From Haliotis asinina (taxonomy: Eukaryota > Mollusca > Gastropoda > Lepetellida > Haliotidae), in the NCBI RefSeq assembly GCF_037392515.1, contig NC_090280.1, forward strand, positions 73,892,504 to 73,956,503: 64,000 nucleotides of DNA, in the 5' to 3' direction. The translations under genes were made by a program, and so were the position numbers. Below are positions 1 through 64,000 of this stretch, in pieces. Every line of letters begins with the position of its first letter. Positions within the stretch are counted from its first letter, which is position 1. The notes under the pieces are model-generated. The model was not told the origin of the DNA. It ran no database searches and saw only the letters and a program-made list of their open reading frames with translations.

Positions 1-1006
1 GTTGACGTGTGACATCACTACCGATGACCGATTTCTTTCAAAATGGCGGCTTCGCTGAGAAGGGTACACAGGAATTTGCGAGGACTTTTTGCTTGATTCA
101 GGGATCTTTTGTATATAAATGTGACATGTAAGTAATCAGAATTATTCTGACTATCTGTGTATTGTTATATGTTTTTGTCGTTTACATTGTAAATGACGGA
201 AGAAGCCAGAAATGCAGATAAGTACCGTTGTCGTTCTGCGTGATTTTGCGTCAGTCATGGCGTCACGCTGCACTAAAAGTTTTACAGTTTCTCATGAATT
301 ACCAAATGCCTTCATTGCATCTGTTTTCAGTTTGCTTTTTCTTGCTACGATACTCTTCCCCCGAATATACTAAAAGTATTGAGCCATTGTAAGCAATGAT
401 TAGACATCTGGATGTTGGAAAATTTCCGAAAATGCTACGCAGTGTAAAATTGGAATTTTTCTTTGTTTACAGTTCAGTCAAGCGCTGTCTTTCGAGCACA
501 GCGTTCGTTTTCTTACAAAGTATATTTCGTTTCGTTTTGTCTAGACAGTTGGTATTGGTGACAAAGACCTTTTGTAATTTGATTCTAAGATGCTTGTATA
601 ATTCAATGATGCATTTGTCGCAGCTAACTATGAAGAATACATGATGCAATAGGCGTCTCAATACCGGCCTTCTCGAAACGTGATTTTGTAAACACTATCC
701 AATATGGCGGAAAGCGCACTTCGGCGTTCGTGTAAGTGTATTTTCGAAAACATCCCAACCGATTCTAGGTACATCGGTGACGTTTCAGAATTATCATTAC
801 TGGTTACATGAAAACTTAATATCAGTGATCATTAATATGCTAATTTTGAAATTCATCACTCCCAGTAATTATCCGATTTTCACATTTCAAAAGATACTGC
901 AAATAACGCTGTGAATCTCGATTTTGTACAGTTTGAAAAATGGCGACATTTACGATGAAGCCTATTTTGAAAGACGATTTTAAGCACTTTAGCTTGGTCT
1001 GAGATA
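1..1006 (+). repeat. Left arm of a ~1-kb inverted repeat
   Basis: This arm matches the reverse complement of 8849-9820 almost end to end, with small indels and an identity that looks to be in the high 80s percent by eye. Matching landmarks include the AAAATGGCGGC motif near base 50, the block near 650-720 around CAATATGG, and the inner end GTCTGAGATA at about 1006. The match is still good at base 1, so the arm may continue outside the window. Reading frames of about 60-115 codons are shared by the two arms on both strands, but I recognise no protein in them and they may be chance. Confidence 0.85.
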
Positions 1007-1596
1007 ATAGTGGATGGTATCAAGAAACTGGGAATTCCCCGCAGAATTCAAAACTGTGAAGTATTTATATATGCGTGGTATATTTAGAATTTTATCGGAC
1101 TTCCAAGTGAGGTATGTAGAGGAAGGACATATATGTCCCTGTGGCATCCAGGGGGTTAAAGTGCAGTTTACCCGAAAGAAGCAAAACTGATAGGGTTGGG
1201 GAGGGAGAGCGATAACTTACATGCATACCCACAAGAAAGAACGTAAACTACTTATTCGTTGTATATTTGTGTGAAACGGGTGATGCATTCTTCTTGTTTG
1301 TAAACATAGTGAAAGGTTAAAAGGCCATAAGTAACCAAAAACAACTACACTGGTCAATCTTCCATAGCAGTCGGCAGGCTCTTCTGGAACTTCAGTGGAA
1401 GTTTCTTCGTTTCCCGAGGTCAGCTTGAAAAATGTAAATACGTCATAAACGACAACAAAAAGGCAACAGTTAACTATTATAGAAATAAAGAAATACCTTG
1501 CGTGTAGGAGTTCATGATGACAATATCTGGTGATGTGCAGATCGTGATGCAAATGTCAACAGAAATTCAGCAATATCACAGAAGTAAGATAGCGTC

Positions 1597-1654
1597 AAAA
1601 TGGCGGTATCAGAAGTGAAACTGTCGTCATAGCGACGTCATAAATCTCGCGAGA
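1597..1654. promoter_or_regulatory. Promoter-like motif cluster in repeat copy I
   Basis: Within 58 bases there is a YY1-like AAAATGGCGG (1597-1606), a CRE-like GACGTCA (1634-1640) and a palindromic TCTCGCGAGA (1645-1654). The last is the CGCG element known from animal housekeeping promoters and bound by BANP in vertebrates. The same cluster recurs at 32,945-33,002, and its right part recurs at 20,482-20,502. Promoter activity is inferred from motifs only. Confidence 0.5.
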
Positions 1655-1904
1655 TCGTCATAGACGTCACGAGACGTTGGCAGTAACTGGTTTCATCACA
1701 GCCTGGTTCGCTGACCCAGTGTTGAAGCGTTGCACCCAGGCAGGCTTCATCAGTACATTGCGTAAACTTAACAAACTCACTCACTTAAAATGTGACAGAA
1801 AGAACCACTCAAACAAGTACACGATAACGCACAACCTATAGGATTCACACATTGTACCGATGGAGGAATCGAAACGCTTTGACAACTACGACCACCTTTA
1901 GTGA

Positions 1905-2012
1905 CCCTGACCTGTGAAGATACTGGTAAGAAGTGATCACTGGATTGATTGGTCCAGATCGCCGGCATACACCTGGAATATTGCCGAGGGCGGCGATAAA
2001 GAACAAACAAGA
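1905..2012 (+). repeat. SINE-like repeat type 1, fragment
   Basis: The fragment reads GATCACTGGATTGATTGGTCCAGA and on into GGAATATTGCCGAGGGCGGCG, the 3' half of the type 1 repeat in its tail-last orientation. A matching fragment sits at the same place in copy III (33,368-33,480), so the insertion predates the duplication. Confidence 0.7.
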
Positions 2013-3304
2013 ATCATATTCAAACAACTACATTACTGTTTCGTTAACGTTTCCTTCAACGTTGCCTGTGTTGTTGAAAATTTTGCATTGTCATTGTTAT
2101 AAGCCTTCGCCATTCCGAATAACAGTACACACTGTGCGGCACCACATTATGTGGACATCGGCTTGTGTTAATACGTAGGCCGCAGTGAATGTTACAGACA
2201 TCAATCACCTCTTTGGAATGTATTGGTGTGACGGTGTGAGAGCAGCCATTTTGTATAATCTCTTCTTTGGTATGTATTGGTGTGCATAGAACGATAACCC
2301 TTTCACTGTTTACACAAAATAAACTCACCGACGGTGTGAGAGCAGCTATTTTGTAGATAATCTGGGGAGTGACTGGCTCTATGTACTCATATCACGTCCT
2401 GTATTTGCCCGTTACGTTTCCCCGACAAGCTCTTGGCCTTAAGGACCCAGAACGGTAAAATGTTGTAGCCCTGATCAGACCTTATATTTTAGCTACGATA
2501 TAAGTAATTCCCAACAAACAAATGTGACAAGTAAGATAAAGAGTTTAATTTAACCTTAGTGACTGACAAAATCAACATTCATGTCAAGATCCATGTTTTC
2601 GGAAAAGTTTGGAATCTAAATGGCTTCCTCGAAAATGATAGTCTTTTCAAAAAGCTGCTGGGTATATGGACCTGCAGAAAACAAAAGCTGTGTGTCCGAG
2701 TGGTTTTCAGTCGGCTTCGAGCCTGAGGACCGACGTTAATTATAAACCTACTGATGGTTGAGTGAGTGAGTGAATGTGTCTCTTTTGGTGTGTTTCTTAA
2801 CGCCACCGGTCTGTAAAGAAAAATGTCTGGACCCGTTCAATGTCAGGAGAGTTGTGTCCCTTGCCATGGCCATGGAGGGGAAACAACAACCAGTGAATTG
2901 CAGCATACACGAGTGGCATGATCACATGTAATCGTCATGTCACTTTCACACAGACAGTGTGGTCCTAACATCCCCACTGAGCTGGGGAGGATCAAATCTG
3001 GGAATACCCAGTGTTTCTAGGACAGTTTCAGGAAGTGAACGCAGTGTCTTCTCACACAAGAATGACAGTACCATACCCGTACGTGTCAATAATAACTGTA
3101 GGTTTTCCTCCCAGAATGATACTGACAAACCGACACACAGATAAAGGTGGTTCGGCCACATTCACTCACTCGCACAAGTGGTTGTCCAAACATTTTATAC
3201 TTTGCTATACAGGAGCACATCAGTTCCGTTTCGACACATTTTATTACATCACAGTGATACATGTTCATGACAGGCGCGATACACATCGACTGCAGATTTA
3301 GAAG

Positions 3305-3329
3305 ATGGCTTTGACGATGGCTGATACCG
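3305..3329 (+). other. Possible short exon ending at a strong donor
   Basis: An ATG at 3305 opens eight full codons that end in ACCG followed by GTAAGT, a consensus 5' splice site. The donor and the second in-frame ATG are kept in copy III (about 34,913-34,927), but the first ATG is lost there, and copy II has lost the donor. Low-confidence candidate only. Confidence 0.2.
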
Positions 3330-3486
3330 GTAAGTCTCTGGTGAGTGGAGGGCTATCTATTTTCCACCTATGGACAGAGAAGAAAAAAGAAAACAAACAA
3401 TAAATCTTTCTGTCAAAGCAAAGTCACTTCCATGTTTCCGATTATATCATGAGTGACTATGATTTCATTTTTCTTTTGTCCCAGCA

Positions 3487-3712
3487 GTGTGTGTGTGAGG
3501 TTTGTTTAACGTCGCACTCAGCAACATTCCAGCTACTTGGCGGAGGTCTGTAAATAAGCGTGTCTGGACCAGACAATCCAGTGATCTGCACAATTAGGAT
3601 GGATAACAAGTCCTCGAGCTTGACCATCCGATCCCGTTAGGCGCCTCTTACCACAAGCATATGCATGGGTTCCTGAAGATCAGTTTTAACCCGTATCTTC
3701 AGGGATCCTTTG
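3487..3712 (-). repeat. SINE-like repeat type 1
   Basis: The plus strand reads GTGAGG, GTTTAACGTCGCACTCAGC, then ATTCCAGCTACTTGGCGG and GTCTGGACCAGACAATCCAG, ending with a CCGATCCCGTTAGGCGCC block. The shared tail is at the low-coordinate end, so the element is on the minus strand. An equivalent copy sits at 35,083-35,312 in copy III. Confidence 0.8.
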
Positions 3713-4049
3713 ACTCAGGGCACCAGTTTCATCCTATAAAAATACAAATATTGACATGCGACTACCTCAGAAAAAACAGAATAGTGCAGAAATAAAACTT
3801 TGGAACCCAAGTGACAAAATCTAAAAACTAGTTGGGTAGACTTCACCTGCCACACGCCACCCTGCTCTGATGTCATGGCCAGATGAGGCATTGGTGAGGC
3901 AGGTAAATACTGTTTTTACTTTCATCACTGCAAAAATATTTCCTCATAACGTTCGAGGGTCACACTGACGACCCCAGTAGAAGGTGTTGGGCACATATTT
4001 CTCCATGTGATAATGCTGCAACATATGTAACTATACTCAAACACATTCA

Positions 4050-4245
4050 ACTTTGTTGTTGTATGTTGTTTTACGCCGGACTCAGAATATACAGCTGTAT
4101 GATATCGATCTGTAAGCGCGTCTGGATAAGACAATCCAGTGATCACCAGCATGAGTATCGACCGGCTCATTTGGGAACCGATAACATGTGTCAACTAAGT
4201 CAGCAAGTCTGACCACCCGCTCCCGTTACTCACTTCTTACAAGAA
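4050..4245 (-). repeat. SINE-like repeat type 1, diverged
   Basis: TTTTACGCCGGACTCAG, GACAATCCAGTGATCACCAG and GTCTGACCACCCGCTCCCG mark a diverged copy. The equivalent in repeat copy III is 35,640-35,830. Confidence 0.7.
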
Positions 4246-4682
4246 TGACCAAATAATAGTTCGAATCTTGCATTCATACTGCCTCAATTGTTGTGCACCT
4301 AAGTGGTGCTCTAACGTTTCATGGAGGCTCCCAAATCATGTTTGCCAAATTCTGCATGCATTTCATCAAATTCTATTTCACCAGTACATCAACAGAACGT
4401 ATCTGGAATTCAATTACACAACAAAAGAATAGACAAATCAGCTAGAAAGTAAATGCAATATTTAATAGTTATAACTGATAAGTGCAGAATAAATATGTGT
4501 TTAGAGAATCTCAAATCTTGTCCAAAAAAAAAACAAAACCATATGAGCTAGGAAATATAGACTTTTATCTATGAATAATCCAAAATCACTAAATGTCCAA
4601 AATGTCCGAAAAATGTAGAAAGTCACCAAACATATTTATGATTCAATGCTATTAATTATTATATCACACCGCTTACAACGTG

Positions 4683-5216
4683 GCTGTCTCAGCATCCATC
4701 TTAGGCTCACTCCTCAAGAATCCAAACAGTTGCAATTAGTCACTCTCAGTATCCATCTTTAATACACTCCACAAGAATCCGAACAGTTGCAAGTAGTCAC
4801 CTTCAGCATCCATCTTAAACACACTCCACAAACATTCAAACAGTTGCAAGTAGTCATTTTAAGCATCCATCTTAAACACACTCCACAAACATTCAAACAG
4901 CAGCAAGTAGTCATTTTAAGCATCCATCTTAAACACAATCCACAAGAATCCAAACAACTGTAAGATGTCACTCTCAGCGTCCATATTAAACACACTCTTC
5001 AAGAGTCCAAATAATAGCATGAAGGCACTCTCAACATCCGTCTTCACTCTCAGCATCCATCTTAAATACACGCCACAAGAATCCAAACATTTGCATGATG
5101 TCACTCTCAGTATCCATCTTAAACATACTCAAGATTCCAAACAATTGAAAGATGTCACTCCCAGCGTCCATCTTAAACACACTCCACAAGAATCGAAATA
5201 ATTGCAAGATGTCACT
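4683..5216. repeat. 57-bp minisatellite, about 9-10 units (copy I)
   Basis: Units of about 57 bp contain CATCCATCTTAAACACACTCC and CAAGAATCCAAACA. On the minus strand one unit is 19 codons, with residues such as ESDILQLFGFL and SVFKMDA. This is the same frame as, and similar to, the end of the exon that starts directly beside the array (GFLRRVFRA). Several units carry stops, so the array itself is not a continuous coding region. Confidence 0.85.
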
Positions 5217-5420
5217 CTAAATGGCACGGAACACTCTTCTCAAGAATCCAGACACACGTGACATGAAGACTCGGACTGGGGACTGTGCCGGGGTGTCGTC
5301 ATCATCAAGGTTGATGTCAACGAAGTGGGGGCCATCACGGAGGATGGGGGTAGAGAGTGGGGCAGGGAGAGAGGTGAGAGAGGTGGGCAGCACAGACAGG
5401 GGTTCAAGGATGGTCAAGTT
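5217..5420 (-). pseudogene. Unrecognised exon E2, copy I (5'-truncated)
   Basis: The frame encodes MTILEPLSVLPTSLTSLP, then PHFVDINLDDDDTP and PVRVFMSRVSGFLRRVFRA, and stops at 5217. It is the counterpart of the exon at 30,582-30,809, but the acceptor and the codons for RPTGRY seen there have been lost. The reading frame is otherwise open, with mostly conservative differences from copy II, which suggests it was coding when duplicated. I do not recognise the protein. The acidic DDDD run followed by basic FLRRVFR is its main visible feature. Confidence 0.5.
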
Positions 5421-5620
5421 GAGAGTGACAGATGGTGAAAGTAGAGAAAAAAGGTAGATGTTACAAATGGATTGATAGAGTCTTACTCATATTATGAATG
5501 CAATGTGATTTACGTGTCTATACAGCACACACACATTGAGAATAGCGTCTAAATCAACAGTGTTAGTAAATGATACAATAAAATAGCTTTATGAAATAAC
5601 TGATTTCCTGAGACACCCAC

Positions 5621-5679
5621 TTGGCGAGGAGGGGCCCAGATGTCAAAGTTCAAAGGGAACCTGATCACGAGGTCAAGGG
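5621..5679 (-). pseudogene. Unrecognised exon E1, copy I
   Basis: On the minus strand an acceptor TTTTCCCACAG precedes 59 bases encoding LDLVIRFPLNFDIWAPPRQ, followed by a GTGGGT donor. The exon ends in phase 0 and would join E2 in frame. The same exon is at 31,067-31,125 in copy II. The function is not recognised, and because E2 of this copy lacks its acceptor the copy is probably dead. Confidence 0.45.
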
Positions 5680-5830
5680 CTGTGGGAAAAGAACGACTGA
5701 GAGTCTGAGAAATAACCAAACATCAAACAGAACCTGACTGTATCAAACCTTCAACATCAAATTATCGTCATTCAATTCTAACTGATCATTAGTGAACATC
5801 AAAATATGACTAACGCCCAATATGTAGTTA

Positions 5831-8800
5831 ATTCTTCATCTGGTTTTAACAAAATTTATTTTCCTCTGATAACATATATGTATATTTTGACATAGGACGG
5901 GGTTTATGGGGATTGGCAAACAGGCAAAATTGAGTATGTTAATGCCTTTCCCCACATAACATAGAACACACACATACACACACTGAGATGTCACATGTTA
6001 ACTAAAGAAAACAAAACACCTCCGCATTGTTGATGATGGGTACCAAGTCATGTTTCGTGGACTTAAACTGACAATAATGGTACAGTCTTTATGGAGGTGT
6101 TAAATATTGTTGTTAGATTTTATATTTTTAGTGAATCAGTTTGTTTCTTGAATATAACCATGGACTGATGTTGCTAGATTATTACATTCAATATAATTAA
6201 ATCAGCTATCCCTTTACGGAACAATTTTGACATCAAATCCTTTGATGTAGAAGTATCTGTTTCATCTCAAATGATTTAAACCAGGACACCCATAAAAAGT
6301 AACGTAATGGATCCTCTGTGGAATGGCCACAAGCTTAAGGTGTTTTGGCTAAATGCCAATTAACAAAGTGAGAGTTCAAATTGCTACAACCAAGACAGAG
6401 TGTGCATAGTATTATCTGAGAATGGTATGATGCGAAAATCACATACTTTTTGAATTTTTTTACTCATTTTGGTATACTACTAAAATTTGCATACATAGCA
6501 TAAATTCATGGTCTTGTTTAGCTTATGTATAAAATTGTGTAGTTTATTTAATTCCGTTTTAACAAAATATGTATAACTTATAAAAAAAGGCATGTTTGAC
6601 TGATGTCAAGGTACGATTACACCAAATTTTAAATGAGTTAATGGTGAGGGGGATGTGTACTGACTGGGCGTAGAGTACTAGTATGAGTACCTGAAGTGGT
6701 GCTGTCATTGTATAAAACCAAACCATGCCCACATAACTGCATGGGCAATTTTTTTGTACAACATTGGTCTACCGATGGTATAAACCATATGTTCTTTATC
6801 CAGTGATTTACAATACAGATCAGAAGAGCTCTTGAATTTATTTGTATAAATTAGATGAATGTAGTTGATTGGGAGCACCTTTAGAATACACCACCTCAAC
6901 TCAATGTTTGTCTCTATGGCAGATCACCTGTCACTAAGACCAGCAGTCACGGGGTAAGTTCTGTGTGTACTGCTGGTCATAATGCATTCCAAATATCACG
7001 GCCAATATCACAATAAATCGCGTTGAAGCATGTCAGCATAATTGATGTTTTCATGATATGCACATTGGCCACTGTCACTGACTGTTTAGCCCATTCTACC
7101 AGGTTTTAGAAGCACTCATCTAATATGAACGCAATATTTATCAAATCATTTCCGATTTCATGTGAAACTATAACTGAACATATATTTTAGTTTATAAAAC
7201 ATGTATACTGCAGTTCCTACTACACTAAGTCGTCAGAAAAAGAAAAGCATGAATGTTATTTTGAAACACAAATGCCACGTCCACATCCGCGCATCCGCGT
7301 TGAGAATGGTGTTTGTAAACGTTTTTGTGTCGGACCATGTGAATAAAAGAATAAGCTGGGATCAACATGCATCACAATTATATCTTTGCTATCTTTATAT
7401 TCAGTGGACAATAAAGTAATGTGCCTAATATGAACAAAAATTCAAATAAAGATACTGAAAAACTTACATGTGCAGTGTTGATCGACTACTGTTTCCGGGT
7501 CACGGGAGCATACAAGGTCAAACTGGTTCGGCTATGTGCGAATTATATAGTCAAAAATACACCAAGAAAATTCTATGAGCTCTGATTAATCATTTTAAAC
7601 AGTTATTTGTGCTAAAGTTGGGTTTGTCAGACGAAATATCTCCAAATTTTCTGTTAATATTCAATAACGAATGAATTTCATCAGGCAATCCCTGTCTGTG
7701 ACATCACATCCGGTGACCTTTGCACTTACTAGAAAACAAGTTAAATTTCACGATCTTAATTTTCGTCTGTCTCTCGTCATACTAAACGGAAAATGATACA
7801 TGGAACACTTGTAGAATGAGAAATTCTCCCTCTTTCGCCAGGTCTTACACACTGGAGTTCTGTAATCTTTCTTCTGACCAAAAAAGCTATATTTTATGTA
7901 GGAGTTGGACGAAGCGCGCCATGTTTGTTTTTCGTATGTGTAACACGATCTAACACCCTCTTTTTGCGGGTTTGTGCAAAACTTATTGAACCACTTGAAA
8001 TTTGCACTCATGAATGTTTATAAATCATGTATTTTATTCTGCTGTTTTCATGACATGACACGTTTGAATGAACGTAATAGTGCCATTTCAATAAGACCTG
8101 TCATGACATCGAAAATATGATTTGTTTACGACGAACGTTTTCGATTATTTTTTTCAGAATTAATTTTTAATTTGTCGTCGCGCGGATATCTGCCGATACA
8201 AATATGCGAAATTAAAGTCAGATACTTATGAAATATCAGTAGTAAGAATATTGAAATCGGTTTGTGATATTTGGACAATCTATACGGCTCCTAATATAAA
8301 ACGCATCCGGCTGTCAATCGAGCAGTTCAGTTAAATTCAATAAAATTTACTTTATTTATGTTTGTCTTGTAATTAATATCTGTACGTTTGAAATTATCTG
8401 GATATTTTTTGATAATAATGTTTAGTTTTCTATATAGTATTAATGAGCTGAATATTTTTTCAGTTGTTCCTTATTTAGTGACACACCGACTGTTTGAAAT
8501 CACCCACCCTCTTATCAGCGCCTTATGCTGAAATTAATTCAGCAGGCTAAAGGTTAAGATAATAATTAGTTTAAATGATAATATCTAAATAATGTAAACA
8601 GTAAACTGGCCACAGATATACAGATTTGCACTGGGACACCCATGTTGATATCATTATCAGCATGCCCTTGCTTGTCATAAATCATGTAAATGGTCTGTCC
8701 TGTCAACCTAAATTTTGGGACTGCAATTTTCGCAAAAATGTTTATGGATATTCGTTTCATCTTATTGTTTCTCCATAACTTAACAGGAATATATTTGGAA

Positions 8801-8848
8801 TATTTGGAATATCACAATGATCGCCTCTTAAAATTGTTACCTAATAAC
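5831..8848. other. Interval with no supported gene
   Basis: AT-rich sequence between repeat copy I and the right arm of the inverted repeat. Reading frames here are short (under 90 codons), lack splice context and match nothing I know. I see no convincing repeat boundary. Confidence 0.6.
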
Positions 8849-9820
8849 TATCTCAGACAAATCTAAAGTGTTTAAAATTGCCTTTCAAACTAGGCTTCAT
8901 CGTAAATGTCGCCATTTTTCACAATATAGACAATCGCGATTCACAGCGCTATTTGCTGTATGTTTGAAATGTGAAAATCTGATAAATTCAGTCAGTATTG
9001 AATTTCAAAAACAGCATATTAATGATCACTGATATCAAGTTTTCATGTAACAAGTACTGCTAATTCTGCAACGTCGAGGATGAACCCAGAATCAGTTGGG
9101 ATGTTTTCGAAAATACAGTTACACGAACGCCGAAGTGCCATATTGGATAGTGTTTACAAAGTCACGTTTCGAGAGAAGGCCGGTATTGAGACGCCTATTA
9201 TACCATGTATATTTCATAGTCAGCTGCGAAAAATGCATCATTGAATTCCCCACACATCTTAGAATGAAATTACAAATGGTCTTTGTCACCAATACCAACT
9301 GTCTAGATAAAACGAAATGGAAGGTACTGGGTATGAAAACGAACGCTGTGCTCGAAAGACAGCGCTTGTTTGAATGTAAACAAAATAAAAATCCGATTTT
9401 ACACTGCGTGGTATTTTCGGAAATTATCAAACATCCAGCTGTCTAACCATTGCTGACAATGGCTCAATACGCTTAGAATAGTCAGGGGAAGAGTATCGTA
9501 GCAAGAAATAGCAAACTGAAAATAGATATATGCAATCATTTGATAATTCATAAGAAACTAGCAGTTTAGCGTGACGCCATGACTGACGTAAAATCACGCA
9601 GAACAACAACGGTACTTATCGGCATTTCTGGCTTCTTCAGTCATTAACAATGTAAACGATAAAAACATATAACAATACACATATAGTCAGAATAAATCTG
9701 ACTACTTACATCACTTACAAAAGATCCCTGAATCAAGGAAAAAGTCCTCGCAAAATCTGTGTAGGCTTGTCAGCGAAGCCGCCATTTTGAAAGAAGTCGG
9801 TAGTGATGTCACGCGTCAAC
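8849..9820 (-). repeat. Right arm of the ~1-kb inverted repeat
   Basis: This is the reverse-complement partner of 1-1006. The outer end reads GCGTCAAC at 9813-9820, matching GTTGACG at base 1 of the window. Sequence beyond 9820 cannot be compared because the partner flank is missing. The two arms enclose about 7.8 kb. That arrangement fits either a foldback-type element or an inverted duplication, and no transposase is visible between the arms. Confidence 0.85.
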
Positions 9821-10860
9821 ATTGTTGCATAGATCAGGCAATTTCTTTGAGGTGAAGGTCGGTTGAACAAGAGTAAACACAATGGCCATATCATACCGGT
9901 TACACTTATGACATAACGCCTAAATGTACCATGATTTGTCAGTGGCTGTCAATTGAACATAGTTTGGCATCTTGTAGGTGTTATTTGGAGTAAAATCCCA
10001 AATATATCCCACAAGCATTAGATTTGTAAAGATATGAAAGTGTGACATGACTGTGGGAGTGTTGTGGAAAATTCATAGCAGGGAAATATGAAAACGTAAC
10101 TTATTTCGTGTGTGTTGTATGTGTTGTTGAATGCTCATCCACAGTATATTAATTACTTTATGGTATTTTGTTGATAATTATTTTTTCGTTTTGTTAAAAA
10201 AACGTTTTATGCAAATTTCACATACCCCAGCAAGTGTATTTTTCCCGTTTGAAGAATACTTATTTAAAGTGCATAGTTTACAACTCTTGTCTCTCGTCAG
10301 ATTCAATTTTTACAACTAGAAAAAAACATAATTCTGCACGTTATCCAACTGTAGATTATTTCAATGATAAACTAAGACAAAATCATTAACCGAAAAGAAA
10401 CACGTGGAGATCTGTTCTTTCACAACAGATCATGCATTGTATTTAGGCATGGCAGATTTTACGGCAACGGCATAATCTGCAAAGGGAAACCACTCCCATC
10501 TTGCGTAAAAACTAAAATTAGCTGCCTTTGAGTTATTGAAAAGGTCATGGCCACTGCTAATCGCATGCAGACACCTTTCGTTACTATCCTTTCCTTGTTT
10601 ATCAAAAGGGTATGGTGTTCATACTTTTTCAAACACTGAATCGGGTGAGAATTGTACTCAATGATATCGACTCGATAACGATGTTGTTCACTACCTCAAA
10701 TAACGATATTTCAAACGTTAAATCGATGTTGCATTCTCCGTGTTGTTGAAGTGTCGAGGCGAATCATACAGTTTTGTGCAATATAAAAGCAATCCCCAAA
10801 CGCAAAGCTAATTATTTGCGTGAAACTGACAACAACTTGAACGCCATTTTGCTACTGACT
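9821..10860. other. Interval with no supported gene
   Basis: AT-rich unique sequence outside the inverted repeat. No reading frame, RNA gene or repeat could be supported. Confidence 0.6.
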
Positions 10861-11043
10861 ACAATGATCTTAGCTCCTTACAATTGGTTCCGACCAATTG
10901 TAAGTTTTGATTGTAACTTACAATGATCTTAGCCTGCAATCGCTTTGTGCAAGTGGATGGCGATTGTAGCCGAAGCCTAAGATCGCGATCTTAAGGATTT
11001 ACAATAATTGTAGCTCTAAGATCGTTTTGTGCAAGTGGGCCCA
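10861..11043. mobile_element. Palindromic GGGCC-ended element (MITE-like)
   Basis: The block contains internal inverted segments (AATTGG and CCAATTGTAAG; AAGATCGCGATCTTAAGG) and ends TTTGTGCAAGTGGGCCC. The complement of that end, GGGCCCACTTGCACAAAACG, resembles the ends of the elements at 40,967 and 48,890. It carries no coding sequence. The left boundary is approximate. Confidence 0.45.
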
Positions 11044-11860
11044 GATTTCTAATGTAGTACATTGGCATCTTTTCTTAGAAATTGTGAACTACCAAAAGGT
11101 ATCCTCTCACATCGGGGAATAGTTTGGTTCACTGTGAACAAAACATAACGAAAATACACTGTCCGTATCCACAGCAAACACTCTCCATGTGATCTGAGTT
11201 GTAAACATTGACTTAATGTAAAGCATAGCGGAGTTATGGCCCCTTATCTTTACACGCGCATGACGTTTGAGGTCATAGAAGAAAATCGATTTTTGACAGT
11301 TATTGCAGGTCATTTTTGATTTTGTGCTTATGGCGGTATGCCTTAGCACATAAATCCATTTCTTATACACTTATGTCGTTCAGATATCATGCCGCATCTT
11401 CTTCGCTCACACTTTCCGTGAAGATGACAAATTAAAAAAATCATAGCAGAGTGTTTTTACAAAACGGAGAAATTTGCTGTTTTTCGAAGCACACAAAAGT
11501 TTTGGACAACATTTAGCAGTGTCTATTTTTCAAACCCCTGAGGTAGTCGCAGTTATATTTATATCAACGGATAGGAAATTAATATTCTACATTTCTGTGT
11601 AGTTTTATAGCCGTACGCAGATCCAGGACCGCGCCAGCGCAATTCGCGCACAATGTTCACTTTTCAAACCTTACGAAAATGTTGGCCTGAAAAAAAACGG
11701 CATCCAGGGGTAACTCGAGTTCACTGATTAATGACTCTTGGTTCAGTGAATCTGATTTACACAGGGTGACACCAGAACGCCCATTGCAACTGCAAGGTAT
11801 TTTTAGGCAAGATTACAGAATACGAGATACCCTCTTTGAAAGCAAGCAAGTTTACGTTTG

Positions 11861-11960
11861 GTTAAGGTTAGGGTAAGGTTTGGGGTTTGCGCAAGGGTTA
11901 GTGCTCAGGTTTGGTTTAGGGTTAGGATAAGATTTAGGGTTGCGTTAGGGTCAGGGTTGA
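11861..11960 (+). repeat. Degenerate TTAGGG-like interstitial repeat
   Basis: About 100 bases contain repeated but imperfect GGTTAGGG, GGTTTAGGG and GTTAGGGTCAGGG units, resembling decayed telomeric TTAGGG sequence. It sits between unremarkable AT-rich stretches, and 11,044-12,244 otherwise holds nothing I can support. Confidence 0.5.
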
Positions 11961-12244
11961 GTGACACAAAGGTACTCTGTACCTGTACCCATTTAAGGTT
12001 AACAGGTAAAAACAGGCTTGTTCAAGTCCGTGCGAACCCTACAGAATACTGACCTGGGTATCCACACAATAAAACCTCAATAAATCAAACCCAACTTATG
12101 AGCGTAAACTGTTTCAGTATTGGTTAATTGTGTGAAGTGGGCATTGTACTGTATATTGTTTGTAAATACTCTGAAAGCAGAGAGACCTCATTTAATGTGA
12201 AACAGATTCTAGAATAGGTCAATATTTGATGGCAACTGACAGAA

Positions 12245-12468
12245 AGCTCCCGGAGTTCCTTCGTTTCCCTACATCAGGATGAATAAAGTAAATAAGTCAT
12301 GAAAGAAAGCAAAAAAAGGCAACAATTAACTATTGTAGAAATAAAGAAATACCTTGCGTGTAGGAGTTCATGATGACAACAACTGGTAATGAGCAGATCG
12401 TGAGGCACCTGTCCACAGAAATTCAGCAATATCGCAGAGGTTTGATGGATGGCATCAGAAGTGAAACT
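12245..12468 (+). repeat. Left part of a promoter-like repeat module, split by a transposon
   Basis: This matches copy I from about 1380 and copy III from about 32,740 (for example TACCTTGCGTGTAGGAGTTC), and ends in AGAAGTGAAACT. The module resumes at 20,461 on the far side of the transposon. The uninterrupted relatives give the pre-insertion layout. Confidence 0.85.
12459..12468. repeat. Target site duplication, left copy
   Basis: AAGTGAAACT directly precedes the left terminal repeat and is repeated exactly at 20,461-20,470. In the uninterrupted modules at 1.6 kb and 32.9 kb this decamer occurs once. Confidence 0.9.
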
Positions 12469-13448
12469 CATTCGTAACTACTCGGGTCATTCCGGAAAGC
12501 CTGTACAAAGACTTTTTACGACCACAGCCATCAGATATCATGCATATATCGATAATATGGTACCTTCACTTAAATTACATGTTTAGTCATGTTACATTTA
12601 CAAGCTGTTTTGAAGCATGTTAGAAGAGCTTGTTTTCTTTTTCTTTTGAAATAATTAACTTGGAATGGATGTTATTACTTAATCTTTTTTATATACATAC
12701 GTGCTTTAATACAAATGTATTAATCATAGCATTCCTTCAATCGAAATTTGTTTTTATTTCTGGAAATTTATATTTTGTTTCCAATTGGTTTCATCTCCTG
12801 TTTTAAAGTTGAAAATGAAAGAATACATTATGAAATAACGATATAAATAATAATAACATGAATTATAATGCCATGAGTTATGTGAACCATCAACATGTAG
12901 ATTTTAATTACTTGTTTTGTTCAAATTTAATTTGTTTTGCAGTTCCAGGTTCCATGCATGCCTGCATGTTGTTTACTGTGTTGTTTATGGTGGGGTTGTT
13001 TTTCATGAAAACAAAAAAACATTGATGTCCTCACTCTCAAAATCTCTGCTGGCAAAAAAAAATCATTTTTGGTATGGAATTCTACAATGTACATGTATTA
13101 CCATGTAAATTCACCAAAATATGCTACATGTACATTTTAGCCGTTACTTAAGCGTGATTATGTTAACTGGAGATGAAGTCATCAAAGTTTATTAGGTCTT
13201 TTATTAAGCGACATAGTGTGCACCACCATAGATTTCATATGTTTACAGTATCTGTTACCCGTTCATGTGTCTCCTGTTCTTTGTTTGAATTTAAGCATAT
13301 TTGACCACTAAAGAGAAGATGGTATCCAGACATATCAAGTAAGTCATTTTCTTAAAAACCTAATTGACATATATATGGTAATCAAATGTTTATTGAAATA
13401 TTGTTATTGTTCAAAGTAAGTTCCTAAATGTTGTCACAAATATTTCAG

Positions 13449-16426
13449 CTTCTCTCAGTTCTAAACAAGATCCACGTCACACTGTCGGACAAGACCAAAG
13501 ATCAGCTGTTGGACAGTTATGCAGCACACTGTGAAGATAACATCATACAGACAATTTCTTCAGGTTATCTTGATACTGATACTTAATTTCAGTAGAGGTA
13601 CGTTTACAATCAAGCCCCATTGCAGTAAATCCTTCCCAGTAGTCTTATACTATGGCATAAGTGCCTCAAACATGCTGTTAATTAATTTTTTATTGTTTAA
13701 ACAATCTGTGTAGTACAATATGTACATTGTATAAATTCTCAGGTCACAATTTGTGTAAAAACTGCTATCAATATCTGTAATGTCATACGTTATAGCATAG
13801 GATTATCATCATGAATCAGAAGTTCAAATTTGCTTGAAGAAGAATTATGTGTAGAAACTGATTTGTAATTTGTTTGTACAGGTTTGGATGGGAAGCTAAA
13901 TGGTGACAATCTAGATTTGAGAGTAACTACAAACGATGTTCGAATGACAAACAAGAGTAAGGACTACCATTTCTTTGCTTCTGACTTTGTTGCGGACAGG
14001 ATTGATGTTTCGCAATTGTCGAACAAAGCTCCTCAGAAAGAGGTGGAATCAGTGGGTGCAGATGACTTCCTGCCTACATGTGAAGAAATCAGAAAGTTTA
14101 AAGAATATTTAAAGGTCTTGCTGGCAAGGAAATTAGTAGAGCATGTAGATGCATTCAGCTGGATGAAAAGTCTCATTCCAACCCATGTTCCATATGCTAG
14201 ACAAGTAGAGACGTCAAAGGCTTCATCAATTCAGTTGTTGCCAATCATATTGAAAAATGAGGCATCATACTCTGGCTGTATTGACATAATGGATGCCTAC
14301 GTCAAGCACATCAACCACTGGTATGCCAAAGCAGGAAGGGATAAATGTTTCATTGTTCCTATAAGATTCTGTTCAATCATGGCATCTATACATATATAGA
14401 ACAATGAAATTTTTGAGATTATGTAAATGATTGTCATTTCATATATTAAATATTACCTACATTTTGTATTCATTTTCATAAATTTACACACAGCAGTTTG
14501 TAGTTGTTGCATGATTTTCCTTTCAAATGTATTCATATGTATTTAATCAATGAATATTGCATTTCGGGCTCAGAACTTGAAACATTACAAGTTCCGGTGG
14601 GTGGGGACCAACTGACAAGAGTAAGACTCCAAGGAGCAAAAGCCTTGAGGGAAGGGACACACACTGTGCAGTCAGTTGGGACCAGTCATTGTGGAAATGT
14701 TCCACACTCTTCAAGATTTTCTTGAGGTAGAGATGATACTATCACAAATATGTTGCCCTTATTCTTAAGTAGACAAAGCATATGAGGGTTAGCGGGAATG
14801 ACATGAAGTGAAACATCAAAACACTTGTGAGTTTAACCGAACCTATCAGGTTCTTGAATACATTTTTACTGCTGACACATAGACAAATAGCTTAACTTCA
14901 AAATTAACCTCTCAAGCAATGTTGACTATGCCAAATGAGTGTAATTGCCTCGTATGTATCAGTCCATAACTTTTCAATGACTATTTTGAATGCACATATT
15001 GAAATTGATGAAATATATCATATATTTTGGATTACTCTTTCTTTGTAAAGTACATATTCTAGTACTTTTGTTGGCTGACTTTGTGTGATAGCAATTAGGT
15101 GCCTGACCCTGAGGGTGTGGGGTTTGAATCAAGGATGGGATGCCAAACAAAAGGACCAGAGTCTGTACTTACACAAAAGTGTAATAGCAGATACAACATA
15201 TGTTATAATGACCTTTATGAAAATGTCTTTGCAATTATTGGCAGAAATTATGCAGGAAGTTTCTCAAGCTTGACAAGGGAATTGACAAGGCACGCTTGGA
15301 CATTTGAAACTGGTCATTCAAAGGTCAAATGTTGATGGGAAAGTGAAAGTGCGGTTTAAGGTACTTTTATCTCTTTTTGATTAATTCCGTCGAATTTAGC
15401 AAAGTGGCAAAAGAGTGACCGTAGGTACAAAAGCTTCAGATGTAAGAGAAAACTATGATTGATAATACAGTATTCTACACCCACAATATGGTGGTTATCA
15501 ATTTGCTTAATTATCACTACAATTTAGGCATGAACCTGAATGCTAAACTGAATGTTTTCCAGGCACATGAACAGTTTGTAGATGTTGTGGGCACATCATA
15601 CTTTCTTCAACTGACGAAGCACATGTTTGGACTCAAGGAGTTGAGCGATGACTTGAAACATCCAGATATCCCACCAAAGGTGAATTTGTGGCACAACAAA
15701 AAAAAGAGGAAGTGTTTCACAGAATCATGGACCTACTTTTGGATAATATGTTCATTCCACCAGTGGACCAGGAAAAGGTTGTTGTTTTTTTTTCATTATG
15801 TGCTTGCCGTACAATATGTATAACTATTTTAGTGAATGAAATGGACTGATGTTATGATTTTCATTTTGAACTACTGGAATTTCAATAGAACAACCTGCTT
15901 GAACGGTCTAGAAATTTGCTGATAATACTTCCGATAAATTTTATTGTTGTTACATTTCAGTAGTAGGTTTGTTTCTGTTGTCCTCACCAATAAAAGGTAA
16001 ATTTGTTCCTTAAAGAAGTGGCCTTTCATGTGTATATATTCTCAATTTAGCATTTCAACCCAGTTTTGTTTGTACCCCTAGAAATCTGAAGCAGACAAGT
16101 GCAACTTGACAGTTGTCAAAATTTCAAAAGTTGCACCAGTTGTTGAAAGCATTTCTGATAATGTAGTGTCTTTGACAAAATCTGCTGACTATCACACAAG
16201 TCACAGACAGAGATCATCTTTTGATGACATCAAGGAGATACTGTCTGTCCTGCAGACAAGTAACCCATGGATAGTTACTCCTGGAAGGCAGCTAAAAGGG
16301 TTCCAAGGAATTAGTCAGACCCTGTTTTCCTTCAACGTGCAACAGATGAGAAACAGCATCCAGACTAATGTGGACCGTCTGAAAAGGGGAGTTGTGTTTG
16401 TGCCTGATGATGATGAAGTGGAGTAA
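13449..16426 (+). pseudogene. DUF6589-like (Academ-type) transposase, degraded
   Basis: At least five exon-like blocks follow one another with sensible splice sites: 13,449-13,563; 13,882 to about 14,340; 14,574-14,726; 15,563-15,679 and beyond; and 16,082-16,426, which ends in TAA. The first two join in frame. The second starts with NGDNLDLRV and the third has VPVGGDQLTRVRLQGAK; both contexts are typical of DUF6589 proteins, where the aspartates are candidate DDE residues. The fourth block has FVDVVGTSYF and MFGLKEL. Two frame breaks are apparent, near 14,670 (before QLGPVIVEMFHTLQDFLE) and near 15,680 (before EFVAQQKKEEVF). No N-terminal third was found between the terminal repeat and 13,449, so it is deleted or unrecognisable. 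The assignment to Academ is from memory of the family. Confidence 0.7.
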
Positions 16427-17579
16427 AAATGACTGTAAGTCATGGATTGAAACTTATACACTAATACAGTTGTCAGAACATTCTATTTTGTGGGCCACTG
16501 ATTAAAAATTGTACTTTGTGACAGTAAATCTACTTTCTGATACATGTTGACTGTGTACCACTGAAATCACACCTGACTTTTTCTGTGTGTCAAAACCTTA
16601 AATGTTCATTGTGCGTACTGTTCTTGGTCTTACACAAGGAAAAGACAGTAAAGCATTTGCATGTGACATTGGTAAGGATTAAGGTCACAATATTTGTATC
16701 TTCAAAAGTACAATTGTCAATGTTTTCACTTCAATGTAAGTGTGTATGAGAAATGATCACATTAAGTCCAGTTAACAATAAGTAACATTTTTATTTAGTA
16801 GACTTCAGACATTCTGCACAATACATTATGATCATATAAGATGACAGGAACATAGGTTTAGTGAAAAAACATTGATGCTACCAAGTTGACATGTAATTTG
16901 CATGAAAGTAATTGCAGCCCCATTTATTTTATAAAACCAGGAAAGTGTATGGCACAAAATTAGCCTTTTTACACAATGTAATTACATAACCTGACCTGAT
17001 AGAATTTGAGATTGTGCAATTGTCAAATGTAACATAAAAATCTTTTTGCATTTACTTTCATGCAAAACTATAGTTTTGAAATTTTCTTTGATAATTGTTT
17101 CAGAGGGTATTTATGATGGAAATATATATTTTGCAGTGTCTCACGTTTGTTGATACACTTATGTCTTACATAATTTGTTCTATGCTCTATGTGTATATCC
17201 AGTTTGATAACCTTATACCAGAAAATAAGGAGTTGGGACAAAGATAACTGTAATAAACTTTGAGCAAATTCAGTGATCGTTCTTCATGCCGGGTCCTATG
17301 GCCATTTGAGTTCCCTATTTAAGATTCCAAGTCACTTCACGTCATAACTTTGCAATCATACAGCACATAATTGTTTTCATGGGATTCCTGATGATGAAAT
17401 ATCACAATATACCCTTCTAGATTTAGCTGAGTACAATACTGGGGACCCTCAGGTAGCTGAATCATTGTTAGTGTCAGCAGCCCTTGTCGGCAGAATCTGC
17501 ACATCCTCGGTCTTACATTTCTGAGAGCATACTTGCTTTGTCCACACGGACTCAAACATGTTTTATGATCACATATTTC

Positions 17580-20167
17580 ACATTCCTGTATGAGCTATCC
17601 TGCAGTTAATGCAACAGTCAGCTGAGCTATCAGAAAAGATGACTGACTCAAAACCAAAATATGAAACAAGCTGCAGCCTTAAGCAAGTGGTCCTGTTTGT
17701 ACAGTACTTGATCATTGCCTGTGTCATATCCTAACGTTTCTTTGCAATGTCATTCTTGTTGTAATACAGTAGGGCACTAGACTTTTTGCCATCTCGTCCT
17801 GCTCGACCTATTTCCTGGAAATATTTCTCAAGGGTTGTAGGGGGTTCAAAATGGATTACACGTCGTATGCTAGGTGCATTCAGACCCATGCCTAAGGCAA
17901 CAGTGACAAGGACCAACCCAATTTTGGGGTTTTCTTTCCTCAGTTCACACACAATATGGGTTTACATTTCATCTGTGTACTTGTGGTACTGGGCAAAAAT
18001 TCTGTTTTCTGGAATGTGTGATTCTGTAGGAATGTATGCCTTTTCCTTTAGATGTCTTGCTACATAGTGATAGCAGTATCCCAGTGCCTCATCATTGTTG
18101 ATGTAAACAACTGTCAGGGGGAATTCAGCCAGACGATTACTAAGGTCTTCAGCAAGTGTTTGAATTAGGTTGTCTAATTTTTCGTGTTTCCTGATATTTG
18201 GCAGACGAGTTTGAATCTGAAAGAAGTGGGTTTAGATATAGCAACTGCCCAAATTTTCATTTGCAGTAGACTGAATTTTTTTTACTGATCTCTCATGTAA
18301 TAATACATCATTGTTATTATTCAGGTTACTTGTGTTATATCCTATCAATACATCTAGAGTTAGCATCAACTCATATGGTTTGGTATTTCCTCCAGAACAT
18401 ACATTATGTAGATGCTTTTACTAAAATGACCTACAAAAGTAATGCTTGTACTATATACATCGTTTCTATGTTTGGTCTGACATCTGTGCAATAACCATAA
18501 GGATATCTAGTGTAATGAAAAAGATTTTAAAAAAAAACCAAAACAAATGATACCTCTAGAAAAATGTTGACACGATCAGGGTTTATTCTGATCGTCTTAA
18601 AGTCAACAACCTGAAGGTCTGCAGCAAGTTCTTTAACGGCTTGAGGGGTAGCAGTTGCAGTCATTGCCAGATGAGCAGCATTAGCAAAAATGCAGATAAC
18701 CTCTGATAATTTCTTGAATGCTTTTCTAAATTTTGGACCCCTGTAGAAATGAAACAGGATATATAAGGCATTTCCATGGTATACAATGCATAGTGGTATC
18801 ACGTGTTTGTCTGAAGAACCATTGTTCTTGGATACACAATTTATTAATTTCATGGAACTCATTAAGAGATTGAAATGTTGTTCATATATTGTAACAGTGT
18901 TTTTACTTCAAATTTATTCTTTCTGTTTATTAGCAGTCAGGGATAAATGTTATCTTGGTTATGTTTGAAGGATGTGATATATTGTATATGTCTGTTAACA
19001 ATTCACTAATATTCAGAAGTGTTGTTATTGACACCCAAAAAAGCATACAAATGATGTCTAGATGATTCCTTTTGGAATGACACATATAGTAAAATTAGTA
19101 AGAGAGTGAGTGTAATATAATGCTATGTACAGCAACATTTCAGCAAAATCAACAACGATGAGCAAATGCTTTAACCACTAGGCTACCCCACCCACCTCGT
19201 ATGTTCTTTAGAATCATGAGGCAAATACCTTTTACTTGCTAACTCAATATTAATGGTTTGTATTTGAACCAGGCTGAAGAAAATGTTCTTCCTCATTGAA
19301 AAAAGCCTGAAGTTATCCTGCTCATGCTCACCATTCAGATATCACGTGCACTTCATCAATAACAACAGCGCAGACTTTCTCTTGGAAAAGTGGAGATCTG
19401 AGTAGACTTCCAACTGTCTTGTTGTTGAGAAGAGTCTCTGGATGGGCATAGATGATGTTGAATTATCCCTGCCGCAGTTCTTTCATGTTGACATAAGTTG
19501 GCGCATGAATGTCATTTTCAGTTACTTCGTCTTCATCTTCATCATTCTCCTCCTCTTCTTCTTGCTTCTCCACATCAATCTGAGATCATCTTGTAAGTCT
19601 TTCCAGCATTACCTGTGAATACACACACCATCGTCATTTCAGTACTAACAAATGAAAGGGCTTCGTTACTTAATAATATTGTTTGTATATATAGAAGTAG
19701 TGAGCAAACACTAACTACATACACACACTCACACGGTATGGGTGGGAACACCCTTATTAATATTATGACAACATGAAGTTTATGACACTCCGTCATGTGA
19801 TGGAGGTGACAGTCTGAATTACCATTAACGATCTCAATATAAAAAAATGACTACCTTGTGAATTAAGAAAACAGGTTTCGATCCCTCGGTCACACAATGA
19901 CATAACCTGGTCCTGCATCAAGGAATTGAGGGGACACACAACGATGACCATCCCTGGATTTGACAGATCCTTTTGGAGCAGCCACGGTAAAAGTTGAAAT
20001 ATAACACTTTTGCCATATCCAGTTGGCAAAACGGCTATACAGTCATTTCCCTCATAAAGATGTCTCAGTGTTAAGAGTTGCTGATCCTTCAGCTCAAAGT
20101 TAATGTTTAACTTGTGCTTTGCATACTTACGCGAAGTTTCAAAGTTTGACGGTGTCGCTATTTCCAC
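17580..20167 (-). pseudogene. RecQ-like superfamily II DNA helicase, decayed
   Basis: There are four exons: 19,855-20,167, 19,332-19,612, 18,554-18,740 and about 17,580-18,216. Phases agree at the junctions. The ATG at 20,167 starts a protein with FELKDQQ (motif 0), LPTGYGKS (motif I, about residues 47-54), CPLNSLMQDQV (Ia), VVIDEVHVISEW (II, DEVH), MTATATP (III), LTVVYINN (IV), TVALGMGLNAPS (V) and EIGRAGRDG (VI). A RecQ-type zinc-binding segment follows (TCLRLQLVSYFGFE, then CCINC). Family members unwind DNA 3' to 5' using ATP. This copy is broken by a frame change near 19,585, by TAA after MKELRQG (about 19,464) and after YHKYTDEM (about 17,964), and by TAG after NDIAKKR (about 17,733). 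It lies wholly inside the transposon, so it is a passenger or transposition helicase, not the host RECQ or WRN gene. Confidence 0.85.
19155..19197 (-). repeat. SINE type 2 head fragment inside the helicase intron
   Basis: GAGCAAATGCTTTAACCACT and AGGCTACCCCACCC are the complement of the tRNA-like head of SINE type 2. It lies in the second intron of the helicase, so it inserted after or during the life of the transposon. Confidence 0.6.
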
Positions 20168-20460
20168 GCTTCGATATGCAGGAAAATGTTCACACGCAAA
20201 ATATTTTATAATATAACACAGTAGTCACTGTAAGTAAGTTTCTTAGCCCGTTAACAAATATCAGTAGCCAAAAAATTATATGATCACAGAAATAAACATT
20301 AAAATCGAAAATCACTAAGAAACTATTTCAAACCTTTTCACATATTACTACGCGCAATTTGATTGGTTTGCCACGATTCTAGGCAGTAATGGCGTACGAT
20401 AGGGGTACGAGCCTTCTTGCAGGTTACGGAAAGAGACGAGTAGGCGAGTAGTTACGAATG

Positions 20461-20545
20461 AAGTGAAACTGTCCTCATAGCGACGTCATAAATCTCGCGA
20501 GATCGTCATAGCATTGCGTGAAGTTAACAACTGGTTTCATCTGTA
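20461..20545 (+). repeat. Right part of the split promoter-like module, with CGCG element
   Basis: It begins with the second copy of AAGTGAAACT, then CATAGCGACGTCATAAATC and the palindrome TCTCGCGAGA at 20,493-20,502, and continues to AACTGGTTTCATC as in copy I. Together with 12,245-12,468 it forms one interrupted module. Confidence 0.85.
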
Positions 20546-20667
20546 CCTTGCGCAAGTCAGGATCCCAGTCACGTTTCTACTTGTATTGTATTATGAAGTA
20601 CATACAGAAACCTCCTTATCAAGTTCATAGGGTATCAAGTTCATTAAGAGAGCTTGTGGACACGCGT

Positions 20668-23600
20668 TCCATCCCTCTACTAGAGCTCTGTGATCCACTA
20701 CTGCTGGGTGACGTGTGTACATACGTGGAACAAGTTCACCACAAGCATGGTCAGTTGGGTCGAGGTCTGCTCGCCATTCCATCCCTCTACTAGAGCTCTG
20801 TGATCCACTACTGCTGGGTGACGTGTGTACATACGTGGAACAAGTTCACCACAAGCATGGTCAGTTGGGTCGAGGTCTGCTCGCCATTCCATCCCTCTAC
20901 TAGAGCTCTGTGATCCACTACTGCTGGGGGACGTGTGTACATACGTGGAACAAGTTCACCACAAGCATGGTCAGTTGGGTCGAGGTCTGCTCGCCATTCC
21001 ATCCCTCTACTAGAGCTCTGTGATCCACTACTGCTGGGTGACGTGTGTACATACGTGGAACAAGTTCACCACAAGCATGGTCAGTTGGGTCGAGGTCTGC
21101 TCGCCATTCCATCCCTCTACTAGAGCTCTGTGATCCACTACTGCTGGGTGACGTGTGTACATACGTGGAACAAGTTCACCACAAGCATGGTCAGTTGGGT
21201 CGAGGTCTGCTCGCCATTCCATCCCTCTACTAGAGCTCTGTGATCCACTACTGCTGGGTGACGTGTGTACATACGTGGAACAAGTTCACCACAAGCATGG
21301 TCAGTTGGGTCGAGGTCTGCTCGCCATTCCATCCCTCTACTAGAGCTCTGTGATCCACTACTGCTGGGGGACGTGTGTACATACGTGGAACAAGTTCACC
21401 ACAAGCATGGTCAGTTGGGTCGAGGTCTGCTCGCCATTCCATCCCTCTACTAGAGCTCTGTGATCCACTACTGCTGGGGGACGTGTGTACATACGTGGAA
21501 CAAGTTCACCACAAGCATGGTCAGTTGGGTCGAGGTCTGCTCGCCATTCCATCCCTCTACTAGAGCTCTGTGATCCACTACTGCTGGGGGACGTGTGTAC
21601 ATACGTGGAACAAGTTCACCACAAGCATGGTCAGTTGGGTCGAGGTCTGCTCGCCATTCCATCCCTCTACTAGAGCTCTGTGATCCACTACTGCTGGGGG
21701 ACGTGTGTACATACGTGGAACAAGTTCACCACAAGCATGGTCAGTTGGGTCGAGGTCTGCTCGCCATTCCATCCCTCTACTAGAGCTCTGTGATCCACTA
21801 CTGCTGGGTGACGTGTGTACATACGTGGAACAAGTTCACCACAAGCATGGTCAGTTGGGTCGAGGTCTACTCGCCATTCCATCCCTCTACTAGAGCTCTG
21901 TGATCCACTACTGCTGGGGGACGTGTGTACATACGTGGAACAAGTTCACCACAAGCATGGTCAGTTGGGTCGAGGTCTGCTCGCCATTCCATCCCTCTAC
22001 TAGAGCTCTGTGATCCACTACTGCTGGGTGACGTGTGTACATACGTGGAACAAGTTCACCACAAGCATGGTCAGTTGGGTCGAGGTCTGCTCGCCATTCC
22101 ATCCCTCTACTAGAGCTCTGTGATCCACTACTGCTGGGGGACGTGTGTACATACGTGGAACAAGTTCACCACAAGCATGGTCAGTTGGGTCGAGGTCTGC
22201 TCGCCATTCCATCCCTCTACTAGAGCTCTGTGATCCACTACTGCTGGGGGACGTGTGTACATACGTGGAACAAGTTCACCACAAGCATGGTCAGTTGGGT
22301 CGAGGTCTGCTCGCCATTCCATCCCTCTACTACAGCTCTGTGATCCACTACTGCTGGGGGACGTGTGTACATACGTGGAACAAGTTCACCACAAGCATGG
22401 TCAGTTGGGTCGAGGTCTGCTCGCCATTCCATCCCTCTACTAGAGCTCTGTGATCCACTACTGCTGGGGGACGTGTGTACATACGTGGAACAAGTTCACC
22501 ACAAGCATGGTCAGTTGGGTCGAGGTCTGCTCGCCATTCCATCCCTCTACTAGAGCTCTGTGATCCACTACTGCTGGGGGACGTGTGTACATACGTGGAA
22601 CAAGTTCACCACAAGCATGGTCAGTTGGGTCGAGGTCTGCTCGCCATTCCATCCCTCTACTAGAGCTCTGTGATCCACTACTGCTGGGGGACGTGTGTAC
22701 ATACGTGGAACAAGTTCACCACAAGCATGGTCAGTTGGGTCGAGGTCTGCTCGCCATTCCATCCCTCTACTAGAGCTCTGTGATCCACTACTGCTGGGGG
22801 ACGTGTGTACATACGTGGAACAAGTTCACCACAAGCATGGTCAGTTGGGTCGAGGTCTGCTCGCCATTCCATCCCTCTACTAGAGCTCTGTGATCCACTA
22901 CTGCTGGGGGACGTGTGTACATACGTGGAACAAGTTCACCACAAGCATGGTCAGTTGGGTCGAGGTCTGCTCGCCATTCCATCCCTCTACTAGAGCTCTG
23001 TGATCCACTACTGCTGGGGGACGTGTGTACATACGTGGAACAAGTTCACCACAAGCATGGTCAGTTGGGTCGAGGTCTGCTCGCCATTCCATCCCTCTAC
23101 TAGAGCTCTGTGATCCACTACTGCTGGGTGACGTGTGTACATACGTGGAACAAGTTCACCACAAGCATGGTCAGTTGGGTCGAGGTCTGCTCGCCATTCC
23201 ATCCCTCTACTAGAGCTCTGTGATCCACTACTGCTGGGGGACGTGTGTACATACGTGGAACAAGTTCACCACAAGCATGGTCAGTTGGGTCGAGGTCTGC
23301 TCGCCATTCCATCCCTCTACTAGAGCTCTGTGATCCACTACTGCTGGGTGACGTGTGTACATACGTGGAACAAGTTCACCACAAGCATGGTCAGTTGGGT
23401 CGAGGTCTGCTCGCCATTCCATCCCTCTACTAGAGCTCTGTGATCCACTACTGCTGGGGGACGTGTGTACATACGTGGAACAAGTTCACCACAAGCATGG
23501 TCAGTTGGGTCGAGGTCTGCTCGCCATTCCATCCCTCTACTAGAGCTCTGTGATCCACTACTGCTGGGGGACGTGTGTACATACGTGGAACAAGTTCACC

Positions 23601-26046
23601 ACAAGCATGGTCAGTTGGGTCGAGGTCTGCTCGCCATTCCATCCCTCTACTAGAGCTCTGTGATCCACTACTGCTGGGGGACGTGTGTACACACGTGGAA
23701 CAAGTTCACCACAAGCATGGTCAGTTGGGTCGAGGTCTGCTCGCCATTCCATCCCTCTACTACAGCTCTGTGATCCACTACTGCTGGGTGACGTGTGTAC
23801 ATACGTGGAACAAGTTCACCACAAGCATGGTCAGTTGGGTCGAGGTCTGCTCGCCATTCCATCCCTCTACTAGAGCTCTGTGATCCACTACTGCTGGGGG
23901 ACGTGTGTACATACGTGGAACAAGTTCACCACAAGCATGGTCAGTTGGGTCGAGGTCTGCTCGCCATTCCATCCCTCTACTAGAGCTCTGTGATCCACTA
24001 CTGCTGGGGGACGTGTGTACATACGTGGAACAAGTTCACCACAAGCATGGTCAGTTGGGTCGAGGTCTGCTCGCCATTCCATCCCTCTACTAGAGCTCTG
24101 TGATCCACTACTGCTGGGGGACGTGTGTACATACGTGGAACAAGTTCACCACAAGCATGGTCAGTTGGGTCGAGGTCTGCTCGCCATTCCATCCCTCTAC
24201 TAGAGCTCTGTGATCCACTACTGCTGGGGGACGTGTGTACATACGTGGAACAAGTTCACCACAAGCATGGTCAGTTGGGTCGAGGTCTGCTCGCCATTCC
24301 ATCCCTCTACTAGAGCTCTGTGATCCACTACTGCTGGGGGACGTGTGTACATACGTGGAACAAGTTCACCACAAGCATGGTCAGTTGGGTCGAGGTCTGC
24401 TCGCCATTCCATCCCTCTACTAGAGCTCTGTGATCCACTACTGCTGGGTGACGTGTGTACATACGTGGAACAAGTTCACCACAAGCATGGTCAGTTGGGT
24501 CGAGGTCTACTCGCCATTCCATCCCTCTACTAGAGCTCTGTGATCCACTACTGCTGGGGGACGTGTGTACATACGTGGAACAAGTTCACCACAAGCATGG
24601 TCAGTTGGGTCGAGGTCTGCTCGCCATTCCATCCCTCTACTAGAGCTCTGTGATCCACTACTGCTGGGTGACGTGTGTACATACGTGGAACAAGTTCACC
24701 ACAAGCATGGTCAGTTGGGTCGAGGTCTGCTCGCCATTCCATCCCTCTACTAGAGCTCTGTGATCCACTACTGCTGGGTGACGTGTGTACACACGTGGAA
24801 CAAGTTCACCACAAGCATGGTCAGTTGGGTCGAGGTCTGCTCGCCATTCCATCCCTCTACTAGAGCTCTGTGATCCACTACTGCTGGGGGACGTGTGTAC
24901 ACACGTGGAACAAGTTCACCACAAGCATGGTCAGTTGGGTCGAGGTCTGCTCGCCATTCCATCCCTCTACTAGAGCTCTGTGATCCACTACTGCTGGGGG
25001 ACGTGTGTACACACGTGGAACAAGTTCACCACAAGCATGGTCAGTTGGGTCGAGGTCTGCTCGCCATTCCATCCCTCTACTAGAGCTCTGTGATCCACTA
25101 CTGCTGGGGGACGTGTGTACATACGTGGAACAAGTTCACCACAAGCATGGTCAGTTGGGTCGAGGTCTGCTCGCCATTCCATCCCTCTACTAGAGCTCTG
25201 TGATCCACTACTGCTGGGGGACGTGTGTACATACGTGGAACAAGTTCACCACAAGCATGGTCAGTTGGGTCGAGGTCTGCTCGCCATTCCATCCCTCTAC
25301 TAGAGCTCTGTGATCCACTACTGCTGGGGGACGTGTGTACATACGTGGAACAAGTTCACCACAAGCATGGTCAGTTGGGTCGAGGTCTGCTCGCCATTCC
25401 ATCCCTCTACTAGAGCTCTGTGATCCACTACTGCTGGGGGACGTGTGTACATACGTGGAACAAGTTCACCACAAGCATGGTCAGTTGGGTCGAGGTCTGC
25501 TCGCCATTCCATCCCTCTACTAGAGCTCTGTGATCCACTACTGCTGGGTGACGTGTGTACATACGTGGAACAAGTTCACCACAAGCATGGTCAGTTGGGT
25601 CGAGGTCTGCTCGCCATTCCATCCCTCTACTAGAGCTCTGTGATCCACTACTGCTGGGGGACGTGTGTACATACGTGGAACAAGTTCACCACAAGCATGG
25701 TCAGTTGGGTCGAGGTCTGCTCGCCATTCCATCCCTCTACTAGAGCTCTGTGATCCACTACTGCTGGGTGACGTGTGTACATACGTGGAACAAGTTCACC
25801 ACAAGCATGGTCAGTTGGGTCGAGGTCTGCTCGCCATTCCATCCCTCTACTAGAGCTCTGTGATCCACTACTGCTGGGGGACGTGTGTACATACGTGGAA
25901 CAAGTTCACCACAAGCATGGTCAGTTGGGTCGAGGTCTGCTCGCCATTCCATCCCTCTACTAGAGCTCTGTGATCCACTACTGCTGGGGGACGTGTGTAC
26001 ATACGTGGAACAAGTTCACCACAAGCATGGTCAGTTGGGTCGAGGT
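20668..26046. repeat. 110-bp satellite array, about 49 copies
   Basis: A 110-bp unit beginning TTCCATCCCTCTACTAGAGC repeats head to tail for 5,379 bp with almost no length variation. Differences are mainly at a few sites: CTGGGTGACG or CTGGGGGACG, GTACATACG or GTACACACG, CTAGAGC or CTACAGC, and GTCTGC or GTCTAC. The unit is not a multiple of three, so the many 62-64 codon frames on both strands are by-products. The last unit breaks off at CGAGGT (26,046) about 60 bases before a Tc1-like relic. Confidence 0.97.
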
Positions 26047-26104
26047 TTCAATTGTAAGACCTTGATAGATTGTACTCTTTGCATTACATTTTTATTATAA
26101 AATT

Positions 26105-26930
26105 ACCAATACTTTGAAATAGGGTAACATCCTCCAAACTCTACATTCCTTAAAAGTAATGTGTATCGGTTCCTCTGGGGCCTCGGCTTTATTATTTTTC
26201 AACGAATGGAGAGTTACTTGGGCATTACTCTCTACGTTATCGGGTCGACCATAAAAGCCATGCATTGCTTGCAGGTATGGTAGTGCCATAGGAGCCCGAA
26301 TTACGTCCCGATAACCCTGACCAGTCGGAATACCGTTGACCATGTGTAGTAGCTTACGTTCATCAAGAGTTATCCCTGCCCAAAGCATGGTTGCATCTGT
26401 GATTCGCTCTCCATTGCGACGATAAATTCTCTGCCGACCATCATGGAAGGACAAATTGAATCTGCTATCAACTATGAAGAGCACGCGAGACCATGGACGT
26501 TGATTCCAGCGGCCATGATGTCTACTCCATCTCAGACGCACCTGCCTGTAACGAAGTGTTAGTGGTAGACGAACTGCCTGTATACCGAAGTCCGAATGCC
26601 TGTAAACGTCAACGAACGGTGTTCCTTGACATCCTTACATTGAACACTGTAGTGTTCAGTCTGAAGATCTGCTCTGTTAAAGAATCGGTTATGTAACCCA
26701 GTTTTAATCATGCATCTTTTATCTCGGACAGTTGTGACTCTGGGGCGACCATGTCGACGTGCATATTCTTCCACAGAGCAATTGCCTTGAAATCTCTGCC
26801 ACAATCTACCAATAGCACTCTGACTCTGACGTTAAAGCGGACAACAACCTGCCGGTGAGTTGGACCACACATTCCGAAAGTCCATAGAATGACCCCGTTC
26901 AGCAAGAGTAAGCTTATACTGCGATTTCAA
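26105..26930 (-). pseudogene. Tc1/mariner-like transposase relic
   Basis: Minus-strand pieces encode, in order, an N-terminal helix-turn-helix region (THRQVVVRFNV; LWQRFQ equivalent; ARRHGRPRVTT), then LQTEHYSVQ, then a catalytic-domain block with WSRVLF, SRFNLSFHDGRQR and LWAGITLDERK. The usual first catalytic motif FSDESRF reads FIVDSRF, so the first aspartate is lost. A PDN remains near the second aspartate site. The C-terminal part with the third acidic residue is absent and the sequence ends near the 110-bp satellite. Frame changes separate the pieces. This is a dead, truncated Tc1-like copy. Confidence 0.85.
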
Positions 26931-27324
26931 ACAAGATCCTGAACAGTGAACGACAGTACAAAAGTATCAATGCATGTTCACGGACCTCCACTCTCTCTGG
27001 GTTTAGCTACTTGCACGTGCAAATCACTGGCATTAAGTGACAGGTGGACTTTCAAACTGACAATTTGAATAAAAATGTGTTATATGTAACAGAATGTATC
27101 GGACGTTAAAGAACTCAATACTGGCATTTCAGAGGGGGGATACATTTTTCATACTGTAAGGAAATTTTGTTACCAATAGCTTGTCCCATCATAAATGACG
27201 CGGAGTATACATCAGTTTATACATGAGATATTTAGCATGTTTCAAACACAGCGAATTACACAGATTCACTCACTTGGGTTGACTGTAAGTTACAAACACT
27301 TGGCTATCATATAACATGCCATAG
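26931..27324. other. Interval with no supported gene
   Basis: AT-rich spacer between the Tc1 relic and a SINE. No terminal repeat of the Tc1 element could be identified here. Confidence 0.5.
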
Positions 27325-27605
27325 GTGAGTGAATTATTTTAGTTTTGCTAGCAATATTCCAGCTATATGGCTGCGGTCTGTAAGCAGTCGAGTCTGGACC
27401 AGACAATCCAGTGATCGACAGCATGAGCATCGATCTGAGCTATTAACATTAGAGTCAACCAAGTCAGCGAGTCTGACCATCCGATGCGATCCGATTATTC
27501 ATACTTTACGACAATCACAGTCGCCTTTTATGGCAAGCATATGGGCTTTTACCCAAGTATTTATGGGTTGCTGAAGGCCTTTTCTACCCCGGATCTTCAC
27601 GGGTC
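27325..27605 (-). repeat. SINE-like repeat type 1, near full length
   Basis: The plus strand reads TTAGTTTTGCTAGCAATATT, CCAGCTATATGGCTGCGG, GTCTGGACCAGACAATCCAG, AAGTCAGCGAGTCTGACC, GCCTTTTATGGCAAGC, and ends GGATCTTCACGGGTC. This is the most complete type 1 copy in the window and shows the 5' block that most other copies lack. Confidence 0.85.
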
Positions 27606-28204
27606 TGCTATCAGTGAAATGTGAGTGTTAATGCTAAATACAAAATATTTTACATGCAGTAATGTTCAGAATGTTAAGACAAGTATAAATGTATTGCACG
27701 ATGGCCTACAGGTTAACACTAGCCTTGTGGTCCAAAGTGCTTTGGTTCTAATTCAGTGGAATGCTATAAACTTTTGCAAATTTAAGCAATAAATGCATAG
27801 CCTCACATGACCTAACCCTTTCAGAAAAACTTCATGCAAAGGCTGTTTCACGATGGTATGCTCACTGGGCTGTCTGCAGACCTCTCTGTATGGCAACACA
27901 CATTTTCTTAAACATCATCGATGGATTTGTCATGTCTACGATAATTGTCAACGACTACCAAACATCGTTATTTCATAAATCCCTGTCTATGCGAGTTTGT
28001 GTTCGACATGTGTTCCTGCACCTACAGTGAGGGCAATATGCATTGGTTCAAAGCATACGAGATATCAGCATGTATTTAAGTCGGTTAAGCTTGAACATAG
28101 ATGAAAGAAATTCAACACACGCACGAACACATGAATGTTTGTTATTGTCAGCATTAAATCAGTTCACTCACTGCACATTTGTGGACACTAAGGGGCATCA
28201 GGCA

Positions 28205-28550
28205 CTGGCACGTACGGGTATCAATGACCGATGCCTTAGCTCCCCACTCTGATGGTGGTGGCAGTACCATCCCGGTACCTATCAGTGGCTGATGCTTTAG
28301 CTCCCCACTCTGAAGGGGTGACAGTACCATACCCGTACGTGTCAGTGACTGATTCTTTAGTTCCCCACATTTAAGGGGTGACAGTACCATCCCCGTACGT
28401 ATCAGTGACTGATGCTTTAGCTCCCCACGCTGAAGGGGGTGACAGTACTATACCCGTGCGTGTCAGTGTCTGTTATTTTAGCTCCCCACACTTAAGGGAT
28501 GACAGTACCATACCCGTACGTGTCAATGACTGCATCACTTCAGGATTTCC
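28205..28550. repeat. 60-bp minisatellite, 5-6 units
   Basis: The motif CAGTACCAT recurs at 28,262, 28,322, 28,382, 28,443 and 28,503. Each unit also carries CGTACGTGTCAGTGACTG and TTTAGCTCCCCAC. In repeat copies I and III a single related unit is present (near 3070 and 34,690), so this array expanded in or beside copy II. Confidence 0.85.
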
Positions 28551-29064
28551 TACCAGGCGACACCAACTGACCGACACACAGACAAAAGGGGGTTTGACCA
28601 AATATTCACTCACTCACACAAGTGCTAGCTACATCGAGACATTCTATACTGAGCTATACAGGATCACACCAGTTACAGTCCGACACATTTTATTACATTT
28701 CACTGATACATGTCCTCGACACGCGCGATACACATCAAGTGGGAAAGTCCGCTTTGACGATGGTTAAGTCTCGGGTGACTGCCTATATTCAACCTGTGAA
28801 CAGAAACGTCACTCATAAATATTTCTGATCAAAGCAAGGTCCATACATGTTCCCGACTATATCATAAGTGTCCATGAATCACTGTCATTCGAAAGATATC
28901 ATTTCCAGAGACCTGTTTTATTCAATGTGTGTAATGTACTATGAACACTGTCCCTACAATGTTCTCTCTCAATAAACTGTGGAAATATTTTGAAATGATC
29001 CCCTAAATTATTACGATTTTAATATTATTTTAATGCACACTTTTAACCAGGTATAAGCCAATAT

Positions 29065-29140
29065 TATTATTACAGGATATTTATATAGCGCACATGTCCA
29101 TGCAACTAGGTCTTTCACAAGGCGCTGATGGAACAGTGCG
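29065..29140. repeat. Short dispersed repeat (GGATATTTATATAGCGCAC type)
   Basis: TATTATTACAGGATATTTA, then TAGCGCACATGTCCATGC and AAGGCGCTGATGG, resemble a short repeat common in marine invertebrates. This is recognition from memory and no second copy is in the window. Confidence 0.3.
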
Positions 29141-30054
29141 TGAATGTACATGTCTCAACAATTGGTATTCCTTCTGATGTTTTGGGGTATTCGCTTGAGG
29201 GATATTGACCAAGGTGGTCACCACTACTCTCCAGTACCACCACTACCTTTACAAAATGGAATTGTGGAGAAGTTACTCAAGAATTTTTCCAGTGACAAAA
29301 CGTATAAAACTGCTGTGACGTCATGGCCATGATGGGCCTTTGCTCAGGCAGGTAAATGATGTTTTCACTGGTCGAGGCATTACTGCAAACTATATTTACT
29401 CACTCACAACTCTCATGCGTGTAATATTCAAGGGGGATTACAGCATCGGCCACCGACAGTATTGCAGTCGTATACTACGTCCTAGCATGGTACCATTAGC
29501 TCTTAAAGCGTCATAAACCACACTCACTCACTAACACGCAGGCAGAACGACGATGGCGTGTCAAGGTGTTTGTCGCAGTTACAGAGGACGTCTAGGGCAG
29601 CAAGTGCATCTAGGACATAGCACCAGCTACTCAAACTGTAGCATTACAGTTCGATCACGTGGTAGGTGAAAAGGTGACTGTGGGGTGGTCTAGTCTATAA
29701 ATAGTGTCCGTGCGTTACACTGAAGACTCGTGTCCAGCGTGTGACATCCATTTTCCCCTAATATTGGTGGAATATATAACAATACCATCAAGAAACACAA
29801 GAAATCAGCTAGAAGGTAAAAAGAATATTTAATAGTTATAGCTGATAAGTGTCGAATATGTATCAAAAACTGTTCTAAAATCTTGGTCGAGAAAAGCCAA
29901 AATGAGCAAGGGAAAACAGAATAATCCCAAGCCACTAAAATCAAAAACATCCCCAAAAATGTCCGGAAGGTAAAAAAAAAGTAGAAAGTCGGAAAACATA
30001 TTGTATTTAGGATTCAATGTAATTCAATATCACATGGCACAGCCTCCAAAGTGG

Positions 30055-30590
30055 CAAGATGTCACTTTAAGCGTCCATCTTAAACACACTCCACAAGAAT
30101 CCAAACAATCACAAGATGTCACTCTAAGCGTCCATCTTAAATAAACTCCACAAGAATCCGAACAGTCACAAGATGTCACTCTAAGCGTCCATCTTAAACA
30201 CACTCCACGAGAATCCAAACAATCACAAGATGTCACTCTAAGCGTCCATCTTAAACACACTCCACAAGAATTCGAACAGTCACAAGATGTCACTCTAAGC
30301 ATCGATCTTAAACACATTCCTCAAGAATCCAAACAATTGCAAGATGTCACGCTCAGCATCCATCTTAAACACACTCCACATGTATCTAAACAATTACAAG
30401 ATGTCACTCTCAGCATTCATCTTAAACACACTCCTCAAGAATCCAAACAATTGAATGATGTCACTCTAAGCGTCCATCTTAAACACACTCCTCAATACTC
30501 CAAACAATGTTGCAAGATGTCACTTTCAGCGTCCATCTTAAACATCTCTCTCAAGAATCTAAATAATTGCAAGATGTCACTCTAGGCATC
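30055..30590. repeat. 57-bp minisatellite, about 9-10 units (copy II)
   Basis: GATGTCACTCTAAGCGTCC starts units at 57-bp steps (for example GTCACT at 30,061, 30,118 and 30,175). On the minus strand the units run on directly from the stop codon of exon E2 and keep its frame. Confidence 0.9.
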
Positions 30591-30809
30591 CATCTTGGCA
30601 CGGAACACTCTCCTCAAGAATCCAGACATACGCGACAGGAAGACTCGAACTGGGGACTGGGTGGGGGTGTCGTCATCATCAAGGTTGATGTCAACGAAGT
30701 GAGGGGCGTCAGGGAGGACGGGGGTGAAGAGAGGGGCTTGGAGAGAAGTGGGAGAGGTGGGCAGCTCAGACAGGGGTTCAAGGATGGTCATGTATCTCCC
30801 AGTAGGACG
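30582..30809 (-). CDS. Unrecognised conserved exon E2 (copy II, intact)
   Basis: On the minus strand a pyrimidine-rich acceptor (CTTCCTGTCAG) precedes 76 codons ending in TAG. The product starts RPTGRYMTILEPLSELPTSP, continues with DAPHFVDINLDDDDTPTQ and ends SGFLRRVFRAKMDA. E1 at 31,067-31,125 would join it in phase 0. The same exon is in copy I (5'-truncated) and copy III (frame broken), with most differences at third positions or conservative. I do not recognise the family. A captured fragment of a host gene carried by the repeat, or a diverged paralogue cluster, both fit. No start codon exon was found, so the gene here is incomplete. Confidence 0.55.
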   Translation of the reverse strand, partial: RPTGRYMTILEPLSELPTSPTSLQAPLFTPVLPDAPHFVDINLDDDDTPTQSPVRVFLSRMSGFLRRVFRAKMDA

Positions 30810-31066
30810 CTGACAGGAAGGGAGAGAAGGACAAGTAGAGTGACAGATGGTGAAAGTCATAATCAGCATGTAAGGAAAATGTGATTTAGATATGGGATAT
30901 CTACTGCAAAGTAACACTGTGAGTAGTGTGCACATGAAGAGCAATGTGTTGGTGTGGCTTTGTGTTAGCAACTGATACAATGGATAGGTTCATACACACA
31001 ACAAGACACACACAAATTCAGTTTTAGAAAATGAAATACTGGTAATTCATTCCCTAGGACACCCAC

Positions 31067-31125
31067 TTGGCGAGGAGGGGCCCAGATGTCAAAGTTCAGA
31101 GGGAACCTGATCACAAGGTCAAGAG
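31067..31125 (-). CDS. Unrecognised conserved exon E1 (copy II)
   Basis: The acceptor TTCTTTCCCACAG leads into 59 bases that encode LDLVIRFPLNFDIWAPPRQ and end at a GTGGGT donor. With two leading bases and phase-0 end it splices in frame into E2, 257 bases downstream on the minus strand. The conserved tryptophan-proline core suggests a real folded protein segment, but I cannot name it. No further upstream exon was found up to 32.5 kb. Confidence 0.5.
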
Positions 31126-31616
31126 CTGTGGGAAAGAAGGAATGAAAGTCTGTTAAATAAATAATCAGACAACAAACAGAACCTGACTGTATCAAACAGT
31201 CAACAACAAATGACTTCGTTAAAACCTAAGTGGTCATTAGTGAACAAGGAAATTGAAACACAATACGTCCAACATGTTTATTCAACTGTCACTGAAGTTT
31301 CCACAGCATGATATATACCAAAGTTTATATATAGTTACACAATTAACTTATTTTCGTTTTAACAAGCACATTCATGTAAATTTGACCTTTATTGATTATG
31401 CTATATCAATGTATCATTGAATGAAAAGGCTTGTTTGGTTGATGCTAGGTTTAGCTAACCTTTATCCTTCAGTTAGCTCATGGTCGCACATGATTCAATG
31501 AGGTGTCATTACACTTTTATTGATTATTATATGCAGCTGTCAAAGAAAATATTTAACTGCACCGTCTACATATATACGTTTCCACAACCGGGTCTTGATC
31601 AGAAAGCACATGTTCG

Positions 31617-31875
31617 AAATAGCCTTTCAACCTACACTGTTGATTTGATTACATGACACAGTTTATGGATAACAATCTTTCATTACGTTTTTTCTGCCTT
31701 TTATTACCTTTCAGGGGTAATTCTTGGTCCATCATCAGAAGAATGGTGAATCAGCATTCACCTGATGAAGGAGCAAGAACTAGCTCTGACACGTGGTTTA
31801 GAAAATGAAAAGAAGCTGTTATCCATAAAACGTGTCATGTATTCATGTTTGTTCAACTTCTAAATGCCTTTCAAA
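31617..31875. mobile_element. Foldback-like element with hammerhead-like core
   Basis: The arms at about 31,617-31,690 and 31,805-31,875 are inverted copies of each other (ACATGACACAGTTTATGG against the complement of CCATAAAACGTGTCATGT; CCTTTCAA against TTGAAAGG). Between them a perfect 7-bp hairpin (31,745-31,762) is followed by CTGATGA, a 5-bp stem and GACAC. That resembles a hammerhead ribozyme core with a changed GAAA. No coding sequence is present. Confidence 0.45.
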
Positions 31876-31885
31876 AACCTATTGA

Positions 31886-32567
31886 TTCACTCTCTGACCA
31901 TGAGTGATATTTGTATCTTTTTGTGCTATAAATTATTGCAGTACTGAACATATCTTAAGATCTTTGAGAACAGAGGGAAAAAGAGGGAGAGAATGATAGA
32001 AATGTGAGACCTGATGGTGTTGTTTGATTTTTGCCTTGTTTATGGCTACATTCAGCAATTTTCAGGGTCGGTTTGGGGGTTAGTGTTTTGATGAATTGTG
32101 ACTTCCATCTGTGAGTACCAGTGACTCTATTCTATTTAATAGTGAATATATATCACAATATGACTTGGTGAGGCATATGCGATTAGTATTGTTTTCTTGA
32201 TACATACATTTGTAATTTGGGACTGTCTTTAGAATCCCCCACCAAATAAGCGGACGGGAAATCAGAGATGTTTATATCTTATTGCTTTGTTCACTTCACG
32301 ACCCGTCCCTGTTCTTAACTATGACGCACTGCTGCACACACATATTACACCGACACCTCCGGTTGTTTGCTTAACACTGATTTGTAACGTTCAGTAGGTT
32401 CAACCTAGTTATCGAAGCACCCGTAGAATCCCCATGCTACAGTAACTGATACCAGTGGCTGTTGCCGAACTTTGGTTGAAAGTAGACAGAGGGAACATTC
32501 TCATTAGAAAGACCTTAAACATTATAACTGGTAGCAACCAATAATAAGTTATAAGTTAATAAGTTAA
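31886..32567. other. Interval with no supported gene
   Basis: AT-rich sequence between the foldback element and repeat copy III. I see no coding exon, RNA or repeat here. Confidence 0.5.
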
Positions 32568-32944
32568 TATGCACACCCACAAGAAAGAACGTAAACTACT
32601 TATTCATTGTATATTTGGGTGAAACGGGTGTTGCATTCTTCTTGTTTGTAAACATAGTGAAAGGTTAAAAGGCCACAGGTAACCAAAAACAACTACACTG
32701 GTCAATCTTCCATAGCAGTCGGCGGGCTCTTCTGGGACTTCAGTGGAAGTTTCTTCGTTTCCCCACTCAGCTTGAAAAATGTAAATAAGTCACAAAAGAA
32801 AGCAAAAATGGCAACAATTAACTATTATAGAAATAAAGAAATACCTTGCGTGTAGGAGTTCATGATGACAATATCTGGTGATGAGCAGATCGTGAGGCAA
32901 ATGTCAACAGAAATTCAGCAATATCACAGAGGTATGATAGCGTC

Positions 32945-33002
32945 AAAATGGCGGTATCAGAAGTGAAACTGTCGTCATAGCGACGTCATAAATCTCGCGA
33001 GA
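32945..33002. promoter_or_regulatory. Promoter-like motif cluster in repeat copy III
   Basis: AAAATGGCGG (32,945-32,954), GACGTCA (about 32,982-32,988) and TCTCGCGAGA (32,993-33,002) have the same order and spacing as in copy I. On the complement, about 100-150 bases away, both copies have ATGAACTCCTACACGCAAG followed by GTATTTC, which could be a short first exon and donor. Confidence 0.5.
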
Positions 33003-33169
33003 TCGTCATAGCATTACGGGACGTTTCACCCACTAACATACTCATTCACTTAGCATCTGATAGAAGAAAACACGTGCACGATATTGCACAACCCAAGAGG
33101 TACACACATGGAGGAGTCGAACCCGGTCTGAGGTACGAAAGCTTTAACAACCTGGCTCCCACCACTTTT

Positions 33170-33345
33170 AAAAGTAATGAACTATTGTAAGCAATATTCC
33201 AACTATATGGCAGCGGGCTGTGCATAATCGAGCCTAGACCAGACAATCCAGTGATCTACAGCGTGGGCATTGATCTACACAATTGGGGATACGTTGACAT
33301 GTAACAATCAAGTCGGTGAGCCAGACCTCCCGATCCCGTAAGTCG
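33170..33345 (-). repeat. SINE-like repeat type 1, partial
   Basis: AAGCAATATTCCAACTATATGG, CAGACAATCCAGTGATC and CTCCCGATCCCGTAAG are clear. It has no counterpart at the matching point of copy I, so it probably inserted after duplication, directly next to an older SINE type 2 fragment. Confidence 0.7.
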
Positions 33346-33367
33346 ACTGTGTACCAGCGTGGGATAC

Positions 33368-33480
33368 TGAGGATCGGATCTGTGATCTGTGGAGATCCCG
33401 GTTGGAATTAATCAATGAATTGTCTGGTCCAGACCGCCGGCATACACCTGGAATGTTGCCTACCGCGGCGATAAACAACA
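33368..33480 (+). repeat. SINE-like repeat type 1, fragment
   Basis: This is the counterpart of 1905-2012, with ATTGTCTGGTCCAGACCGCC and GGAATGTTGCC. Confidence 0.7.
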
Positions 33481-35082
33481 AACAATTTGCAAACAAGATC
33501 TTTACTCAAACAAGTACAACACATGAAGTCTGTTTCGTTTATTTCGACGCTACCTGTGTTGTTGAAAATCTGCATTGTCATTGTTATAAGTTTTCACCGT
33601 TACGAATAACAGTACAGACTGTGCGGCGCCACACTGTATGGCCACAAGCTTGAGTAAAAACAGGCCGCCGTGATTGTTGTCGTGCGCACAGATCGATAAC
33701 CCTTTCACTGTTTACGCAAGATAAACTCACTGACGGCCTGGGAGCAGCCATTGTGTATCATCTGGGGCTCCACTTACTCATATCACATCCACCGCGGTTA
33801 CCCTTAACCCTGAAAAGCTCCAGGCCCTAAGGACGCAGAACGATTAAATGCTGTGGTCCTGGTCAGAGACTTTGTTTTAGCTGCGATATAAGTAATTCCC
33901 AACAAACAAATGTGACAACTAAGTTAAAGGGTTCAATTTGACTCTACTGACTGACTAGCCTTCCTTTTAACAGAGACCACATACCATCGGTATATGGTCT
34001 GCTTTTAACGACAAAATCAACATTCATGTCAAGATTCACGTTTTCTGAAACGTTTGTGATCTAAATTGCTTTCTCGAATGCAGACAACAGCTACTGATCG
34101 AGATAAAGTTATAGAAATTACTGAAAGATAGGGGGTTTTTTTGTTTTGTTTTGTTTTTTTTAAAAATAATAATCAAATAATTGTTATTGGGGACGTAAAG
34201 GCTGTCGGTCATATGGACCTGCAGAAAACAAAAGCTGTGGGTCCGAGTGGTTTTCAGTCGGCTTCGAGCCTGAGGACCGACATTAATTTTAAACCTACTG
34301 ATGGTTGAGTGACTGGGTGAATGCTTTGTCTCTTCTGGTGTGTTATTTAACGCCAGCATTCTGTAACGAAAAATGTCTGGACCAGTTCAAGTGATCAACA
34401 TGATGACCATCGACCGTTCCCGGCGAGTAGGTGAGCGGGTGAATGAGCGAGCGGGAGAGTTGTGTCTCTTGTCATGGCCATGGAAGGGAAACAACAACCA
34501 GTGAATTGCAGCATACACAAGTCTTCACCCAACAGTGGTATGATCACATGTAATCGTTATGTCACTTTCACACACACTGTGGTCCTAAAATCCATACTGA
34601 GCTGGGGAGGATAAAATCTGGGAATACTCAGTGTTTCTAGCACAGTTTCAAGAAGTGAATGCCGTGTCTTCTCACACGAGAATGACAGTGCCATACCCGT
34701 ACGTGTCAATGACTGCAGAAGGATCTCGACACACAGACAAAAGGGGGTTCGACCACATTCACTCGTTCACATAAGTGGTTGTCCAAACATTTTATACTTA
34801 GCTATACAGGAGCACATCAGTTCCGTTTCGACACATTTTATTAGATCACATTGATACATGTTCATGACAGGCGCGATACACATCGACTGCAGATTTAGAA
34901 GTTGGCTTTGACGATGGCTGATACCGGTAAGTCTCTGGTGAGTGGAGGGCTACCTATCTCCAATCTATGGACAGAAAAGAAAACAAACAATAAATCTTCC
35001 TGTCAAAGCAAAGTCACTTGCATGTTTCCGTCTATATCATGAGTGACTATGATTTCTTTTTTTCTTTTGACCTTGCAGTGAG

Positions 35083-35312
35083 TGAGTGAGGTTTGTTTAA
35101 CGTCGCACTCAGCAACATTCCAGCTACTTGGCGGAGTCTGTAAATAAGTGAGTCTGGACCGGATAATCAAGTGATAAACAGCATGAGCATTGATCTGCGC
35201 AATTGGGATGGATAACAAGTCCTCGAGCTTGACCATCTGATCCCGTTAGGCGCCTCTTGCGACAAGCATGGCTTCCTGAAGATCAGTTCTAACCCGTATC
35301 TTTAGCGGTCCT
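35083..35312 (-). repeat. SINE-like repeat type 1
   Basis: This is the counterpart of 3487-3712, with GTGAGTGAGGTTTGTTTAAC, CGTCGCACTCAGCAAC and GATCCCGTTAGGCGCC. Confidence 0.8.
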
Positions 35313-35639
35313 TTGACTCAGGACACGAGTTTTATCCTATAAACATACAACTACTGACATGCGACTACCTCAGAAAAACAGAATAGTGACAAAATCTATT
35401 TAAAAACTGCTCTGTAGACTTCAGCTGCCACACGCCACCTTGCTCTGAAGTCATGGCCAGGATTGGTCATTGGTGATGCAAGCAAATATTGCTTTCTATG
35501 TTCCAGTCATCACTAAGAATACATTTACTCAGAGCGTTCGAGGGTCACACTGATGACCCCAGATGAATATGTTGGGCCCATATTTCCCCATGTGATATTG
35601 CTGCAATATATGTAACTATACTCACACACATTCAACTTT

Positions 35640-35830
35640 GTTGTTGTATTACACCACACTCAAAACATACAGCCATATAGCAGCGATCTGTAAGTAATCG
35701 AGTCTAGACCAGGCAATCCAGTGATCAATAGAATGAATATCGACCTACCCCACTTGGATACGAAGACGTGTGTCAACCAATCAGTGAACCTGACCACCCC
35801 TCCCATTTGTCACTTCTTACAAGAATGACC
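35640..35830 (-). repeat. SINE-like repeat type 1, diverged
   Basis: This is the counterpart of 4050-4245, with TGTAAGTAATCGAGTCTAGA and CCAGGCAATCCAGTGATC. Confidence 0.7.
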
Positions 35831-36374
35831 AAATAATTGTTCGAATCTTGCATTCAGATTGACTCATTGTTTTTGTACCTAAGCGGTGCTATAACGTTTC
35901 ATGTAACATGAAAAGGAGGCTCCCGAGGGGTGGTCTCTAAATCATGTTTGCAATATCTGTATCCATTTGACTAAATTAATATATTTCATCAGTTCATCGA
36001 CAGAACTCATTTCGAAATCAGCTTGATAACAAGAGAAAAGACAAATCATATTGAAAGTAAACGCAATATTGAATAGTTCAAACTGATAAGTGTCGAATAT
36101 ATACACATTTAAAATATCTCAAATCACGTGCAAACAAATATATATTTAAAAAATCTAAAATCACGTGCGAACAAATACATATTTAAAAAATCTCAAATCA
36201 CGTGCCAATAAATTCCGAAATAAGCATGGAAAAATGCACTTAAATTACACTAATACCTTCTATCTACGAAAAATTCTAAACCACTAAAATCCAAAACAGC
36301 CGAAAAATAGTCCGAAAAGTCCAAAAAATGTATTTATGATTCAACGCAATTAAATTTTATATGACACCAAGGTG

Positions 36375-36620
36375 GCAAGATGTCACTGTAAACATCCATC
36401 TTGACATACTCCTCAAGAATCCAAAACAGCTGTAAGATGCCGCTCTAAGAGCCCATCTCAAACAGACCCCTCTAGAATTAAAACAATTGGAAGATGTCAC
36501 TCTCAGCGTCCATCTTAAACACACTCCTCAAGAATCCAAGTAATTGCAAGATGTCACTCTAAGCGTCCACCTTAAACACACTCCACAAGAATACAAACAA
36601 TTGCAAGATGTCACTCTAGG
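36375..36620. repeat. 57-bp minisatellite, about 4 units (copy III)
   Basis: Same unit as at 4683 and 30,055 but fewer copies, so array length has changed independently in each repeat copy. Confidence 0.85.
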
Positions 36621-36830
36621 CGTCCATCTTTGCACCGAACACTCTCCTCAAGAATCCAGACACGCGTGACAGGAACACTCGAACTGGGGACTTGGTCGGG
36701 GTTTCGTCATCAAGGTTGATGTCAACGAAGTGAGGGGAATCTTGGAGGACGGGGGTAGAGAGAGGGGCAAGGAGAGAGATGGGAGCTCAGACAGGGGTTC
36801 AAGGATGGTCATGTATCTCCCAGTAGGACG
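36616..36830 (-). pseudogene. Unrecognised exon E2, copy III (frame broken)
   Basis: The acceptor CCTGTCAG and the codons for RPTGRYMTILEPLSELP are intact, and the end encodes SPVRVFLSRVSGFLRRVF and GAKMDA before TAG. An indel in the proline/serine-rich middle puts the two halves in different frames. Exon E1 is missing, so this copy is non-functional. Confidence 0.5.
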
Positions 36831-37104
36831 CTGACAGGAAGGGAGAGAAGGACAAGTAGAGTGAGAGATGGTGGAAGTAGTAAAACTTCTGAGTAGATGT
36901 TAGCTGATAGGAATCCATATGATGATACGTTAGATCAATGTTAATGTTTAAGGTATGTTTTAAAGCGCACGCACACACATACACACTACGTGCCACATAA
37001 AACTGATGTCCACATGCAGCAAGAATTTTATTCTCTGCATCGCTCCTTTCTTAGTACAGCTGTGTGCGCATTATAATCTCTGTTAATTTCTCGAGGGACT
37101 GAGT

Positions 37105-37275
37105 GAGCAAATTTAGTTTTACGCCGTTCTTAGCAATAGTCTAGCAACATCACAGCGGGAAAAAGCAGGAATGGGTCTCACACACTGTACCAGTGTGGGG
37201 AATCAAAGTCGGGACTTCAGCATGATGAGTGAACGGTTTAACCACAAGGTTAACCCTCCGTCCTTTCATAGAAGG
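37105..37275 (-). repeat. SINE type 2 (tRNA-like), diverged
   Basis: AAATTTAGTTTTACGCCG at the low end, then AATGGGTCTCACACACTGTA, and the complement of the tRNA-like head (GGAATCAAAGTCGGGACTTC, GTGAACGGTTTAACCACAAG). Confidence 0.65.
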
Positions 37276-37764
37276 AACAGTGCCGGACATCATAAAATAA
37301 ACATAGTTTTCTGTAATACTTTCAGGATAATATGTTATGGGTTTTTGTGGCTTATAGGAACGGTTGAAGCCCCATGTTAAAATTCTAGTTGCCCTCTGAA
37401 TCAGGAATGGTGCGTACAGTAAATATCAGTTAACTTACGTCACGTCACATCACATTGCTATAGAAGGTTGGTTCAGCTTGCCAGTTTGTCAAAGAGATAC
37501 ACTAACTGTTCTGAATTCCTGTGGCATTATTCTTGACTCAGTCTCTCTGTTTTTGTTGTCCTACGTGGGCACTGTGCTAGCACGTCCCCAGTACGATGTG
37601 CATATAAGAGCTGGCGTTCTTCACCAGGATGTTTTGGGGGGTGATGGTGGATAAGTTGTCTATGGTACCGCACAAATAAGCGCAAGCTACCTGGATCGAT
37701 GCCGCTTGGGACCTGGAGTAAAAACCCTTCAGATATCATTCAGTGTTCATTCGTTCATTACTTT

Positions 37765-37925
37765 CAGTGTCGTCACAACTCCCTCACTCAGATGGTTGGT
37801 GACCAGATGAAGTGCAATACATGGAAGAGGACACAAGAAATGGGCTTCACACACTGTATCCATGTGGGGTGTCTTTGAAGTCAGGAATGAATCCATTAAC
37901 TACAAGACTACATCGGCTGGGAAGT
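37765..37925 (-). repeat. SINE type 2 (tRNA-like), diverged
   Basis: AATGGGCTTCACACACTGTA, CCATGTGGGGTG and ATTAACTACAAGACTACATC are a decayed complement of the type 2 head and body. The rest of 36,900-38,699 shows no gene. Confidence 0.5.
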
Positions 37926-38699
37926 AACATGCCACCAAACAAAACAAACACACTCTGATGTATGACTGTTTATGAAAAATAAAAGTGTTTCATAACCACA
38001 CACCCATCCTGGGCTCTCAATAAACCTTTACCCACCACTTGACCCATCTGCATATTCCTCCCAATCTCAAATTATCTGCCCTTGATTTCCGTTTGTCTGT
38101 TTGATTAGCAATGCTACCAAGTTTAATGTACCAACCAAATTGGGAAGTACCCATTAGAATGGGACTTACAACAGCTCATCAATCTTGGGATTGCCATATC
38201 AACACAATGGTGACCAGTTACAATGAATATGATCAAGATAGTGAGAAATTCAATAATGACATGCACAAGATAGTCCTCCAGAATAATTTTGATTGACTTT
38301 ATGTCAGTCAAACTGATGGTGGCTTTGATTTCTCGGCAACACAAGTTACCTCCATTACAATTTCCTTCAAGCCAAGTAAAATATTATGAAGGTAAAGGCC
38401 TAGAAATTTGCAAATCACAAGAAGTACAGTTAAGGATCCAAAGGTGCCTATGTTTACCAAAGTGCGAGCCAAGGGGTATAGTGACAATCACACCCATTGT
38501 AACAGTTTTGCCTTGTGATGCTCCTTGACCACTGCATATTGTAATGCAAAATCCCTGCCCATGCAAACATCTGGCTGGACCAACAAGACAGGCAACAGTT
38601 CTCCATGTGTCATGGGATTCAGCATCAGCACTGTCACATCTAAGGACAAGACTTGTTGACATCTTGCAATCAAACATACACACAATGTATATTCCTGTG

Positions 38700-41600
38700 T
38701 CAGTGATCTGGTTCATCCATTTCTTCATCTGGGGCACACTGCAATGAAAACAAAACATCTCCAACTATTGAAATGATCTAACAAAGTAACAAAACAACAA
38801 TATTTCAAATAGTTACACTCACATCAACAACCAACTATTTAAAGTATACTATCCTATCCAAATAGTTACACTCACATCAACAACCAACTATTTAAAGTAT
38901 ACTATCCTATCCAAATAGTTACACTCACATCAACAACCAACTATTTAAAGTATACTATCCTATCCAAATAGTTACACTCACATCAACAACCAACTATTTA
39001 AAGTATACTATCCTATCCAAATAGTTACACTCACATCAACAACCAACTATTTAAAGTATACTATCCTATCCAAAAACATCCTAGCCCAAGGATCAAAGCA
39101 ACAAAAGTTTTAAACATTTGCCTCCATTTATTTACTAATCAGATCCTGGCCTGCTAAAGGGATGGAACTCTGGGATGTTACACTGCACTGCAAAGTGAAG
39201 GGTCTCCAGGACAAAAGTAAAAGAATTTGTTTGTTATAAGCAAGATGAAGTTATTCACCATGTTTCAAATCAATATATTCACAACCCTATACAGAGCCCA
39301 AAGCAACGAAAGTTGCTACCACATTTGTGACTCATCAGAGCTTGCCCTGACAAAGGGATGTAACTCCATCTAAGAGAACTGCCCCAATTTTCTCCAAGGT
39401 TGTCAGTAATAGCCTGCAACCTCGTTGTATCGCGGTACTTGACATATCCATAATTGTCAATAAAATTTGGAACTTATGAAGCCTATTTCATTATGAAATC
39501 TGATGAACGTGACATTTAATCAACACATTTGTAAGGAAAATATTATTTCAACTTTGCTAGAGTTTAAGCAAGAGCCATTAGACGAACGAAGCCGGTTAAT
39601 ATTTACCAAGGTAAAGTTCTACATCATATTTCAAATCATTGCATTCACACATACCACCAATTATAGAAAATATATGACCCTACATTGAGCACAAAGCACA
39701 CAAAAGCTGCTACCACTTTCGCAACTAATCAAGTCCTGGCCTGCCAAAGGGATGTAACTGTGTTTCTCTAGGGTTGTCAGTGTTATAAACAATGCTCACA
39801 TAAAATTCCACGAAACAGACTTGGTTGTCCTCATTCTTGATCATGTATTGTAGAGACAGGAAGCCTCTGTTGTCAGTTCTGATGGACACCCGAGTAGACT
39901 GAGCCAGAGCTTTCACTGTTGGCTTCAGCAGAGCTAGCTTGTACCTGCAGCAAACATAGGTGTCCAGGGGTGAACTGACACAATGGTGAAACGATACATG
40001 ATACATCTTTTCCTGTATCCATTTCCTGTATTCATACCTTTGGTGAAACAATCAGTAAATGGTTTATTTAGACTCCCCATTACCAACTCTTTATCAGTCA
40101 AATATCATGAAAAGGAATTGTTATTTGAATCTCAAGCTTGGTGTTAGAAATAGTCACTACAACATGTGTCAAAACTGGCTTTTCCTTTGCACTCAAGTAG
40201 TACATCACCCTTTTGGAAATAAACGCTGTGAATCCTTGCTCAGTAGTTGGTGTAGCATGTCAGATGTCACGATAAAATTTTGCTACAACAAATGTATAAT
40301 ATAAGGCCCATCTGACCGTCTGAGATGGACTAGACTGGAAATGGACTGTCCAACTTTACGGCTAGCCAGTCCGATGGTCTGTAAAAATGTTTAGTGCTCC
40401 ATTCATATGGGTAAACTGACTAAATTCACCATATGTTGGTCTCTGGTCCGAATAAATCCTTCTGGGGACTGGTAACATTTTGAAGTTGCCACCCCTAATG
40501 GCTGCCTGGATTTGGCCTTATTACATACACTGCTACAACAACATAATGCTGTAACATGATTCATTCTCACCTGTTGGATTGAGTCTGTTGACACTGGAAG
40601 GATTCCACCATGTCTGAGTCTTTAGGAAAGGCAGACTGCAATGAAGTATCAGCTATTAAACATAAACAGGATCTAAAGGTGTCACAATACAACACTTATT
40701 GAAGTATACAAGTACCTGAGGTATGATTCATATTGTGATACCAAGCAGAGCCATTTTTGGTGCTAGATTCTCAACATACCATGAGGCAGTAGAAAAATGG
40801 TTGTAATCATCATTATCAGTAAAATGAAACAAAGGTGAACTGAAGGAAACAGCTGTTCTTGTTTTTCAACTTAAGTCAAACCAATATACCCATAGCTATA
40901 TGACATGCACATGGTTTTGAAAATCTTGTGTTTTCTGTGGTAAGTAGCTGACGACATGTTTGAACAGGGCCTCCTTTCATGAAGCACTAAGGTGATAGTA
41001 AGTCGATAAGGTTACCTTAGTGTAATGTTAAAGAATGGGATTGAATGTTACTTCATGAAAGGAGAACCACCTCAATATTGTCATGAACATATTATCACTA
41101 AGGGAGAAAGTCTTCCATGGAACTCCAGTCAGGATAAAGCAAATCCATTATAGGGAAGATTGTAATTGTGGTACATTCACACTTTGGTGAATATGTAGTA
41201 CTGATATGTGTATGGGCTAGTACAAGTGCCTACCCACCCCCACACCTCACCCCTACCCAACCATCCAAACCCCCACTCACCCACAAAAAAGAGAGAAAGG
41301 AAGACAAAAAAGCAGATCACTATATAAGAGAGATTACCTCTAACATGATGTCAAATCCTATTTCACCTGACATGAAGCAACATTTACTCAGGTAAAACTT
41401 ACCTCACATTCTTTAACATTGAGCTGCATATTTCTCAGGCACATTTCTTTCAAAAGTTCCAAGGGCGGTAGGACTTTTTAAAAAATATTTGACAGAAAAA
41501 AAATGTGACTAAGGAGGAACACATTATCATTTTTTTTTTATTTATTTTATTTTTATTATTTTTTCTCTCTCCAAAATTGGGAAGTTTAGCATCTGTTAAT

Positions 41601-43942
41601 GAGTTGCAGATTCAGTCACATTCTTTTTTATAGACACTCACTCATTCATTTTATAGACACTCATAGCGGACAAATGGATGATCGGGACACAGACAAGTCA
41701 AATTCTTTGTGGAGGTGGGTGGGTGTGGTGGCCTGTTCCACTGAAAATAATAGAACAGCGCTTAGCCAGTCAGAAAACAACATGTACATGTCAGGATAGA
41801 TAATATGTCATAAACTTACGTGAGTACTGCCAGCATTGCCAAATGTTGACAGTTGAAAGTAAGGTTTGTCTGGAGACATGAGTATCTGTAGTACATCACT
41901 GCTCATGTCTAGCTCACTGAACACCTCTCTCACACACTCAGACTGAAAGGACAAAGGAACATTCACATCCAGTAACCTTGACCTAGTATACTGAACAGCA
42001 AAAGAAACTCAACTCTGTATTTTGGTCAAGTTTTTAAATAAAGGACATGAACACTTACTTTTGTGAGATTTCATTCTTTTCGAAGCTTACATTTCTTTTG
42101 CTATTTAAAAATTTTATATGAATTTGAAAGCTGATAAGCGACATCACAAATAACAATTTATCATCATAAATTTGTATGCAGCATTGCTTAACATAATAAG
42201 TAACATATAATCCCTTGGATTAATTTTATCATTAGATTTTACTTTGTCACTCTGATTACATACACGCCTTAAAAATCACCCCATCCCAAAACCTAGGAAA
42301 AGAAAATTGAGCCCTTATTACTGACTGTTCGGCAGTGAGCTACTGTGTAAGAAAGCTTATCATCTCCTTCTTCTAGCCAAACAATTTGCATCATACAACT
42401 GTTAAGCATGATAAGTATACTTTTACATTAAATTCCTTGACTTGCTACTGACCTTTGACAGAGGATGTCTTAAGAAACATTCTGATATTAAGTTTCATGA
42501 TTATCAATGAGGAGCCGGAATGAAAAAGGTTATGAGCTGTTTTCAGGAATATGGTTTATTTCTAACACTCATTCAACCTGTGAAGACCCAGGTTAGAACT
42601 GATCTTTAGCAACCCATGCTTGATGTAAGAGGAAACTTAAGGGATCAGATTTGACAGATTTGGTTGACAATATTGATCACTGGATTGTTTGGACCAGACT
42701 TGATTATTTACAGACCATCGCCATATTGTTTGAATATTGCTGAGCAAGGCGTAATACAAAATTCATCAAAACAACACACACAAAAATACAATCACAGGGA
42801 AAAAAATAACCCATTGCCCAACGTCCCTGTCCAGTGTCTAGCTGACTTCCCAATGTTAATTATGTTGTGTTTTTCTTAAAAATGAACAAGAAAATCGGCC
42901 TGTATTGTGAAAACATTATCAGGGCAGGTGATTTTACATGTGCCACTGTACCAGAGTACACCAGCACTGTTTTTCAAGTTATTTCCACTCCTGACTCAGA
43001 CTTTAAAGTTTACAAACAGAAACAATCATGATGAACATGTGTCTAAGCTTTTTCTTGGAAACCTGAGCTTTAGTAGTTATGGTCAAGAAGTTTAGACACA
43101 ATTTTACATGAATGTTTGTATCGTGATAAGAATCGCAACTTGAACAAGGTACATATGGTATTGTGACCTTGTTGTCGTTTCACCCCTGGTGCAGTCTAAG
43201 TAAACTTACTTTTCGTTACACTCCACTACTGAGTCCAAAAAAACATAGTAGGGGGTTGTGTCAAGTAACCTTTGAGATTGACCAATCAGACCACAGCTTA
43301 CTAAATCGCAAAAGTGGACATTCGCACATAACTTTTGAACTTTTCCCTCGGAAAGGTTTGTACCCGAATGATTCCGAATGCTATTTTCCATATGATCTCT
43401 ACTGGATAATGCACATGGAGCATGCTACCACACTGAGTAAACAGTTGCTGAAAATAGCATTTTTTGTTAATATTCAAGGACGTCAGCTTCCTGAAATATT
43501 AGCTGATGGTAACCATGTCTTCAGAAAGTCGTAAGCATATATACTGCAGGTGAAATACCTGTGTTTTATGCAGATTTTAGTTTATTGAGGGATCAGTGTT
43601 AGTGACTTGCAAATTCTTTAAAGTCCTGCCAGACCCTAAACAGTAGCAGTTGTCTGATTGGTTAAATCTGTTCGGTCTTCTCATGTTTGATTGGATGGTC
43701 ATAGGTTGCTCAAAAGTTACCTGATGCAACCTCTTACCAGGGTTTGTTAGACTCAGTAGTGGAGTGTAACAAACAGTACTGAGAATAAGTTTCCTCAGAC
43801 TGACCCCTTGTGTACCTTCATAATAATCTTGTTGATGACATTGGTACTGCAGAAATCAAAGTCCAGCACTTCATCTGGCTCTAGGGTCTTGATGCTGCAG
43901 TCTGTCAGGACACCCTCCTCCTCTAGACTGGGAACACCAAGT

Positions 43943-43985
<43 letters not shown>

Positions 43986-46900
43986 CCATCACCACCACCA
44001 CCACCACAACCATCAGTGCGACAAGTATCTAGCTCAGTGACCCAGACTGATTTATTGTCAAATGTTTGTACTGCTTTCATCAGAAGTTCCTATGAAAATG
44101 AGCCTGAAGAAAATATGTGCCCTCCAAACCTGTGACACAGTTTATCCCTAATTATGTATTCAATGTTGTCAAAAGTCCAGTACATGTACTTGTTAACACT
44201 TATGGAGTCACATCTCATAATTATCATATTTTCTAAAAATTCTGTTCAGTTAATAATCTCTATTTGCTTTTATAGTATTTTGACAGGGGGATGCCTAAAA
44301 TGTATAGTGAAGATATAAGTTATTCTTAGACTGTCAATGTTTACATATTTCAAACGTACTGGTAAGTTAAGTAATGTGTGTTATATGTTTGAGAGTGAGT
44401 ATATTTGAACCTATTTTAATCTTTAAACTATCACTCTCATATCACACTCAAATTACACGTACATGAGCACAAGGGGGCAGCCATATCCAGCGTAACACAT
44501 CTTCAGACTGGTTGTCACACCAGGGATGTTACTGCTGCCAAATATTGTCAGACATTCCTGTGAAAACAAACATAGCATAACACATTGAATAATCACAACA
44601 ACAAAACTTTAAGGGTCATTTCATCTCATCATTATACACCTGGTTATTTAGTCCCTTGTGTCAATAAATCACCTAGGTTATGATAGGAAGTGAGGGAAGA
44701 TGAGGTGAAATGAGGTTTAACATCTCAAACAAGAATATGTCCCTTATAATGACAACGTGCATACATCAGTATGTGTGGCTGCTTGTATTAGCCCAGCCTT
44801 ATGCTGGTTTTATAGTGCAAGTTCACTGTGATACCATAAGCTTCAATACCCCACCCAGACACACTATACTGACTCCAGGCCGACCAGTCTTTGCTATGCA
44901 CATTAAGGCTGAGTGTCAAGCACGGACCATGTTATAAAGTCTTTTGGTATGACACGGCCGGGGATCACACCTGCAACCTTCATCTGTCTGGGCAGATGCT
45001 GTAACCACAACACCATGAAGTCAGTCACCACAGCAAGTAAAGCCATGTTAATATATTAAAGTTTTGAATTAAATTGACAAAAACATAACACCAAAAAACA
45101 ACTTAAGGCTGGGGCTGAAGAACAATGATAGTCCAAAATTAAGATACATGGATAGGTCTTCTGATGAGATGTCAAAATAGGTTTTAGAAATTCAGACATA
45201 ATTGATACATTGATGATGTAGCAGTACAATAAAGGTTTTAGACTACTTTGTCAGTTTCAAAATTAATTTCAACCGGAAGCTGAAGAAATACATTTCAAAA
45301 GAAAGAAGGTTTGAAACAAATCAGTAACAGTGATATTTGTGTATCTGTAGTGGGGTTGTACATCACCTTCCCACAAACTTCTGTAAGACATGGTATGAAA
45401 TTGTATACTGTACAGATTTCATGGCAAAACATGTGGCTAAAGAAAATAAGCATAATTACTGTTGTTCCTAGCAATAATGCAGGTCTTGGGATCCATGCAA
45501 TATGGCGCATAACACAGAATATAGACCCAGTAAAATCATATTTAACATGTGCACAGCATAACTGGTAGACTAACAAATAGTCTCTGAAATATGTTAATAG
45601 CGAAAACAATAAAATATAATGAAAAGGAGCCCTGAGACTTTCTTCATTTGACTGAAGCTATTGAAATCTACACTTGCCACATTTTCTGACTAGCGTGGGC
45701 TTTCTTGGATATATTTGCTTCAGTGTCTGTATTACAGACTACAAAACTGAGTGCTGTGCCCAGTCAAACCTGTGTTATGTTGTCAGAGGTGAAAAACAAA
45801 CTTTAGCAGAGTAACATAACTCTTTGAGCCATTGAGTCACATACTCAAATGTTCATCTCAAATGGGTATCCTAATTATCATTTGGGTTTTGCCAGTTTCC
45901 ATTAATTGTAAGAATATGATAAAGTTTATATGTTAGTTTAAGTGATTGCGATTTATGTTGGATTTGTAATATGAGAAAACATAAGAATGACTGCTAGTTG
46001 CCAACCTCAATATACCTCAGATATCTTATCTACCCTTACTAACACAGAAGCTAAGATTTGACAGTGTGTACACATATAAGATCAAATTTATTGAGTATTT
46101 ACAAAACTTCAAGCATACATGTACACAACAGACATAACAGGAATTGAGTTTTCATGTAAACATTTGTAATTTATGCAGATACACAGCTTATCTGTACCCC
46201 TGTTTTATAAGTGAAAAGAGGAAACATGCACCTGGAACTTGCAATCAAACATAATATTTAAGTAAAACTACAATGTCACGATTACAATAATTACATCATT
46301 TTTATATCATAATTAATAATTGGACATATGAGAAAAGCTGAACATTTTGTACTTACTAATAACACTGTTAAATTTATTTTGAATGTAATTTGATCTTCCT
46401 TGATTGAAAATTCATGGAAAATTGCCTCTTGTATGAATGCATTGGCTTGAACACACTTCGCATCTTCCACGGTCACCTTCAGTCCCATAGGACTGGCAAA
46501 CACTGTGGCAGTCTGAAACAAACACAGCATTCTACAAGGTAGTTTAGGCCAACAATAAGGATATTATTTAGGATGAAGACGTAATGGTTAATTCATGGCA
46601 GGAAAATTATGGGAGATAATTATGGTATATATTCTTTTACAGATTCCAAGTGAGAGCTCCAAAGAGAAACAGAATCTATACTAAAACAACAACAAAACAG
46701 TGTCATCAATAAAGTTTCTACCTTTCTTAATATTCACCACATTCTGAAAACGTAAAATGCCAAACAGAGTAAAAAATAGTTTGTACAAAATTGAGACTGA
46801 GTTAATAAGAGCTATAATCGGCAATTCGTAAACTGTATCGTTGCAGGGTTTGATCATGATCATTCTGAAATCAAATAAAAATAATTATTGACTTACTTCT

Positions 46901-47007
46901 TTGAAGTTTATCGCTTTTAGTATGCTTGAAACATTCCTTGCATTGTCAACTTTTGCGACAAGAATATTCTGGTTGTCATCATCTGCCTGTTGTGTCGATA
47001 GACTCAT
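38700..47007 (-). CDS. RAD1: Checkpoint clamp subunit RAD1, eight coding exons
   Basis: RAD1 forms the RAD9-RAD1-HUS1 (9-1-1) ring, a PCNA-like clamp loaded at damaged DNA in the nucleus to activate ATR signalling. The exons are 46,897-47,007, 46,357-46,512, 44,463-44,557, 43,816-43,927, 41,820-41,942, 40,571-40,635, 39,800-39,944 and 38,700-38,738. All have GT/AG junctions and consistent phase, giving 281 aa against 282 in human RAD1. Diagnostic stretches are LVAKVDNARNVSSILKAI, GLKVTVEDAKCVQANAFIQ, LDFDFCSTNVINKII, MSPDKPYFQLSTFGNAGS and VSIRTDNRGFLSLQYM. The ATG at 47,007 is chosen because MSLSTQQ aligns with human MPLLTQQ. The last exon encodes CAPDEEMDEPDH, matching the human acidic CCPDEE tail. 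No frame lesion is seen. Exon 4 is hemmed in by a MITE and a microsatellite. Confidence 0.96.
38808..39075. repeat. 53-bp minisatellite, 5 units, in RAD1 intron 7
   Basis: AATAGTTACACTCACATCAA starts units at 38,808, 38,861, 38,914, 38,967 and 39,020. Units are essentially identical, which implies recent expansion. Confidence 0.95.
39095..39765. repeat. Three spaced copies of a ~70-110-bp repeat in RAD1 intron 7
   Basis: Related blocks lie at about 39,095-39,170, 39,298-39,370 and 39,690-39,765. Each has a GCAAC/GCACAAAAG-like start, then ACTAATCA or a variant, CCTGGCCTGC and AAAGGGATGTAACT. They are separated by unrelated sequence, so this is a dispersed local duplication, not a tight tandem. 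Confidence 0.7.
40967..41068. mobile_element. Palindromic GGGCC-type MITE in RAD1 intron 5
   Basis: The outer arms CTCCTTTCATGAAG and CTTCATGAAAGGAG are perfect complements. An inner hairpin pairs CACTAAGGT with ACCTTAGTG. About 100 bp, no coding capacity. Confidence 0.7.
42580..42770 (+). repeat. SINE-like repeat type 1 in RAD1 intron 4
   Basis: TGAAGACCCAGGTTAGAACT, CAACCCATGC, GATCACTGGATTGTTTGG and GAATATTGCTGAGCAAGGCG follow in tail-last order. Confidence 0.8.
43182..43191. repeat. Target duplication of the intronic MITE, left copy
   Basis: ACCCCTGGTG here and ACCCCTTGTG at 43,803-43,812 differ at one base and flank the inverted repeats exactly. Confidence 0.7.
43192..43802. mobile_element. 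611-bp MITE in RAD1 intron 4
   Basis: The left end CAGTCTAAGTAAACTTA and the right end, complement CAGTCTGAGGAAACTTA, begin inverted repeats more than 100 bp long. These share GTTACACTCCACTACTGAGTC and, further in, ACCAATCAGAC. A 10-bp duplication flanks the element. The interior has one open frame of about 90 codons with no recognisable protein. The TSD length would suit a Mutator-like or Academ-like transposase. The TIR does not match the large transposon at 12,469. Confidence 0.85.
43943..44009. repeat. ATC/CAC microsatellite beside the RAD1 exon 4 acceptor
   Basis: About 14 ATC units are followed by CAC-rich units. On the RAD1 strand this is GTG then GAT repeats, ending about 15 bases upstream of exon 4, where a pyrimidine tract would be expected. 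Confidence 0.95.
44690..45021 (-). repeat. tRNA-derived SINE type 3 in RAD1 intron 2
   Basis: On the complement it reads a tRNA-like head (GGTGTTGTGGTTACAGCATC, GCAGGTGTGATCCCC), then ATACCAAAAGAC, CAAAGACTGGTCGGCCTGGA, GCACTATAAAACCAGC and a tail AACCTCATTTCACCTCATC. It is the same family as 60,162-60,593. Confidence 0.85.
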
Positions 47008-47033
47008 TGTCCGTTACAAATTTTGGGATTGCA

Positions 47034-47081
47034 TCACAAAATATTAACAATCGCTAGCATCTGATCTGTATTTACCGCCAT
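47034..47081 (-). CDS. Upstream ORF in the RAD1 leader (15 codons)
   Basis: The first ATG upstream of RAD1 sits inside the YY1-like AAGATGGCGG motif and opens MAVNTDQMLAIVNIL, with TGA at 47,034, 26 bases before the RAD1 ATG. If transcription starts upstream of 47,081 this uORF could lower RAD1 translation. If it starts within the motif, as often for YY1 initiator genes, it is not made. Confidence 0.35.
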   Translation of the reverse strand: MAVNTDQMLAIVNIL

Positions 47082-47084
47082 CTT
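47075..47084 (-). promoter_or_regulatory. YY1-like motif at the RAD1 promoter
   Basis: AAGATGGCGG on the RAD1 strand lies 68-77 bases upstream of the start codon. This motif is common just downstream of transcription starts in animal housekeeping genes. Confidence 0.55.
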
Positions 47085-47099
47085 GTTGTCCTGTCGAAG

Positions 47100-48589
47100 G
47101 GAGGTAATTAAGCGGCAAAGATGTGTACCATCCCGTAAAAAAAAGAAGAAATATCTTGATGTGTATCAAAATGCGTCATAATTAATACAATAACGTGTTG
47201 AGGGTGAAAGTAAAGACGGTTGCACCTGGTTCCGATCGATTATTACCTTATCTACAAGCTGTCGCTAACATCGTCATGTCGAATTCTAAAACAACTTGGA
47301 AGTAGGAATCAATTTTTGGTAATTTTTTTCCAATTTTAACCAGACTGGGTCCATGTTGTCTGGCAGGCGCAAACATTAAGTATAGTATGAGCTATGTCTG
47401 TACAAATATGCATTATGCTAAGCATCTACATCTATGATACTACCGGGGTATGGCCTAAAAGTCGGGCCGGGCCACGGCGTGCCAAATGTATTATTGGATA
47501 ATGATCGCACCATATCCATGCCTACAAATGATGAATGCAACATGCATCCTTGAAAATAATAATGGATTTAAATACACTTCAAGATGCTTCTGACGGAACG
47601 TGCAAAGCCGGACCGAACGCTTGTGATACGTGTATGTTGAGACTATACAGAAAAGAGTGTTGTACTTTGAAGAAACGTGTTTGCACATGCTCTGCTTAGT
47701 GTTATTTAGGTAGATATTATTGCATTTTTTCTGTCATGTGCACTAGTAAATTTAAGCATTTACATACTCGCAGGCTATGGGATTTTTTTGCTGAATTTAT
47801 GCTTTTTAGAATACAGTGGTAATACATGCGATTTTTTGCGCGTTCGATCGCATTTTTCCTTTTTTTATCCTTTATAACATATTACAAAATGTTGTGATGT
47901 AATATATTTCTTTTAAGACATATTTATAATCATGTAACAGTTGCCCACTGGCTCTCGCCAATGCCCACTCCTCTTTAACATAAACATCCTCTGCTGATTC
48001 AGCATGAAACAATAAAAGTTAATTAGGAAACCCCACCTGTTTTAATTAAGGAAAGAAAAGCTGTAAAGACACTGTCACTTCCTGCCCAGAACCCCAGGAT
48101 GTCATACCTCACGCGCTAAGAGAAGTAAGTAACTTTCTCACACAGACATATCAAGGGCAACACATAACACCAAGACAATGTCTTTTCTCTGGGACTCTCG
48201 ATATGTTATCAATGTTGGTTTTAACGGGGAGCCTATATAGATTGTAGAGTATCCCTGGTTTTAACGATACATTTTCAACCAAACCATACTTTGAATTCTA
48301 GCTACCCAAATCCGCAGATTTCGTTTTAATATTCTGCAATCCATTTTTAGTAGTACCCGGTGGCCCGGCCCGACCCGACTTTTCTTGGCCCGACTTTTTA
48401 AGCCATCCCCCAGTCTGGTGACATTGGTCACAGTTATTTAGAACAAGCGGTCCAATATCATATATTTGTTGCTCACCTGAAGTCATGGCACAATATCAAA
48501 ATTCGTCTAGTTAGTACCATAACATTTTCGACACCACCAGGGTAAGTTCTGTCTGACAGTCGCTACTGGTCTGTATTATCCCAACCCAC
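47100..48589. other. RAD1 upstream region with no supported gene
   Basis: No coding exon is visible. Two related inverted GC-rich patches (GTCGGGCCGGGCCAC near 47,461 and the complement near 48,360) may mark the ends of a ~1-kb element, but the match is short and imperfect. Confidence 0.4.
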
Positions 48590-48599
48590 ACCCTTACAT

Positions 48600-48670
48600 G
48601 GCGGTGAGGTAGCCTTGTGGTTAAGCGCTCGCACGTCACGCTGAGGATCCGGGTTCGATCCTAAAGAAAG
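48600..48670 (+). repeat. SINE type 2 head (tRNA-like)
   Basis: GAGGTAGCCTTGTGGTTAAG, GCTCGCACGTCACGC and GGGTTCGATCC are A-box-like and B-box-like parts of the type 2 head. The body is not recognisable after this. Confidence 0.65.
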
Positions 48671-48889
48671 ATTAACGTGTGTGTCAGTGGTAGGGCGAAT
48701 ATGTCACACCTATTGTTACTGTTTGACATCATTTACAATTTTACAAGTTAGGACAGTAAAATAGGTAAAATCTGCTTTCTGTCTGTCGAGACCAGTGGTG
48801 ACATGCAGGCGGGGAAGTTAAAGAGGAGTTAGGGGTTAACAAACCCATTCTAACCACTGTGCTCTGGCAAATGGGTTGCAGCAGAAACT

Positions 48890-48997
48890 GGCCCTGTTCC
48901 ACAAACCGATCGCATCACTGCGACAGTCGCAAGTCTATGCATGTTAAATCATGAATGCATACATGTGAGTTACGATCTTCGTTTCGTGGAACGCGGG
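48890..48997. mobile_element. Palindromic GGGCC-type MITE
   Basis: The ends GGCCCTGTTCCACAAACCGA and, as complement, CCCGCGTTCCACGAAACGAA pair imperfectly. The centre (ATGCATGTTAAATCATGAATGCAT) is also palindromic. About 108 bp, non-coding. Confidence 0.55.
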
Positions 48998-49029
48998 TAG
49001 TTCATCTATCTATCAGAACTCCAGGTAAA

Positions 49030-49130
49030 GATTCAGGTTATCTGTAAATATACAAATCAGCACCACACTATCTAGTGATCAGCAGCATGAACATAGATCT
49101 GCCCAGTTGGGAAATGGTGGCATGTGTGAG
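49030..49130 (-). repeat. SINE-like repeat type 1, decayed fragment
   Basis: CTGTAAATATACAAATCAGC, AGTGATCAGCAGCATGAAC and ATAGATCTGCCCAGTTGGG retain the central part only. Confidence 0.6.
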
Positions 49131-49360
49131 AGATCATAGATTCTTTAATATAAATGAAACACACAGGCCCAAAATAAGGAGATGTTTTGACCATATTCAA
49201 GTGCAAATAAGTCGACTAAGTTAAAGCATAGACGACTAAGGAAATACGACACACGGACGAATATATGTATTGGTGTCATTGTCAGCTTTAATTCAGTACA
49301 CTCACTGCACATGTGTGTACACAGGTCAGTACCTTGCGACACTACCCTTGCAGTCGCCGG

Positions 49361-49468
49361 ATGTTCACTTGGGGAATTCTTGTCATTTTCATGTCATGTC
49401 AGTGTAGAGAGGACGAAGGAGACATTTACGGACGCGTCGATCAAGTTGGTCCCACAAATTGGGTTCAG
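49361..49468 (+). CDS. Possible signal-peptide exon
   Basis: An ATG just after a plausible acceptor (CTACCCTTGCAG) opens 36 codons: MFTWGILVIFMSCQC, a short hydrophobic signal-like stretch, followed by REDEGDIYGRVDQVG and PTNWVQ. It ends at CAG/GTGAGG, a good 5' splice site, in phase 0. No matching downstream exon was found before the 93-bp satellite. I do not recognise the protein, and chance is a real alternative. Confidence 0.3.
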
Positions 49469-49669
49469 GTGAGGGGATTTGGAAGGTCAGAGAAGGACAC
49501 TAACGCATGTATTGGGAGAATTGCGCCTGTTACGTGACCTAGGGTCGAACGTTATGTTGGAACAGCTCGAGATTAAAAAAGTGAGAGGTGGTGAGGTCTC
49601 AGGATGTGGTCGATGTAGCGATTTGCCAGAAAATTGTTTGAAACACCACGAGTTCTGATTTACCCATGT

Positions 49670-49790
49670 AGGGCATTGTACCCTACATCATGACGCTTCC
49701 ACCATCAAATATGACAACCTGTCGAATGCAGTTCGGCGCAAAACGCTCATGTTGACGTCGGTAGACGCGTTGTATTTCATCCATGCATAG
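49670..49790 (-). pseudogene. Tc1/mariner-like transposase fragment
   Basis: The complement encodes QRVYRRQHERFAPNCIRQV, then FDGGSVMM, a stop, and GTM, matching the RVYRR.GERF...GGSVMVWG block of Tc1-like transposases. Only this core can be recognised. The array of 93-bp units begins about 170 bases away on its N-terminal side. Confidence 0.65.
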
Positions 49791-49960
49791 ATATGTTCGA
49801 ATTCTTACTTCTCTCTGAAGATTCAGTCTTGGATGTTTGGTCGGAAATTCTTCGAACACCTATCCTGTAGTGTCTGTTGCTGTGACATAATCGATGACGG
49901 AGGTGAAACACCCGGATGAATCGGGGCTGAGCAGAAGTGGTCACTCTTGGTGTTACACTT

Positions 49961-52900
49961 TTGGGACGATCTTGGGTCGAACTGAAGCAGGTATATCAAT
50001 GCCATAATCAAGATGAAGTGCAGTATAAGACAGACAGAAAGACAGATTTTATTTTGGGACGATCTTGGGTCGAACTGAAGCAGGTATATCAATGTCATAA
50101 TCAAGATGAAGTGCAGTATAAGACAGACAGAAAGACAGATTTTATTTTGGGACGATCTTGGGTCGAACTGAAGCAGGTATATCAATGCCATAATCAAGAT
50201 GAAGTGCAGTATAAGACAGACAGAAAGACAGATTTTATTTTGGGACGATCTTGCGTCGAACTGAAGCAGGTATATCAATGTCATAATCAAGATGAAGTGC
50301 AGTATAAGACAGACAGAAAGACAGATTTTATTTTGGGACGATCTTGGGTCGAACTGAAGCAGGTATATCAATGTCATAATCAAGATGAAGTGCAGTATAA
50401 GACAGACAGAAAGACAGATTTTATTTTGGGACGATCTTGGGTCGAACTGAAGCAGGTATATCAATGTCATAATCAAGATGAAGTGCAGTATAAGACAGAC
50501 AGAAAGACAGATTTTATTTTGGGACGATCTTGGGTCGAACTGAAGCAGGTATATCAATGCCATAATCAAGATGAAGTGCAGTATAAGACAGACAGAAAGA
50601 CAGATTTTATTTTGGGACGATCTTGGGTCGAACTGAAGCAGGTATATCAATGTCATAATCAAGATGAAGTGCAGTATAAGACAGACAGAAAGACAGATTT
50701 TATTTTGGGACGATCTTGGGTCAAACTGAAGCAGGTATATCAATGCCATAATCAAGATGAAGTGCGGTATAAGACAGACAGAAAGACAGATTTTATTTTG
50801 GGACGATCTTGCGTCGAACTGAAGCAGGTATATCAATGTCATAATCAAGATGAAGTGCAGTATAAGACAGACAGAAAGACAGATTTTATTTTGGGACGAT
50901 CTTGGGTCGAACTGAAGCAGGTATATCAATGCCATAATCAAGATGAAGTGCAGTATAAGACAGACAGAAAGACAGATTTTATTTTGGGACGATCTTGGGT
51001 CGAACTGAAGCAGGTATATCAATGTCATAATCAAGATGAAGTGCAGTATAAGACAGACAGAAAGACAGATTTTATTTTGGGACGATCTTGGGTCAAACTG
51101 AAGCAGGTATATCAATGCCATAATCAAGATGAAGTGCGGTATAAGACAGACAGAAAGACAGATTTTATTTTGGGACGATCTTGCGTCGAACTGAAGCAGG
51201 TATATCAATGTCATAATCAAGATGAAGTGCGGTATAAGACAGACAGAAAGACAGATTTTATTTTGGGACGATCTTGGGTCAAACTGAAGCAGGTATATCA
51301 ATGCCATAATCAAGATGAAGTGCAGTATAAGACAGACAGAAAGACAGATTTTATTTTGGGACGATCTTGGGTCGAACTGAAGCAGGTATATCAATGCCAT
51401 AATCAAGATGAAGTGTAGTATAAGACAGACAGAAAGACAGATTTTATTTTGGGACGATCTTGCGTCGAACTGAAGCAGGTATATCAATGTCATAATCAAG
51501 ATGAAGTGCAGTATAAGACAGACAGAAAGACAGATTTTATTTTGGGACGATCTTGGGTCAAACTGAAGCAGGTATATCAATGCCATAATCAAGATGAAGT
51601 GCAGTTTAAGACAGACAGAAAGACAGATTTTATTTTGGGACGATCTTGGGTCGAACTGAAGCAGGTATATCAATGCCATAATCAAGATGAAGTGCAGTAT
51701 AAGACAGACAGAAAGACAGATTTTATTTTGGGACGATCTTGGGTCGAACTGAAGCAGGTATATCAATGCCATAATCAAGATGAAGTGCAGTATAAGACAG
51801 ACAGAAAGACAGATTTTATTTTGGGACGATCTTGGGTCAAACTGAAGCAGGTATATCAATGCCATAATCAAGATGAAGTGCAGTTTAAGACAGACAGAAA
51901 GACAGATTTTATTTTGGGACGATCTTGGGTCGAACTGAAGCAGGTATATCAATGTCATAATCAAGATGAAGTGCAGTATAAGACAGACAGAAAGACAGAT
52001 TTTATTTTGGGACGATCTTGGGTCGAACTGAAGCAGGTATATCAATGTCATAATCAAGATGAAGTGCAGTATAAGACAGACAGAAAGACAGATTTTATTT
52101 TGGGACGATCTTGGGTCGAACTGAAGCAGGTATATCAATGTCATAATCAAGATGAAGTGCAGTATAAGACAGACAGAAAGACAGATTTTATTTTGGGACG
52201 ATCTTGGGTCGAACTGAAGCAGGTATATCAATGCCATAATCAAGATGAAGTGCAGTATAAGACAGACAGAAAGACAGATTTTATTTTGGGACGATCTTGC
52301 GTCGAACTGAAGCAGGTATATCAATGTCATAATCAAGACGAAGTGCAGTATAAGACAGACAGAAAGACAGATTTTATTTTGGGACGATCTTGGGTCGAAC
52401 TGAAGCAGGTATATCAATGTCATAATCAAGATGAAGTGCAGTATAAGACAGACAGAAAGACAGATTTTATTTTGGGACGATCTTGGGTCGAACTGAAGCA
52501 GGTATATCAATGTCATAATCAAGATGAAGTGCAGTATAAGACAGACAGAAAGACAGATTTTATTTTGGGACGATCTTGGGTCGAACTGAAGCAGGTATAT
52601 CAATGCCATAATCAAGATGAAGTGCAGTATAAGACAGACAGAAAGACAGATTTTATTTTGGGACGATCTTGGGTCAAACTGAAGCAGGTATATCAATGTC
52701 ATAATCAAGATGAAGTGCAGTATAAGACAGACAGAAAGACAGATTTTATTTTGGGACGATCTTGGGTCAAACTGAAGCAGGTATATCAATGCCATAATCA
52801 AGATGAAGTGCGGTATAAGACAGACAGAAAGACAGATTTTATTTTGGGACGATCTTGCGTCGAACTGAAGCAGGTATATCAATGTCATAATCAAGATGAA

Positions 52901-55900
52901 GTGCAGTATAAGACAGACAGAAAGACAGATTTTATTTTGGGACGATCTTGGGTCGAACTGAAGCAGGTATATCAATGCCATAATCAAGATGAAGTGCAGT
53001 ATAAGACAGACAGAAAGACAGATTTTATTTTGGGACGATCTTGGGTCGAACTGAAGCAGGTATATCAATGTCATAATCAAGATGAAGTGCAGTATAAGAC
53101 AGACAGAAAGACAGATTTTATTTTGGGACGATCTTGGGTCAAACTGAAGCAGGTATATCAATGCCATAATCAAGATGAAGTGCGGTATAAGACAGACAGA
53201 AAGACAGATTTTATTTTGGGACGATCTTGCGTCGAACTGAAGCAGGTATATCAATGTCATAATCAAGATGAAGTGCAGTATAAGACAGACAGAAAGACAG
53301 ATTTTATTTTGGGACGATCTTGGGTCAAACTGAAGCAGGTATATCAATGCCATAATCAAGATGAAGTGCAGTATAAGACAGACAGAAAGACAGATTTTAT
53401 TTTGGGACGATCTTGGGTCGAACTGAAGCAGGTATATCAATGCCATAATCAAGATGAAGTGTAGTATAAGACAGACAGAAAGACAGATTTTATTTTGGGA
53501 CGATCTTGGGTCGAACTGAAGCAGGTATATCAATGTCATAATCAAGATGAAGTGCAGTATAAGACAGACAGAAAGACAGATTTTATTTTGGGACGATCTT
53601 GGGTCAAACTGAAGCAGGTATATCAATGCCATAATCAAGATGAAGTGCAGTTTAAGACAGACAGAAAGACAGATTTTATTTTGGGACGATCTTGGGTCGA
53701 ACTGAAGCAGGTATATCAATGCCATAATCAAGATGAAGTGCAGTATAAGACAGACAGAAAGACAGATTTTATTTTGGGACGATCTTGGGTCGAACTGAAG
53801 CAGGTATATCAATGCCATAATCAAGATGAAGTGCAGTATAAGACAGACAGAAAGACAGATTTTATTTTGGGACGATCTTGGGTCAAACTGAAGCAGGTAT
53901 ATCAATGCCATAATCAAGATGAAGTGCAGTTTAAGACAGACAGAAAGACAGATTTTATTTTGGGACGATCTTGGGTCGAACTGAAGCAGGTATATCAATG
54001 TCATAATCAAGATGAAGTGCAGTATAAGACAGACAGAAAGACAGATTTTATTTTGGGACGATCTTGGGTCGAACTGAAGCAGGTATATCAATGTCATAAT
54101 CAAGATGAAGTGCAGTATAAGACAGACAGAAAGACAGATTTTATTTTGGGACGATCTTGGGTCGAACTGAAGCAGGTATATCAATGTCATAATCAAGATG
54201 AAGTGCAGTATAAGACAGACAGAAAGACAGATTTTATTTTGGGACGATCTTGGGTCGAACTGAAGCAGGTATATCAATGTCATAATCAAGATGAAGTGCA
54301 GTATAAGACAGACAGAAAGACAGATTTTATTTTGGGACGATCTTGCGTCGAACTGAAGCAGGTATATCAATGCCATAATCAAGATGAAGTGCAGTATAAG
54401 ACAGACAGAAAGACAGATTTTATTTTGGGACGATCTTGGGTCGAACTGAAGCAGGTATATCAATGCCATAATCAAGATGAAGTGCGGTATAAGACAGACA
54501 GAAAGACAGATTTTATTTTGGGACGATCTTGGGTCGAACTGAAGCAGGTATATCAATGTCATAATCAAGATGAAGTGCAGTATAAGACAGACAGAAAGAC
54601 AGATTTTATTTTGGGACGATCTTGGGTCAAACTGAAGCAGGTATATCAATGTCATAATCAAGATGAAGTGCAGTATAAGACAGACAGAAAGACAGATTTT
54701 ATTTTGGGACGATCTTGGGTCAAACTGAAGCAGGTATATCAATGCCATAATCAAGATGAAGTGCAGTATAAGACAGACAGAAAGACAGATTTTATTTTGG
54801 GACGATCTTGGGTCGAACTGAAGCAGGTATATCAATGTCATAATCAAGATGAAGTGCAGTATAAGACAGACAGAAAGACAGATTTTATTTTGGGACGATC
54901 TTGCGTCGAACTGAAGCAGGTATATCAATGTCATAATCAAGATGAAGTGCGGTATAAGACAGACAGAAAGACAGATTTTATTTTGGGACGATCTTGCGTC
55001 GAACTGAAGCAGGTATATCAATGCCATAATCAAGATGAAGTGCAGTATAAGACAGACAGAAAGACAGATTTTATTTTGGGACGATCTTGGGTCGAACTGA
55101 AGCAGGTATATCAATGTCATAATCAAGATGAAGTGCAGTATAAGACAGACAGAAAGACAGATTTTATTTTGGGACGATCTTGCGTCGAACTGAAGCAGGT
55201 ATATCAATGTCATAATCAAGATGAAGTGCGGTATAAGACAGACAGAAAGACAGATTTTATTTTGGGACGATCTTGCGTCGAACTGAAGCAGGTATATCAA
55301 TGCCATCATCAAGATGAAGTGCAGTATAAGACAGACAGAAAGACAGATTTTATTTTGGGACGATCTTGGGTCGAACTGAAGCAGGTATATCAATGTCATA
55401 ATCAAGATGAAGTGCAGTATAAGACAGACAGAAAGACAGATTTTATTTTGGGACGATCTTGGGTCGAACTGAAGCAGGTATATCAATGCCATAATCAAGA
55501 TGAAGTGCAGTATAAGACAGACAGAAAGACAGATTTTATTTTGGGACGATCTTGGGTCGAACTGAAGCAGGTATATCAATGTCATAATCAAGATGAAGTG
55601 CGGTATAAGACAGACAGAAAGACAGATTTTATTTTGGGACGATCTTGGGTCAAACTGAAGCAGGTATATCAATGTCATAATCAAGATGAAGTGCAGTATA
55701 AGACAGACAGAAAGACAGATTTTATTTTGGGACGATCTTGGGTCGAACTGAAGCAGGTACATCAATGTCATAATCAAGATGAAGTGCGGTATAAGACAGA
55801 CAGAAAGACAGATTTTATTTTGGGACGATCTTGGGTCGAACTGAAGCAGGTATATCAATGTCATAATCAAGATGAAGTGCAGTATAAGACAGACAGAAAG

Positions 55901-58798
55901 ACAGATTTTATTTTGGGACGATCTTGGGTCGAACTGAAGCAGGTATATCAATGTCATAATCAAGATGAAGTGCGGTATAAGACAGACAGAAAGACAGATT
56001 TTATTTTGGGACGATCTTGGGTCAAACTGAAGCAGGTATATCAATGTCATAATCAAGATGAAGTGCAGTATAAGACAGACAGAAAGACAGATTTTATTTT
56101 GGGACGATCTTGGGTCGAACTGAAGCAGGTATATCAATGTCATAATCAAGATGAAGTGCAGTATAAGACAGACAGAAAGACAGATTTTATTTTGGGACGA
56201 TCTTGGGTCGAACTGAAGCAGGTATATCAATGTCATAATCAAGATGAAGTGCGGTATAAGACAGACAGAAAGACAGATTTTATTTTGGGACGATCTTGGG
56301 TCGAACTGAAGCAGGTATATCAATGTCATAATCAAGATGAAGTGCAGTATAAGACAGACAGAAAGACAGATTTTATTTTGGGACGATCTTGCGTCGAACT
56401 GAAGCAGGTATATCAATGCCATAATCAAGATGAAGTGCAGTATAAGACAGACAGAAAGACAGATTTTATTTTGGGACGATCTTGGGTCGAACTGAAGCAG
56501 GTATATCAATGTCATAATCAAGATGAAGTGCAGTATAAGACAGACAGAAAGACAGATTTTATTTTGGGACGATCTTGGGTCGAACTGAAGCAGGTATATC
56601 AATGCCATAATCAAGATGAAGTGCAGTATAAGACAGACAGAAAGACAGATTTTATTTTGGGACGATCTTGGGTCGAACTGAAGCAGGTATATCAATGTCA
56701 TAATCAAGATGAAGTGCGGTATAAGACAGACAGAAAGACAGATTTTATTTTGGGACGATCTTGGGTCGAACTGAAGCAGGTATATCAATGTCATAATCAA
56801 GATGAAGTGCAGTATAAGACAGACAGAAAGACAGATTTTATTTTGGGACGATCTTGCGTCGAACTGAAGCAGGTATATCAATGCCATAATCAAGATGAAG
56901 TGCAGTATAAGACAGACAGAAAGACAGATTTTATTTTGGGACGATCTTGGGTCGAACTGAAGCAGGTATATCAATGTCATAATCAAGATGAAGTGCAGTA
57001 TAAGACAGACAGAAAGACAGATTTTATTTTGGGACGATCTTGGGTCGAACTGAAGCAGGTATATCAATGCCATAATCAAGATGAAGTGCAGTATAAGACA
57101 GACAGAAAGACAGATTTTATTTTGGGACGATCTTGGGTCGAACTGAAGCAGGTATATCAATGTCATAATCAAGATGAAGTGCAGTATAAGACAGACAGAA
57201 AGACAGATTTTATTTTGGGACGATCTTGGGTCAAACTGAAGCAGGTATATCAATGTCATAATCAAGATGAAGTGCAGTATAAGACAGACAGAAAGACAGA
57301 TTTTATTTTGGGACGATCTTGGGTCGAACTGAAGCAGGTATATCAATGTCATAATCAAGATGAAGTGCAGTATAAGACAGACAGAAAGACAGATTTTATT
57401 TTGGGACGATCTTGGGTCGAACTGAAGCAGGTATATCAATGTCATAATCAAGATGAAGTGCGGTATAAGACAGACAGAAAGACAGATTTTATTTTGGGAC
57501 GATCTTGGGTCGAACTGAAGCAGGTATATCAATGTCATAATCAAGATGAAGTGCAGTATAAGACAGACAGAAAGACAGATTTTATTTTGGGACGATCTTG
57601 CGTCGAACTGAAGCAGGTATATCAATGCCATAATCAAGATGAAGTGCAGTATAAGACAGACAGAAAGACAGATTTTATTTTGGGACGATCTTGGGTCGAA
57701 CTGAAGCAGGTATATCAATGTCATAATCAAGATGAAGTGCAGTATAAGACAGACAGAAAGACAGATTTTATTTTGGGACGATCTTGGGTCGAACTGAAGC
57801 AGGTATATCAATGCCATAATCAAGATGAAGTGCAGTATAAGACAGACAGAAAGACAGATTTTATTTTGGGACGATCTTGGGTCGAACTGAAGCAGGTATA
57901 TCAATGTCATAATCAAGATGAAGTGCGGTATAAGACAGACAGAAAGACAGATTTTATTTTGGGACGATCTTGGGTCGAACTGAAGCAGGTATATCAATGT
58001 CATAATCAAGATGAAGTGCAGTATAAGACAGACAGAAAGACAGATTTTATTTTGGGACGATCTTGGGTCGAACTGAAGCAGGTATATCAATGTCATAATC
58101 AAGATGAAGTGCGGTATAAGACAGACAGAAAGACAGATTTTATTTTGGGACGATCTTGGGTCAAACTGAAGCAGGTATATCAATGTCATAATCAAGATGA
58201 AGTGCAGTATAAGACAGACAGAAAGACAGATTTTATTTTGGGACGATCTTGGGTCGAACTGAAGCAGGTATATCAATGTCATAATCAAGATGAAGTGCAG
58301 TATAAGACAGACAGAAAGACAGATTTTATTTTGGGACGATCTTGGGTCGAACTGAAGCAGGTATATCAATGTCATAATCAAGATGAAGTGCGGTATAAGA
58401 CAGACAGAAAGACAGATTTTATTTTGGGACGATCTTGGGTCGAACTGAAGCAGGTATATCAATGTCATAATCAAGATGAAGTGCAGTATAAGACAGACAG
58501 AAAGACAGATTTTATTTTGGGACGATCTTGGGTCGAACTGAAGCAGGTATATCAATGTCATAATCAAGATGAAGTGCGGTATAAGACAGACAGAAAGACA
58601 GATTTTATTTTGGGACGATCTTGGGTCGAACTGAAGCAGGTATATCAATGTCATAATCAAGATGAAGTGCAGTATAAGACAGACAGAAAGACAGATTTTA
58701 TTTTGGGACGATCTTGGGTCGAACTGAAGCAGGTATATCAATGCCATAATCAAGATGAAGTGCAGTATAAGACAGACAGAAAGACAGATTTTATTTTG
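49961..58798. repeat. 93-bp satellite array, about 95 copies
   Basis: Units beginning TTGGGACGATCTTGGGTCG repeat for 8,838 bp with no length change. The unit is exactly 31 codons. On the plus strand it reads RSWVELKQVYQ then CHNQDEVQYKTDRKTD, interrupted by TAG at 51,416 and 53,462. On the minus strand it stays open as a 2,999-residue frame (49,823-58,822) of hydrophobic repeats (LHFILIMTLIYLLQF). Variable sites are few. They change residues freely on both strands (W/C, E/K, Q/R plus; P/A, T/A, L/P minus), which argues against selection on either frame. Confidence 0.97.
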
Positions 58799-59449
58799 TA
58801 ATGTCGGCCCAGTGATCCACATACAGTAACATAATATAAGTATAGATGGACAGTGTTGTGGTGGACTTTGGACTGTCTATGGCAGACTGGGACTCCGCTG
58901 CTTCCAAACGACCAGTGGCGATATTTTGGTCAGTAACATTCAGTCTTGGCTTTATTTTTTGTCTTCGTTCATAACATAAATTTTATTATGAAATGAAGAA
59001 TTTAGTTTGGCCTTTTATAGTTGATATCTCTACTAATGTGTTCGACACATTGCACGTGCAGTCCGTGGAAAAGTTTTTTCGGCACGCACATTTCATGTAA
59101 CGTTTTTAAAGCACATTTTCGCAACACATAACATCCACGATACGATTGACGGAATTCAAAAATAGAAAATTGTCTGAATAACGATTGTTGTCAAAATGAA
59201 TTGAAATGAACTGTTGAAAACGCCTGCATTTCTTTTCATTTTCTTTTTTTAAGACTTTATTATATTACAATGTATTACCTTGTATATCAAACCACCAACC
59301 TTCCCATCTCCATGCTGAGACTCTACCAGCCCACGGAGGGGTTCAGAAATAGTACATGTACAAACAGACAGGTTTGCCCCTCACATTTTTTACCTTATGA
59401 TAAAATTAATTGAAACTTCTTCCTCTGTTGTGTCTGTAATTGAAAGATT
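58799..59449. other. Interval with no supported gene
   Basis: Unique AT-rich flank of the 93-bp array. I see no transposase or exon here. Confidence 0.5.
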
Positions 59450-59640
59450 TGTTTGTTTATTGTTTACCGCCCAGCTCAGTAGTATCCCAACTATATGACA
59501 GCGGTGTGTACATAATCACGTCTGGAACAGACCATTCAGTGGTCAACAGCATGAGAATCGTTTTACGCAGTTGGGTTACGATGACATGTGTCAGCCAAGC
59601 TGACTGAGGTTACTGAGGACCAATTAACCCGGAATAAAGG
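59450..59640 (-). repeat. SINE-like repeat type 1
   Basis: TTTACCGCCCAGCTCAGTAG, CCAACTATATGACAGCGG and GATGACATGTGTCAGCCAAG are diverged but collinear with the other copies. Confidence 0.7.
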
Positions 59641-59934
59641 GATCCTGTCCATACATACAGTTGTTTACTGACCACCGTTTGCTGACCACCGTTTGTTTAT
59701 CCAAGATAATATAACATTTGTGCCCACTGTGCACGTAAGGATACACCCGACCCACTCAGTACCAGAATACAATGACTATGTATAGCCAGGTTAGTCTGAT
59801 TCTGAATGTTCTACCCATGAGGCATACGCACGTCAAAAGCTGTCCACTACACTAGCTTTTAGCTAAACTTGGTGAAGTGCTGAAATAGGAGAGGGCAGGA
59901 TTCAATACACTACTGGATACCTTCTTGCGTTACT

Positions 59935-60140
59935 CCTGGGCGCTCTAGTGGTCAAAGCGATCGGTCACCGGGTTCGATTCCGTGAACTAGCTCCTCGCAC
60001 ACCAACTTCCAAGACGGGGCCAAGCGTATCGATTCCCCACATGGGTACAATGTGTAAAGCCCATTTCTGGTACACCCCGCCGTGATATTACTGGAATATT
60101 GCTAAAATCGGCGTAGAGCCAAACTCACTCACTTACTAAT
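59935..60140 (+). repeat. SINE type 2 (tRNA-like), near full length
   Basis: GGCGCTCTAGTGGTCAAAGC and GGGTTCGATTCC form the tRNA-like head. The body reads CCCCACATGGGTACAATGTG and CCCATTTCTGGTAC, and the tail GCTAAAATCGGCGTAGAGCC then CTCACTCACT. Confidence 0.85.
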
Positions 60141-60161
60141 TCATTCAGTCCCCAAAGGCCT

Positions 60162-60593
60162 GCCTCCGTGGTGTAGTGGTTAGGATGTCCGCCTGGACAG
60201 CGGAAGATCGAGGGTTCTATCCGCGTCACACCAAAAGACGTTGAAATATGGTACTTGTTAGTCCAGGTCTAGCGTTCGGCATTAATGGGCACAACAAGGA
60301 CTGGTCGACTCGGAGTCAGTGTAATGTGTGTGTGAGTGGGGTGTTCATGCTTAACTGCGGCATGGTATCTCGGTGAGCTAGCACTGTGAAACCAGCTTAT
60401 GGCCGGGCTAGTACAAGCACCCACACACGTACGTCTTCATATGGACGAAATAATCTTAAGTACGACGTTAAACCTCACCTCACCTCACCTCACCTCACCT
60501 CACCTCACCTCACCTCACCTCACCTCACCTCACCTCACCTCACCTCACCTCACCTCACCTCACCTCACCTCACCTCACCTCACCTCACCTCAC
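60162..60593 (+). repeat. tRNA-derived SINE type 3 with expanded CTCAC tail
   Basis: The head GCCTCCGTGGTGTAGTGGTT with GGGTTCTATCC has A- and B-box sequences, and an anticodon-like stem-loop (CCGC, loop CTGGACA, GCGG). The body has CCAAAAGACGTTGAAATATG, GGACTGGTCGACTCGGAGTC and GCACTGTGAAACCAGC. The 3' end AAGTACGACGTTAAAC is followed by about 24 CTCAC units (60,473-60,593). The tRNA-like head lacks a proper acceptor stem, so it is not a tRNA gene. Confidence 0.88.
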
Positions 60594-60754
60594 AAATTCC
60601 AAATTCCAAATTCCAAAAAGCTGTCACACCATGGAGTAAATGGACTATTGTCCAAACAGCGTTTCAAACAACCTAAACTCACCTGGGGATCGGTTGGCAG
60701 GTGATACTGATTTGATGTTCAAAGGCGACGGATGTCCTCATTTAGCACTGGGGC

Positions 60755-61095
60755 CAATGGGGTAGCCGAATGGTTAAAGAGTGAGTGAGCGAGTGAGTTT
60801 AGTTTTAAGCCGCACTAAGCAATATTCCAGCTATATGGCGGCGGTCTGTAAATAATCGAGTCTGGACCAGACAATCCAGTGATCAACAACATGAGCATCG
60901 ATCTGCGCAATTGGGAATCGATGACAAGTCAGCGAGCCTGTCCACCCGTTCCCGTTAGGCGCCTCTAACGATAAGCATAGTCGGAATGGTTAAAGAAGAT
61001 TCTCCTCGTAGGTACTGGAGCCCATTTCAGGTGTCACCAGCTGCAGACATTGCTGGAATATTGCTAATAGTGGCGTATCTATAACCGCACTCACT
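60755..61095 (+). repeat. SINE type 2 interrupted by a SINE type 1
   Basis: The head GGGGTAGCCGAATGGTTAAAGA stops at 60,780 and resumes after 60,983 with GAATGGTTAAAGA repeated. It then runs to GCCCATTTCAGGTGTC, GACATTGCTGGAATATTGC and a CACTCACTGACTC tail. Confidence 0.85.
60781..60983 (-). repeat. SINE-like repeat type 1, nested insertion with 13-bp TSD
   Basis: It begins GTGAGTGAGCGAGTGAGTTT and ends CGATAAGCATAGTCG. The 13-bp duplication GAATGGTTAAAGA is at 60,768-60,780 and 60,984-60,996, proving this is a unit that retroposes on its own. Confidence 0.9.
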
Positions 61096-61099
61096 GACT

Positions 61100-62100
61100 C
61101 ATCAGTCTTGAAATCTGAACACCAGGCGAGATGAGACAGGCATAGACCAGAGACTGGTAGCTGTACATGTCATAGTGAAATTGACCTTGGATTGCATAAT
61201 GGATGAAAACACATAACATCTTGTTGTCAACCTCTCTGGTCCATTAGTGAGACGTCTCGGTTCAGCTGATAGTAAGGTGTTTTTGCATCGTCTGGTAATG
61301 TCAGAAAGTAGTTCTGTTGAAAATTGAATGAATGTTAACTGACAAGAACAACCTACAACTGCGTCTTCTTTTCAGGTAAGTAGGACTCGTGCCGAGCCAT
61401 CGCTTGATTGGGCTTGTAAAGGAACATTGCATTTAAAGATATTCAATGTAGACACACTATCCCCCCGATTTCCCTTTCTGCAATTTCTTTAACTTTATTA
61501 CCACTTCAAGAAGATTTAATCAATTTTGTGCTTTCATCTGACTCTTTTGCAGAACTGAAAGTATTTTTCTCTACGGATGGCTATACAGTTGTGCTCCGTA
61601 TATCCGAACCTCAGATATCTGGAAAGCTCGCCTTCCGTTCATAAGCGTTCGAATAAACGGGGCACGACTATATTCATGTATATTGTATCACGCTGAATGT
61701 TACTTCAATATGATATCATGTACTTTTGTAGTAATGTTATAAAATGCAAGTCGCATAAATGCTATGTGTCTGGAGAGGCATTAAAACACAACCTTTTGAT
61801 TCCTTGCCGATTCAGGTTCTGAACAATATATCAGAAATAAATTATATGTAAAAGTAACGCCCACACACAGAATCAGTCTTTATTCTCTTTTCGACCACCA
61901 CGGTGGTACAAGGTCATTAGATACATTTACACATAGATTTGAAAGTATTAACGGATGTATAAGAATATGGCTCTAAATAATGAGGTATAATTTGAGTGAT
62001 ACTTGCATGCATCTTACATCATGTCGCATTGTAGACATAGACAATACCTTTTTGATTAGACTCTGGCTAAGTGAGAGTGAACCTGATGTACGTCCTGACA
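61100..62100. other. Interval with no supported gene
   Basis: AT-rich sequence with no convincing exon. A short patch near 61,590-61,670 (CTCCGTATATCCGAACCTC, GTTCGAATAAACGGGGCACG) may be a decayed repeat. Confidence 0.4.
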
Positions 62101-62104
62101 AGGA

Positions 62105-62210
62105 ATGAGTGAATGCCTGAGTTTAGTTTTACCATTGTGGAATCGAACCCGGATCTGACGAGCTTGACGAGCAAACGTTTTAACCAATAGGCTACCCTAC
62201 GGCAGTTTTT
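62105..62210 (-). repeat. SINE type 2 (tRNA-like), internally deleted
   Basis: TGAGTTTAGTTTTACC (tail) is followed directly by GGAATCGAACCCGGATCTGA and AACCAATAGGCTACCC (head complement). The body is missing. Confidence 0.75.
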
Positions 62211-62489
62211 ACACACGATATTGTGGCATGTGAGTTATGTTCGTGTGAGTTTCATCTCGACAGCTGCGTGTTATCTGTCATGTGACATAATCCATTTCTC
62301 TATATCTGATTTGTGATGGACTGGTTTGTCTTGTACAGTAGGCGGTGTATTTGTACGTTGTCACATGTCTACATGTTAGTAGGCCGACCATTCTGTTGCA
62401 TTACTGGATCTCCCTACGGTGGCAAATACGTATTTCCTACGCGCTTTCCCATAGTTTTCTTAGTTGGACGTAAGAAGTGATTGACTAGT

Positions 62490-62680
62490 AATTGAGTTTA
62501 GTTTTACGCCGCACTCAGTAATATTCCAGCCATACTGCGACAGTGTGTAAATAATCGAGTCTGGACCAGCCAAATCAGTGATCTACATCATGATCATCAC
62601 TCTACGTAATTGGGATACGATGACATGTGTGAACCAAGTCTGACCACCCGATCAAATCTTACGACAAGCAAAGTGGTTTA
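62490..62680 (-). repeat. SINE-like repeat type 1
   Basis: GAGTTTAGTTTTACGCCGCA, CTCAGTAATATTCCAGCC, GTCTGGACCAGCCAAATCAG and CTTACGACAAGC are clear. Confidence 0.8.
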
Positions 62681-63205
62681 ACAAACGCTCATAGTTTCAT
62701 AGCTCTGTCGTTGGTTTGTATTACAAGGGGGTAAGCGCAGTAGTTGGAACAGTGAAACAAATGCACGTGCGGTACGTGAGGTGTGCTAACTTAGACCAAC
62801 CCTTCTTGTTCTTGGTGTTTCATTTGATGTACGTACCCCCGTGTAATACAAATCATCAATAGTAGGGATTTGAAACTATGACAATTTGGGCAACAGGAAG
62901 TTGAATAAAATTCTGTCATTTAAATGTTCAATTGACATGGTAAAGTTATGAGGAATCGCAATCTTGATTTCACTTTTTTGTAATCGTCGAAACATAATCG
63001 TTCACTTCTTTATCCTGTATCACAAAGTACAGGACAGTGTTGATAGTGTCAATGATTAGATAACTATCTACTGATACTGTGTAGCGTTATCTATGTACCT
63101 GTGAGAAAATTGTTTTTGTCAGCAATACCGATGTGATTATGATGCATTTTTCTGCCGTAAATTCCAGTTTTGATGTGTTGTTTAAGATGGAGAGATGCTG
63201 TGAAG

Positions 63206-63395
63206 TTAAGGGGATGCTGGTGTAGCCTGTTGGTAAAAGCGTCCGCTCGTCATGCCGAAGGCCGGGCTTTGGTTCCCCACATGCAGACAATATATGAAGA
63301 CCATATCTGGTGCCCCCCCCCCCCCCTCCCACCGTGATCATGTTAGAATACAGCAGAGAAATGTGGCGTAAAGCAAAACTCACTCACTCACTATG
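63206..63395 (+). repeat. SINE type 2 (tRNA-like)
   Basis: GGGGATGCTGGTGTAGCCTG, GCGTCCGCTCGTCATGCCG, GGTTCCCCACATGCAGAC, a C-rich run near 63,315, and GTGGCGTAAAGCAAAACTC then CACTCACTCAC. Confidence 0.8.
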
Positions 63396-63399
63396 AACT

Positions 63400-63550
63400 T
63401 AAGGTGGTAGTCCAGCTGTTAAAGCTTTCGCTTGTCTCGACTAAGATCCGGGTTTTATTCCCAATATGGGCACAGTCTGTGAAACCCATTTCTGATGTCC
63501 CCCGCCGTAAAGTTACTGTAATTAGGCAAATAGCGGTCATAAAGTTAAAC
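63400..63550 (+). repeat. SINE type 2 (tRNA-like), diverged
   Basis: GGTGGTAGTCCAGCTGTTAA, GATCCGGGTTTTATTCCC, ATATGGGCACAGTCTGTG, CCCATTTCTGATGTCCCC and GTCATAAAGTTAAAC. It follows head to tail on the copy at 63,206. Beyond 63,550 nothing is supported. Confidence 0.7.
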
Positions 63551-64000
63551 GTGGCCGCAAAACATTGAGCTCTGCATAATATCATTCTCTTCCCACAGAG
63601 GTTACTCCTGTCATAACTTCCTATGTAGAACGACATCCAGATGGTTCTATGTCCACCACTGTCAGTGATCCAATGCGAAATACCGTGAGCAAATACGATG
63701 ATTGAACAACTATTGCAACAGAGGTTGCTAGAAAATCCTAACCTACGATGTCGTACCACGTGGACGTGGCAACTAATAACACAATATCTAGAAATATTGT
63801 CGACCTTCATCCAGCGAAGAAAAAAACATGGAACTAAACGACATCATGTTCATTAAAAATATCCCCAAAATATCACAATTTCATATAATAATAAACAATT
63901 TTCATCATAGGATGTCACAAGGATATATTTACTGGATGTGAATATTTGATCATTTAACACGATTAAAAAAAAATAAAATCCTGCCTGGTTACTTATCTAC

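Follow-up and report, generated by a model that had tools for sequence, protein, structure and literature searches.

An intact pair of terminal inverted repeats (TIRs) and a target-site duplication (TSD) bound a transposon of 7,992 bp at positions 12469-20460 of the stretch of DNA analysed here (64 kb in all, hereafter the window). With complete ends but apparently dead genes, it very probably belongs to AcademH, an already described lineage of cut-and-paste DNA transposons, as a new, decayed representative whose insertion is clean but ordinary. An earlier note, made from the sequence by itself, had called the element whole-length, a description that holds for its ends, where TIRs and TSD are intact, and fails for its genes, in which stops and frame breaks are found; neither this decay nor the two empty copies of the target repeat is mentioned in the note.

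Ends, target duplication and empty sites

Sequence matching places the left TIR, CATTCGTAACTACTCG, at 12469-12484 on the + strand and the right TIR, its reverse complement, at 20445-20460 on the - strand, and the two are identical at 16 of 16 positions. Allowing up to three mismatches, CATTCGTAACTACTCG is found at only two sites in the 64-kb window, which are the two ends of the element, and the perfect 16-bp TIRs described in the earlier note are thus borne out. In a shuffle control for the pair, none of 100 trials gave two matches at up to two mismatches and one in 100 did so at up to three. Identity between the ends stops after 16 bp (17 matching positions in the first 20 bases, 18 in the first 30), and the terminal bases of the element are CA..TG. 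At the right end the motif CGAGTAG occurs as a pair, at 20437 and 20445 (span 20437-20451), with its second copy within the TIR; such a pair is absent at the left end.

Adjoining the left and right TIRs respectively are two copies of AAGTGAAACT, at 12459-12468 and 20461-20470, identical at 10 of 10 positions; among all lengths from 1 to 30 tested, the flanks match at 10 only. When the window was scanned for inverted repeats of at least 12 bp with flanking direct repeats of at least 6 bp, six rows were returned, two of them the element itself (with 8 and 10 bp) and the remaining four other loci with 6-bp direct repeats, while the same scan on 30 first-order Markov sequences returned two rows in total.

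The strongest proof of the insertion boundaries comes from empty sites. A comparison of the flanks with the window sequence identifies the target of insertion as a dispersed repeat, of which the left part (12254-12458, compared as 12254-12468) is 86% identical to 32748-32970 and 82% identical to 1400-1622, and the right part (20471-20541) is 94% identical to 32961-33025 and 86% identical to 1613-1697. Both paralogues, spanning 1400-1697 and 32748-33025, are uninterrupted and carry one AAGTGAAACT each, at 1613-1622 and 32961-32970; exactly four matches to this decamer exist in the window, namely the two TSD copies and one per empty paralogue. The joined 70-nt pre-insertion site likewise matches 1603-1672 (12 mismatches) and 32951-33020 (6 mismatches), a third match (20451-20520, 7 mismatches) being the right end of the element itself. 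Because each of the two empty paralogues holds a single AAGTGAAACT, both boundaries are fixed to the base and the 10 bp arose by duplication, in agreement with the earlier note; this evidence concerns one insertion and the two other copies of the target repeat found in the window. At 12447-12448, 11 bp to the left of the TSD, the interrupted repeat lacks ten alignment columns that are occupied in both of the empty ones, probably through an unrelated small deletion.

Transposase and helicase genes

Two multi-exon genes, both decayed, face each other convergently within the element: a transposase at 13450-16426 on the + strand and a RecQ-family helicase at 17580-20200 on the - strand. Exon edges of both were judged by eye, and single lesions may be misassigned. 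The transposase, recognised from reading frames and a match to PF20231 (DUF6589), consists of exon-like pieces at approximately 13450-13560, 13881-14345, 14570-14710, 15235-15350, 15566-15780 and 16082-16426, which were joined at the judged exon edges, with an X at each of three frame breaks, and searched against Pfam. The joined product matches DUF6589 at 83.8 bits (cutoff 27), the alignment covering positions 9-256 of the 410 in the profile, and it matches no other Pfam family with an E-value of 0.1 or lower. Taken by itself, the central core scores 49.7 bits, and the longest exon 24.8 bits, under the cutoff. The earlier reading of a DUF6589-type transposase is supported by the score of the joined pieces, in which the match stops at profile position 256, leaving the C-terminal part either missing or unrecognised. 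The frame changes near 14660, 15285 and 15690, the last of these at a run of eight A that could reflect a sequencing error.

NCBIfam returned no match for two of the transposase exons, and no mention of DUF6589, which we take to be the Academ transposase, was found in a full-text literature search. Relatives were also sought in three sequence collections. Exon 2 gave 2 pattern matches and the X-joined core 21 in viral_contigs, and exon 2 gave 19 in genome_contigs, none of which was confirmed; phages gave no match. As all three collections are viral or prokaryotic, the lack of confirmed relatives among them says little.

The helicase is recognised from Pfam, NCBIfam and PDB matches. Its X-joined product carries DEAD (68.6 bits), Helicase_C (40.4 bits) and RecQ_Zn_bind (33.5 bits, cutoff 25), all exceeding their cutoffs, and reaches 218.3 bits against TIGR00614 (RecQ family), just under the cutoff of 219.8. 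Among 38 PDB matches listed at E <=1e-10, 35 are named RecQ, Bloom, Werner or helicase Q1, Q4 or Q5, and the other three bear only the name 'ATP-dependent DNA helicase'. The domains above cutoff and the RecQ-type PDB matches together uphold the RecQ-like helicase of the earlier note. ResIII (30.6 bits) overlaps DEAD and was read as the same helicase core, not as a separate domain. Just past the zinc-binding domain, in another frame, lies a cysteine-rich - strand ORF (17337-17594) with a sub-cutoff Pfam match only, possibly a C-terminal extension of the helicase.

Four in-frame stops interrupt the helicase, at 19588, 19465, 17964 and 17733. That at 19588 falls in a linker that is acidic and not conserved, where an intron edge may have been misjudged, and that at 19465 lies within a stretch aligning gap-free to RecQ chains in the PDB. 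The stops at 17964 and 17733 are within the Helicase_C and RecQ_Zn_bind Pfam matches; in the PDB alignment, the aligned stretches do not include the former, and the latter stands next to an insertion.

Beyond these two genes, a Pfam scan of all 27 ORFs wholly inside the element (stop-to-stop, at least 60 aa) placed only DEAD and Helicase_C above cutoff. No other transposase family exceeded its cutoff in any of the 27 and neither did a nuclease family, although a decayed, shorter nuclease gene could be missed at this ORF length. Flu_NS2 (18.2 bits, cutoff 25.9) and the other sub-cutoff Pfam rows, DUF6589 excepted, were taken as chance.

With four stops in the helicase and three frame breaks in the transposase, both genes look broken, whereas the ends and TSD are intact over 26 of 26 base pairs. 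At a pairwise divergence of 5%, 26 base pairs would stay unchanged with a probability of 26%, and at 10% with one of 6%. Four stops and three frame breaks could have built up over a few percent of divergence following insertion and so give no ground for placing the decay earlier; the genes may have died beforehand, the copy then moving in trans, or afterwards.

The surrounding window

Neither the TIR search nor a comparison of the element with the 64-kb window revealed another copy of it there. Its sole non-self match in the window involves 35 bases (19157-19191), 86% identical to 62166-62200 (E 2.4e-4), which may belong to a short dispersed repeat. Further afield, the 16-bp TIR is present in six viral_contigs stretches; none of the six has an inverted partner at up to three mismatches, and the element has a single blastn match to them (22 bases, right end, in L004, E 0.008), judged to be chance.

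A 110-bp satellite (20667-26046; 48.9 copies, 99% matches) begins some 200 bp beyond the right end of the element, and a 93-bp satellite (95.1 copies, 98% matches) occupies 49959-58798. The unit length of the latter is divisible by 3, so that both of its strands carry long ORFs, among them one of 3,017 aa that is taken as spurious. Three separate arrays of units of about 57 bp, alike by eye, lie at 4687-5254, 30055-30596 and 36375-36630. The arms of a long inverted repeat, at 126-1006 and 8849-9711, lie about 8 kb apart, with pieces 85-91% complementary, and are perhaps the long TIRs of a large DNA transposon; of 31 ORFs of at least 70 aa overlapping 1-10500, seven were scanned and gave no Pfam match at E 0.01. 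On the - strand, a 179-aa ORF at 26095-26634 resembles, as judged by eye, a fragment of a Tc1/mariner transposase and had no Pfam match at E 0.1. The window contains no tRNA gene and no Rfam match at the gathering threshold.

Probable placement in AcademH and proposed mode of insertion

The nuclease of AcademX is XPG, and AcademH is reportedly due to Kojima, in 2020. Judging from the element's own features, namely its helicase, its 10-bp TSD and DUF6589, the last presumed to be the Academ transposase, it probably belongs to AcademH. According to PMC10045372, AcademH encodes a helicase and has TSDs of 9 or 10 bp, AcademX has a nuclease and TSDs of 3 or 4 bp, and this difference in TSD length seems tied to the possession of helicase or nuclease. 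Compared with that description (PMC10045372), the element, with its RecQ-family helicase and 10-bp TSD, differs from AcademH in none of the features tested, and itself looks inactivated. It presumably shares a superfamily with AcademX, from which it differs in having a 10-bp TSD in place of 3 or 4 bp and in carrying a helicase, the 27 ORFs of at least 60 aa giving no nuclease family above cutoff.

AcademH, the label offered in the earlier note, is supported as the best one by the pairing of helicase and 10-bp TSD. By the same paper (PMC10045372), the suggestion that a 10-bp duplication might be undescribed is wrong, TSDs of 9 or 10 bp having already been given there for AcademH. Nor did the hope of an under-described system hold up: a RecQ helicase in Academ was mentioned in 2013 (PMC3627910), and a survey of molluscs counts 100 curated Academ families with a mean length of 5,565 bp, third in family number behind TcMar and hAT and almost restricted, among molluscs, to bivalves (PMC10294476).

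Three other readings of the element were weighed against AcademH. Transposons of the Kolobok type target TTAA, whereas the empty sites here give AAGTGAAACT as the duplicated target, the ends are CA..TG, and the transposase belongs to another family, matching DUF6589 with no different transposase family above cutoff in the 27 ORFs. A RecQ-bearing Kolobok-like element is accordingly most improbable, even though KolobokH and Kolobok-1_CCri (the latter from a red alga) likewise combine a DDE transposon with a RecQ helicase, which Kolobok-1_CCri carries on the complementary strand, the same orientation as found here (PMC9587614). The length of the TSD would also suit a Mutator-like element (MULE) that had captured a RecQ gene, TSDs of MuDR and the related IS256 being given as 4 to 10 bp in PMC10045372; this origin is nonetheless very hard to credit, as the MULE marker domain pfam10551 (PMC8290104) is absent among the matches listed for the 27 ORFs and the X-joined transposase. 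Under a third reading, the element would belong to a DUF6589 lineage distinct from Academ and as yet without a name, with the same pattern of helicase and 10-bp duplication. In its favour, the link between DUF6589 and Academ is itself a presumption. We consider it quite unlikely, given that the pairing of a helicase with TSDs of 9 or 10 bp is that given for AcademH in PMC10045372.

With AcademH as the preferred placement, the course of insertion can be sketched. DDE transposases carry out strand transfer at staggered positions on the two strands, after which the gaps are filled. The TIR-bounded unit of 7,992 bp entered the dispersed repeat with exactly 10 bp of that repeat duplicated: an intact transposase may have joined the TIR ends to points 10 bp apart on opposite target strands, and gap repair after strand transfer would then have produced the TSD. 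The RecQ helicase may have served as an accessory factor, perhaps in the opening of the ends or in the repair of donor or target gaps. Movement in trans after the death of the genes is conceivable, because the ends and TSD are intact while the genes carry about seven lesions. A fuller version of this idea, in which the convergent layout marks a separate sub-lineage, the helicase too sets the 10-bp stagger and the copy moved in trans once its genes were dead, strikes us as unlikely.

The element opens no new system. It provides instead a base-exact case of a 10-bp TSD made by a helicase-bearing DNA transposon, with a pre-insertion site that can be read twice within 64 kb, and it fits the published pattern in which helicase-bearing Academ elements have long TSDs and nuclease-bearing ones short.
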